DNA from: Pseudomonadota bacterium
Lineage (GTDB): Bacteria; Pseudomonadota; Gammaproteobacteria; Steroidobacterales; Steroidobacteraceae
DNA: 44,446 nucleotides
Direction: 5' to 3'
NCBI GenBank assembly: GCA_021785405.1
Contig: JAJYFF010000020.1
Span: 1-44,446 of the forward strand
Positions 1-44,446 of this stretch are shown here, one piece after another; position 1 is the stretch's first letter, and every line of letters starts with the position of its first letter. Position numbers and translations under genes: made by a program. Under the pieces are notes generated by a model that saw only the letters and a list, made by a program, of their open reading frames with translations, was not told where the DNA came from and made no database searches.

Positions 1-1
1 G

Positions 2-457
2 CTCGCACGCGCTCCGGCGTCGAGCTGGCTGCTGATGCACCGTCCGATCTGGGGCGCGATCGCGGGTCCTCTCGACATCCCGATCGGCGGCAACCGGACG
101 CTGATCGCGGCGATCGGGCGCGCGGGTATTCCCGCGCCGGTCGGCTTGATGCTCGCCGGACACATCCACAGCTTCGAGGCGCTGAATTACGGTGGCGCTC
201 GGCGGGTGCCACCGCAACTGATCGCCGGGTTCGGCGGCGACCGGCTCGACCGCACGCCGCGGGAGCTCGGCGGCGCGATCTTCCAGGGCGATTCCGGGGT
301 CACGGTCAGCCGCGGGGTGTCGATACCCGGGTTCGGCTTCGTCGTGCTTCGGCGCACGGCGCAGGGCTGGGACGTCGACGTGCACGACGTCGCGGGCCGG
401 GTGGAGCGGCGCTGTTGGTTCCGCGGCGGGCGCGTCGGCTGCGCACCCCGTCGGTGA
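2..457 (+). CDS. Metallophosphoesterase, C-terminal fragment (5' end outside window)
   Basis: The reading frame is open from the left edge, so only the last ~151 residues are present. It contains WLLMHRPIWG followed by GHIHSFEAL. A histidine-containing 'HRP' segment followed by GHxH is the usual C-terminal metal-binding pattern of calcineurin-like metallophosphoesterases. The family hydrolyses phosphomonoesters or diesters with a two-metal centre; the substrate here cannot be told. The arginine-rich tail after the catalytic half is not diagnostic. The gene faces the EamA gene convergently with about 30 bp between them, so it is not part of the sulfonate operon. The family call is fairly safe; export and substrate are unknown because the N-terminus is missing. 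Confidence 0.7.
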   Translation, partial: LARAPASSWLLMHRPIWGAIAGPLDIPIGGNRTLIAAIGRAGIPAPVGLMLAGHIHSFEALNYGGARRVPPQLIAGFGGDRLDRTPRELGGAIFQGDSGVTVSRGVSIPGFGFVVLRRTAQGWDVDVHDVAGRVERRCWFRGGRVGCAPRR

Positions 458-487
458 CCGTGCGGCCACGGTCGGGAAGACGGCGGC

Positions 488-1369
488 TCAGTCGGGGCGC
501 CATTCCAGCGCGGTGTCGGCGCCGAGCTCCGAGGCCGCGAGATGCGCGGCGACCGACGCGAACACGATCGCTCCGCCGATCAGGGTCGCCCGGTTCGGCG
601 CCTCGTGCACCACCAGCCAGACCCACAGTGGTGCGAGTGGCGCGTCGAGCGCGCCGATCAGTCCCGTCTCGACCGGCGACAGCCGGCGTGCACCGAGCAC
701 GAACAACGGCAAGCCGATCGCGAAGTTCACGACGCCGAAGGTCGCCAGCAGCCCGAGGGCGCCGGCGTGCGTCGCGAGCGGCTCGCCGAAGGGCCAGCAC
801 ACCACGCCGCTCAGCAACGAGGACAGGCAGGCCGTCAACAGCACCGGCACCTCCGGATGGCGGCGCACGACGACCGTGGTCACGGCCATCGTGAGGGCCA
901 TGCCCAGCGCGAACGCATCGCCGAGCCAACCGCCGTGACCACCGAAGCCGACCATCACCGCGACGCCGAACAATGCGCCGGCGCTCGCGATCAATCCGCC
1001 GCGGCCCGGCCGCTCGCGGAGCAGCCACCAAGCGAGTACCGCGGCCATGAACGGCGTGGTCGCATAGATCACCGCGACGTTCGCGACGCTCGTGTGGGTG
1101 AGTGCGCAGAGGTAGAAGATCATCCCGAGCGCGCCCTGCGCGACGAACAGCACGCCGAGCCAGCCCATCGCGCGCAACGCGGCCCAGCCGCGCGGCTCGC
1201 GCAGGAAAGGCATCGCGAGCGCGAGCGCGACCCCGCCGAATATCCCGCGCCACGCGAGCAAGGTCCACACGTCGACCGGTATCAGGCGCGTGAACAAGCC
1301 ACCGAGGCTCCACGCGACGGCGGAGCCGGTCACACAGGCGAAGCCGATTCGTCGGCTGGCGCGGCTCAT
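488..1369 (-). CDS. EamA/DMT-family transporter
   Basis: A protein of 293 residues with about ten hydrophobic segments arranged as two EamA repeats, the usual architecture of drug/metabolite transporters of the RhaT/YdcZ type. It would act in the inner membrane as a small-molecule exporter or permease. I chose the ATG at 1369 (MSRASRRIGF), just before the first membrane segment; an in-frame ATG at 1414 would add 15 residues that do not look like family sequence. The gene points the same way as the abhydrolase and suy genes upstream, about 90 bp downstream of the abhydrolase stop, so it could be the distal gene of that transcription unit. A role in exporting sulfite or a sulfonate is conceivable from position alone but nothing in the sequence supports a substrate. 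Confidence 0.85.
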   Translation of the reverse strand: MSRASRRIGFACVTGSAVAWSLGGLFTRLIPVDVWTLLAWRGIFGGVALALAMPFLREPRGWAALRAMGWLGVLFVAQGALGMIFYLCALTHTSVANVAVIYATTPFMAAVLAWWLLRERPGRGGLIASAGALFGVAVMVGFGGHGGWLGDAFALGMALTMAVTTVVVRRHPEVPVLLTACLSSLLSGVVCWPFGEPLATHAGALGLLATFGVVNFAIGLPLFVLGARRLSPVETGLIGALDAPLAPLWVWLVVHEAPNRATLIGGAIVFASVAAHLAASELGADTALEWRPD

Positions 1370-1462
1370 CCGCAGGGATCCGAGGGGTTGGTGGACGGCC
1401 GCGCATTCTGCCACGAACGCGCGGCGCGGACCCAGCGAAATGCGTGGCGTCGCCGCCGACGA

Positions 1463-2608
1463 TCAGCGCGCGAACAGGTGCGGCCGCAGGTGCTCGACGA
1501 TCCGAAGCCACGCGTCGCTCGCCGGATCGATCGGCGGCATGTGAGAGACGCCGGCGAGCGGCAACCAATCGACCCGATCGCCGGCGCGCCGCGCGGCCTC
1601 GACGTAGCTCGCCGCGAGCTCGAACGGCACCGACTCGTCCTCGGTGCCGTGCACGACCAGTTGCGTCACGCCGAGCGGGAGCAGGGTGGCCGGATCGGTC
1701 CAGGCGTCGTCGGCGGCGCGCGGAACGAACGCGTCGACCGCGCCGCTCCCCAGACCGCGGCGCCGGGCGTCGGCGAGGTCGGCGACCGCGCCGATCGCGA
1801 CCGCGAGCCGCGGCATCGCCGCCGGCGGTGCGCCGGGCGACCCGGGCGGCAGGCGTTGGCGCGCGGCGCACCAGAGCGCGAGGTGACCGCCGGCCGAATG
1901 GCCGAGCACCACCGGCGCGCGAGGCTCGAGCGGATGGCGCTCCCAGAGTCGCGCGCCGAAGTCGAATGCCGCGGCGACGTCGTCGAAGGTTCGCGGACAA
2001 CCGCCGCCGCTGCCGCCGACGCGGCGATACTCGACGTTCCAGGTCGCGACGCCGCGGCGGGCGAGGTCGACCGCGAGCGGTGCCATCACGTCGCGCCGAT
2101 AGGCTTCGCGCCAGAATCCACCGTGCAAGAGGATCACCAGCGGCACGCGATCCGCGGGCGCGAGGGGCAGCCGCAGATCGCCGACCTGGTCGATCGCCGC
2201 GCCGTATCGAAGGGTCGCGTACGGATGGGCGGTCGTGCTCGCGAGATGCTGCAGGGCCCAGTGCAGACTGTGGTCGCCGCGGCCGCTGATGCACGCGTCG
2301 GTCGCTCGGTCCAGCGGGTCCGGCGTGTAGTCGATCCGTCGCCCGCGCGCCGCGTACGCCGACGCGTGAGCGGCGAGCGCGGCGTCCCGAGCCGCCTCGC
2401 GCGCGAGCACGAGCGCATCGATCCCGCCGGCCTCGATCGCGCGGCGCGCTTGCGCGGCGTCCCCGGTGGCGAGCACTTGCCACTCGAGACCGGCCGTCGC
2501 GGGCCAGGCGACCGCGCGCTCGGCGTCGCGAGCCGCTCCCGGTGGGGTCACGACCAGGATCCGATGGAGCGCAGCGTCCGTGGTCGCGCGGTGAGGGGTC
2601 GGTGCCAT
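1463..2608 (-). CDS. Alpha/beta hydrolase with extra N-terminal domain (arylformamidase/esterase-like)
   Basis: A protein of 381 residues. The C-terminal ~240 residues are an alpha/beta hydrolase: oxyanion motif HGGFW at 162-166, nucleophile elbow GHSAGG at 236-241 (Ser238), a late GTEDESVP acid loop and a SHMPP histidine segment. HGG[FY]W is typical of kynurenine-formamidase-like esterases. The first ~125 residues look like a separate alternating alpha/beta domain (HRILVV... then ALVLAR...) that I do not recognise. It starts 65 bp after the slcC stop in the same direction, so it may be cotranscribed with the sulfolactate genes, although no known pathway step requires it. Hydrolase fold is confident; substrate is unknown. 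Confidence 0.8.
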   Translation of the reverse strand: MAPTPHRATTDAALHRILVVTPPGAARDAERAVAWPATAGLEWQVLATGDAAQARRAIEAGGIDALVLAREAARDAALAAHASAYAARGRRIDYTPDPLDRATDACISGRGDHSLHWALQHLASTTAHPYATLRYGAAIDQVGDLRLPLAPADRVPLVILLHGGFWREAYRRDVMAPLAVDLARRGVATWNVEYRRVGGSGGGCPRTFDDVAAAFDFGARLWERHPLEPRAPVVLGHSAGGHLALWCAARQRLPPGSPGAPPAAMPRLAVAIGAVADLADARRRGLGSGAVDAFVPRAADDAWTDPATLLPLGVTQLVVHGTEDESVPFELAASYVEAARRAGDRVDWLPLAGVSHMPPIDPASDAWLRIVEHLRPHLFAR

Positions 2609-2642
2609 CCCGGCAATCGTAGCAGGCGCGCGGCTTCGCCTC

Positions 2643-2693
2643 GCGCGGCGCGTCGCTCAGCGCGGCGCGTCGCTCAGCGCAGGGCGTCGCTCA
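2643..2693. repeat. Three tandem copies of a 17-bp unit at the 3' end of slcC
   Basis: Units at 2643-2659, 2660-2676 and 2677-2693. The first two are identical (GCGCGGCGCGTCGCTCA) and the third differs by only a few bases. The slcC stop codon (2674-2676) lies at the end of the second unit, so the third copy encodes the last residues of the protein and the others lie in the spacer before the hydrolase gene. 17 is not a multiple of three, so expansion or contraction would change the C-terminus. Replication slippage is the simplest explanation. Confidence 0.7.
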
Positions 2694-3597
2694 CCGCGCG
2701 CGCGGTCACGTCGCTCACGCGCACGTTGGACTCGTCGGTCACACCGGCGATGTGCGGGGTCAGGATCAGGTTCGGCGTTCCACGGAACGCGCTGCCGGCC
2801 GCCGCATCGACCGGCTCGGTCTCGAACACGTCGAGCGCCGCGCCGCCGAGGCGCCCGTTCCGCAGAGCGTCGATCAATGCCGCTTCGTCGACGATGCCGC
2901 CGCGCGCCGCATTGATCAGGATCGCGTCGCGCTTCATCCGCGCCAGCGCGGCGGCGTCGATCAGCCGACGCGTGGTCGGCGTCAGCGGCGTGTGCAGGCT
3001 CACGACGTCGCTCGACGCGAGCAGCGTCTCGAGCGTGAGGCGCTCGGCGTGACGCCACGCCGCGTGGTCCGCCGGCAGGAACGGATCGTACGCCGCGACC
3101 TGGAAGCCGAGCGCGTTCGCCTTGTGCGCGGTCAAGCGGGCGATCGCCCCGTACCCGACCAATCCGAGTCGCTTGCCTTCGCCTTCGCGGCCGATCGAAT
3201 CCATCCTCGGCCACGCGCCCGCCATCACCCGGTCGCTCGCGAACCAGGCGCGGCGCAGCAGTAGCAGCGCTGCGGTCAGCACGTATTCGGCGACCGCGAG
3301 GTCGTTCGCGCCGGTCGCCGGCCGGACCGCGATGCCGCGCGCCGCGCAGGCCTCGACGTCGATGTTGTCGAGGCCGACCCCGAGGCGACCCACGACCTGC
3401 AGTCGGCTCGCCGCGTCGAGCAGCGCGCCGCGCACCGGCGTCCGATTGCGGACGATCAGCGCGCGGCAGTCGGCGACCGCGGCGAGCAAGCGCTCCGGCT
3501 GATCGACGAGCTTCGGGTCGTAGAGCACGGTGCGACCGGCGAGGTGCCGCGCGATCGCCGCCTCGTCCATGAATTCGCTGATCACGACGTCGCTCAT
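2674..3597 (-). CDS. slcC: D-2-hydroxyacid dehydrogenase, probable (S)-sulfolactate dehydrogenase
   Basis: A protein of 307 residues of the D-isomer-specific 2-hydroxyacid dehydrogenase (phosphoglycerate dehydrogenase) family. Catalytic residues are visible: Arg232 in NAARGG, Glu261 in FETEP and His282 in LTPHIAG. The Rossmann motif reads GLVGYGAIA, so the third glycine of GxGxxG is Ala153. In characterised sulfolactate degraders, SlcC of this family oxidises (S)-sulfolactate to sulfopyruvate with NAD+. The ATG overlaps the upstream dehydrogenase stop by four bases (ATGA), and the order suyA-suyB-comC-slcC is what makes the sulfonate substrate likely. By sequence alone it could be a glyoxylate/hydroxypyruvate or phosphoglycerate dehydrogenase; family certain, substrate inferred from context. 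Confidence 0.78.
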   Translation of the reverse strand: MSDVVISEFMDEAAIARHLAGRTVLYDPKLVDQPERLLAAVADCRALIVRNRTPVRGALLDAASRLQVVGRLGVGLDNIDVEACAARGIAVRPATGANDLAVAEYVLTAALLLLRRAWFASDRVMAGAWPRMDSIGREGEGKRLGLVGYGAIARLTAHKANALGFQVAAYDPFLPADHAAWRHAERLTLETLLASSDVVSLHTPLTPTTRRLIDAAALARMKRDAILINAARGGIVDEAALIDALRNGRLGGAALDVFETEPVDAAAGSAFRGTPNLILTPHIAGVTDESNVRVSDVTARAVSDALR

Positions 3598-4595
3598 GCG
3601 CGCTGCTCCGCCAATCGCTGGATCTGTTCGTGGAGCTCCGCGGGGATCTCGATCGCCGTCGCGCGCGCGCGGCGCTCGAGCCGCCGATCGCCGGGGAGCC
3701 GCACGCCGGGCTCGGCGCTGATCGTCGCGAGCAGGTCCTGCATCCGCGCGCCGTAAGCTGGGCCGGCGAACGCCGCGGGATCGAGCGCGATCAGCAGCTG
3801 ACCGACCCCGGGCGCCTCGCCGCGGTCGTCGAGGAACGAACTCGCTTCCCAGCCGAATCGGGCGCCGACCAGCGCCGCGCACAGGATCTCGACCATCAAT
3901 GCGAGCGCCGCACCCTTCGCGCCGCCGATCGGCAGCAGCGATCCCGCGAGCGCGGTCGCCGGATCGTCGGTCGGACGGCCGGCCGCGTCGATCGCCCAGT
4001 CCGTCGGGATCTTCCGTCCCGCGTTCTGCGCCGCGACGACCTTGCTGCGTGCGACGAGCGACAGCGCCAGGTCGATCACGAGCGCGGGCCGCCCGGGAAT
4101 CGGCGCGGCGAACGCGATCGGGTTCGTGCCCATCATCGGCCGCGCGCCGCCGTGAAAGGCCATCGCACGGGGGGTGTTGGACGCCAGCAGCGCGATCAGG
4201 CCCCGGTCGGCGAGACGCTCGACGGTCGCGCCCGCCTGGCCGACGTGGTGCGACGCGCGGATGCCGGCGGCCACGATGCCGGCGTCGGCGATCAGCGCGG
4301 GGATTCGAGCGATCGCGAGGTCCAGCGCGGGGTAGGCAAAACCGCCGCCGGCATCGATCCACAGGCTCGCGGATCGCGCTCCGACGACCCTCGGCACGGC
4401 TTGTCCGTCGATCTTGCCGGACTTGACCTGGGCCGCGTACGCCGGGATGCGGGCGAGGCCGTGACCCGCCTGCCCGTCGACCTCGGCGCCGACGAGCGCG
4501 CGGGCGGTCGACGCCGCGGCCGCGGCCGACGCGCCGCTCGCCGCGAGCGCGCGCACCGCGAGCGCCTCGGCCTCGGCCGGATCCAGACGGCGCAT
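3594..4595 (-). CDS. comC: Malate/L-lactate dehydrogenase family, probable (R)-sulfolactate dehydrogenase
   Basis: A protein of 333 residues of the Ldh_2 (malate/L-sulfolactate/L-lactate dehydrogenase) family, a fold unrelated to classical lactate dehydrogenases. Typical segments are GHGLARIP near residue 45, SHHVGQAGA and MMGTNPIAFAAP, followed by the GGAKGAALALMVE region. ComC of this family reduces sulfopyruvate to (R)-sulfolactate; together with SlcC it inverts (S)- to (R)-sulfolactate, the substrate of SuyAB. It starts about 22 bp after the suyB stop and overlaps slcC by four bases, so the genes are translationally linked. A GTG at 4601 is an alternative start adding two residues. Malate, ureidoglycolate or other 2-hydroxyacid substrates cannot be excluded from the sequence alone. 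Confidence 0.8.
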   Translation of the reverse strand: MRRLDPAEAEALAVRALAASGASAAAAASTARALVGAEVDGQAGHGLARIPAYAAQVKSGKIDGQAVPRVVGARSASLWIDAGGGFAYPALDLAIARIPALIADAGIVAAGIRASHHVGQAGATVERLADRGLIALLASNTPRAMAFHGGARPMMGTNPIAFAAPIPGRPALVIDLALSLVARSKVVAAQNAGRKIPTDWAIDAAGRPTDDPATALAGSLLPIGGAKGAALALMVEILCAALVGARFGWEASSFLDDRGEAPGVGQLLIALDPAAFAGPAYGARMQDLLATISAEPGVRLPGDRRLERRARATAIEIPAELHEQIQRLAEQRA

Positions 4596-4617
4596 CGGCA
4601 CGCGGTCCGCGCCCCCG

Positions 4618-5793
4618 TCAGGCGCTGCGGTAGAGTTTGGTCATCACGAATTCGCGATGACCGAGCGCCTCGGCGCAGGTGTACCGGCCGTTCGCGGTGC
4701 GGACGATGCAGTCGATCAACCGATCGCCCGCCTGGTCGATCGTCAACTCCCGCCGCACCACCCCGGAGACGTCGAGGTCGATGTGTTCGCTCATCACGCG
4801 CACCGTGCGCGGGTTACCGCTGATCTTGATCACCGGCATGATCGGATTGCCGATCACGTTGCCTTGACCCGTCGGAAACACGTGCACGACGTAGCCCGCG
4901 GCCGCCTGCAGCGTGCAGCACTCGGCCGCCGCCGAGGAGGTGTCCATGAAGTAGAGCCCGCGCCCGCGCTGCGGCGCCTCCGCCGGCTCGAGCACGTCGA
5001 TGAAGCGGGTCTTCTTGCCGATCTTCTCGAGATTGCCGAGCGCCTTCTCCTCGATCGTCGTCAGTCCGCCGGCGATGTTGCCCTTCGTCGGCTGGCTGTC
5101 GGAGAGATCCGAGGTCTTGTGCGCCTCGATCACGTCGCGCTGGTACGCGGTCCACGTCCGCATGAACTTCTCGCGGATCTCCGGCGTTGCGGCGCGCGCG
5201 GCGGCAAGGTGCTCGGCGCCGGTGAGCTCCGAGGTCTCGCCGAAACATCCGTACAGGCCGAGCGGCACGAGTTTGTCGTACATGTTGCCGACGGTCGGGC
5301 AGGACGCGAGTCCGGTCGTCGTGTCGCTCTCGCCGCACTTCGCGGCGACCCAGACGTCGCCGAGCGGACACTCGACCCGCACCTGCTCGGAAGCCAGGTG
5401 CACGAATTCCTTGGCCTTGCGCGACGCGGCGGCGACGGTCGCGATGTCGCCGTTGCCCTCGATCCAGAAGCCCGCGACCGGCTTGCCGGTCTTCGCGATG
5501 CCCGCGACGACCTGCTCGGTCCATGCGGGTTCGATGCCGATCACGATGCAGGCGGCGACGTTCGGGTTCGCCCCGGTGCCGATCATCGTGCGGAAGTGCA
5601 ATTCGAGGTCTTCGCCGAATTGCAGGCGGCCGTACGCGTGCGGCAGCGCGATCGTGCCCTGGATGTGCGCGGCGACGGCCTCGCAAGCGGCATTCGAGAT
5701 GTCGTCGAGCGGCAGGATCGCGACGTAATTGCGGACGCCGACGCGGCCGTTCTCGCGGCGATACGCCCAGACGGTACGGTTGGAGAGATCCAT
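4618..5793 (-). CDS. suyB: (2R)-sulfolactate sulfo-lyase, beta subunit
   Basis: A protein of 391 residues of the altronate dehydratase (UxaA C-terminal) family, the large subunit of a split two-subunit lyase. Segments I recognise as SuyB-like are [47 protein letters not shown] and the C-terminal [14 protein letters not shown]. Cysteines in [11 protein letters not shown] and ASCPTVGN are candidate metal ligands. SuyAB cleaves (R)-sulfolactate into pyruvate and sulfite, removing the sulfonate from carbon. The length matches the known subunit. I chose the ATG at 5793, 5 bp after suyA; a GTG at 5802 overlapping the suyA stop would add three residues. Sugar-acid dehydratase is the main alternative, but the resemblance to SuyB and the adjacent SAF-domain partner make this call strong. 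Confidence 0.88.
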
Positions 5794-5798
5794 GGGTG

Positions 5799-6089
5799 TC
5801 ACCAGCGCTTGGTCTTCAGGTTGTGGGTATGAACGTGGTCGCCCTTGCGGATCGGCGCGACCACGCGACCGATGTCCTCGCCGTACTTGATCACGGTGTC
5901 GCCGACGGCCAGGTCCTGCAGCGCGATCTTGTGCCCGATCGGGACGTCCTGATTGCACGTCGCCCGCCGCTCGCTGTTGTCCTCGGTCACGACGCACAGC
6001 ATGTCGGTGCCCGCGGTGAGCCCCTCGACCACGACCACGCCGACGTTATCGCGGCGGTCGTGGATCAATAGATGAGGTATGTTTGCCAT
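5799..6089 (-). CDS. suyA: (2R)-sulfolactate sulfo-lyase, alpha subunit (SAF domain)
   Basis: A protein of 96 residues made of one SAF domain, the small subunit that in related sugar-acid dehydratases is fused as the UxaA N-terminus. The C-terminal half (IPLGHK-type [37 protein letters not shown]) is the characteristic SuyA segment. It forms the active sulfo-lyase with SuyB, whose gene follows after 5 bp. I chose the ATG at 6089; an in-frame GTG at 6098 would add three residues. It is the first gene of the leftward operon and is divergent from the dehydratase operon, with a 17-bp inverted repeat in the 56-bp gap between them. Confidence 0.88.
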
Positions 6090-6115
6090 GGATTGCACGG
6101 TCCACTGTGGTAAGT

Positions 6116-6132
6116 CTTGTATTAGATATAAG
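6116..6132. promoter_or_regulatory. Probable GntR operator, site 1 (suyA / dehydratase divergent promoter)
   Basis: CTTGTAT-TAG-ATATAAG: an imperfect inverted repeat with 7-bp arms, a 3-bp spacer and one arm mismatch, in an AT-rich patch that stands out in this GC-rich DNA. The same element occurs as a perfect palindrome upstream of the GH31 gene at 12149-12165; 15 of 17 positions agree. It lies 26 bp upstream of the suyA ATG and 13 bp upstream of the first dehydratase ATG, so it could control both divergent operons. Binding by the GntR protein at 11321-12040 is inferred. Confidence 0.7.
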
Positions 6133-6145
6133 ATTACAGATTAAG

Positions 6146-7903
6146 ATGACGAATTCAAGTAGCCAAGCGACCCAGGGGGCGACCGGAACCATGCTGCGCA
6201 GCGCGCGATGGTACGAACGCGAGGACATGCGCGGCTTCGCGCACCGCCAGCGTACCCAGCAGATGGGCCTGCGGCGCGAGGAGTTCCTCGGCCGGCCGGT
6301 GATCGCGATCGTGAACACCTGGAGCGACATGAGTCCGTGCCACGTCCACCTGCGCGATCGCGCGGAGGCGGTCAAGCGCGGCGTGCTGCTCGCCGGCGGC
6401 TATCCCGTCGAACTGCCCGCGCTGTCGGTCGGCGAGGTGATGGTCAAGCCGACGACGATGATGTACCGCAATTTCCTCGCGATGGAGACGGAGGAGTTGC
6501 TGCGCTCCCATCCGATCGACGGTGCGGTGCTGCTCGGCGGGTGCGACAAGTCGACGCCGGGCTTGTTGATGGGCGCGCTCAGCATGGGCCTGCCGGCGAT
6601 CTTCTGTCCGGCCGGGCCGATGTCCAACGGGCAGTGGCGCGGCGTCAAGACGGGCGCGGGAACCCATACGAAGAAGTATTGGGACGAGCTGCGCGCGGGG
6701 AACATCACCGCCGACGACTGGATCGACCTGGAGTCGCGGATGACGCGGTCGATCGGCACCTGCAACACGATGGGCACCGCGTCGACGATGACGTCCATCG
6801 TCGACGCGATGGGCTTGACCTTGACCGGCGCGTCGTCGATCCCCGCGGCGGACTCCGGGCACGTGCGGATGGCCTCGGCCTGCGGCGAACGCATCGTCGC
6901 GATGGTGCACGAGGGTCTGACGATCGACCGGATCGCGACCGCCGCGGCGTTTCGCAACGGCGTCGTCGCGTACATGGCGCTCGGCGGATCGACGAACGCC
7001 GCGATCCACCTGATCGCGATGGCGGGCCGGGCCGGCGTCGCATTGACGCTCGAGGATCTCGGCGCCGCGGCGCGCGAGACGCCGGTGCTCGCGAACCTGT
7101 TCCCCTCGGGCGATCGACTGATGGAGGATTTCTTCTTCGCCGGCGGCATGCCCGCGCTGCTCGCGAAGCTGCAGGATCGGCTCGACCTGGGCGCGCTCAC
7201 CGTCGAGGGACGACCGCTCGGCGAGGCGCTCGCGCGCGCGCAGTGCTGGGACGACGACGTGATCCGCGGCGTCGACGATCCGGTGGTGCCCTTGTCGCGA
7301 GGGGCGACGCTCGCGGTGCTGCGCGGCAATCTGTGCCCCGACGGCGCGGTGCTGAAGTCGAGCGCGGCCGATCCGCGCTTGCTGCGGCACGAAGGCCGGG
7401 CGCTGGTGTTCGACGATCACGCGACCTTGTCGGCGCGGATCGACGACCCGGCGCTCGAGGTGGACGCGGATACCGTGCTCGTGTTGCGCAACGCCGGTCC
7501 GGTCGGCGCACCGGGGATGCCGGAGTGGGGGAATCTGCCGATCCCGAAGAAGCTGCTCGCGCGCGGCGTGCGCGACATGGTCCGTATCTCGGACGCGCGC
7601 ATGAGCGGAACGCACTACGGTTGTTGCATCGTGCACGTGGCGCCGGAGGCGGCGATCGGCGGGCCGCTCGGGTGGCTGCGCACCGGCGATCGGATTCGGC
7701 TCGACGTGCCCGCGGGCCGGCTCGAGGCCTGCGTGGAGGAGGGCGAGTGGCAGCGGCGCCGCGCCGAATGGCGCGCGCCGGCATCCGCGTACCAGCGCTC
7801 GTACGCGGCGCTCTACCGGGCGCACGTGAGCCAGGCGCCGGCGGGTTGCGATTTCGACTTCCTGGCGGGGCGCGCACCGACGCCCGAGCCGCCGATCTAC
7901 TGA
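6146..7903 (+). CDS. IlvD/Edd-family dehydratase, probable 6-deoxy-6-sulfogluconate dehydratase
   Basis: A protein of 585 residues of the dihydroxyacid/phosphogluconate dehydratase family. Candidate iron-sulfur ligands are Cys65 (SDMSPCHVH), Cys133 (GGCDKSTPG) and Cys206 (GTCNTMGTAS), all in family-typical positions. In the sulfo-ED pathway this step removes water from 6-deoxy-6-sulfogluconate to give 2-keto-3,6-dideoxy-6-sulfogluconate (KDSG). It leads a tightly packed rightward operon with aldolase, mutarotase, lactonase and SDR genes. The start is uncertain: ATG at 6146 lies only 13 bp after the operator repeat, and ATG at 6191 (MLRSARWYE, preceded by AGGGGG) is a credible alternative. Another sugar-acid dehydratase (arabonate, xylonate, gluconate) is possible on sequence alone; the sulfonate assignment comes from the neighbours. 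Confidence 0.82.
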   Translation: MTNSSSQATQGATGTMLRSARWYEREDMRGFAHRQRTQQMGLRREEFLGRPVIAIVNTWSDMSPCHVHLRDRAEAVKRGVLLAGGYPVELPALSVGEVMVKPTTMMYRNFLAMETEELLRSHPIDGAVLLGGCDKSTPGLLMGALSMGLPAIFCPAGPMSNGQWRGVKTGAGTHTKKYWDELRAGNITADDWIDLESRMTRSIGTCNTMGTASTMTSIVDAMGLTLTGASSIPAADSGHVRMASACGERIVAMVHEGLTIDRIATAAAFRNGVVAYMALGGSTNAAIHLIAMAGRAGVALTLEDLGAAARETPVLANLFPSGDRLMEDFFFAGGMPALLAKLQDRLDLGALTVEGRPLGEALARAQCWDDDVIRGVDDPVVPLSRGATLAVLRGNLCPDGAVLKSSAADPRLLRHEGRALVFDDHATLSARIDDPALEVDADTVLVLRNAGPVGAPGMPEWGNLPIPKKLLARGVRDMVRISDARMSGTHYGCCIVHVAPEAAIGGPLGWLRTGDRIRLDVPAGRLEACVEEGEWQRRRAEWRAPASAYQRSYAALYRAHVSQAPAGCDFDFLAGRAPTPEPPIY

Positions 7904-7907
7904 TGCC

Positions 7908-7915
7908 GAGGAGAG
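7908..7915 (+). promoter_or_regulatory. Ribosome binding site of the aldolase gene
   Basis: GAGGAGAG lies 5 bp before the ATG at 7921 and decides that start over the ATG at 7903, which overlaps the dehydratase stop codon (TGATG) and has no Shine-Dalgarno sequence in front of it. Confidence 0.65.
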
Positions 7916-7920
7916 TGCCG

Positions 7921-8721
7921 ATGGAGACGAACGCGTTCAAGCAGCGGCTCACGACGCCCGGGCCCGTTCCGCTGCTCGGGACCTGGCTGATGTCCGCCGC
8001 GCCGACGGTCGCCGAGGCGCTCGGCTTCTGCGGGTTCGATTTCCTCGTCGTCGACATGGAGCACAGTCCGCTCGACCTGGCGGACGCGGTCGGCTTGATG
8101 CGGGCGATCGCCGGCACGCCGTCCGAGTCGCTCGTCCGCGTGCCGTGGAACGACCAGGTTGACGTCAAGCGCGTGCTCGACGCGGGCGCCCGGAACGTGA
8201 TGTTCCCGTTCGTGCAGAACGCCGAGGAGGCCGCGGCGGCGGTCGCGTATACCCGCTACCCGCCGCAGGGCGTGCGCGGGGTCGCGGCCGTGCACCGGGG
8301 GTCGCGCTACGGACAGACCCGCGACTACCTGCGCACCGCGAACGCGACGATCGCGGTCGTGATCCAGCTGGAAACGCCCGCAGCGCTCGAGCGACTCCCG
8401 GCGATCGCGGCGGTTCCGGGCGTCGACTCGCTGTTCCTCGGGCCCGGTGACCTGTCGGCGGCGATGGGTCGGATCGGCGAGATCGCGCATCCGGAGGTGC
8501 AGGCCTTGATCGCGAAGGCCGCCCGGGATGCGCACGCGGCGGGCAAGACGATCGGGACCGTCGGCGCGAATCCCGAGATCGTCGCCCAGTACCTCGGCTA
8601 CGGCTACGATTGGGTCGCCGTCGCGTCGGATCTCGCGATGCTGACGGGTCGCGCGGGCGATTGCCTCGGTGCGATCCGCGGTCACGCCACCGGCTCGGCG
8701 GCCGCCGGGGCCGCCTATTGA
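7921..8721 (+). CDS. HpcH/HpaI-family aldolase, probable KDSG aldolase
   Basis: A protein of 266 residues, the usual length of class II pyruvate aldolases of the HpcH/HpaI (2-keto-3-deoxy acid) type. Visible features are DMEHSP at 45-50 (Glu47/His48), the metal-binding Glu151 in QLETP and Asp177 in LGPGDLS, and the family segments GARNVMFPFVQ and PPQGVRG. In the sulfo-ED route this enzyme splits KDSG into pyruvate and (S)-sulfolactaldehyde. It follows the dehydratase almost without a gap and precedes the mutarotase by 7 bp, matching the gene neighbourhood expected for the pathway. By sequence alone it could be a 2-keto-3-deoxy-rhamnonate or 4-hydroxy-2-oxoheptanedioate aldolase. Confidence 0.82.
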   Translation: METNAFKQRLTTPGPVPLLGTWLMSAAPTVAEALGFCGFDFLVVDMEHSPLDLADAVGLMRAIAGTPSESLVRVPWNDQVDVKRVLDAGARNVMFPFVQNAEEAAAAVAYTRYPPQGVRGVAAVHRGSRYGQTRDYLRTANATIAVVIQLETPAALERLPAIAAVPGVDSLFLGPGDLSAAMGRIGEIAHPEVQALIAKAARDAHAAGKTIGTVGANPEIVAQYLGYGYDWVAVASDLAMLTGRAGDCLGAIRGHATGSAAAGAAY

Positions 8722-8728
8722 GTCCGCG

Positions 8729-9619
8729 ATGACGGCGCGGATCGCGTTGCGATCGGGCGACTGGCGCGCCGCCGTCGCGCCGACGATCGGTGGCGCGATC
8801 GTCGATCTCTCGCTCGGCGACCGCGCGATCCTGCGGCCGACGCCGGACGAGGCGTTCGCGCGGCAAGACGTGCGGCGCACCGGCGGGTATCCGCTCGTGC
8901 CGTACGCGAACCGCATCGCGCTCGGCCGCTTCCGCGTCGGCGCAAGCGAGTACCGGCTGCGCCGCAATTTTCCCGAGGGCGCGCATCCCCTGCACGGCGT
9001 CGGCTGGCGGCGGCCCTGGCAGGTCACGCACGCCGACGAGACCCGCTGCGAGCTGCGCCTCGAGCATCGGCCGCGCGGCGACGACGCACTCGACTGGCCG
9101 TTCGCGTTCGATGCGATCGAAACCGTCGAGCTCGGATCGCGGGGCCTGAGGATCGAATTGCGGGCGACGAATCGCGAGAACGTCGCGGTGCCGCTCGGCT
9201 TGGGATGGCACCCGCTGTTCCCGCGCCGCGATGGTCAACGGCTGCGATTCGCGGCGGACGGCTGGTGGCGCAACGGCGACGACGAGCTGCCGCAGCAGGC
9301 CGTTGCCGGTCTGCCCTGGGACGTCGAGCGCGGACTCGAGGTCGGCGAACGGTCGTTCGACAACGATTTCTACGGCTGGCGCGGCGAGGCGCAACTCGTC
9401 GAGCCCGATGGTTGCACGGTGCGGATCACGGCGGAGGCGTCGCTCCCGGTGCTGAGGGTGTTCGTGCCCGCGGGCCGCGATTTCCTGGGGATCGAGCCGG
9501 TCAGCCACGTCGCCGACGCGATCAATCGTCCGGCGCTGCGCGCGGGGAGCATGCCGGTCGTCGCTCCCGGCGAACGCGTCGGCGGCGCCGTCACGATCGG
9601 CACGGAGCGGCGCGCATGA
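8729..9619 (+). CDS. Aldose 1-epimerase family protein, probable sulfoquinovose mutarotase
   Basis: A protein of 296 residues of the galactose-mutarotase superfamily, seen from HPLHGVGWRRPW, the histidine in GWHPLFPRRDG, the DNDFYGW strand and the C-terminal EPVSHVADAIN. Mutarotases interconvert alpha and beta anomers of a hexose; in SQ loci they convert alpha-SQ released by the glycosidase into the beta anomer used by the dehydrogenase. The start at 8729 (MTARIALRSG) lies 7 bp after the aldolase stop; an upstream in-frame start lies inside the aldolase. The stop codon overlaps the next ATG by four bases. Family confident, SQ substrate inferred from context. Confidence 0.8.
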   Translation: MTARIALRSGDWRAAVAPTIGGAIVDLSLGDRAILRPTPDEAFARQDVRRTGGYPLVPYANRIALGRFRVGASEYRLRRNFPEGAHPLHGVGWRRPWQVTHADETRCELRLEHRPRGDDALDWPFAFDAIETVELGSRGLRIELRATNRENVAVPLGLGWHPLFPRRDGQRLRFAADGWWRNGDDELPQQAVAGLPWDVERGLEVGERSFDNDFYGWRGEAQLVEPDGCTVRITAEASLPVLRVFVPAGRDFLGIEPVSHVADAINRPALRAGSMPVVAPGERVGGAVTIGTERRA

Positions 9620-10497
9620 TCGCCGGGCCGGCGCGCGGCGCGCAGTTCCGCCGGGTGCTCGACTGCGGCTGCGCGGTCGGGGAATCCCCGGTGTGGCTGC
9701 CCGAGTCCGGCGAGTTGCTGTTCGTGGACGTGCCGGCCGGTCGTTGGTTTCGCTACGATCCGGCGCGCGGCACGCGCGTCGAATTCGACGCCGGCGAAGC
9801 GATCGGCTGCGTCGCGCCGGTGGTCGGCGGCGGTTTCGTCGCGGGGCTGCGCTCGGGCGTCTGGCGGTTCGACGCGGCGGGCGCGAACCGCACGCTGCTC
9901 GCCGCGAATCCCGAGGACACCGCGGTCAGTCGCTTCAACGACGGACGCGTCGACCCGGCCGGCCGGCTGCTGATCGGGACGATCGACGAGCCGAAGGTCG
10001 GCGGCCGCGCCGGCTTGTACCGGCTCGACCGCCGCGGTCTCGTGCGCCTCGCCGACGGGTTGATGACCTCGAACGGACTCGCGTTCTCGCCCGACGGCAA
10101 GACGATGTATCACTCGGATACGCCGCGATTCGTGGTCTACCGGTGCGACTACGACGTCGCGACCGGCGGCGCGACCAATCGCCGCGTGTTCGTGCGCATC
10201 GAACCGACGGCGACGGATCGCGGCCGTCCGGACGGGGCCGCGGTGGACGTGGAGGGGTGCTACTGGAGCGCGCTCTACGAGGGCGGCCGGGTCTGCCGTT
10301 ACGATCCCGACGGCCGCTTGATCGCCACGTATCCGGTCCCGGCGCGCTCGCCGACGATGCCCGCATTCGGCGGACCGGAACTCACCACGCTGTACGTGAC
10401 GACCGCTCGCGATCCGGACGGCCGGGGCGGCGACTTGTTCGCGCTGGATGCGGGCGTCGCCGGATTGGCGCCGCATGCCTTCGACCCCGATGTCTGA
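9616..10497 (+). CDS. SMP-30/gluconolactonase family, probable 6-deoxy-6-sulfogluconolactonase
   Basis: A protein of 293 residues, a six-bladed beta-propeller of the SMP-30/gluconolactonase/LRE family. Expected divalent-metal ligands are present: Glu23 in GESPVW, Asn153 in TSNGLAFSPDG and Asp206 in PDGAAVD. The family hydrolyses sugar lactones; in sulfo-ED this step opens sulfogluconolactone to sulfogluconate. Translation is coupled to the mutarotase through an ATGA overlap, and the SDR gene follows 39 bp downstream. No signal peptide is seen, in line with a cytoplasmic pathway. Confidence 0.84.
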   Translation: MIAGPARGAQFRRVLDCGCAVGESPVWLPESGELLFVDVPAGRWFRYDPARGTRVEFDAGEAIGCVAPVVGGGFVAGLRSGVWRFDAAGANRTLLAANPEDTAVSRFNDGRVDPAGRLLIGTIDEPKVGGRAGLYRLDRRGLVRLADGLMTSNGLAFSPDGKTMYHSDTPRFVVYRCDYDVATGGATNRRVFVRIEPTATDRGRPDGAAVDVEGCYWSALYEGGRVCRYDPDGRLIATYPVPARSPTMPAFGGPELTTLYVTTARDPDGRGGDLFALDAGVAGLAPHAFDPDV

Positions 10498-11301
<804 letters not shown>

Positions 11302-11320
11302 CCGGCCGCGAGCGGCGCTC

Positions 11321-12040
11321 TCAGGTCAAGGTCACCGCGTAGACGAGGTCGCCCGACCTCACGCGGCTCACGCGCCACTCGACCTTGCGCTTCTGCAGCG
11401 ACAGCGCGACGCGGTCGATCACCAGGATCGGGCTGCCGACCGGCACGCCGAGGATCCGCTGGTCCGCCGCGGTCGCGAGATCCGCGCAGACTTCCTCGCG
11501 CGTCGCGACGATGTTGATGCCGTATTCCGTCTGGTACAAGGAGTAGAGCGTGTTCGGGAGGCCGGCACGCTTCTCGATACCCGCGAACAGGTGCGCGGGG
11601 AGGATGATCACCTCGTGCAGCGCCGGCTGTCCGTCGATCAAGCGCGTGCGCGTGATCTCCACGACGCGGGCGTCGCGATCGAGATCGAGCTTGGCGCGCT
11701 CGGCGGCACGCGCGAGCCGCGTCTTCACCGTCTCGCCCGCGCGCGCGGGCTTCAGGCGCTCGCCGCCGGGACGCGAGATCCGGAAGAAGCGGAACAGCGA
11801 GCGCTCCTGGGTGTGCTCGGCGATGTAGGTCCCCTTGCCCTGCCGCCGCTCGAGCAACTTCTCCGCGGTCAACGCGTCGAGGACCTTGCGCACCGTGCCT
11901 TGACTGACGCCGAGTTCCTTCGCGAGGCTCTGTTCGCTCGGCAAGGCTTCGCCGGGGCGCCAGGCGCCCTGGACGACCCGGTTGACGACGATGTCGTAGA
12001 CCTGTCGGTACAGAGGACGATAGCCCGGCGTTTGGCTCAC
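11321..12040 (-). CDS. GntR-family (HutC/UTRA) transcriptional regulator of the sulfonate locus
   Basis: A protein of 239 residues with an N-terminal winged helix-turn-helix (YRPLYRQVYD... PSEQSLAKELGVSQGTVRKVL, ending GKGTYIAEH) and a C-terminal UTRA-like ligand domain (ITRTRLIDGQPALHE..., IGSP-like VPVGSPILVIDR). I chose the GTG at 12040 because AGGGAGAG lies just upstream and the residues added by an earlier start at 12109 do not resemble the family. It sits convergent to the SDR and divergent from the GH31 gene. HutC-type regulators usually repress until a pathway metabolite binds UTRA; SQ, sulfogluconate or sulfolactate are plausible ligands. Operator candidates are at 6116-6132 and 12149-12165. 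Confidence 0.88.
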   Translation of the reverse strand: MSQTPGYRPLYRQVYDIVVNRVVQGAWRPGEALPSEQSLAKELGVSQGTVRKVLDALTAEKLLERRQGKGTYIAEHTQERSLFRFFRISRPGGERLKPARAGETVKTRLARAAERAKLDLDRDARVVEITRTRLIDGQPALHEVIILPAHLFAGIEKRAGLPNTLYSLYQTEYGINIVATREEVCADLATAADQRILGVPVGSPILVIDRVALSLQKRKVEWRVSRVRSGDLVYAVTLT

Positions 12041-12044
12041 ACGA

Positions 12045-12052
12045 CTCTCCCT
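12045..12052 (-). promoter_or_regulatory. Ribosome binding site of gntR
   Basis: On the minus strand this reads AGGGAGAG, 4 bases before the GTG start at 12040. It is the main reason for choosing the GTG over the longer frame starting at 12109. Confidence 0.6.
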
Positions 12053-12130
12053 GGCGGCAGGCGGGACACTACGATGAACGCGCTTGCGCTGTCCATCCCG
12101 CCGATCCACGGTGGCGAGGCCGCGGCGCGC

Positions 12131-12158
12131 TTGCGAGGCGGTTCATGTCTTATATAAG
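12131..12158 (+). promoter_or_regulatory. Possible sigma-70 promoter for the GH31 gene
   Basis: TTGCGA at 12131-12136 and TATAAG at 12153-12158 are separated by 16 bp, a reasonable -35/-10 pair. The -10 element lies inside the 17-bp palindrome at 12149-12165, so a bound regulator would block polymerase. The remaining bases up to the GH31 ATG hold nothing else I recognise. Confidence 0.4.
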
Positions 12159-12165
12159 ATATAAG
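12149..12165. promoter_or_regulatory. Probable GntR operator, site 2 (gntR / GH31 divergent region)
   Basis: CTTATAT-AAG-ATATAAG, a perfect 7-bp inverted repeat with a 3-bp spacer, in the 269-bp divergent region between gntR and the GH31 gene. It matches site 1 at 6116-6132 in 15 of 17 positions, and the agreement extends two bases to the left (GT in both). Its position suggests control of the glycosidase gene and autoregulation of gntR. The protein-DNA link is inferred. Confidence 0.75.
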
Positions 12166-12309
12166 GGTTGGCGGTCTCGAAGCAAGGCCGCTGCCGGCGA
12201 CCGCGGCGCGGTGCCGGCGCGAATCCACGCGGATCACGGGTGCTCGACCAATGCATGACGACGATTCCATCGACAGGGCGCCCGGTCGGCGCCGCGACGC
12301 GGTGACGCG

Positions 12310-14328
12310 ATGCCGCTGATCGAACGGGCGGACGGGTTCGACCTCGTGATCGGCGGCGTGACCTTGCTGCGCCACCGGCGGCATGCGCCCTGCGCGTACC
12401 TCGGCGCCGGCGAGCCCGACGTGCGGATGACCCACGGTCACTTCCGGATCGAGGACTACCTGGTCTCGCGGGTGCCGCTCGTCGATGCGCAAATCACGTC
12501 GCGAGCCGGCGGGGCGCAGATCGTCCTGGCGGCCGCGGGTTCCGCGGGACCGAAGCTCGTGTTGGGCGTCGACGAGTCGGATCGACATCTCGTGCTGTCG
12601 TGGCACTGCGAAACGGCCGGCGTGAACCGCTGCTGGCTGCGCGTCGCCGCGAGCGCGAACGAACGGGTCTGGGGCGGTGGCGAGCAATTGTCGTATTTCG
12701 ATCTGCGCGGCCGGCGCTTCCCGCTGTGGACGTCGGAACCCGGCGTCGGGCGGGACAAATCGACCCGGATCACGTTCGAGTCCGATCGTCGCAACGGCGG
12801 CGGTGGCGATTACTACACGACGAACTATCCGCAGCCGACCTACCTGAGTTCGAGTCGCTATGCGCTGCACGTCGAGACCACGGCGTTTGCGGCGTTCGAC
12901 TTCCGGCACGCGGATTTCCACGAGATCGAGGTCTGGGAGGTGCCGGCCCGGATCGAGGTCTGGCACGCGCCGCACTTCCGGGATCTGGTCGAGACGCTGT
13001 CGGCGCGGTTCGGACGCCAGCCGCGCTTGCCGGCGTGGGTGCTGGGCGGCGCGATCGTCGGCCTGAAGGACGGTGCGCGCAGCTTCGAACGGCTCGAACG
13101 CATCATCGCGGCCGGGAGCGCGGTCAGTGGGTTGTGGTGCGAGGACTGGGTCGGGATCCGCGAGACCTCGTTCGGCAAGCGCTTGTTCTGGGATTGGCGC
13201 TGGAACCAGGATCGCTATCCGGGGCTCGACCAGAAGATCCGCGAACTCGACGCCCGCGGGATCCGGTTCCTCGGCTACGTGAACCCGTACCTGTGCACCG
13301 ACGGCGGCCTGTTCGAGGAAGCCGCGGGCGCGGGCTATCTCGTGCGCCGTCTCGACCGCGACGAGATCTACCTCGTCGATTTCGGCGAGTTCGAGTGCGG
13401 CATGGTCGATTTCACCCATTCGGGCGCACGGTCCTGGTTCGCGGAGCGGGTGATCGGGCAGAACATGCTCGACTTCGGACTGTCCGGATGGATGGCCGAT
13501 TTCGGCGAATACCTGCCCGTCGACGTGCGGCTCGCGAGCGGCCTGGACGGCATGCTCGCGCACAACGCATGGCCCACCGTGTGGGCGAAGGTGAACGCGG
13601 ACGCGGTCGCGAGCCGGGGCAAGACCGGCGACACGGTCTTCTTCATGCGCGCGGGCTTCACCGGCGTGCAGCGGTATTGTCCCTTGCTCTGGGCCGGCGA
13701 TCAGTCGGTCGATTTCACCCGTCACGACGGCCTGCAGACGGTGATCTGCGCAGCGCTGTCGTCGGGCCTGCTGGGCAACGCGTACCATCACAGCGACATC
13801 GGCGGCTACACGAGCGTGTTCGGCAACGTGCGCACCGCCGAGTTGCTGATGCGCTGGGCGGAGATGGCGGCGTTCACCGCGGTGATGCGGACGCACGAGG
13901 GCAATCGTCCCGGCGAGAACCTGCAGATCGACCAGGACCCCGACGTGCTCGCGCACTTCGCGCGGATGACCCGCGTCTACCGGCATCTGTCGCCTTATCT
14001 CGCCGATCTATCGGCCGAGGCCGAGCGCTGCGGACTGCCCGTGCAGCGACCGCTGTTCCTGCATTTCGAGGCGGACGAACGGGCGTACGCGACGCAAACC
14101 ACCTATCTCTACGGTGCGGACGTGCTGGTCGCGCCGGTGATCGACGCGGGTGCGCGCCGCTGGACCGCCTATCTCCCGGCGGGCGTCGAGTGGATCCACG
14201 CCTGGAGCGGCGCCGAGTACCCCGGCGGGAACGATGCGCAGGTCGATGCGCCGCTCGGTCGACCCCCGGTGTTCTATCGCAAGGACAGCCGCTACGCGGC
14301 CTTGTTCGCGGGCCTCCGCGCCTGTTGA
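12310..14328 (+). CDS. yihQ: GH31 sulfoquinovosidase
   Basis: A protein of 672 residues that resembles E. coli YihQ over its whole length as I recall that sequence (for example GGGEQLSYFDLRGRRFPLWT, TSFGKR, GWMADFGEYLP, SDIGGYT). Catalytic residues are Asp397 (nucleophile, MADFGE) and Asp464 (acid/base, WAGDQ). Sulfonate-recognition positions read Lys253 (GLKDG), Glu278 (CEDW), Arg291 and Trp294 (KRLFW) and Tyr500 (GGYTS), i.e. the KERWY variant described for the Agrobacterium enzyme rather than the QQRWY of E. coli. The enzyme releases SQ from sulfoquinovosyl glycerol or diacylglycerol. No signal peptide is visible, so it should act in the cytoplasm. It is divergent from gntR and followed by glpD. 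Confidence 0.93.
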   Translation: MPLIERADGFDLVIGGVTLLRHRRHAPCAYLGAGEPDVRMTHGHFRIEDYLVSRVPLVDAQITSRAGGAQIVLAAAGSAGPKLVLGVDESDRHLVLSWHCETAGVNRCWLRVAASANERVWGGGEQLSYFDLRGRRFPLWTSEPGVGRDKSTRITFESDRRNGGGGDYYTTNYPQPTYLSSSRYALHVETTAFAAFDFRHADFHEIEVWEVPARIEVWHAPHFRDLVETLSARFGRQPRLPAWVLGGAIVGLKDGARSFERLERIIAAGSAVSGLWCEDWVGIRETSFGKRLFWDWRWNQDRYPGLDQKIRELDARGIRFLGYVNPYLCTDGGLFEEAAGAGYLVRRLDRDEIYLVDFGEFECGMVDFTHSGARSWFAERVIGQNMLDFGLSGWMADFGEYLPVDVRLASGLDGMLAHNAWPTVWAKVNADAVASRGKTGDTVFFMRAGFTGVQRYCPLLWAGDQSVDFTRHDGLQTVICAALSSGLLGNAYHHSDIGGYTSVFGNVRTAELLMRWAEMAAFTAVMRTHEGNRPGENLQIDQDPDVLAHFARMTRVYRHLSPYLADLSAEAERCGLPVQRPLFLHFEADERAYATQTTYLYGADVLVAPVIDAGARRWTAYLPAGVEWIHAWSGAEYPGGNDAQVDAPLGRPPVFYRKDSRYAALFAGLRAC

Positions 14329-14449
14329 GTGAGCCCGCCGCGCGCGAGCCGACGCGAATGGGCCAAGCGTCGACGCGTCCGGCGAACCGGGGGCGCGGGC
14401 GGGTGCGGTAACCTATCGTCTACCGGGATCCATCCGCTGGTGTGGTGCA

Positions 14450-15949
14450 ATGACGAATTCGCTTGAGTCCTCTTCGGTCGATCTGGTCGTCGTCGGCGGC
14501 GGGATCAACGGCGCCGGTATCGCGCGCGACGCGGCCGGCCGCGGCCTGTCGGTGCTGCTCGTCGAGCGCGGCGACCTCGGCAACGCGACCTCGTCGGCGT
14601 CGTCGAAGCTGATCCACGGCGGATTGCGATATCTCGAGCAATATCAGTTCCGGCTCGTGCGCGAGAGCCTCGCGGAACGGGAAGTCTTGCTGGCCGCGGC
14701 CGGCCATCTGATCTGGCCGCTGCGATTCGTGTTGCCGCTGCACCGGGGCCTGCGGCCCGCGTGGGTGCTGCGGACCGGCCTATGGCTCTACGACCACATC
14801 GGCGGACGAGACCGCTTGCCGCCGACGCGCACGCTCCGGCGCGGCCGTGATCCGGAGCTCGATCCGCTGCGCGCCGAGTTCCGCCGGGGCTTCGAATATT
14901 CCGACTGCTGGGCGGACGACGCGCGGCTGGTCGTGACCAATGCGGTCGACGCGCGTGCGCGCGGCGCGAGCGTCGAGGTCGGCACGACGTTCGAAGCCGC
15001 GCGGCGCGAGGGTCGCGAATGGCAGGTTCGGCTCGCGAGCCCGGGCGGCGGCGGCCGCATGGTGCGTGCGCGCGCGCTCGTGAACGCCGCGGGCCCGTGG
15101 GTCGAGCAGATCCTGCGCGGCAGTGGGGCGCCACGGCGCAACGCGGTGCGTCTCGTGAAGGGGAGCCACATCGTCGTCCCGCGGGTGTACTCCGGCGAGC
15201 AGGCCTATACGCTGCAAAACCGCGACGGACGGGTCGTGTTCATGATCCCGTACGAGAAGGCGTTCACGTTGATCGGCACGACCGACGTGCCGTTCGACGG
15301 GGACCCGACCGAGCTGCGCGCGGATGCCGAGGAGATCGAGTACCTGTGCCGATCGGCATCCGATTACCTGCCGACCCCGATCTCGCCCGGCGACCTGCGC
15401 TGGAGTTACGCGGGCGTGCGGCCCTTGCACGACGACGGCGCCCAGAACGCCTCGACGATCACGCGCGACTACGTGTTCGACCTCGACGCGCCGCCGGCCG
15501 CGGCACCGATGCTGTCGGTGTTCGGCGGCAAGCTGACGACCTATCGAAAGCTCGCGGAGCACGCCCTCGCGCAATTGCTGCCCGTGCTCGGCGTGCGCAC
15601 GGGACCGTGGACGCGCGCCGCGACGCTGCCGGGTGGCGACTTCCCGCCGGGAGGCTACGAGGCGTTCGCGCACTCGATGCGCCTGCGGCACGGCGGGTTC
15701 CCGCCGACCTTGATCGATCGGCTCTGCCGCGCGTACGGCACGATCGCCGAACGGATCCTCGGCGGCGCGGTCGACCCGCGCGGCCTCGGCGAGGAGATCG
15801 CACCCGAACTGTTCGAGGCGGAGTTGCAGCACCTGCGGGAGCGGGAATGGGCGCGCAGCGCCGACGACGTGCTGTGGCGCCGCTCCAAGCTCGGGTTGCG
15901 CTACGACCGCGCGCAGGCGGATCGCGTGCGCGCGTGGTTCGGCGGCTGA
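14450..15949 (+). CDS. glpD: FAD-dependent glycerol-3-phosphate dehydrogenase
   Basis: A protein of 499 residues with the FAD-binding GGGINGAG near the N-terminus and the GlpD signature SSKLIHGGLRYLEQ, followed by VRESLAERE; the C-terminal helical domain is complete. GlpD oxidises sn-glycerol 3-phosphate to dihydroxyacetone phosphate at the inner membrane and passes electrons to quinone. It follows the sulfoquinovosidase gene by 121 bp in the same direction, which fits use of the glycerol released from sulfoquinovosyl glycerol, with glpK at 22319-23818 providing the kinase. The 121-bp gap may hold its own promoter; none is obvious. Homologue identity is confident. Confidence 0.92.
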   Translation: MTNSLESSSVDLVVVGGGINGAGIARDAAGRGLSVLLVERGDLGNATSSASSKLIHGGLRYLEQYQFRLVRESLAEREVLLAAAGHLIWPLRFVLPLHRGLRPAWVLRTGLWLYDHIGGRDRLPPTRTLRRGRDPELDPLRAEFRRGFEYSDCWADDARLVVTNAVDARARGASVEVGTTFEAARREGREWQVRLASPGGGGRMVRARALVNAAGPWVEQILRGSGAPRRNAVRLVKGSHIVVPRVYSGEQAYTLQNRDGRVVFMIPYEKAFTLIGTTDVPFDGDPTELRADAEEIEYLCRSASDYLPTPISPGDLRWSYAGVRPLHDDGAQNASTITRDYVFDLDAPPAAAPMLSVFGGKLTTYRKLAEHALAQLLPVLGVRTGPWTRAATLPGGDFPPGGYEAFAHSMRLRHGGFPPTLIDRLCRAYGTIAERILGGAVDPRGLGEEIAPELFEAELQHLREREWARSADDVLWRRSKLGLRYDRAQADRVRAWFGG

Positions 15950-15959
15950 GCCGACGCCT

Positions 15960-17048
15960 TCAAGGCGCGACCGGATCGCGCCCGGTCCAGTCGCGCCACA
16001 GCGCCAGCGCGATCGCGAGCACGACCGGCCCGATGATCGCACCGATCAGACCGAATGCGGCGATCCCGCCGATCACGCCGAAGAACGTCGGCAGGAACGG
16101 GATCTTCGCGATGTTGCTGATCAACAGGGGCCGGATCACGTTGTCGGTCGGATGCACCGCGAGCAAGCCCCACGCGAGCAGCGCGATCCCGCGCCACGCA
16201 TGCCCGGCGGCGATCAGGTACAGCGCGACCGAGCCCCACACGAGACTGGTGCCGAGCACCGGCACGACCGACAGCACGCCGGTCAGCGCGCCGAGCAGCA
16301 CGGCGCCGTCGACGCCGATCATCCAGTAACCGAGCCCCGCGACCAGTCCCTGCGCGAGCGCGGTCACGACGAGCCCGTACGCGACCGCGCGGGTGGTGGT
16401 CGCGGCGACCGCGAGATAGGGATCGAGGCGCGCGCCGACGAGCCGGTCGAGCGCGCGCCGGCCGCTGCGCGCGAGCGCGCCGGCGTCGCGGTACACGAAG
16501 AACGCGGTCATCAAGGTGACGAACAGTTCGGAGGCGCCGCGTCCGACCCGGCCGAGCACCGACGTGATCCGCAAGGTCGAGCGCCGCATCCAGTCGCTGA
16601 TCTCCCGGCCGATCAGCGCCGGCTCGGCCCGCCAGTGCGCGACCTGGCGCTGCAATTCGTCGCCGAGCCAAGGGATCGACCGCAGGAACGGCGGCAGCGG
16701 ACGGCCGTTCGCCGCCGCGGTCGACAGCGCCTGGTAGGCGATCCGGCTCTCGTCGGTGATCGCCTTGATCAACCACAGCGAGGGCACGACGAGGGCCGCG
16801 GTGACGAGCAGCACCATCGCGAGCGCCGCGAGCGCCCGGAAGCGTCCGAACGGGCGGCGGACGATCCGATAGACCGGCCAGGTCACGTAGCACAGGACCA
16901 GCGACCACGCGACCGGCGCGAGGAACGGCCGCAGCACGGTCACGCACGCGAGCGCGAGCGTCGCGAGCAGGACAGCGAGTGCGAGGCGCTTGGGTTCCAA
17001 AGTGGTCCGTTCGGCGAGCCGCCGTCGAAATTCGTCGCGCGCCGGCAT
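15960..17048 (-). CDS. AI-2E family transporter (PerM/YdiK-like)
   Basis: A protein of 362 residues with the arrangement typical of the AI-2E exporter superfamily: paired N-terminal membrane segments, a soluble middle region, then a run of hydrophobic helices ending in a conserved block (HPTDNVIRPLLIS, FFGVIGGIAAFG). The family is named for a putative AI-2 exporter but includes permeases and Na+/H+ antiporter-like members, so the substrate is open. I chose the ATG at 17048 (MPARDEFRRR); an ATG at 17084 would add 12 residues. It is convergent with glpD (10 bp apart) and divergent from the P-type ATPase. Confidence 0.87.
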   Translation of the reverse strand: MPARDEFRRRLAERTTLEPKRLALAVLLATLALACVTVLRPFLAPVAWSLVLCYVTWPVYRIVRRPFGRFRALAALAMVLLVTAALVVPSLWLIKAITDESRIAYQALSTAAANGRPLPPFLRSIPWLGDELQRQVAHWRAEPALIGREISDWMRRSTLRITSVLGRVGRGASELFVTLMTAFFVYRDAGALARSGRRALDRLVGARLDPYLAVAATTTRAVAYGLVVTALAQGLVAGLGYWMIGVDGAVLLGALTGVLSVVPVLGTSLVWGSVALYLIAAGHAWRGIALLAWGLLAVHPTDNVIRPLLISNIAKIPFLPTFFGVIGGIAAFGLIGAIIGPVVLAIALALWRDWTGRDPVAP

Positions 17049-17162
17049 TGTCGCGCAAAATCGGTCGCGCGGCCTAGCCGGCATCCGCCTAGCCGCCTAC
17101 GGGGAATCGCGGGTCGGATTGGCCCGATACGCGGCTTGCCGCGCGTCGACGGTCGCACCAAG

Positions 17163-19751
17163 ATGCGGGTTCCAGCGACGGAGCGCTCGACCGTGCCCAT
17201 CGGAAGCGACGAATCGGACGAGCCGCGCGGCCTCAGCGCCGCGGCGGCGGCGGATCGGCTGCGGGCCGGCGGTTACAACGAACTGCCGTCGGCGGACCAC
17301 CGCAACCTCGTGCGCATCGTCCTCGAGGTGCTGCGGCAGCCGATGTTCGCGCTGTTGATCGCCGGCGGGGTGGTCTACCTGCTGCTCGGCGATCGCGTCG
17401 AGGCGTTGATCCTCCTGCTCTTCGCATCGCTGTCCGTCTCGATCACGATCGTGCAGGAGTCGCGGACCGAGCGGGTGCTCGAGACGCTGCGCAATCTCGC
17501 GAGTCCGCGCGCGATCGTGATCCGCGACGGCCGGCGCGTGCAGATCGCGGGGCGCGAGGTCGTCGTCGGCGATCTGATGATCGTGACCGAAGGCGACCGC
17601 GTGGCCGCGGATGCGACCCTGCTCACCGCGGAGGACCTGCTGGTCGACGAATCCTTGCTGACCGGCGAGTCCGTGTCGGTGCGCAAATCCGCGCGCACCC
17701 GCGACGCCGGCGCCGCGCCGCGGCGGGACGCGCCCGGGGGCGAGGAGTCGCCGCAACTGTACGCGGGCACGCTGATCGTCCGCGGTACCGGCCGGGCGCA
17801 GGTGCACGCGACCGGCGCCCGCAGCGAGATGGGCAAGATCGGCCACGCGCTGCGCGGGATCGAGCTGGAGCCGGCGCACCTGCAACGGCAGCTGCAGTGG
17901 CTGGTCCGCGATTTCGCGATCGTCGGGGCGATCGCGGGCGGCTCGGTCGTGGTGCTGTTCGGGTGGTTGCGCGGCTCGTGGCTGAACGCGCTGCTCGCCG
18001 GCATCGCGATCGGGATGTCGCTGCTGCCCGAGGAATTCCCGCTGGTGATCGCGGTCTTCATGGCGATGGGCGCGTGGCGGATCTCGCGCGCGCGGGTGCT
18101 CACGCGGCGCGCGGCGGCGATCGAGACGCTCGGCGCGACGACGGTGCTGTGCACCGACAAGACCGGCACCTTGACCGAGAACCGCATGAGCGTCGCCACG
18201 GTCGTCGCGGCGGAGGCGAGCTGGCGGCCGCTCGATCCGGGACCGCTCCCGGAGCCGGTGCGGCGCGTCGTGCGCGCCGCGTTGCGCGCGACCGCGCGGG
18301 AGCCGGTCGACCCGATGGACCTCGCGGTGCACGCGCTCGCCCGCGAACACGGCGAGACCGCGCCCCCCGCGTCGAGCTACGTGCGCAGCTACGGGCTGCG
18401 CCCGGACCTGTTCGCGGTCGCGACCGTGCTGCGCGGCGACGACGGCCGACTAACCGCGCACGCGAAGGGGGCGGCCGAGGCGATCGCGTCGCTGTGCCAT
18501 CTCAGCACCGATCGGGCCCGCGCGCTCGGCACGGCCGTCGATGCGCTCGGCGCGTCCGGGATCCGCGTGCTCGCGGTCGCCGAAGCGGCGCTCGACCCGA
18601 GCGTCGGCGCCGACGAACTGCCCGACTCGCCGCGGGGCATCGCGTTCGAGTACGCCGGACTGCTCGGATTCGCGGATCCGTTGCGCGCGAACGTGCCGGC
18701 CGCCGTCGCCGAGTGCCGCTCGGCGGGGATCCGCGTCGTGATGATCACCGGCGACTATCCGACGACCGCGGCCGCGATCGGGCGCGAGGCCGGTCTCGAT
18801 ACCGCGCACGTGCTGACGGCCGAGCAGCTCGACGCCGCCGACGATGCGCGGCTCGCGACCTTGGTCAAGGAGACCAGCGTGTTCGCGAGGATCCGGCCGG
18901 CGGACAAGCTGCGCATCGTGCAGAGCCTGAAGGCGGCGGGCGAGGTCGTCGCGATGACCGGCGACGGCGTGAACGACGCGCCGGCGATCAAGGCGGCGCA
19001 TATCGGGATCGCGATGGGCGGCCGCGGCACCGACGTGGCTCGCGAAGCCTCGTCGATCGTGCTGCTGGACGACGACTTCGGGTCGATCGTGCAGACGATC
19101 CGGCTCGGTCGCCGGATCTACGACAATCTGGTGAAGGCGATCGAGTACATCGTCGCGGTGCACATCCCGATCGCCGGGCTCGCGCTCACGCCGCTCCTGC
19201 TCGGCTTGCCGCTCGTGCTGTCGCCGATCCACATCGCGTTCCTCGAGATGATCATCGATCCGGCGTGCTCGCTGGTGTTCGAAGCGGAACCGGAGGAAGA
19301 CAACGTGATGCGCCGACCCCCGCGGGATCCGCGCGAGCCGCTGCTGCGGCCGCGGCGCTTGCTCTGGGCGGTCGCGCAGGGCACGGTGTCGTTCCTCCTG
19401 CTCGCCGCGCTGCTGGTGATCGGTGCGCGCGCCGGCGTCGCGGCCGAGCGCTTGCGGGCGATCGTGTTCGTCTCGCTGGTCGTCGCGAACCTGTCGTTGA
19501 TCCTGGTGAACCGCAGCTTCGGCGCGACCTGGTCCGGCGCCGTGGGTCGCCCGAACCGGTCCCTGTGGATCCTGTTCGGCGCGGTGATCGCGATGCTCGC
19601 GGTCGCGGTCGGTTGGGGGCCGGCCGCGGGTCTGTTCCACTTCGCGACGCTCGGTTGGCGCGCCGCCGGGATCGGCGTCGCGGTCGGCGTCGTCGCGTTC
19701 GCGCTGCTCGAGGGACTCAAAGGGCTCTGGTTCCGGCGCGCGCCGCCGTGA
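17163..19751 (+). CDS. P-type cation-transporting ATPase
   Basis: A protein of 862 residues with all P-type hallmarks: TGES at 167-170, phosphorylated Asp332 in DKTGTLTEN, and the hinge TGDGVNDAPA. Membrane segment 4 carries PEEFP at 289-293 in place of the PEGLP of calcium pumps, and the M6 region reads IDPACSLVFEAEPEE with several acidic side chains. This is a P2-like cation pump; the ion (calcium, manganese, magnesium or other) cannot be decided. There is no N-terminal metal-binding CxxC domain, which argues against a copper or zinc P1B pump. A GTG at 17193 preceded by GGAG is an alternative start. The gene appears monocistronic, convergent with the degenerate kinase gene. Confidence 0.93.
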   Translation: MRVPATERSTVPIGSDESDEPRGLSAAAAADRLRAGGYNELPSADHRNLVRIVLEVLRQPMFALLIAGGVVYLLLGDRVEALILLLFASLSVSITIVQESRTERVLETLRNLASPRAIVIRDGRRVQIAGREVVVGDLMIVTEGDRVAADATLLTAEDLLVDESLLTGESVSVRKSARTRDAGAAPRRDAPGGEESPQLYAGTLIVRGTGRAQVHATGARSEMGKIGHALRGIELEPAHLQRQLQWLVRDFAIVGAIAGGSVVVLFGWLRGSWLNALLAGIAIGMSLLPEEFPLVIAVFMAMGAWRISRARVLTRRAAAIETLGATTVLCTDKTGTLTENRMSVATVVAAEASWRPLDPGPLPEPVRRVVRAALRATAREPVDPMDLAVHALAREHGETAPPASSYVRSYGLRPDLFAVATVLRGDDGRLTAHAKGAAEAIASLCHLSTDRARALGTAVDALGASGIRVLAVAEAALDPSVGADELPDSPRGIAFEYAGLLGFADPLRANVPAAVAECRSAGIRVVMITGDYPTTAAAIGREAGLDTAHVLTAEQLDAADDARLATLVKETSVFARIRPADKLRIVQSLKAAGEVVAMTGDGVNDAPAIKAAHIGIAMGGRGTDVAREASSIVLLDDDFGSIVQTIRLGRRIYDNLVKAIEYIVAVHIPIAGLALTPLLLGLPLVLSPIHIAFLEMIIDPACSLVFEAEPEEDNVMRRPPRDPREPLLRPRRLLWAVAQGTVSFLLLAALLVIGARAGVAAERLRAIVFVSLVVANLSLILVNRSFGATWSGAVGRPNRSLWILFGAVIAMLAVAVGWGPAAGLFHFATLGWRAAGIGVAVGVVAFALLEGLKGLWFRRAPP

Positions 19752-19764
19752 TCCCGGCGGGCCG

Positions 19765-20517
19765 CTACGGGCCTGCGGCCGGCAACCGGAACCAGGTCCG
19801 GCCGCCCGCGTGCAGCTTCTCGAAGCCGATCGTCCCGCGATGCGCCTCGATGATCGAGCGGCTCGCCGCGAGGCTGAGACTGAGCGAGGGCGCCGACGTC
19901 GCGAGCGAGGGCTCGAACGCGTCGTGATCCGTCGCCGGTGGATGGGCGCCGTCGTCGATCACGTTCGTGAGGACGGCGTCGGCGGCGGCGCGGATCTCCA
20001 CGCGGACGCATGGCATGCCACCCTGGGGATCGGCCGCCGCGAAGCCGCTGCGGACCAAGCTCAGCAACACGTACTGGATGCGCGCCGCGTCGACGCGAAT
20101 CTCGGGCAGACCGGGTTCGAGGTCGATCTCGAGGCGGCCGTGGTATTCGGCGGCGATACCGCGCAGAGGCGCGTCGATCGCCGCGATCAAGTCCTCGATC
20201 CGGTGGCGGTTCGCGGGCGCGACCGGTGCGGTGTGCCGCGCGCGAATCCGGCCGACGTCCGCGCCGGCTTCGAGCGCGAGGCGTGCGATCTCGCGGAATA
20301 TCGCGGCCGTCTGCTCGATCGGCGGGCTCGCGCCCGCGAGCATCCGGCTGCCGGCCTGCGCGAACGCGGCGATCGCGCCGAGCGGCTGATTCATGTGGTG
20401 CGCGAGCCACGCCGCGAGTTCCTCGAGCTCCGCGCGGCGGGCGACGTCCGCGACCCGATGAGCCGGGAATTCCACGGCTCCGGCCGCCGAATCCCGTGCG
20501 GCTGTCTGCCTGATCAT
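19765..20517 (-). CDS. Degenerate histidine-kinase-like protein (probable pseudokinase)
   Basis: A protein of 250 residues closely similar in layout to the intact kinase at 26181-26930. The dimerisation/H-box is kept (LAHHMNQPLGAIAAFAQAG, with His40 at the phospho-acceptor position) but the following Glu is His41. The ATP-binding domain has lost its motifs: the N-box Asn is gone (VRSGF at 155-159 versus VQNAF), the G1 box DSGTG is DDGAH at 188-192, and the glycine-rich GTGLGL is SLSLSL at 211-216. The frame is intact with no stop codons and ends with the same TWFRLPAA tail, so it is likely expressed. Catalytic activity is doubtful; a dimerisation partner or phosphate acceptor for a kinase is possible. 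No response regulator is adjacent. Confidence 0.75.
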   Translation of the reverse strand: MIRQTAARDSAAGAVEFPAHRVADVARRAELEELAAWLAHHMNQPLGAIAAFAQAGSRMLAGASPPIEQTAAIFREIARLALEAGADVGRIRARHTAPVAPANRHRIEDLIAAIDAPLRGIAAEYHGRLEIDLEPGLPEIRVDAARIQYVLLSLVRSGFAAADPQGGMPCVRVEIRAAADAVLTNVIDDGAHPPATDHDAFEPSLATSAPSLSLSLAASRSIIEAHRGTIGFEKLHAGGRTWFRLPAAGP

Positions 20518-20562
20518 GGACGAAATCGTCGCGCGTCGCTCGCGGTCCCGCAGCCGGGAATT

Positions 20563-22143
20563 CTACCTAGTGCGGCTCCGGGCGATCGCCGCGATCGCGT
20601 GCTCGAGGGCGCCGGGTTCGGCGGTCGCGATCTCGACCACGTCGGCGCGCTCGTCGGCACCGACCGGCTCCAGCGTCGCGAGTTGCGTTTCGAGCACACC
20701 GCGATCCGCGTCCGAAGGATCCGCGCCGCGGCGCTGGCGCGCCGCGACCCGGGCCGTCAACACCGTCGGGTCGGCCCGGCAGGACAGAATGACCAGCGGG
20801 ACCCCGGCCGCGGCGGCGAGCGCGCGATAGCGGTCGCGGTCGACGCGGCGCAAGCTGGCCGCGTCGAGGATCGTCGGGACCCCGCCCTCGAGACAGGTGC
20901 GGGCGCCATCGATCAGCCGCGCGTAGGTGCGCGCATCGGCCGGCGGATCGTGCGCGACCGGCGCGGCGCCCGCGAGACGTTTGCGTTCGACGTCGGAGCG
21001 GATCCGGATCGCGGCCACGCGCGCGACGAGCCGTTCGCTCAGCCAGGATTTCCCCGATCCCGAGGGTCCGTGCATCGCGACGAGTACCGCCGGCGGCGGA
21101 CTCGCGAAACCCGCGGCGGTGCGGATCCGCGCGCGCGCGCGGTCGGTGAACGCCTGGCGACCGGCGGCGCCGGTTCCGGCGGCGCCGGCCTCGGCGGCGA
21201 GCGTGTCGACCATCGCGCGGACCAGCGCACGATACACCGCGTAGAACGGCAGCAACGCGACGCCGGCGTAGTCGCCGGTGTCGCCGACGTAGGCGTCGAG
21301 GAACACCGCGGCGAGGTCGGGCCGCGATCGTCCGACGAGGTCCATCACGAGGAACGCGGTGTCGCTCATCACGTCGATCCAGCGCAGCGCCGGATCGAAT
21401 TCCAGGCAGTCGAACGGCACCAAGCCGTGCTCCCAGCGCACGACGTTGCGTGCGTGCAGGTCGCCGTGGCACTCGCGCACGTAGCCGCCGGCTTCGCGGT
21501 CCTCGAAACGCCGCGCATCGCGCTCGAGTCGGTCGTGCGTCCAATCGATCAGCCGACCGAGTTCGGGCGCGGCGCCGTCCTCGCGGACGTGCGCCAGCAG
21601 CGTCGCGAGATTGCCGAGGACCGCGGCCCGCATCCGCTCGGTGTTCGTTCCGTGCGGACGGCCGACGTCGATCGGCGCGCTCGCATGAAAACGCGCGACG
21701 CGATGCGCGAGGCCGGCGATCTCGGCGGCTGGCACCGCGTCGTGCTCGAGCAATGCGGCGAGTTCCTGGGTTCCGTCGAACTGCCGCATCTTCACCGCGT
21801 ACTCGATCGGCGTGCCGGGGCCGCCGACGCGGATTCCGCGCGCGTCGCGCACGATCGGCACCACGTCGAGATAGAGTTCGGGCGCCAGGCGGGCGTTCAA
21901 GCGCCGCTCCTCCTCGCACAGAAAACGCCGGCGCGCGAGCGTGCTCGCGTCCAGGAACTCGAACCGCACCGGCTTCTTGAGCTTGTACGCGTAGTCGCCG
22001 GTCAGCACGATCCGCGAGGTGTTGGTCTCGATCAACCGCGGCGCGGCCACCGGATGGGGGTATGCGGCGGGATCGAGCAATTCCTCGACCCGCAACGGCG
22101 GCGAGGCCTCGCCGGCGGGTCCGGTGCCGCTCGTCGCCCGCAT
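20563..22143 (-). CDS. Fusion of aminoglycoside-phosphotransferase-like kinase and P-loop ATPase
   Basis: A protein of 526 residues in two halves. Residues to ~340 form an APH-like kinase domain, with [12 protein letters not shown] as the catalytic loop and FDCLEFDP as the metal-binding segment. The remainder is a P-loop kinase with Walker [10 protein letters not shown], resembling gluconate-kinase-like AAA_33 proteins. This pairing (COG2187 plus COG0645) is widespread in proteobacteria and its substrate is not established to my knowledge. I chose the ATG at 22143; the open frame runs further upstream but through sequence overlapping the divergent glpK leader. Fold calls are confident; function unknown. 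Confidence 0.8.
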
Positions 22144-22300
22144 CGCCGTCGATCCTCCGCGGATGCTCGTGTTCGAGCCGGTGAAGCCCACTGTAAAGCG
22201 GCGCGCCGCCGGTGGCCATCGGGAGCAGGCGCGGAGCGCTACGGGGATATCCCGGGGTTCGCCGCGTGTGCGATCATCGGTCCGACGCCGGTGGGGCGTC

Positions 22301-22308
22301 GAGGAGGA
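22301..22308 (+). promoter_or_regulatory. Ribosome binding site of glpK
   Basis: GAGGAGGA, 10 bp before the ATG at 22319, among the strongest Shine-Dalgarno sequences in the window. It fixes the glpK start within a longer open frame. Confidence 0.7.
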
Positions 22309-22318
22309 ACGCGTTCCC

Positions 22319-23818
22319 ATGCCCCAGTACGTCGGGTCGATCGACCAAGGCACCACCAGCACCCGGTTCATCGTGTTCGACCGCGACGGGAACCCGATCG
22401 TGTCGGCGCAGCGCGAGCACGCGCAGATCTTTCCGCGGCCGGGTTGGGTCGAGCACGATCCGCTCGAGATCCTCGAGAACACCCGCCAGGTCGCGGCGGA
22501 CGCGCTGTCGCGCGCGGGATTGCGCGCGGCCGACCTGGCCGCGATCGGGATCACGAACCAACGCGAGACGGTGCTCGTCTGGGACCGGCACAGCGGCCGA
22601 CCCTTGCACAACGCGCTCGTCTGGCAGGACACGCGCGCCGACGCGCTGGTCGCGCGGCATGCGCGCGACGGCGGCCACGACCGCTTCCGGGAGAAGACCG
22701 GCCTGCCGCTCGCGAGCTATTTCAGCGCGCCGAAACTCGAGTGGCTGTTCGCCGAAGTCGCCGGTGCGCGCGCCGCGGCCGAGGCCGGGGACGCGCTGGC
22801 CGGCACCATCGACGCCTGGCTGGTATGGCACTTGACGGGCGGGCCGCGCGGCGGCGTGCACGTGAGCGACGTCACCAACGCGAGCCGCACGCAGTTGATG
22901 AACCTCGCGACCCTGGACTGGGACGAGGAACTGCTGCGCGCGTTCGACGTGCCGCGCGCGGCGCTCCCGCGGATCGTCTCCTCCAGCGAGTCGTACGGGG
23001 TGGTGAGCGACGGGCCGCTCGCCGGGGTTCCGCTCGCCGGGATCCTCGGGGACCAGCAGGCGGCGCTGGTCGGACAGGCGTGCTTCGAGCCGGGCGCGAC
23101 CAAGAACACCTACGGGACCGGCTGCTTCTTGCTGACCAACACCGGCACGCGGCCGGTGCGTTCGCGCGCCGGCCTGATCACCACGGTCGCGTACCGCTTC
23201 GGCCGGGAGGCGCCGCGCTACGCGCTCGAGGGCTCGGTCGCGATCGCGGGCGCGCTCGTGCAATGGCTGCGCGACAACCTCGGGCTGATCGAGCGCAGCG
23301 CCGACGTCGAAGCGCTCGCGCGCGAGGTCGAGGACAACGGGGGCGTGTATTTCGTACCGGCGTTCTCCGGGCTGTACGCCCCGTATTGGCGGCCGGATGC
23401 GCGTGGCGTGATCGCCGGGCTGACCCGCTATGCGAACCGCGGACACCTCGCCCGCGCGTCGCTCGAAGCGACCGCGTATCAGACGCGCGACGTGCTCGAG
23501 GCGATGCGCAGTGACTCGGGCACCGCGATCGCGGCGCTCAAGGTCGACGGCGGCATGACGCTCAACGAGACCTTGATGCAATTCCAGGCGGACATCCTCG
23601 GCATCGACGTGCTGCGCCCGAAGACCGTCGAGACGACCGCGCTCGGCGCCGCCTTCGCCGCCGGCCTCGCGGTCGGTCATTGGCGCGCTGACGCGGATCT
23701 CGCCGCGGGGCACTCCGTCGAGAAGCGATTCGCGCCGACGATGCCCGCGGCGCGCCGGGCGGCGCTGTGCGCGGGCTGGCAGAAGGCCGTGGATCGCTCG
23801 CTCGGCTGGGTCGACTGA
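22319..23818 (+). CDS. glpK: Glycerol kinase
   Basis: A protein of 499 residues of the FGGY family, starting [16 protein letters not shown] with the phosphate-binding DQGTTSTR loop; [24 protein letters not shown] and TYGTGCFLL are all characteristic of GlpK, and the length is normal. It phosphorylates glycerol to glycerol 3-phosphate in the cytoplasm. The GlpD partner lies 6.4 kb upstream beyond unrelated genes; no GlpF facilitator or GlpR regulator is in the window. It is divergent from the phosphotransferase fusion and convergent with hemN. Confidence 0.96.
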
Positions 23819-23837
23819 GCGCGCGGGGCGTCGAACC

Positions 23838-25229
23838 TCAAATCACCCGCGACAAGCGCGGCGCTCCCGCGCCCGCGTTCTTGTACGCGTCGAACACCAT
23901 CGCGACGTTGCGCATCAACAGGCGCCCGCGCGGGGTCAGGGCGATCCGGCGGTCGGTGCGCTCGACCAGTCCGTCGCCGATCAAGGTGTCGAGCCGCTCG
24001 AGCTCGTCGGCGAAATAGGCGTCGAAATCGATCGCGAAGCGCCGCTCGACTGCATCGACGTCGATCGCGTTGTCGCACATGATGCGATGGATCACGTCGC
24101 GCCGCACGACGTCGTCGTCGGTCATCACGACGCCGCGGTGCAAGGGCAGCCGGCCTTCGTCGAGCATCGCCGAATACAGCGACATCGTCTTCTGGTTCTG
24201 CACGTAGAGGCGGCCGACCTGGCCGATCGAGCTGACCCCGAGGCTCACGAGGTCGCGGCTCGCGTGCGTCGTGTACCCCTGGAAGGTGCGGTGCATCGTG
24301 CCGTTCGCGTGCGCGCGGGCGAGCGAATCCCCGGGCAGCGCGAAATGATCCATGCCGATGTACAGGTACCCGGCCGCGGTCAGCGTGTCGATCGCGAGTC
24401 TCAGCAACTCGAGGCGCATCGCCGGCCCTGGCAGGTCTCCCGCGACGATCTTGCGCTGCGCCTTGAAGGTCTGCGGCATGTGGGCGTAGCCGTACACCGC
24501 GAGCCGGTCGGGCCGCTGCGCGACGACCGCCGCGAGGGTCGCGGCGAAGGTCTGCGGCGTCTGCTTCGGCAGGCCGTAGATCAGGTCGAAGTTCAAGGAT
24601 TGCAGGCCGAGCGCCCGCGCCTTGTCGACCAGACGTGTCACGGTGTCGACCGGCTGGAGCCGGTTGATCGCCCGCTGGACCTCGGGATCGTAATCCTGGA
24701 CCCCGAGGCTCATGCGGTTGAAGCCGAGCTCGACGAGGGCCTCGAGGCGCTGCGGATCGACGGTGCGCGGATCGATCTCGATCGAGTAGTCGCGCGTCGG
24801 CGCGCGCGTCACGCGGAAATGCCGATCGATCGCGTCCAGCACCGACGCGAGCCGATCCTGGCCGAGGAACGTCGGCGTGCCCCCGCCGAAGTGCAGCTGT
24901 TCGACTTCGCGCGTCCGATCGAAATAGCGGCTCCTGAGCTCGATCTCGCGCGCGAGGCGCTCGAGATAGGCGTCCGCCTGGTCCATCTGGCGGGTAACGA
25001 TCTTGTTGCAACCGCAGTAGAAGCAGGGGCTCTGGCAGAACGGAATGTGCACGTACAGGGACAACGGCGCCTTCGCGAGTGCGCCCGGGCTCGTCGCGGC
25101 GGCCTCCGCATAGGCGGGCAGCCCGATGCCGTCGTGGAATTGCACCGCGGTCGGATACGAGGTGTACCGCGGACCCTCGCGGTCGTAGCGGCGCATCAAG
25201 TCGTCGTCGAACAGCACGTCGGTCGTCAT
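23838..25229 (-). CDS. hemN: Oxygen-independent coproporphyrinogen III oxidase
   Basis: A protein of 463 residues. The radical-SAM cluster motif reads CQSPCFYCGC with Cys65, Cys69 and Cys72 as cluster ligands and Cys74 as the extra HemN cysteine. HFGGGTPTFL, IEIDPRTV and SLGVQDYDPEVQ are characteristic, and the C-terminal HemN domain is present. It decarboxylates coproporphyrinogen III to protoporphyrinogen IX without oxygen, in heme synthesis under low oxygen. No FNR/Anr box (TTGAT-N4-ATCAA) is visible in the upstream gap. The tiny membrane peptide and the FixJ-type system next to it also suggest a low-oxygen theme. Confidence 0.96.
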   Translation of the reverse strand: MTTDVLFDDDLMRRYDREGPRYTSYPTAVQFHDGIGLPAYAEAAATSPGALAKAPLSLYVHIPFCQSPCFYCGCNKIVTRQMDQADAYLERLAREIELRSRYFDRTREVEQLHFGGGTPTFLGQDRLASVLDAIDRHFRVTRAPTRDYSIEIDPRTVDPQRLEALVELGFNRMSLGVQDYDPEVQRAINRLQPVDTVTRLVDKARALGLQSLNFDLIYGLPKQTPQTFAATLAAVVAQRPDRLAVYGYAHMPQTFKAQRKIVAGDLPGPAMRLELLRLAIDTLTAAGYLYIGMDHFALPGDSLARAHANGTMHRTFQGYTTHASRDLVSLGVSSIGQVGRLYVQNQKTMSLYSAMLDEGRLPLHRGVVMTDDDVVRRDVIHRIMCDNAIDVDAVERRFAIDFDAYFADELERLDTLIGDGLVERTDRRIALTPRGRLLMRNVAMVFDAYKNAGAGAPRLSRVI

Positions 25230-25404
25230 TCCGGTCGCCTCCCGCGCGCGAACTCCGCGGATGACCCGGTATTGTACGGCCGCCGATCCGGTCCGTCTGC
25301 GGGAGACTACGTAGCGGGCCCCGGTGCGCCCCGTATGGGCTCGGGGCGTCCGGTTCGGCTACGATTCACCGCGTGGCGAACCCTCGAATGGAGAATCGTC
25401 GGAC

Positions 25405-25485
25405 ATGATCGAGATCGTACGTGGAGCGGTGACGCTCGCGCTGATGGTTGGATTCGTCGTCTACGCCTCGCGCCGGGTCGGCTAG
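25405..25485 (+). CDS. 26-residue single-pass membrane peptide (CcoQ/FixQ-like?)
   Basis: A short frame encoding MIEIVRGAVTLALMVGFVVY followed by ASRRVG. One hydrophobic helix of about 16 residues ends in a positively charged tail, and GGAG lies about 11 bp upstream. This is the general layout of CcoQ/FixQ, the small subunit of cbb3 oxidases, but shorter and without ccoN/ccoO beside it. It sits between the divergent hemN and the convergent FixJ-like gene. The bias toward membrane residues suggests a real gene, but with 26 codons chance cannot be excluded. Confidence 0.4.
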   Translation: MIEIVRGAVTLALMVGFVVYASRRVG

Positions 25486-25537
25486 GCACTCCGCCGCGCC
25501 GCGGCGCGCAACCCGCGGCGCAACGCGCGCGCCCCGC

Positions 25538-26167
25538 TCACTCGGCGATCATCATGTGGAGCTTGACCAGGTGCGCGACCGAACGCGCGCCCATCTTCTC
25601 CATCACCTTCGCGCGGTGGATCTCGACCGTGCGCTCGCTCAGGCCGAGGTCGATCGCGATCACCTTGTTCGCGCCTCCCTCGACGACCAGGTCCATGACC
25701 TGACGTTCCCGCGGCGTCAGGGTGTCCAGCCGCTTCAACACCTCCGCGCGGCGCGCGAGGTCCTGCCGGTTCTCCGCGTCGTGGCGCAGCGCGTGGTTGA
25801 CCTTGTCGAGCAAGTCCTGCTCGCGAAAGGGCTTCTGGATGAACTCGAACGCGCCGGCCTTCATCGCCTGCACCGCCATCGGCACGTCCCCGTGGCCGGT
25901 GATGAAGATCACCGGCAGCATGCAACCGATCTGGTTCAGATGTTGCTGCAACTCCAGCCCGCTCATCTCGGGCATCCGGATGTCGAGCACGAGGCAGCCG
26001 GGCTCGTCGGGCTTCAGGTTCGCGAGGAACTCTCGCGGGCGGGCGTACGCGTGCGTATCGAAGCCGACCGTGCCGAGCAGCAGCGCGAGCGCGCGCCGCA
26101 TGCCATCGTCGTCGTCGACCACGTAGACCGTGCCCTTCGCGTTCTGAGTCTCGGTGGGTTTCGTCAT
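25538..26167 (-). CDS. FixJ/NarL-family response regulator
   Basis: A protein of 209 residues: receiver domain (acidic pocket VDDDD at 17-21, phospho-acceptor Asp62 in LDIRMPEMSG, Thr90 and Lys112) followed by a LuxR-type helix-turn-helix (LTPRERQVMDLVVEG, KVIAIDLGLSERTVEIHRAKVMEKM). This domain order and the MPEMSGLELQ segment are typical of FixJ/TodT/NodW regulators. It follows the kinase gene by 13 bp in the same direction and forms a two-component system with it. Targets are unknown. Confidence 0.92.
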   Translation of the reverse strand: MTKPTETQNAKGTVYVVDDDDGMRRALALLLGTVGFDTHAYARPREFLANLKPDEPGCLVLDIRMPEMSGLELQQHLNQIGCMLPVIFITGHGDVPMAVQAMKAGAFEFIQKPFREQDLLDKVNHALRHDAENRQDLARRAEVLKRLDTLTPRERQVMDLVVEGGANKVIAIDLGLSERTVEIHRAKVMEKMGARSVAHLVKLHMMIAE

Positions 26168-26180
26168 CCTGACACCTCAG

Positions 26181-26930
26181 TCAACTGGCCGCCGCCGGTA
26201 GACGGAACCAGAACCGGCTCCCGTCCTGCGGCTGCAACTCGAATCCTATCGTACCCTCGTGCGCTTCGATGATCGCGCGGCTCGACGCGAGGCCGAGGCC
26301 CGTGCCGCGGGCCTTGGTCGTGAAGAACGGGCGAAAGAGCTGTTCGCGGATCTCCGCGGCGACGCCGGTGCCGGAATCGAAGACGCTGGTCTCGACCGCA
26401 TAGCGGTCGCCGGTCACCTCGATCCGTACCCGCGGCGCGACTTCCGCGGCGCGCTCGGCCGACGCGTCGAACGCGTTCTGCACCAGTGCGAACAGCACGT
26501 GCTGCACCTTCAGGCGGTCGATCGGCACGTCGGGCAAGCCGGGTGGCGCCTCGACGATCTGGAGCGCGCCGTGCGCCCGCAGCGCGAGCATCTCGAGCAC
26601 CGGTCGCAGCTCCTCGATCACCTCCGGCATCCGACAGGTCTCGCGGGTCGTCGCCCCATACTCGAACAGGCTGCGGATCCGGCGGATGCCTTCGCCGGCG
26701 CCGAGCGCTTCCTGGCTGATTTGCCGGAACACGTCGAGCGCGGGCGCGAGCAGCGGGTCGGGGCGGTTCAGCATGCGTTCGCCGGCCTGGGCGAAGGTCG
26801 CGATCGCGCCGAGCGGCTGATTGAGCTCATGCGCGATCCCGCTCGCCATTTCGGCGAGCGCCGAGATCCTCGCGATCTCCATCAACTGATTGAGGATCGC
26901 GCCCGACGCGGCGGCCGGTTTATTGTCCAT
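26181..26930 (-). CDS. Soluble sensor histidine kinase (FixL-like transmitter without sensor domain)
   Basis: A protein of 249 residues that begins almost directly with the HisKA domain: phospho-acceptor His34 in GIAHELNQPLGAIATFAQAG, then HATPase with N-box Asn152 (LVQNAFDAS), G1 DSGTG at 185-189 and G2 GTGLGL at 209-214. There are no membrane segments and no PAS or GAF domain, so it is a bare cytoplasmic transmitter and must sense through another protein or an atypical input. It is translated just ahead of the FixJ-like regulator. The degenerate protein at 19765-20517 is its close relative. Confidence 0.9.
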   Translation of the reverse strand: MDNKPAAASGAILNQLMEIARISALAEMASGIAHELNQPLGAIATFAQAGERMLNRPDPLLAPALDVFRQISQEALGAGEGIRRIRSLFEYGATTRETCRMPEVIEELRPVLEMLALRAHGALQIVEAPPGLPDVPIDRLKVQHVLFALVQNAFDASAERAAEVAPRVRIEVTGDRYAVETSVFDSGTGVAAEIREQLFRPFFTTKARGTGLGLASSRAIIEAHEGTIGFELQPQDGSRFWFRLPAAAS

Positions 26931-27197
26931 CGCTGCACCCTATGCTAACCAACGCCAAATCGAGGCCGACGTCCCGACGCCGGCACCCGCGGGATCGATG
27001 CCCGAGATGATTTTCAGCCAACCACTGGGGGAGCAGAGTGCCGAAATCCGCGGCGATGCGCAGTCGCGGCTTCCCCGGATCGGCTTGCGCCTCACCCTTA
27101 GGCGCCCCGGGGCGAGGGCGGATCGGGTAAACTGCCCCGGGTGGCCCGGAAGTTCGGGCGCCGAGCTCGGCGGCCCTGCAGCGGACGCGATGAACCC

Positions 27198-28748
27198 ATG
27201 AGTGACATAGCGGCGCTGTCACGACAGCTGTTGCATTTCAGCCCGGACGCGCTGATCGCCGTCGATGCGCACGGGGTGATCCGATTCGCGAACGAGACGG
27301 CGCGCGCCGTGCTCGGCTACGCGCCCGAGGACTTGGTCGGGCGCCCGCTCGAGGTGCTGCTGCCGGAACGCTTCCGGGCGCGCCATGCGACCCACCTCGC
27401 CGAGTTCCACCGCGATCCCCACAGCCGGGAGATGGGCAGCCGGGTCGCCGATCTGTACGCGCGCCGCGCGGACGGTTCGGAGTTCCCGGCTGGAATCCGG
27501 CTCGCGCCGTTCGACTGGCAGGGGGAGCGCTACGTTGCCGCCGCGATTCGGGATGCCACCGAGCGGCGCTCGGTCCGGGACGCCCTGGTCGCGGCCCGGG
27601 CGGACGCCGAGCGCGCCAATTGGGCGAAGAGCCGGTTCCTCGCGACCGCGAGCCACGACCTGCGCCAACCGATGCAGACGATCCGGTTGCTGAATGCCGC
27701 GATGCGCCGGCTGGCGTCCGGCTGTCCGGACATCGAAGATCTGTTGCACCGCGAGGAGCTCGCGATCGACGCGGCGACCCGACTCCTGGATGGGCTGCTC
27801 GACGTGAGCCGCCTCGAGTCGGGCGCGATCAAGCCGCAGCTCGACGACGTGCCGCTCGCCTCGGTATTCGCGGACCTGCAGCGCGAGTTCGATTCCCCCG
27901 CGGTCGCGAAGGCGCTGCGCCTGGAGTTTTCCCAACCCGATGCGACGCTGTCGACGGACCGGCTGCTGTTCACGCAACTGTTGCAGAACCTGATCGGCAA
28001 CGCGCTGAAATACACCGAACGGGGCGTCGTGCGGGTCGCCGCGCGGATCGATCCGGAGTACCTCGAGATCGGCGTCGAGGACACCGGGATCGGCATCCCG
28101 GCCGACAAGCTCGAGCGCATCTTCGACGAGTACTATCAGGTCGATCGGGCGGGGGCGCCGCGCCTCGGCGTCGGCCTCGGGCTCGCGATCGTCCGCGAGG
28201 TGGCTCGGCTCCTCGGCTATCAGGTGAGCGTGCGCTCGACCCTCGGCGAAGGGACCCGCGTCGTGGTGCGCATTCCGCGCCAGGTGCTGCGTTCGACCGG
28301 CGCCGACGCGGCGTCCGCGGCAGCCGACGTGTCGGTTGCGGGATCCGCCGCGCGCGGTCGCTTGCTGCTGGTCGAGGACAATGCCTCGGTGCGCACGGCG
28401 ACCGAGCTCTTCTTGACGGTCGCCGGCTACCGGGTCCTCAGCGCGGCGTCTCCCGGCGACGCGCTCGCGCTCGCGCCGCAGCTGCGCGCGGGTGACTTGT
28501 TGCTCGCCGATTACCGGCTCGGCGCCGAACTGACCGGCATCGACCTGTTGCACCGCTTGCGGGAAACGCTCGGCTGGGAAATGCCCGCGATCCTGCTGAG
28601 CGGCGACCTCGACTCGCTGTTGCGGGTCGTGAAGACGCCGATTCGATCCTGCCGGTTCCTGGGCAAGCCGGTCGACACCGGCGCGTTGACCGCCGCGATC
28701 GCCGCGCTCGGCGAATCCCCGGTCGCCGCGAACGGTACCGGCGGATGA
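27198..28748 (+). CDS. PAS-containing hybrid histidine kinase with C-terminal receiver
   Basis: A protein of 516 residues: PAS domain at ~1-125 (FSPDALIAVDAHGVIRFAN, GYAPEDLVGRP), HisKA with His153 in SHDLRQPMQT, HATPase with Asn268 (LIGNALKYT), DTGIGI at 295-300 and GVGLGL, then a receiver at ~385-510 with Asp438 in LADYRL and a late GKPVD lysine. It is cytoplasmic with no membrane segment. The ATG at 27198 is chosen because the upstream frame is short and not family-like. It is divergent from the kinase/FixJ pair across a 267-bp gap in which I see no clear operator. The C-terminal receiver without an output domain suggests a phosphorelay or self-modulation. Confidence 0.9.
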   Translation: MSDIAALSRQLLHFSPDALIAVDAHGVIRFANETARAVLGYAPEDLVGRPLEVLLPERFRARHATHLAEFHRDPHSREMGSRVADLYARRADGSEFPAGIRLAPFDWQGERYVAAAIRDATERRSVRDALVAARADAERANWAKSRFLATASHDLRQPMQTIRLLNAAMRRLASGCPDIEDLLHREELAIDAATRLLDGLLDVSRLESGAIKPQLDDVPLASVFADLQREFDSPAVAKALRLEFSQPDATLSTDRLLFTQLLQNLIGNALKYTERGVVRVAARIDPEYLEIGVEDTGIGIPADKLERIFDEYYQVDRAGAPRLGVGLGLAIVREVARLLGYQVSVRSTLGEGTRVVVRIPRQVLRSTGADAASAAADVSVAGSAARGRLLLVEDNASVRTATELFLTVAGYRVLSAASPGDALALAPQLRAGDLLLADYRLGAELTGIDLLHRLRETLGWEMPAILLSGDLDSLLRVVKTPIRSCRFLGKPVDTGALTAAIAALGESPVAANGTGG

Positions 28749-28761
28749 GGTGCCGCGCGGC

Positions 28762-29676
28762 TCAGGCGGCTTCGGCGGCGGCGAGTCCGAGCAGCCAGTC
28801 CCGGAAGGACTCGACCTCGCGGCGTACGCGCCGCGGCCGCTCGGGCACGACGACGAAATACGAACGGCGATCGCGGAATTCCCGGTCGATCGCTTTGACC
28901 AGCCGGCCGGTGCGCAGGTACGGCGCCGCGAAGATCCGGTGCGCGAGCGCGCAGCCCAAGCCGTTCGCGGCGAGCTCGAGCGCGGCGACCGAGGTGTCGA
29001 CGGTCGGCCCACGATGCGGGTGAGCGTCGCGCAGCCCCAGTTCGCGTTGCGCGCTCAGCCAGTGATCCTCGTAGCCCATGATGTGGATCGGATGACGCGT
29101 GAGCAGCGCGACCGAATCGGCGTCGTCGGCCGCGTCGCGCCGCAGTTGCGGGCTGCAGACCGCGAGGATGCCCTGGTTCAGGAAGCGCTCCGAACGATAC
29201 CCGAGCCAATGGCCCTCGCCGTAACGGATCTCGAGGTCGGTGGACTCGTCGGGCGCGGCGTTGTCCCAGATCACCGAGCACAGCCGCACGTCGATCGCGG
29301 GATGCGCCGCGATGAACGACGGCAAGTGGGGTGCGAGCCACAGCGCGGCGAGGCTCACGGGCGCGTGCACGGTGAGCTGACGGCGCGCGTCGCCGCCGAA
29401 CAGGCCGATCGTCGAGTCGGCGAGTTCCTCGAACGCTTTGCGCACCGGCGGCAGGTACGCGACCCCCATCGACGTCAGGCGCACGCCGCGCGGGAGCCGT
29501 TCGAACAGCGCGAACCCGAGGTGGCGTTCGAGCGCCCGAATCTGATAGCTGATCGCGCCGGACGTGAGATTCAATTCCGCCGCGGCGGCACGGAAGCTCG
29601 CCGTGCGCGCCGCGGCCTCGAACGCGCGCAGCCACGTCAAGGTCGGCAAGCCGACCACCGGTTTGGTCCGATTCAC
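28762..29676 (-). CDS. LysR-family regulator (GcvA-like)
   Basis: A protein of 304 residues: N-terminal helix-turn-helix (LRAFEAAARTASFRAAAAEL, TSGAISYQIRALE) and a substrate-binding domain. The helix-turn-helix and the RGVRLTSMG linker resemble GcvA, the glycine-cleavage activator. It is divergent from the first dehydrogenase gene and is the obvious candidate regulator of the three-gene amine cluster. A dyad in the 110-bp gap at 29725-29739 may be its site. Confidence 0.92.
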   Translation of the reverse strand: MNRTKPVVGLPTLTWLRAFEAAARTASFRAAAAELNLTSGAISYQIRALERHLGFALFERLPRGVRLTSMGVAYLPPVRKAFEELADSTIGLFGGDARRQLTVHAPVSLAALWLAPHLPSFIAAHPAIDVRLCSVIWDNAAPDESTDLEIRYGEGHWLGYRSERFLNQGILAVCSPQLRRDAADDADSVALLTRHPIHIMGYEDHWLSAQRELGLRDAHPHRGPTVDTSVAALELAANGLGCALAHRIFAAPYLRTGRLVKAIDREFRDRRSYFVVVPERPRRVRREVESFRDWLLGLAAAEAA

Positions 29677-29724
29677 GGGGGGGATGCTCGAAATAAACCG
29701 GGTCTAAGGTATCAAAATATTCGT

Positions 29725-29739
29725 TTGTCTGTCGAACAA
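29725..29739. promoter_or_regulatory. Possible LysR-type binding site
   Basis: TTGT-CTGTCGA-ACAA, a 4-bp inverted repeat with a 7-bp centre that contains a T-N11-A core, the usual LysR pattern. It lies midway between the LysR gene and the first dehydrogenase gene. Such short dyads arise by chance, so this is a position-based suggestion. Confidence 0.35.
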
Positions 29740-29786
29740 GACTCAATTTATCGTCGTCAACCGCCATCGGGGGCCCGTCTCATCGC

Positions 29787-32204
29787 ATGAAAACACACGC
29801 ACAGATCGTCATCGTCGGTGGCGGCATCATGGGTGCCAGCCTCGCCTATCACCTTGCGCTCGAAGGCCTGACCGACACGGTCATCGTCGAGAAGCACGAG
29901 TTGACCTCCGGTTCCACCTGGCACGCCGCCGGCCAGTGCCCGAGCATCACCGGCAGCTACAACCTCGCGAAGATCCACGCCTACAGCAATCAACTCTATC
30001 CCCGGCTCGAGTCCTTGACCGGGCAGTACGTCAGCTGGCACGGGAGCGGCGGTCTGCGGCTCGCGTGCAACGCGGACGAGCTCGCGTGGCTCGAGCGCGT
30101 CCTCGGGTACGCGAGGAACATCGGCTTCCGGATGGACATCGTCGGGATCGACGAGATCAAGCGCTTGAACCCGTACCTGACGACCGACGGGGTGATCGCG
30201 GCGGCGTGGACGCAGGACGACGGCCATGGCGATCCGGCCGGGATCTGCAACGCGCTCGCGAAGGGCGCGCGCGACCTCGGCGTCACGATCCTGCGCCACA
30301 ACCGGGTGACCGGGATCAGCCGGCGCGCGAGCGGCGAGTGGGAAGTCGCGACCGAGCAGGGGCCGATCGTCGCGGAGATCGTCGTCAACGCGGCGGGTTG
30401 TTACGCGCGGCAGGTCGCCGCGATGGTCGGCGCGGACGCGCCGATCACGAACATGCAGCACCACTACATCGTGACCCATCCGATCAAGGCGTTCGCCGAG
30501 AGCGGCGTCGAGATCCCGGTGATGCGCGATTCCTACGTGTCCGGCTACTTCCGCCAGGAACAGAAATCGGGCCTGATCGGCGTCTACGAGCACAGCGACC
30601 TGCGCGAGGCCTGGGCGCCGCAGGGCCATCCGACCTGGGAGGCCTCGAACGAGCTGTTCCCGGACGACCTCGACCGGATCGGTCCCTGGCTCGAGCGTGC
30701 GATCGAGCGGATGCCGATCTTCGGCGACGCCGGGATCCGGCGGGTGATCAACGGCGCGATTCCGCACACGCCCGACGGCGCCCCGCTGCTCGGGCCGGTC
30801 GCCGGCTTGCCGAATTTCTGGGACTGCTGCGGCACCTCGTTCGGGATCGCGCAGGGCGGCGGCTGCGGCAAGTATCTCGCGCAGTGGATGGTCCACGGCG
30901 ACGCCGAGATCAACATGACGGAGTTCGACCCGCGCCGTTTCGGCGGGTTCGCGGACGCGGCGTACGTGCGCGCGAAGGTGTTCCTCGACTATCGGACGAC
31001 CTTCACGACGCGGCTGCCGGGCGAGGAGGACATGGACGGCCGGCCGCGCAAGGTCAGCCCCCTGTACGCGAAGCTCGCGAGCCACGGCTGCGTCTACACC
31101 GAGACCTTCGGCTGGGAGCGACCGAAGTGGTTCTCGCTCGATGGTCGCACCGAACGGCCCAGCTATGCGCGCAACAACGTGTTCGACGTCGTTCGCGACG
31201 AGGTCGCGGCCGTGCACGAACGCGTCGGCGTACTCGACCTCAGCGGCTTCGCGAAGTTCGAGATCACCGGGCCGGACGCCGAGGCCTTCTTGAACCGGGT
31301 GTGCGCGAACCGGATGCCGCGCAAGACGGGCGGGATCGCGCTCGTGCACCCCTTGTCGCGCGGCGGACGGATCGCCGGCGAAATGACCGTGAGCCGCCTC
31401 GCCGACGACCGCTTCTACGCGCTGTCGGCCGCGGCGGCCGAGCTGCGCGATCTCGATCTCTTGACGCAGAGCCTGCGCTCCGGCGAGCGCGTCACGGTCG
31501 CCAACGTGACCGCCGACTACGGCGTTCTCGTGCTCTCCGGCCCGCGCTCGCGCGAACTGCTCGCGACGCTCACCGACGCGGACCTGTCGAACGCCGGCTT
31601 CCGCTGGCTCTCGGCGCGCGAGATCGTGGTCGCCGGCCGGCCGGTGCGCGCGCTGCGGGTCAGTTACGTCGGCGAACTCGGCTGGGAACTGCACGCGCCG
31701 ATGGATTCGATCACGACGATCTACGACGCGATCTGGGATGCGGGCCAGCGCCTGCGCATCGCCGACTACGGCCTGTACGCGGTCAACTCGATGCGGATCG
31801 AGAAGGGCTACAAGGCCTGGAGCACCGAGCTCACCAACGAGCTCAACATGCTCGAGGCCGACATGGCGCGCTTCATCGATCTCGGCAAGGAAGACTTCGT
31901 CGGCAAGGCGGCGACGCTCGCCGCCGCGCCGCGGCCGTTGCGGATCGTGTACCTCGAGGTCGATGCGAGCGACACCGACGCGCGCGGCGCCGAACCGGTG
32001 TTGCTCGGCGGGCGCTGCATCGGCCTGACGACGTCGGGCGGCTATGGGCACCGCGTCGCGAAGAGTCTCGCGTTCGCCTGCGTCGATCCGCAGTTCGCCG
32101 CGCCCGGGACGCGCTGCGAATTGCTGCTGCAAGGGGAGCGGCGGCCGGCGGTCGTGCTCGAGCGTCCGGCATTCGATCCCGACAACGCGCGGATGAGGGT
32201 CTGA
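29787..32204 (+). CDS. Dimethylglycine/sarcosine dehydrogenase-like flavoprotein (copy 1)
   Basis: A protein of 805 residues: FAD-binding DAO domain starting VIVGGGIMGASLAYHL, with TSGSTWHAAG placing His46 at the covalent FAD-attachment position of dimethylglycine and sarcosine dehydrogenases. An FAO_M-like linker (~370-425) follows, then a GcvT aminomethyltransferase domain (~430-805) that in the family passes the methyl group to tetrahydrofolate as methylene-THF. It would demethylate an N-methylated amine in the cytosol. The second copy follows after 3 bp and a Rieske oxygenase after that. The precise substrate is not settled by sequence. Confidence 0.85.
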   Translation: MKTHAQIVIVGGGIMGASLAYHLALEGLTDTVIVEKHELTSGSTWHAAGQCPSITGSYNLAKIHAYSNQLYPRLESLTGQYVSWHGSGGLRLACNADELAWLERVLGYARNIGFRMDIVGIDEIKRLNPYLTTDGVIAAAWTQDDGHGDPAGICNALAKGARDLGVTILRHNRVTGISRRASGEWEVATEQGPIVAEIVVNAAGCYARQVAAMVGADAPITNMQHHYIVTHPIKAFAESGVEIPVMRDSYVSGYFRQEQKSGLIGVYEHSDLREAWAPQGHPTWEASNELFPDDLDRIGPWLERAIERMPIFGDAGIRRVINGAIPHTPDGAPLLGPVAGLPNFWDCCGTSFGIAQGGGCGKYLAQWMVHGDAEINMTEFDPRRFGGFADAAYVRAKVFLDYRTTFTTRLPGEEDMDGRPRKVSPLYAKLASHGCVYTETFGWERPKWFSLDGRTERPSYARNNVFDVVRDEVAAVHERVGVLDLSGFAKFEITGPDAEAFLNRVCANRMPRKTGGIALVHPLSRGGRIAGEMTVSRLADDRFYALSAAAAELRDLDLLTQSLRSGERVTVANVTADYGVLVLSGPRSRELLATLTDADLSNAGFRWLSAREIVVAGRPVRALRVSYVGELGWELHAPMDSITTIYDAIWDAGQRLRIADYGLYAVNSMRIEKGYKAWSTELTNELNMLEADMARFIDLGKEDFVGKAATLAAAPRPLRIVYLEVDASDTDARGAEPVLLGGRCIGLTTSGGYGHRVAKSLAFACVDPQFAAPGTRCELLLQGERRPAVVLERPAFDPDNARMRV

Positions 32205-32207
32205 ACG

Positions 32208-34655
32208 ATGGCGAACGAACTTCCGGCGCGCGCGCGCGTCGTGATCGTCGGCGGCGGCGTGATCGGCTGCTCGATCGCGTATCACCTCGGCAAGCTCGGC
32301 TGGAGCGACGTCGTGCTGCTCGAGCGCAAGCAGCTCACGAGCGGCACGACCTGGCACGCGGCGGGGCTCGTCGGGCAGCTGCGCCAGTCGATCAACATGA
32401 CGCAGCTCGCACGCTACACCTCGGAACTGTACCGCGGGCTCGAGGCGGAGACCGGACAGGCGACCGGCTACCGGCAATGCGGCTCGATCTCGCTCGCGAC
32501 GACCGAGGCGCGCATGGAGGAATTGCGGCGCAACGCCTCGATGGCGAAGGTGTTCGGGCTGCGCGTCGACGTCGTCGACCGCGACGAGATCCGCGCGCTC
32601 TACCCGATCGCGGAGCTGGCCGACGTGATCGGCGGCATCCACATTCCGAGCGACGGCTACGCGAACGCGGTCGACATCACCCAGGCGCTCGCGAAGGGCG
32701 CGCGCAATCGTGGCGTCGCGATCTTCCAGAACGTCAAGGTCACCCGCATCCACCACGACGGGCGGCGCGTGACCGGCGTCGAGACGGAGGCGGGCCGGAT
32801 CGACGCGCAGACCGTCGTCCTGTGCGGCGGGCTCTGGACCCGCGATCTCGCGGCGAGCATCGGCGTCACCGTGCCGCTGCAGGCCTGCGAACACTACTAC
32901 GCGCTGTTCAAGGACGTCGCGGGGCTGCATCCCGACCTGCCGGTGCTGCGCGACTACGACCATTGCAGCTACTTCAAGCAGGACGCGGGGAAACTGCTGG
33001 TCGGCGCGTTCGAGCCGCATGCCCGTCCCTGGGGCATGGACGGAATCCCGGAGGACTTCGAATTCGGCGAGATCGCCGGCGACTTCGCGCATTTCGAGCC
33101 CGTGCTCGTCGATGCGATGCGCCGCATCCCGGCGCTCGAGAGCGCGGGACTGCAGAAGTTCTTCTGCGGGCCCGAGAGCTTCACGCCGGACGTGCGTTAC
33201 CACCTCGGCGAATCGCCGGAACTCGAGCATTGCTTCGTCGCCGCCGGCATGAACTCGATCGGCCTGCAGTCCGCGGGCGGCGTCGGCAAGGTCGTCGCCG
33301 AGTGGATACGCGACGGCCATCCGCCGGTGGACCTGTGGGAGGTCGACGTGCGACGGAACATGCCGTTCCAGGCGAACCGCAAGTACCTGCGCGCCCGGGC
33401 CCGCGAGAGCCTCGGCCTGCTGTACGCGACGCACTGGCCGTTCCGGCAGTACGAGACCGCGCGCGGGGTGCGCCGCTCGGCGCTGCACGACCGGCTCGGG
33501 GCCGCCGGCGCCTGTTTCGGCGAGGCGTTCGGCTGGGAGCGCGCGAACTGGTACGCGCCGCCGGGCGTCGAGCCTCGCTACGAGTACAGCTACGGCCGGC
33601 AGAACTGGTTCGAGCACAGCGCGCGCGAACATCACGCGGTGCGCACCGCGGTCGGACTGTTCGATCAGTCCTCGTTCGCGAAATTCCGCCTGGAGGGCGC
33701 CGATGCGGTCCGGATACTGAACCGCGTCTCGGCGAACGACGTCGACGTCGCGCCCGGCAAGGTCGTCTACACCCAGTGGCTCAACGAGCGCGGCGGCATC
33801 GAGGCGGACCTGACGATCACGCGGCTCGCGCAGGACGCGTTCCTGATCGTCGGGGGCGCCGAGACCGAGACGCGCGACTTCGATTGGCTGCGGCGGCACA
33901 TCGAGCCGGGCGCGAACTGCGTGCTCACCAACGTCACGTCCGCTTACGGGGTGCTGTCGGTGATGGGCCCGCGCTCGCGCGAGTTCCTGCAGTCCCTGAC
34001 GCCGGACGATCTCGGGAACGCCGCGTTTCCGTTCGCGACCAGCCGCACGATCGAGCTGGGCTACGCGCTCGTGCGGGCGACCCGGATCACCTACGTCGGC
34101 GAGCTCGGCTGGGAGCTCTACGTTCCGACCGAGTTCATGGTCGGCGTCTACGAGGAGCTGGTCGGCGCGGGCGCGGCCTTCGGCCTCGTGCACGCGGGCT
34201 ACCACGCGCTGAACTCCCTGCGCATCGAGAAGGCCTACCGGCATTGGGGGCACGACATCACCGACGAGGAGACGCCGCTCGAGGCGGGCCTCGGTTTCGC
34301 GGTGAAGTTCAAGAAGCCGGAGGGCTTCATCGGCCGGGACGCGCTCCTGGAGCAGCGCCGCGCCGGCATTCGCCGCCGTCTCGTCCAATTCAAGCTCGAT
34401 TCGCCGGAGCCGCTCCTCTACCACAACGAGCCGATCTGGCGCGGGGACTCGTTGGTCGGGCACGTGCGCTCGGGAATGTACGCGCATTCGCTCGGCGCCG
34501 CGGTCGGCCTCGGCTACGTCGGCATGCCGGACGGCGCGCCGTTCGACGCGATCGGCGCGCGAGACTACGAGATCGAGATCGCCGGTCGGCGCTACGCGAC
34601 GACCGCGTCGCTGCAACCCCTTTACGACCCGCTGAATCAGCGGATCCGGATCTGA
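32208..34655 (+). CDS. Dimethylglycine/sarcosine dehydrogenase-like flavoprotein (copy 2)
   Basis: A protein of 815 residues, a diverged paralogue of the upstream gene with the same domains: VVIVGGGVIGCSIAYHL, His50 in TSGTTWHAAG as the likely covalent FAD site, and a C-terminal GcvT domain (KLEGAD-like FRLEGADAVRIL, YVGELGWELYVP). Two paralogues in tandem suggest successive demethylations, for example dimethylglycine to sarcosine to glycine, or separate substrates. The gene follows copy 1 after 3 bp and precedes the Rieske gene by 37 bp, so the three are almost certainly one transcript. Confidence 0.85.
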   Translation: MANELPARARVVIVGGGVIGCSIAYHLGKLGWSDVVLLERKQLTSGTTWHAAGLVGQLRQSINMTQLARYTSELYRGLEAETGQATGYRQCGSISLATTEARMEELRRNASMAKVFGLRVDVVDRDEIRALYPIAELADVIGGIHIPSDGYANAVDITQALAKGARNRGVAIFQNVKVTRIHHDGRRVTGVETEAGRIDAQTVVLCGGLWTRDLAASIGVTVPLQACEHYYALFKDVAGLHPDLPVLRDYDHCSYFKQDAGKLLVGAFEPHARPWGMDGIPEDFEFGEIAGDFAHFEPVLVDAMRRIPALESAGLQKFFCGPESFTPDVRYHLGESPELEHCFVAAGMNSIGLQSAGGVGKVVAEWIRDGHPPVDLWEVDVRRNMPFQANRKYLRARARESLGLLYATHWPFRQYETARGVRRSALHDRLGAAGACFGEAFGWERANWYAPPGVEPRYEYSYGRQNWFEHSAREHHAVRTAVGLFDQSSFAKFRLEGADAVRILNRVSANDVDVAPGKVVYTQWLNERGGIEADLTITRLAQDAFLIVGGAETETRDFDWLRRHIEPGANCVLTNVTSAYGVLSVMGPRSREFLQSLTPDDLGNAAFPFATSRTIELGYALVRATRITYVGELGWELYVPTEFMVGVYEELVGAGAAFGLVHAGYHALNSLRIEKAYRHWGHDITDEETPLEAGLGFAVKFKKPEGFIGRDALLEQRRAGIRRRLVQFKLDSPEPLLYHNEPIWRGDSLVGHVRSGMYAHSLGAAVGLGYVGMPDGAPFDAIGARDYEIEIAGRRYATTASLQPLYDPLNQRIRI

Positions 34656-34692
34656 ACGTCGAAGCCACCGGGCATTCCGAGGAGTCCATCGA

Positions 34693-35934
34693 ATGACGAC
34701 GTCGAACGCCAGCGCCGCGGAGCGGGTCCCCGCCAGCGCGCCGATCTGCAGCCTGGAGCGCGAGTACTACTGCGCCGAGAGCGCGTACCGGCGCGATCTC
34801 GAGAGCATCGTGAATCGCAAATGGATCGTCGCGGGTCACGTCGACTCGTTGCGCCGCAAGGGGGACTACTTCCTGTTCCGCGTCGGCGTCGAGTCGATCA
34901 TCGTCGTGCGCGCCGACGGGGGCGCGATCAACGCGTTCTACAACGTCTGCCGGCACCGCGGCTCGCTGATCTGCACGGAGGCCACGGGCCACGTGCAGCG
35001 TCTCACCTGCCCGTACCACGCGTGGTCGTACGGCCTCGACGGTCAGTTGCTGGCGGCGCGGCTGATGCCGACCGACTTCTCGAAGGCCGACCACGGGCTG
35101 CATCGCTGCCACGTCCGCGTGTTCCACGGCTTCGTGTTCGTGAACCTGAGCGAGCACGAGCCGGTCGATTTCGACGCGACCTTCGGCGCGATGGGACCCT
35201 ATCTCGATTTTCACGGGTTCGCGGACGCGAAGATCGCGCACCGGGCGTCCTATCCGACCGTCGCGAACTGGAAGCTCGTCGTCGAGAACTTCGTCGAGTG
35301 CTATCACTGCACGCCGTCGCACCCCGAGTTCTGCTCGATGCACCCGGCGGAAGCGTTGATCGCGTTCGGCGCGGGACCGAGCTCGGGTCCGGCGGACGCG
35401 GTGAACGCCTATCGCCCGCAGCTCGAGGCCTGGGAGCGCCGCGCGGCCGCGCTCGGACGCCCGATCGGCACGATCGACGACGGACCGGAGTCCTCGCATC
35501 TGCGGCTGTTGCTGCAGCGGCCGATCCGGCCGGACTACGACACCGAGACCGAGGACGGCCGCTTCGCGTCCTGCCTGATGGGCAAGCGCCTCGGGCCAGA
35601 TCAGGGTCGGATGTACCTGTCGTTCAGCCCGTTCACCCACCTGGTCGCGACCAACGACTTCGCGGTGCTGTTCCAGTTCTCGCCGCGCGGGCCGCTGCAG
35701 ACCGACGTCGAGCTCACCTGGCTCGTCGACGGCAAGGCGACGGACGTGGACGTCCCGAAGATGATCTGGGGGTGGGACCGGACGACCTTGCAGGACAAGG
35801 AGATCACCGAGAACAACCAGGCGGGTATCCTGTCGAGCCGGTATCGACCGGGCCGCTATTCGGAGCACGAGCGCCGGGTCGCGACCTTCCAGCAGTGGTA
35901 TCTGCGCGAGCTCGGCGCTCCCGGCGCGGCCTGA
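34693..35934 (+). CDS. Rieske oxygenase alpha subunit, GbcA/stachydrine-demethylase-like
   Basis: A protein of 413 residues: Rieske [2Fe-2S] ligands Cys86/His88 (CRHRG) and Cys106/His109 (CPYHAW), then the mononuclear iron site around NFVECYHCTPSH with His205 and His210. The bridging residue between centres is Glu202, as in the quaternary-amine oxygenases CntA and GbcA, where ring-hydroxylating dioxygenases have Asp. Together with the two methylamine dehydrogenases this suggests oxidative demethylation of glycine betaine, stachydrine or a similar betaine. The FAD/ferredoxin reductase partner (GbcB type) is not in the window. Class confident, substrate inferred. Confidence 0.88.
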   Translation: MTTSNASAAERVPASAPICSLEREYYCAESAYRRDLESIVNRKWIVAGHVDSLRRKGDYFLFRVGVESIIVVRADGGAINAFYNVCRHRGSLICTEATGHVQRLTCPYHAWSYGLDGQLLAARLMPTDFSKADHGLHRCHVRVFHGFVFVNLSEHEPVDFDATFGAMGPYLDFHGFADAKIAHRASYPTVANWKLVVENFVECYHCTPSHPEFCSMHPAEALIAFGAGPSSGPADAVNAYRPQLEAWERRAAALGRPIGTIDDGPESSHLRLLLQRPIRPDYDTETEDGRFASCLMGKRLGPDQGRMYLSFSPFTHLVATNDFAVLFQFSPRGPLQTDVELTWLVDGKATDVDVPKMIWGWDRTTLQDKEITENNQAGILSSRYRPGRYSEHERRVATFQQWYLRELGAPGAA

Positions 35935-35961
35935 GGCCGCACCGGAGGGCAGCGCGCCGCG

Positions 35962-37722
35962 TCAGCGTCCTTCGTCGACGGCGACCGGCGGCGCGACCGC
36001 CGACGACCGCGCGGCGGCGTGGGTCGCCGACAAGCGCTTCATCGTCGGCACGGCCGCGGCGGCGATCAGCGTGCAGACGATCGCGGCGTACCCGAGTTCG
36101 TTGAACAGCCGCGTGTAGACCGGCAGGGTCGCGACGTGCAGCGCGTCGCTGAACTGCATCAGCCGCTGCTGGGTCGCCGCGGGCAGGGTCGCGAACGGCG
36201 CGGCGTGCGCGGCCGCGAGCGCCTTCGCGAGCTTCGACGCGTCGTCCACGGGCAGCGCGCCGACCCATCCGCGAAAATCGTCGAGCTTCAGCGCGAGCGC
36301 CTGCGGGTAGTGCGCGCTCACCCAGCCGGCACCGCGGGTCGGCACGGTCTTGACGATTTCCGCCACGCGGCTCGGCACGCTCGCGAAGTTCGCGACGACG
36401 CCGCCGAGGTACTGGGATATGCCGGTCGCGACGAAGTACGCGCCCATCATGAAGCCGCCCATGCGTTCCGGAATGTAGCGCGCGATCATCGCGAGGCCGA
36501 GACCGCTCACGAGCAGTTCGCCGAGCGAATAGAAGCCGTAGCCCCAGATCATGTACCAGGAGGACGTCATGCCGTTGACCGCGCTGCGGCCGGCGACGCC
36601 GTAGATGAAGAAGCCGATCGCGACGACCGAGAATCCGAGCGCGAACTTCGTCGCGATCGACAGATCCTTGCCGCGCGCGCCGGCGCGCGCGTAGGCCCAG
36701 GCGAGCACCGGACTCAGCAGCATGATCCAGATCGGATTCAGGGCCTGGTACTGCGCCGGCGTCCAGGTCCACAAGCCGACGCCGAACAGGGTCTGATGCC
36801 AGTCCACGTTGCGCAACGCGAACAGCGCCAGCGACGTCGACATCTGCTGATAGAAGATGAAGAAGAAGATCGTCTGCACGACCAGCACGAGCGCCGCGAC
36901 CAGTCCGGCGCGCTCGTCGCGGTGGCTGGACGAGATCAGATGGGCGAAGATCCCGAGCAACACCGCGCCGGCGGCGTACACGAACACCCGCGCGACCGAT
37001 TCGTACTGCAGCACCACCGCCGAGAGCGCGACGCAGAGCACCGCGCCCGCGAGCACCGCGACGAGGCGGCCCGGCACCGCCGGCAAGGCGTCGGGTTCGG
37101 AGCCGACGCTCTGCATGGCCTTGCGCATCAGGAAGAAGTTCGTCAACCCGATCCCGAGGCCGACGAAGCACACCGCGAACGCGGCGTGCCAGCCGAGATC
37201 GTGGCCCCAGGTGCGGTTCACCTCGTCCTTGATCCACGGCGTCAGCAACATCGACACGGTCGACCCGACGTTGACCGCCATGTAGTACATCGTGAACGCG
37301 CTGTCGATCTTCGCGTCGTCGCCCTCGTAGATCTTGCGGACGAGGTTCGCCGCGTTCGGCTTGAACAGTCCGTTGCCGACGACGATCACCCCGAGCGCTC
37401 CGAACAGCGTCCACGTGAGCTCGCTCGGCACGGACATCAACGCATAGCCGAGCGCGAGCACGACCGCGCCGATCAGCATCGTGCGGCGAGTCCCGAGATA
37501 CCGGTCGCCGATCCAGCCGCCGACCGCCGGGGCGACGTAGATCAGCGCCGCGGCCGCGCCCCACACGAGGTTCGCCCGGTCGTCGGGGAAGCCGAGTCGC
37601 TGCACCATGTAGTACACGATCAGCGCCTGCATTCCGTAGAAACCGAATCGCTCCCACATCTCGATCAGGTAGACGACCGTGAAGGATCGGGTTTGAGTCG
37701 CGGGAGGCGCGGGCGTTTGCAT
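35962..37722 (-). CDS. Proton-dependent oligopeptide transporter (POT/PTR2)
   Basis: A protein of 586 residues with the POT proton-binding signature EMWERFGFYGMQ at 21-32 and about twelve to fourteen membrane helices, including FFFIFYQQMSTSLALFA. It imports di- and tripeptides with protons across the inner membrane. An unusually long hydrophilic stretch of about 100 residues precedes the last membrane helix (roughly from VPSRVAEIV to ARLFNELGY). I chose the ATG at 37722 (MQTPAPPATQ); an earlier start at 37818 would overlap the divergent propeller gene. Cotranscription with other genes is not indicated. Confidence 0.9.
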   Translation of the reverse strand: MQTPAPPATQTRSFTVVYLIEMWERFGFYGMQALIVYYMVQRLGFPDDRANLVWGAAAALIYVAPAVGGWIGDRYLGTRRTMLIGAVVLALGYALMSVPSELTWTLFGALGVIVVGNGLFKPNAANLVRKIYEGDDAKIDSAFTMYYMAVNVGSTVSMLLTPWIKDEVNRTWGHDLGWHAAFAVCFVGLGIGLTNFFLMRKAMQSVGSEPDALPAVPGRLVAVLAGAVLCVALSAVVLQYESVARVFVYAAGAVLLGIFAHLISSSHRDERAGLVAALVLVVQTIFFFIFYQQMSTSLALFALRNVDWHQTLFGVGLWTWTPAQYQALNPIWIMLLSPVLAWAYARAGARGKDLSIATKFALGFSVVAIGFFIYGVAGRSAVNGMTSSWYMIWGYGFYSLGELLVSGLGLAMIARYIPERMGGFMMGAYFVATGISQYLGGVVANFASVPSRVAEIVKTVPTRGAGWVSAHYPQALALKLDDFRGWVGALPVDDASKLAKALAAAHAAPFATLPAATQQRLMQFSDALHVATLPVYTRLFNELGYAAIVCTLIAAAAVPTMKRLSATHAAARSSAVAPPVAVDEGR

Positions 37723-37793
37723 CGGGACCACCGTTTCACAGCATAATGCGCGCAAGGTTACCCGATTTTCGTGCCGTGACATCCAGAGCCGCG

Positions 37794-40700
37794 ATGCCGT
37801 CCTCCTGCCACCGATCATGGGCCGGGTCGATCTTGGCGTGCGTCTGCATGTCGGTGGCCGCGCACGCGGCCGGATTCCCGACGTCGCTGTTCGGCGGACT
37901 GCACTGGCGCTCGATCGGGCCGTTCCGCGGCGGTCGCGCGCTCGCCGCGAGCGGTGTTCCCGGCGATCCGCTGCGCTGGTACTTCGGCGCGGTCGACGGC
38001 GGCGTCTGGGAGACTCGCGACGCCGGGCGGACCTGGCGCCCGATCTTCGATCGCGAGCCCACCGCCTCGATCGGGGCGATCGCGGTCGCGCCCTCCGATC
38101 CGCGGGTGATCTACGTCGGCACCGGCGAGGCCGACATGCGGTCGGACATCGTGCAGGGCGACGGCGTGTACAAATCGGTCGACGGCGGTCGGACCTGGAC
38201 GCACCTCGGTCTCGACGACACCCGGCAGATCGCCGCGATCCTCGTCGACCCGCGGGACGCGAACATCGTGTACGTGGCGGCGCTCGGGCATCCTTACGGT
38301 CCGAACCCCGAGCGAGGCGTGTTCAAGTCGACCGACGGCGGCGCGAGTTGGCGCAAGGTGCTGTACCGAGGGCCCGACACCGGTGCGGTCGACCTGGCGT
38401 TCGAACCCGGCGACCCCCGGGTCGTGTACGCGGCGCTCTGGCAAACCCGGCGACCGCCCTGGAACGTCTACCCGCCGTCGAACGGTCCCGGCGGCGGGCT
38501 GTTCGTGTCTCGCGACGGCGGCGCGCATTGGCATCGCCTGCGCGGCGGACTGCCCGCGCACACCGGCCGCATCGGCATCGCGCTGTCGCCGGCCGACCCC
38601 GGACGCGTCTACGCGCTGGTCGCGGCGAACGACGGCGGTCTGTATCGATCCGACGACGGCGGCGCGCACTGGGTCCGCGAGAGCGCCGACCCACGGATCT
38701 GGCGGCGTGGCTGGTATTTCGGCGGGGTCACGGTCGATCCGACGAACGCGAACCGCGTGTGGGTGATGAACACGATCGTGCTGCGCTCCGACGACGGCGG
38801 TCGGACGTTCCTGCCGGAGAAGGGCGATCCGACCGGTGACGACTTCCATCGGCTGTGGATCGACCCGGGCGCGCCGCGCCGGCGCATCCTCGCGTCCGAC
38901 CAGGGCGTCGTGATCACCTTGAACGGTGGTAAGACCTGGAGCTCGTGGTACAACCAGCCGACCGCGCAGATCTACCACGTCGCCACCGACGACGCGTTTC
39001 CGTACGATGTGTTCGGTGCCCAACAGGACTCGGGCGCGGTGATGCTGCCGAGCCGGACGATCTCGGGCGACGGGATCGCGATGCCCGAGTTCCGGGAGAT
39101 CGTCCCGGGCGACGAGAACGGGATGATCGCGCCGGACCCGCGCGATCCGCATCGCGTGTACGGCGGGCACGTGGACCGATTGGATCTCCTCACCGGACAG
39201 ACCCGCTCCGTGGACCCGCGGCTCGCCCATCCCGCGATCGGCCGGGCGACCTGGACCCTGCCGCTCGTGTTCTCGCCGAAGGATCCGCGGCGGCTGTATT
39301 TCGCGAACCAGCGGCTCTACGAGACCCGCGACGGCGGGCTGCACTGGCGACGGATCAGTCCCGATCTCACCCGGCCCGACCCCGCGGTCCCGCCGAACCT
39401 CGACCCGCCGACCGTCGCCGACAACCTCGGCCGCGGTCCGCGACGCGGCGTGATCTACAGCATCGCGCCGTCGCGCGTCGACGCCGCGCAGATCTGGGCC
39501 GGTACCGACGACGGCTGGCTGTGGCGCAGTGACGACGATGGCGCGCATTGGCGTAACGTCACGCCGCCCGGCTTGAGCGCGTGGTCGAAGATCGCGGCGA
39601 TCGATGCGTCGCATTTCGACCGCCGCACCGTCTACGTCGCGGTCGATCGGCATCGCCTGGACGACGATCGGCCGTACATCTATCGGACGCACGACGGTGG
39701 CAGGACCTGGACGCGGATCGTCGCCGGGCTCCCGCCGGAGGATTTCGTGAACGTGGTGCGCGAGGACGATCGGCGTGCGGGCTTGCTGTACGCCGGCACC
39801 GAGCGCGGCGTCTACGTGTCGTTCGACGACGGCGACCACTGGCAGAGCCTGCGGCTCAACATGCCGGTCACGTCGGTCCGCGACATCGACGTCCATGGGG
39901 ACGACCTGGTGATCGCGACGCACGGGCGGGGATTCTGGATTCTCGACGACGCGACCCCGCTCGAACAATTGACGCCGGCGGTCGTCGCCGCGCCGGCCTG
40001 GCTGTTCGCGCCGGCGGACGCGGTCCGGTTCCGGATGCCGGATTTCATCGGCACGCCGATGCCGGACGAGGAACCGAAAGCGAAGAATCCGCCGAACGGC
40101 GCGTACATCGATTACGCGCTGAATCGACCCGCCGCGACGCCGGTCGTGCTGGAGATCCGCGACGCGTCCGGCGCCCTGGTGAGGCGGTGGTCGAGCGCCG
40201 ACGCGCCGCGACCGCCGGACCTCGCGACGATCGACTACGCACCCGAATGGGCGCCACGCCGCTCGCGCCTGTCGGCGGCACCCGGCGCGCACCGGCTGGT
40301 CTGGGATTTCAAGTGGTCCGCGCCGGCCGGGCTCACCGCGCAGGATGCCGTCTGGGCCTCCCCGGGTCGCTACACGGCGGTGCTGCGCGTCGACGGGCAG
40401 CGCCTGGTGCGGCCGTTCCGGATCGTTCCGGATCCGCGCGTGTCGGTCGACGCCGCCGCCTATCGCCGGCAGTTCGCGATCGCGACCGCGATCGATCGCC
40501 TGCGCGGCGAGGTCGCGCGATCGCAGTCGCGACTGCTCGCGTCGCGGCGCGCGCTGCTCGCCGCGCGCGGGCAGGCGACCGACGCCGAGCGGCCGAGGCT
40601 CGACGCGCTGATCGGGAAGATCGACGCGCTCGTCGGTGCGGTACCGCCGCCGAACCCATTCGACGACTATGGGTATCCGCCCGCGTCGATCGCGACCTTG

Positions 40701-40886
40701 AAATTCGCGGGGACCGCGCTTGCGCAACTGTTCGTCGCGGTCGACGGTGCCGATGCGGCGCCGAGTCCCGACGCGCTGGCCGGCTGGCGGCGCCTCGCCC
40801 CGCTGGCGACGCACACCGTGCAGGCCGCGCGCGAACTCGCCCGCGCAACGGCCGCGATCGACGCTCGCGCGAGCGCCCCTCGATGA
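37794..40886 (+). CDS. Secreted VPS10/sortilin-like beta-propeller protein (Asp-box repeats)
   Basis: A protein of 1,030 residues. A signal peptide is visible (CHRSWAGSILACVCMSVAAHA, cleavage likely after AHA), followed by repeated Asp-box motifs such as SVDGGRTW, STDGGASW, SRDGGAHW, SDDGGAHW, RTHDGGRTW and SFDDGDHW. These build a large propeller of the sortilin/BNR type, common in secreted proteins of Bacteroidetes and proteobacteria and often annotated as 'glycosyl hydrolase'. The C-terminal ~250 residues are different: an immunoglobulin-like region and a helical tail. No catalytic residues are recognised. The ATG at 37746 is an alternative start adding 16 residues. Substrate unknown; peptide or glycan binding is possible, and a peptide transporter gene is divergent from it. 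Confidence 0.85.
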   Translation: MPSSCHRSWAGSILACVCMSVAAHAAGFPTSLFGGLHWRSIGPFRGGRALAASGVPGDPLRWYFGAVDGGVWETRDAGRTWRPIFDREPTASIGAIAVAPSDPRVIYVGTGEADMRSDIVQGDGVYKSVDGGRTWTHLGLDDTRQIAAILVDPRDANIVYVAALGHPYGPNPERGVFKSTDGGASWRKVLYRGPDTGAVDLAFEPGDPRVVYAALWQTRRPPWNVYPPSNGPGGGLFVSRDGGAHWHRLRGGLPAHTGRIGIALSPADPGRVYALVAANDGGLYRSDDGGAHWVRESADPRIWRRGWYFGGVTVDPTNANRVWVMNTIVLRSDDGGRTFLPEKGDPTGDDFHRLWIDPGAPRRRILASDQGVVITLNGGKTWSSWYNQPTAQIYHVATDDAFPYDVFGAQQDSGAVMLPSRTISGDGIAMPEFREIVPGDENGMIAPDPRDPHRVYGGHVDRLDLLTGQTRSVDPRLAHPAIGRATWTLPLVFSPKDPRRLYFANQRLYETRDGGLHWRRISPDLTRPDPAVPPNLDPPTVADNLGRGPRRGVIYSIAPSRVDAAQIWAGTDDGWLWRSDDDGAHWRNVTPPGLSAWSKIAAIDASHFDRRTVYVAVDRHRLDDDRPYIYRTHDGGRTWTRIVAGLPPEDFVNVVREDDRRAGLLYAGTERGVYVSFDDGDHWQSLRLNMPVTSVRDIDVHGDDLVIATHGRGFWILDDATPLEQLTPAVVAAPAWLFAPADAVRFRMPDFIGTPMPDEEPKAKNPPNGAYIDYALNRPAATPVVLEIRDASGALVRRWSSADAPRPPDLATIDYAPEWAPRRSRLSAAPGAHRLVWDFKWSAPAGLTAQDAVWASPGRYTAVLRVDGQRLVRPFRIVPDPRVSVDAAAYRRQFAIATAIDRLRGEVARSQSRLLASRRALLAARGQATDAERPRLDALIGKIDALVGAVPPPNPFDDYGYPPASIATLKFAGTALAQLFVAVDGADAAPSPDALAGWRRLAPLATHTVQAARELARATAAIDARASAPR

Positions 40887-40905
40887 GTGGCCGACCGGTG
40901 CCGGC

Positions 40906-41400
40906 ATGCGATCGATCCTGATCGTCTATCACAGCGATACCGGCGGGACCTTGCAGATGGTCGAGGCCGCGGCGCACGGCGCCGCCGCGGCCGAGCCCGC
41001 GGTCCGGGTGTGCGTGCGGCACGCCGATCAGGCGGGCGCGGACGACGTGTTGGGTGCCGACGGCTACGTGTTCGCGACGCCGGAGAACCTCGCGGCGATC
41101 AGCGGTGTCGTCAAACGATTCTTCGACCGGACCTACTACGCCGTCCTCGACCGGATCGTCGGCCGTCCGTACGCGGTGATGGTCTGCGCCGGCAGCGACG
41201 GGCACAACGCCGCGCGGCAGATCGAGCGGATCGCGACCGGCTGGCGCTTGCAGGCGATCGCCGAGCCGCTGATCGTCTGCACCCACGCGCAGACGCCGGA
41301 GCAGATCCTGCGCGCGAAGACGATCGGCGAGCCGGACCGTGGGCGTTGCGGCGAGCTCGGCGCGACGCTCGCGAGCGGCATCGCGCTCGGGATCTTCTGA
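40906..41400 (+). CDS. Flavodoxin-like / NAD(P)H oxidoreductase family protein
   Basis: A protein of 164 residues beginning ILIVYHSDTGGTLQMVEAAAHG, the FMN phosphate-binding loop of flavodoxin-like proteins (S/T-x-T-G-x-T), followed by FATPENLAAISGVVKRFFDRTYY, typical of the family's substrate-facing segment. It is likely a soluble FMN-dependent oxidoreductase. The start follows the propeller gene by 19 bp; an earlier start would lie within that gene. Partner unknown. The thioesterase gene follows after 24 bp and is probably in the same unit. Confidence 0.8.
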   Translation: MRSILIVYHSDTGGTLQMVEAAAHGAAAAEPAVRVCVRHADQAGADDVLGADGYVFATPENLAAISGVVKRFFDRTYYAVLDRIVGRPYAVMVCAGSDGHNAARQIERIATGWRLQAIAEPLIVCTHAQTPEQILRAKTIGEPDRGRCGELGATLASGIALGIF

Positions 41401-41424
41401 ACCGGTCGCGATCGGGGGAGGGTG

Positions 41425-41892
41425 ATGAGCAGCGATCCGTGGGACTTGCCGGTGCCGCACGTCGTGTCGTTCGAGGTCGCCGAGACCGACATCGACGAAT
41501 ACCGGCACGTGAACAACGCGGTCTACATGACGTGGTTCGACCGCGCCGCGTGGGACCACTCGGCGCGGCTCGGCCTGCCGCTCGCGGCGTGTCTCGCGCT
41601 CGACCGCGGCATGGCCGTGGTGCGCAGCCTGATCGCCTTTCGTCGCGCCGCGCTGCGCGGCGATCGGATCGAGGTCGCGACCTGGCTCGTGCCCGGCACG
41701 GGGTCGCTGCGCATCGGGCGACGATTCCAGGTCCGGCGCGCGGGGGATGCGACGCTCGCGCGCGCCGAGATCGAGTACGCGTGCATCGCGTTGCAGAGCG
41801 GCCGGCCGGCACGCTGGCCGGCCGCGTTCGTTCGCTGCTATGTGCCGGATCCCCAGGTCATCGCGGCCTGGTCGACGCTGCCGGCGCTGTAG
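41425..41892 (+). CDS. Acyl-CoA thioesterase, 4HBT hotdog family
   Basis: A protein of 155 residues with the 4-hydroxybenzoyl-CoA thioesterase-type pattern DIDEYRHVNNAVYMTWFDRA, where the Asp/Glu-His-Asn segment lies at the catalytic site. It hydrolyses an acyl-CoA or related thioester; chain length cannot be told. GGGGGAGGG lies directly before the ATG at 41425; a GTG at 41422 is in frame but too close to the Shine-Dalgarno sequence. It follows the flavodoxin-like gene by 24 bp. Confidence 0.85.
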   Translation: MSSDPWDLPVPHVVSFEVAETDIDEYRHVNNAVYMTWFDRAAWDHSARLGLPLAACLALDRGMAVVRSLIAFRRAALRGDRIEVATWLVPGTGSLRIGRRFQVRRAGDATLARAEIEYACIALQSGRPARWPAAFVRCYVPDPQVIAAWSTLPAL

Positions 41893-41962
41893 CTGCGGCG
41901 CGCGCGCCCTGCGGCGGCGGCGACCCATCCACTGGCCGCCGCCGCCGCGCCCGTCGCCCGAC

Positions 41963-42613
41963 TCATTGAATCGTCAGGCGATTCTCCACGTTCACGACGC
42001 CCGGTGCGGCCCAGGCGGCGCGGGCCGCGTCCTCGCGCTCCTGCCAGGTGTGCACGTGGCCGACGAGCGTCACCGTCGAGTCGTGCACCTCGACGTCGAT
42101 GTCCTTCGCGTCGAGCAGCGCATGCCGCTTGAACGCGTCCTCGATCTTGCCCTTCACGTCCCCGGGTTTGACCGCCGACAGCACCCGGACGTTGTTGGTC
42201 ACGCCTTTGACGCCGATGAGGTTGCGCATCGCGTTCTCGGCGGCGACCCGCTGGAAGCCCCAGTTCACCTGCCCGGTCAGCGTGATCCAGCCGTCGTTCA
42301 CGACCGGCTTGATCTCGGCCGCGACCGTCGCGACGTGCCAGCGCAGCGCGTTGGCCGCCGCCTCCGCGATCTCGGTGTCGTTGCGGGCGCCGGCGACCGG
42401 GATGCGCACTTGCAGTTCATTCGCGATCGCGCGCACGCCACCGACGCGCTTCGCGATGTCCTCGGCGCTCCAGCGATCGGAGAACTGCGGGACCTCGCCG
42501 GTCAGCGTGACCACGCCATCCTTGACGATCACGCCGATGTTGCGGTCGTCGACGCTCGGATCCCACTGCAGTTCGCTTTGTACATCGCGACGGATGTCGT
42601 TGTCGGATTTCAT
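41963..42613 (-). CDS. Three-BON-domain protein
   Basis: A protein of 216 residues made of three BON domains (about 1-70, 76-146 and 150-216), each with the pattern V-x-D/N-G-x-V/I-T-L-x-G-x-V ([27 protein letters not shown]). BON domains bind phospholipid or scaffold proteins in the envelope, as in OsmY. No signal peptide is seen in the chosen frame, so the location is uncertain. The start at 42613 is supported by AAGGAG 9 bp upstream; an earlier in-frame ATG at 42784 would add 57 residues with no family character. Related genes often respond to osmotic or envelope stress. Confidence 0.9.
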
Positions 42614-42622
42614 GGATGCGTG

Positions 42623-42628
42623 CTCCTT
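42623..42628 (-). promoter_or_regulatory. Ribosome binding site of the BON gene
   Basis: AAGGAG on the minus strand, 9 bases before the ATG at 42613. It decides the start of the BON protein against the much longer frame beginning at 42784. Confidence 0.7.
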
Positions 42629-42796
42629 GACGTCTGGGCGGGCCATCCCTGGCCCTCGGCCTCGATCCTTCAGCGCAGAGTCTGCGAGCGACGCCGCGCG
42701 GATGCCATGCGGACTTATCGCTAGCAGTCTAGCCGAATCATCCGTAGCCAAGCCCGTCGCCCCTGGCCCTCCGTCCGCGCACACTTCGGGGATTCC

Positions 42797-42813
42797 CCCC
42801 GCGTCAAGCGGGG
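42797..42813. other. Small GC-rich hairpin in the BON / kinase intergenic region
   Basis: CCCCGC-GTCAA-GCGGGG, a perfect 6-bp stem with a 5-base loop. It is followed by AAACCC rather than a T-run, so it is not a clear terminator in either direction. It may be incidental in this 267-bp divergent gap, which otherwise shows nothing I can name. Confidence 0.3.
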
Positions 42814-42880
42814 AAACCCGTATATTCGCTGCTGGAGGGGGTCCGTAGCCTCGTACGGCGCGCTTGCGCGGGATGCGTCG

Positions 42881-44446
42881 ATGGAGCCTGCTGCCGTGTC
42901 ACCGGTCGCCCGAATCAGCGAGCGTTGGTCTGCTGCGAAGCGTTATCTGCTCGCGGCGGCGATATTTTGCGTTGCACTCGGGTTGCGGCTCGCGCTCATG
43001 CCGCGGGCGCCCGGGTGGACCTTCGTCACCTTCTACCCGGCGCTCACCCTCGCCGCGGTGTTCTGCGGCGCGGGTGCCGGCGTCGCGGTCTCGGTCGCGA
43101 GCGCCGCCGCGGCGTACTTCCTGCTGCTGCTGCCGTCCCCGGTCCTCGTGTTCGACCGCGATGCGGCCGCGGCCGCCGGGATCTTCTTCGCGACCGCGCT
43201 CGGCGTCGTCTGGGTGGTCTGGCGGATGCACCTCTACGCGGCCCGCTGGCGCGGCGCCGCCGCGACGGCGCACGAGAGCGAACTGCGCTATTTCGCGGTG
43301 ATCGAGGACATGACCGATCTGATCCAGCGTTACCGGCCGGACGGCGTGCTGGGATTCGTGAACGGCGCGTTCTGCCGCACCATCGGCAAGGTACGCGACG
43401 AGGTCCTCGGCACGCCGTGGTCGCGCTATCCGCTGCGCGAGGACGTCGCCCGGATCCAGGCGCAGAATGCGCTACTCACGCCGGCGAATCCGATCGTCAC
43501 GGTCGAGTGCCGGTTTCCGCGTCCGGACGGCGAGATCCGCTGGGTGCAGCTCGTCAACCGGGCGCTGTTCGACGGCGACGGGCGGCTCCGCGAGATCCAG
43601 TCGGCTGGCCGCGACGTCACCGAGCACAAGCGCCTGGAGGCCGACCTCGAGGCCGCGCGCAACGCCGCGGTGCAAGCCAACGAGGTCAAGTCGCGCTTCC
43701 TCGCCGCCGCGAGCCACGATCTGCGCCAGCCGCTGCAGACGATCTGGAGCTTGCACACGGTGCTGTCGCGTTCGCTCGCCGGCGGGCCGCTGCAGCCCTC
43801 GCTCGCGATGCTGGAGGAGGCGGTGCGGTACCTCGACGACACCCTCGCCGCGCTGATGGACGTGAATCGTCTCGAACAGGGCGCGATCGTGCCGGTGCTG
43901 CGCGACTTCACGCTCGCCGAGATGCTCGGCCGCCTGCGCGCGGATTTCGCGCTCGCCGCGTCGAGCCGCGGGCTGACGCTGGAGATCGACGACAGTCCGG
44001 AGATCGCGCGCAGCGACCCGACGCTGTTGCCGGTGATCCTGCGGAACCTGCTCGGCAACGCGATCAAGTACACCCGCGAGGGCGGGGTGCACTTGCGGGT
44101 GCGCCGCGACGGCGAGCGCCTCGCGATCGACGTGAGCGATACCGGCGTCGGGATCGACGCCGAGCACCTGCCGCGGATCTTCGATGCGTTCTACCGGGTG
44201 GACGCGACGGGCTTCGATCAACGGCGCGGCGTCGGGCTCGGCTTGTCGATCGTGCAGAGCCTCTGCCGCCTGCTCGGCCACGACGTGCGGATCGACACCG
44301 AGGTCGGCCGGGGATCGACGTTCACGGTGCTCGTGGCGCGAGCCGCGGCGCGGCAGGACGCGCCGGCGGCCACGGCGCCGGTGGCCGCCGCGCACCCTGC
44401 GGCGTCGCCGGGCCCCCCGGGGACGCCTGCGCTGGCGCCGGACGGG
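42881..44446 (+). CDS. Membrane histidine kinase, DUF4118 + PAS (3' end outside window)
   Basis: The frame is open from ATG 42881 to the right edge (522 codons, no stop), so the gene is partial. Residues ~20-115 form three to four hydrophobic segments of the DUF4118 type (as in KdpD): [19 protein letters not shown] and [20 protein letters not shown] domain follows (~130-250, [20 protein letters not shown] ... [16 protein letters not shown]), then HisKA with His279 in [10 protein letters not shown], and HATPase with [16 protein letters not shown] and GVGLGL. The Pro/Ala-rich tail at the edge is a linker, so a C-terminal receiver is likely outside the window. It resembles the hybrid kinase at 27198 in its SHDLRQP transmitter. 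Confidence 0.9.

Follow-up and report, generated by a model that had tools for sequence, protein, structure and literature searches.

In the usual description, bacteria that degrade sulfoquinovose (SQ) by the sulfo-ED route export the sulfonate-bearing half of the molecule, which passes to a second species. The canonical sulfo-ED genes, encoding an SQ dehydrogenase, a lactonase, a dehydratase, an aldolase and a sulfoquinovosidase, are shared by the locus described here, whose gene order is that of the Rhizobium sp. WSM4643 and Microvirga plasmid sulfo-ED loci, except for an inserted mutarotase gene and gntR. The four plasmid sulfo-ED loci examined carry a LacI regulator, an ABC importer and a TauE/TSUP exporter, together with an SSADH-type gene in three of the four, and have no SuyAB within the flanks examined, whereas the present locus has a GntR/UTRA regulator and SuyAB-ComC-SlcC, and lacks an importer, an exporter and an SSADH.

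Sulfosugar cleavage and desulfonation within one cell are, moreover, already on record. According to the available portions of the respective publications, a tandem of sulfofucolytic ED and SuyAB was demonstrated in 2025 in Paracoccus wurundjeri Merri (PMC12421959), where, as here, one cluster combines ED-type sulfosugar cleavage with SlcC/ComC/SuyAB and no sulfolactaldehyde (SLA) dehydrogenase was identified; it differs in its sulfofucose substrate, its PF13378/PF02746 dehydratase, its ABC importer and the lack of a candidate glycosidase, and no operator evidence was found in the available part of its description. Extended sulfo-TAL clusters of Thermotogae and Chloroflexi (PMC9594981), likewise as far as the accessible text goes, hold SuyAB in an SQ cluster and complete use of SQ carbon has been proposed for them, but they occur in other phyla and follow a transaldolase route; no transaldolase family was detected among the locus proteins scanned here. 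An actinobacterial GH188 sulfo-EMP-like cluster, in the excerpted account (PMC11465081), resembles the present locus in having SuyAB and a D-3-phosphoglycerate dehydrogenase in an SQ-type cluster, and differs in its SF kinase/SFP aldolase and in GH188 in place of GH31; it also has an SLA dehydrogenase. In Ensifer sp. HO-A22 (PMC10599462, available in part), sulfo-ED and C3-sulfonate degradation coexist in one organism and complete mineralisation to sulfite has been proposed, although the source presents them as gene clusters for sulfo-ED and for DHPS degradation. The survey in the same source was anchored on SLA dehydrogenase genes and could therefore miss loci such as this one, which lacks such a gene. 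In view of these four accounts, the novelty implied by an earlier, sequence-only reading of this DNA was overstated: the concept is known for other sulfosugar routes, and what was not found described in the open-licence literature searched is SQ sulfo-ED plus SuyAB as a single locus.

Gene content of the locus

The window, the whole stretch of DNA analysed, comprises 44,446 nt (contig JAJYFF010000020.1, positions 1-44,446) of assembly GCA_021785405.1 (Steroidobacteraceae), a draft genome of 2.92 Mb in 133 contigs with no SSU rRNA match (two of ten genomes searched had one). Within the interval 2674-15949, slcC, comC, suyB, suyA and gntR lie on the minus strand, and the genes from the ilvD/Edd dehydratase to glpD on the plus strand. 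The sequence-only reading had listed a sulfoquinovosidase, mutarotase, SDR, SMP-30, IlvD/Edd, HpcH/HpaI, SuyA, SuyB, ComC-like and SlcC-like protein, and all are present; in a Pfam profile search each of these scored above the curated cut-off, with a wide margin for all but SuyA. Its claim that a sulfo-ED set and SuyAB/ComC/SlcC form a single locus is thus borne out by gene content, and chance co-location is not an issue because other assemblies contain the same gene set. We consider it likely that the locus serves SQ mineralisation and is organised as a single regulon, a reading in which gene content, family membership, key residues and site distribution are observed, and substrates, flux, binding, repression and inducer are predicted.

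Sulfo-ED module, sulfoquinovosidase and glycerol genes

The pathway would begin with a GH31 sulfoquinovosidase (12310..14328, plus strand, 672 aa), which is predicted to cut SQ-glycerol into SQ and glycerol. It strongly matches the Agrobacterium sulfoquinovosidase (PDB 5ohy/5ohs, 963.6/961.5 bits), and its R291, W294 and Y500 align with R283, W286 and Y491 of AtSQase. Glycerol would then be used via GlpK and GlpD. The glpD gene (glycerol-3-phosphate dehydrogenase, 14450..15949, plus strand, 499 aa; NCBIfam 699.2 bits, cut-off 360) is the last of the interval and an addition to the earlier gene list, and a glpK-type glycerol kinase gene (22328..23818, plus strand, start from the family match; PF00370 and PF02782, match 22328-23074), the only FGGY-family kinase found in the genome, lies downstream of the locus inside the window.

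Oxidation, delactonisation and dehydration of SQ are assigned to an SDR, an SMP-30 and an IlvD/Edd protein, respectively. The putative SQ 1-dehydrogenase (10537..11301, plus strand, 254 aa) has PDB 9gwu, the P. putida SQ dehydrogenase, as its best PDB match (304.5 bits; next PDB sequence, 212.2), and it keeps Asp99, Arg101, Asn119, Ser147, Arg152, Arg154, Tyr160, Lys164 and Gln198 of PpSQDH, including the catalytic tetrad and the sulfonate-binding Arg152/Arg154, with residue roles taken from the available part of PMC12133307. SQ-binding residues of solved homologues are hence retained in two enzymes, the SDR and the GH31 protein; Gln260 of PpSQDH aligns with Ala in this SDR, which counts against the SQ reading. 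A candidate SQ mutarotase of the aldose 1-epimerase family (8729..9619, plus strand, 296 aa; PF01263, 130.3 bits) is followed by the putative sulfogluconolactone lactonase (SMP-30, 9616..10497, plus strand, 293 aa; PF08450, 268 bits), which, like the KDSG aldolase (HpcH/HpaI, 7921..8721, plus strand, 266 aa; PF03328, 138.5 bits), is assigned at family level. The aldolase would split the dehydration product into pyruvate and (S)-sulfolactaldehyde.

The predicted sulfogluconate dehydratase (IlvD/Edd, 6146..7903, plus strand, 585 aa; PF00920, 332.1 bits) groups in a tree with plasmid dehydratases (support 100/99), three of five of which lie in sulfo-ED clusters. Another sulfosugar, such as sulfofucose, would be a conceivable substrate, since ED plus SuyAB has been demonstrated for sulfofucose in Paracoccus, with the same families in three of the four ED steps in the available account (PMC12421959). 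The dehydratase here, however, is of the PF00920 type as for SQ, and neither PF13378 nor PF02746, the families of the enolase-superfamily sulfogalactonate dehydratase SfcF, was detected among the locus proteins scanned, and we regard a substrate other than SQ as very improbable.

Desulfonation module

Downstream of sulfolactaldehyde, (S)-sulfolactate would be inverted by SlcC and ComC via sulfopyruvate to (R)-sulfolactate, from which SuyAB would release a second pyruvate by eliminating sulfite. The genes for the predicted inversion lie side by side, slcC (2674..3597, minus strand) encoding an (S)-sulfolactate dehydrogenase-like protein of the 2-Hacid_dh family (307 aa; PF02826, 184 bits; PF00389, 80.9 bits), and comC (3594..4595, minus strand) a sulfolactate dehydrogenase-like Ldh_2 protein (333 aa; PF02615, 305 bits); wherever a fused locus is covered for both genes, slcC adjoins comC. 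As ComC scores 180.7 bits against the NCBIfam L-sulfolactate dehydrogenase equivalog, well below the cut-off of 500, its function and stereospecificity are presumptive. The sulfolactate sulfo-lyase genes are likewise adjacent. SuyB, the UxaA-type large subunit (4618..5793, minus strand, 391 aa; PF20629, 271.8 bits; PF04295, 113.3 bits), is 75% identical to SuyB of a Paracoccus onubensis locus (L106), and the small subunit SuyA (5799..6089, minus strand, 96 aa; SAF, PF08666) clears its cut-off of 21 bits only narrowly, at 22.3; in favour of the call are its position ahead of suyB and the SuyA matches seen in 79 of 80 SuyB loci. An alpha/beta hydrolase gene (BD-FAE, 1463..2608; PF20434, 49.9 bits) lies on the same, minus strand 65 bp after slcC and is a possible operon member; a homologue (59%) follows slcC in L030, on the same contig as L038, and the remaining fused loci covered showed none.

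Both modules contain proteins that profile searches could lead one to assign to non-sulfonated sugar acids such as L-arabinonate or galactarate: NCBIfam labels the dehydratase an L-arabinonate dehydratase (886.4 bits, cut-off 882), and SuyB is a member of the galactarate dehydratase superfamily. Yet dehydratases inside canonical sulfo-ED loci receive the same arabinonate label, SuyB scores only 134.2 bits against the galactarate dehydratase cut-off of 730.85, and two enzymes keep sulfonate-binding residues, so that a misread sugar acid pathway has the least chance of any explanation considered.

A shared promoter and its putative operator

The start codons of suyA and the ilvD dehydratase gene are separated by a divergent gap of only 56 bp (6090..6145), inside which lies an operator-like palindrome, TCTTGTATTAGATATAAGA (6115..6133), composed of TCTTGTAT-TAG-ATATAAGA. 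A second such site, TCTTATATAAGATATAAGG (12148..12166), stands between the sulfoquinovosidase gene and gntR, which encodes a GntR/UTRA regulator (11321..12109, minus strand; PF00392, 78.3 bits; PF07702, 90.2 bits) that we label SuyR-like. At two or fewer mismatches the palindrome occurs at two places in the 2.92-Mb genome, both in this locus, and the reversed control at none, in support of the earlier guess that one regulator governs both modules. The regulator is proposed to bind TCTTrTAT-N3-ATAyAAGr in the shared promoter and in the divergent promoter of its own gene, by which both modules and the sulfoquinovosidase would be switched together.

Upstream of suyA, a site matching at least 13 of 16 positions is found in 56 of 79 SuyAB loci and is lacking at that threshold in the other 23; by comparison, 8 of 1446 random windows contain one, as do 6 of the 146 stretches taken from upstream of other genes. 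This count supersedes a smaller one of 38 of 60 loci, from which the window's self loci L115 and L116, both with sites, were excluded (40 of 62 with them). No palindrome at one mismatch or fewer was found in the six searched congeners without SuyB. Of 67 SuyB loci without sulfo-ED, 40 have a GntR homologue no more than 600 bp from suyA, and in a sulfofucose-type cluster (L057) the same site stands in front of the aldolase gene. Given suyA-proximal sites that often stand beside a homologous GntR, the sulfo-ED genes appear to have been captured by the regulator of the sulfolactate module. Because a related GntR and this site accompany suyA in loci devoid of sulfo-ED, a C3 sulfonate, for instance sulfolactate, is the probable inducer.

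Distribution among relatives

The genome search for co-occurrence that had been suggested with the earlier reading found the same arrangement in 15 other genomes, and one further genome carries an apparently independent fusion. An alternative is that the modules are neighbours that function apart: the sulfo-ED genes would lead to excreted sulfolactate, the situation in P. putida SQ1, while SuyAB-ComC-SlcC would serve scavenged sulfolactate. Such a division would accord with the absence from this contig of an enzyme for SLA oxidation, and with the 37 of 67 SuyB loci without sulfo-ED in which GntR, ComC and SlcC accompany SuyB. It is difficult to reconcile with a 56-bp gap and site common to both modules, with the single one-strand run from suyA to sdr in L039, and with the 22 congeners, five of which have both modules; SuyB (at least 85%) never occurs among them without the dehydratase, and a dehydratase without a SuyB match is present in G022 alone, as a fragment at a contig edge. 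Separate functions are accordingly judged unlikely, and a joint regulon is preferred.

Steps for which the locus lacks genes

In a joint regulon, the oxidation of (S)-sulfolactaldehyde to (S)-sulfolactate would depend on an aldehyde dehydrogenase from another part of the genome. The genome has 11 PF00171 matches, none on this contig, a gap that the sequence-only reading did not mention. Some relatives have an SLA dehydrogenase or an importer in the locus, and an aldehyde dehydrogenase gene follows slcC in L042, L044, L045, L048 and L052. The best candidate here is an SSADH on contig 56, which shares 71% identity with the L052 in-locus enzyme. Its homologues (at least 79%) are present in 21 of 22 congeners, of which most do not carry the locus; the pattern is that of a housekeeping gene, to all appearances, and the SSADH is kept as a candidate only, not as a dedicated SLA dehydrogenase. 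No importer was found in the interval 2674-15949. Two MFS/TonB pairs elsewhere (contigs 29 and 24) are candidates, the MFS being 68% identical to that beside the locus of L036, and neither pair is preceded by the operator-like site at two mismatches. Since the locus lacks both the SLA-oxidizing enzyme and an importer, for which the rest of the genome offers no more than generic candidates, the net conversion of SQ to two pyruvates plus sulfite given in the sequence-only reading stays a prediction. TauE-family proteins have four genome matches, none on this contig, and PF00174 sulfite dehydrogenase has none in the genome, so sulfite would need export or another use.

Implications for sulfosugar degradation

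It can be tentatively suggested, as a possibility with somewhat less than even chances, that sulfoglycolysis is here under the control of its own product. On this view, a GntR repressor that senses sulfolactate would have captured the SQ-cleaving operon via the shared promoter, and a single bacterium would act as primary as well as secondary degrader of the sulfosugar; the same site has apparently been recruited independently for SQ in L053 and is present also at the sulfofucose-type L057. By such capture, two-species food chains may collapse into one cell repeatedly. A compact regulon that couples desulfonation to sulfo-ED would enable a single organism to release sulfite directly from plant and algal sulfolipid, and a SuyR-type site before sulfo-ED genes would provide a simple genomic marker for finding such organisms.

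Gene organization of the locus

The sulfolactate module of the locus runs on the minus strand and comprises suyA (5799-6089), suyB (4618-5793), comC (3594-4595) and slcC (2674-3597). On the plus strand are ilvD/edd (6146-7903), the KDSG aldolase gene hpcH/hpaI (7921-8721), a mutarotase gene (8729-9619), the SMP-30 lactonase gene (9616-10497), the SDR gene for sulfoquinovose (SQ) dehydrogenase (10537-11301), the GH31 sulfoquinovosidase gene (12310-14328) and glpD (14450-15949), with gntR on the minus strand (11321-12109); start codons were chosen from homology and spacing. The sequence-only reading, which had placed sulfo-ED degradation and sulfolactate desulfonation together at 2674-15949, was correct in coordinates and gene list, to which glpD is added, and each assignment is backed by Pfam, that of SuyA narrowly (22.3 bits against a cut-off of 21). 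The window is one entire contig (C12) of a 2.92-Mb genome in 133 contigs, 96% complete, and contains the only FGGY gene of the genome, of glycerol kinase type (match at 22328-23074).

Two other stretches of the window were noted. At 488-2608, slcC is succeeded on its own strand, after small gaps, by genes for an alpha/beta hydrolase (BD-FAE) and an EamA transporter, a possible SQDG deacylase and transporter. At 29787-37818, two DAO/GCV_T genes (dimethylglycine or sarcosine dehydrogenase type), a Rieske ring-hydroxylating oxygenase and a POT transporter probably form a methylated-amine degradation cluster.

Evidence for sulfoquinovose as substrate

The GH31 protein matches the sulfoquinovosidases of Agrobacterium and E. 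coli, and by alignment it conserves Arg-Leu-Phe-Trp at AtSQase 283-286 and Tyr at 491, residues that bind the sulfonate. The SDR has its best match in the SQ dehydrogenase of P. putida (304.5 bits; second-best PDB sequence, 212.2). Of the residues listed for catalysis and SQ binding in PMC12133307, all nine checked are conserved (Asp99, Arg101, Asn119, Ser147, Arg152, Arg154, Tyr160, Lys164 and Gln198), as is the cofactor residue Asp45, while the position of second-sphere Gln260 is occupied by Ala in the alignment.

In the dehydratase tree, the window dehydratase shares a starred branch (100/99) with five plasmid-borne enzymes, of which three come from sulfo-ED clusters; this branch excludes arabinonate-type enzymes, congeneric paralogues, and the Burkholderia and Variovorax rows. 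Its NCBIfam label, L-arabinonate dehydratase, is also carried by dehydratases within canonical sulfo-ED loci, and is therefore no argument against SQ.

Eight plasmid loci, found via the dehydratase from 865 matching records, were compared. Four are sulfo-ED clusters, from Microvirga ossetica, Rhizobium sp. WSM4643, Shinella sp. HZN7 and Burkholderia multivorans; in the Burkholderia stretch examined, no lactonase is annotated. All four have a LacI regulator, ABC importer genes, a TauE/TSUP exporter and an alpha-glucosidase matching the window sulfoquinovosidase, and three (Rhizobium, Burkholderia and Shinella) an annotated SSADH-type gene; none has SuyAB within the flanks examined. Identities between the window and Rhizobium WSM4643 are 73% for the dehydratase, 64% for the aldolase, 50% for the lactonase, 68% for the SDR and 62% for the sulfoquinovosidase. 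Among the others, the Salipiger locus has the dehydratase and aldolase only, the unannotated Variovorax locus matches the dehydratase, the aldolase (41%) and, weakly, the SDR, and that of Rhizobium BT04 is arabinonate-type. In the Paracoccus seriniphilus locus (L170), about 8 kb separates SuyAB and gntR from a related dehydratase, and the stretch contains no sulfoquinovosidase. This dehydratase, on the sulfo-ED branch of the tree, adjoins a mandelate racemase family gene, and SuyAB and gntR are accompanied by histidinol-dehydrogenase-like and SDR genes that we read as DHPS-type.

A shared operator-like site

The genes suyA and ilvD are divergent, with start codons 56 bp apart, and the palindrome TCTTGTATTAGATATAAGA occupies 6115-6133 within this gap. 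When three mismatches are allowed, the window has exactly one other site, which lies at 12148-12166, in the interval separating gntR from the sulfoquinovosidase gene; shuffles expect 0. With at most two mismatches, the pattern TCTTRTATNNNATAYAAGR occurs in two places in the whole genome, both in the locus, and the reversed control in none.

As the pattern was derived from the window only, other loci provide an external test. The best 80 of the 555 confirmed SuyB loci included 79 with a SuyA match and enough upstream sequence; a site with at least 13 of 16 matches lies within 250 bp upstream of suyA in 56 of these, compared with 8 of 1446 random windows from the same loci, and a perfect site in 17 (control, 0). 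The remaining 23 fall below 13/16. Because the tested loci are related to one another, these counts do not represent independent events. The threshold of 13 is reached by every one of the 13 fused loci in the set (12 plus L053) and by 43 of the 66 others. In a further control, on the regions upstream of ComC, SlcC, SDR and aldolase matches, 6 of 146 reached this threshold: four at slcC, and those at the L053 SDR and the L057 aldolase, which are read as real sites. In L057 (Sinorhizobium sp. 6-70), suyA and the KDSG-aldolase homologue both have an upstream site; this cluster, which has no PF00920 dehydratase match, resembles published sulfofucose clusters.

In 22 genomes searched, sites with at most one mismatch occur only on locus-bearing contigs (in G075, that of L057) and in none of the six congeners without SuyB (of 17 such) included, three of which have matches at two mismatches. 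At up to two mismatches there is still no site in G063, the genome of fused locus L039. The reversed control matched in four of the 22 (G003, G005, G007 and G075). In four relatives (G061, G072, G073 and G074) the same contig bears a third site; in the two that were read, G061 and G073, a TonB-dependent receptor gene follows it. In G061 (L187, 5555-13419), glpD/glpK are followed by MFS, Gfo/Idh/MocA, a small gene, a GMC oxidoreductase and gluconate-2-dehydrogenase subunit 3, and then by this site and receptor.

Of the 67 SuyB loci without sulfo-ED, 48 contain a gntR homologue (39-69% identical), which in 40 lies at most 600 bp from suyA; on this ground the regulator is read, from sequence, as the sulfolactate module's own. 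"SuyR-like" is our label for it; the name suyR occurs in PMC6018796, in a passage that gives no family.

Distribution and origin of the fusion

By tblastn of the window proteins, the fused arrangement occurs in 15 other genomes (by genome, G002, G004, G005, G015 and G019; by locus, L039, L040, L041, L042, L044, L045, L046, L048, L050 and L052), with several loci broken at contig ends or without some genes in the stretch; in L039, suyA through sdr lie on one strand. L027-L030 and L033 are congeners, and the same-contig pairs L028/L036 and L030/L038 were each counted once. The window dehydratase and 14 other fused rows form a single 15-row clade (100/99), from which L050, with a partial dehydratase, is absent. 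A dehydratase match of at least 300 bits is present in 13 of the 80 named loci; the other 67 show none, even at 60 bits.

The fused label takes three changes on a quickly built SuyB tree (shuffled mean, 14.9), and a single origin is possible. L035 and L037 lie inside the fused SuyB group (85) with no dehydratase nearby, which could be loss. These two and L043 have SuyAB, glpD and a glpK-type gene, gntR in two of the three, and no sulfogluconate dehydratase in their flanks; L035 keeps a lactonase (60%), and the three may represent either sulfo-ED loss or a different sulfosugar route. L053 is probably an independent fusion: its SuyAB-ComC-SlcC genes adjoin a distant dehydratase (61%) and SDR (52%), the dehydratase falls outside the fused clade (100/99) and outside the Burkholderia type (94/91, long branch), and its SuyB groups with that of L051 (98), which has no dehydratase match within its stretch. 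L053 has sites upstream of suyA, in the divergent region between dehydratase and SDR, and farther along.

Among 22 congeners, five have SuyB at 85% or more, and the same five plus G022 the dehydratase at this level; in G022, without a SuyB match, it is a fragment at a contig edge. The more distant G027 and G042 have SuyB (85% and 72%, respectively) without the dehydratase.

Pathway steps missing from the locus

There is no aldehyde dehydrogenase on the window contig, a gap shared with P. wurundjeri, whose sulfolactaldehyde (SLA) dehydrogenase is given as unidentified in PMC12421959. In L044, L045, L048 and L052 such a gene follows slcC on the same strand, as in L042 (61% identical to that of L052); in L053 it is beside gntR (57%), and in G004 near the locus. 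The window genome has 11 PF00171 matches, some of them contig-end fragments. The top SLA dehydrogenase candidate, on contig C56, is 71% identical to the L052 enzyme and conserves the Arg six residues ahead of the catalytic Cys. A second substrate Arg, discussed in PMC10599462 and placed here by a sequence motif, also seems to be conserved. Against this, homologues of at least 79% occur in 21 of 22 congeners. No importer was found within the locus; two MFS/TonB pairs elsewhere in the genome resemble pairs beside relatives' loci. For sulfite, the genome has no PF00174 protein; its four TauE-family proteins are all on other contigs.

A new combination of known modules

In PMC12421959, coexistence within one bacterium is termed unusual, with Klebsiella cited. 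Within the accessible parts of PMC12421959, PMC9594981, PMC10599462, PMC11465081, PMC10755693, PMC12890257, PMC13372026, PMC12133307 and PMC6018796, we found neither SQ sulfo-ED joined to SuyAB in a single locus nor the operator-like site described; both absences are weak, because the search covered open-licence literature. The locus is real, conserved and apparently jointly regulated; predicted to mineralise SQ, it combines known modules in a new way, and the surprise lies mostly in its regulation rather than in its chemistry.
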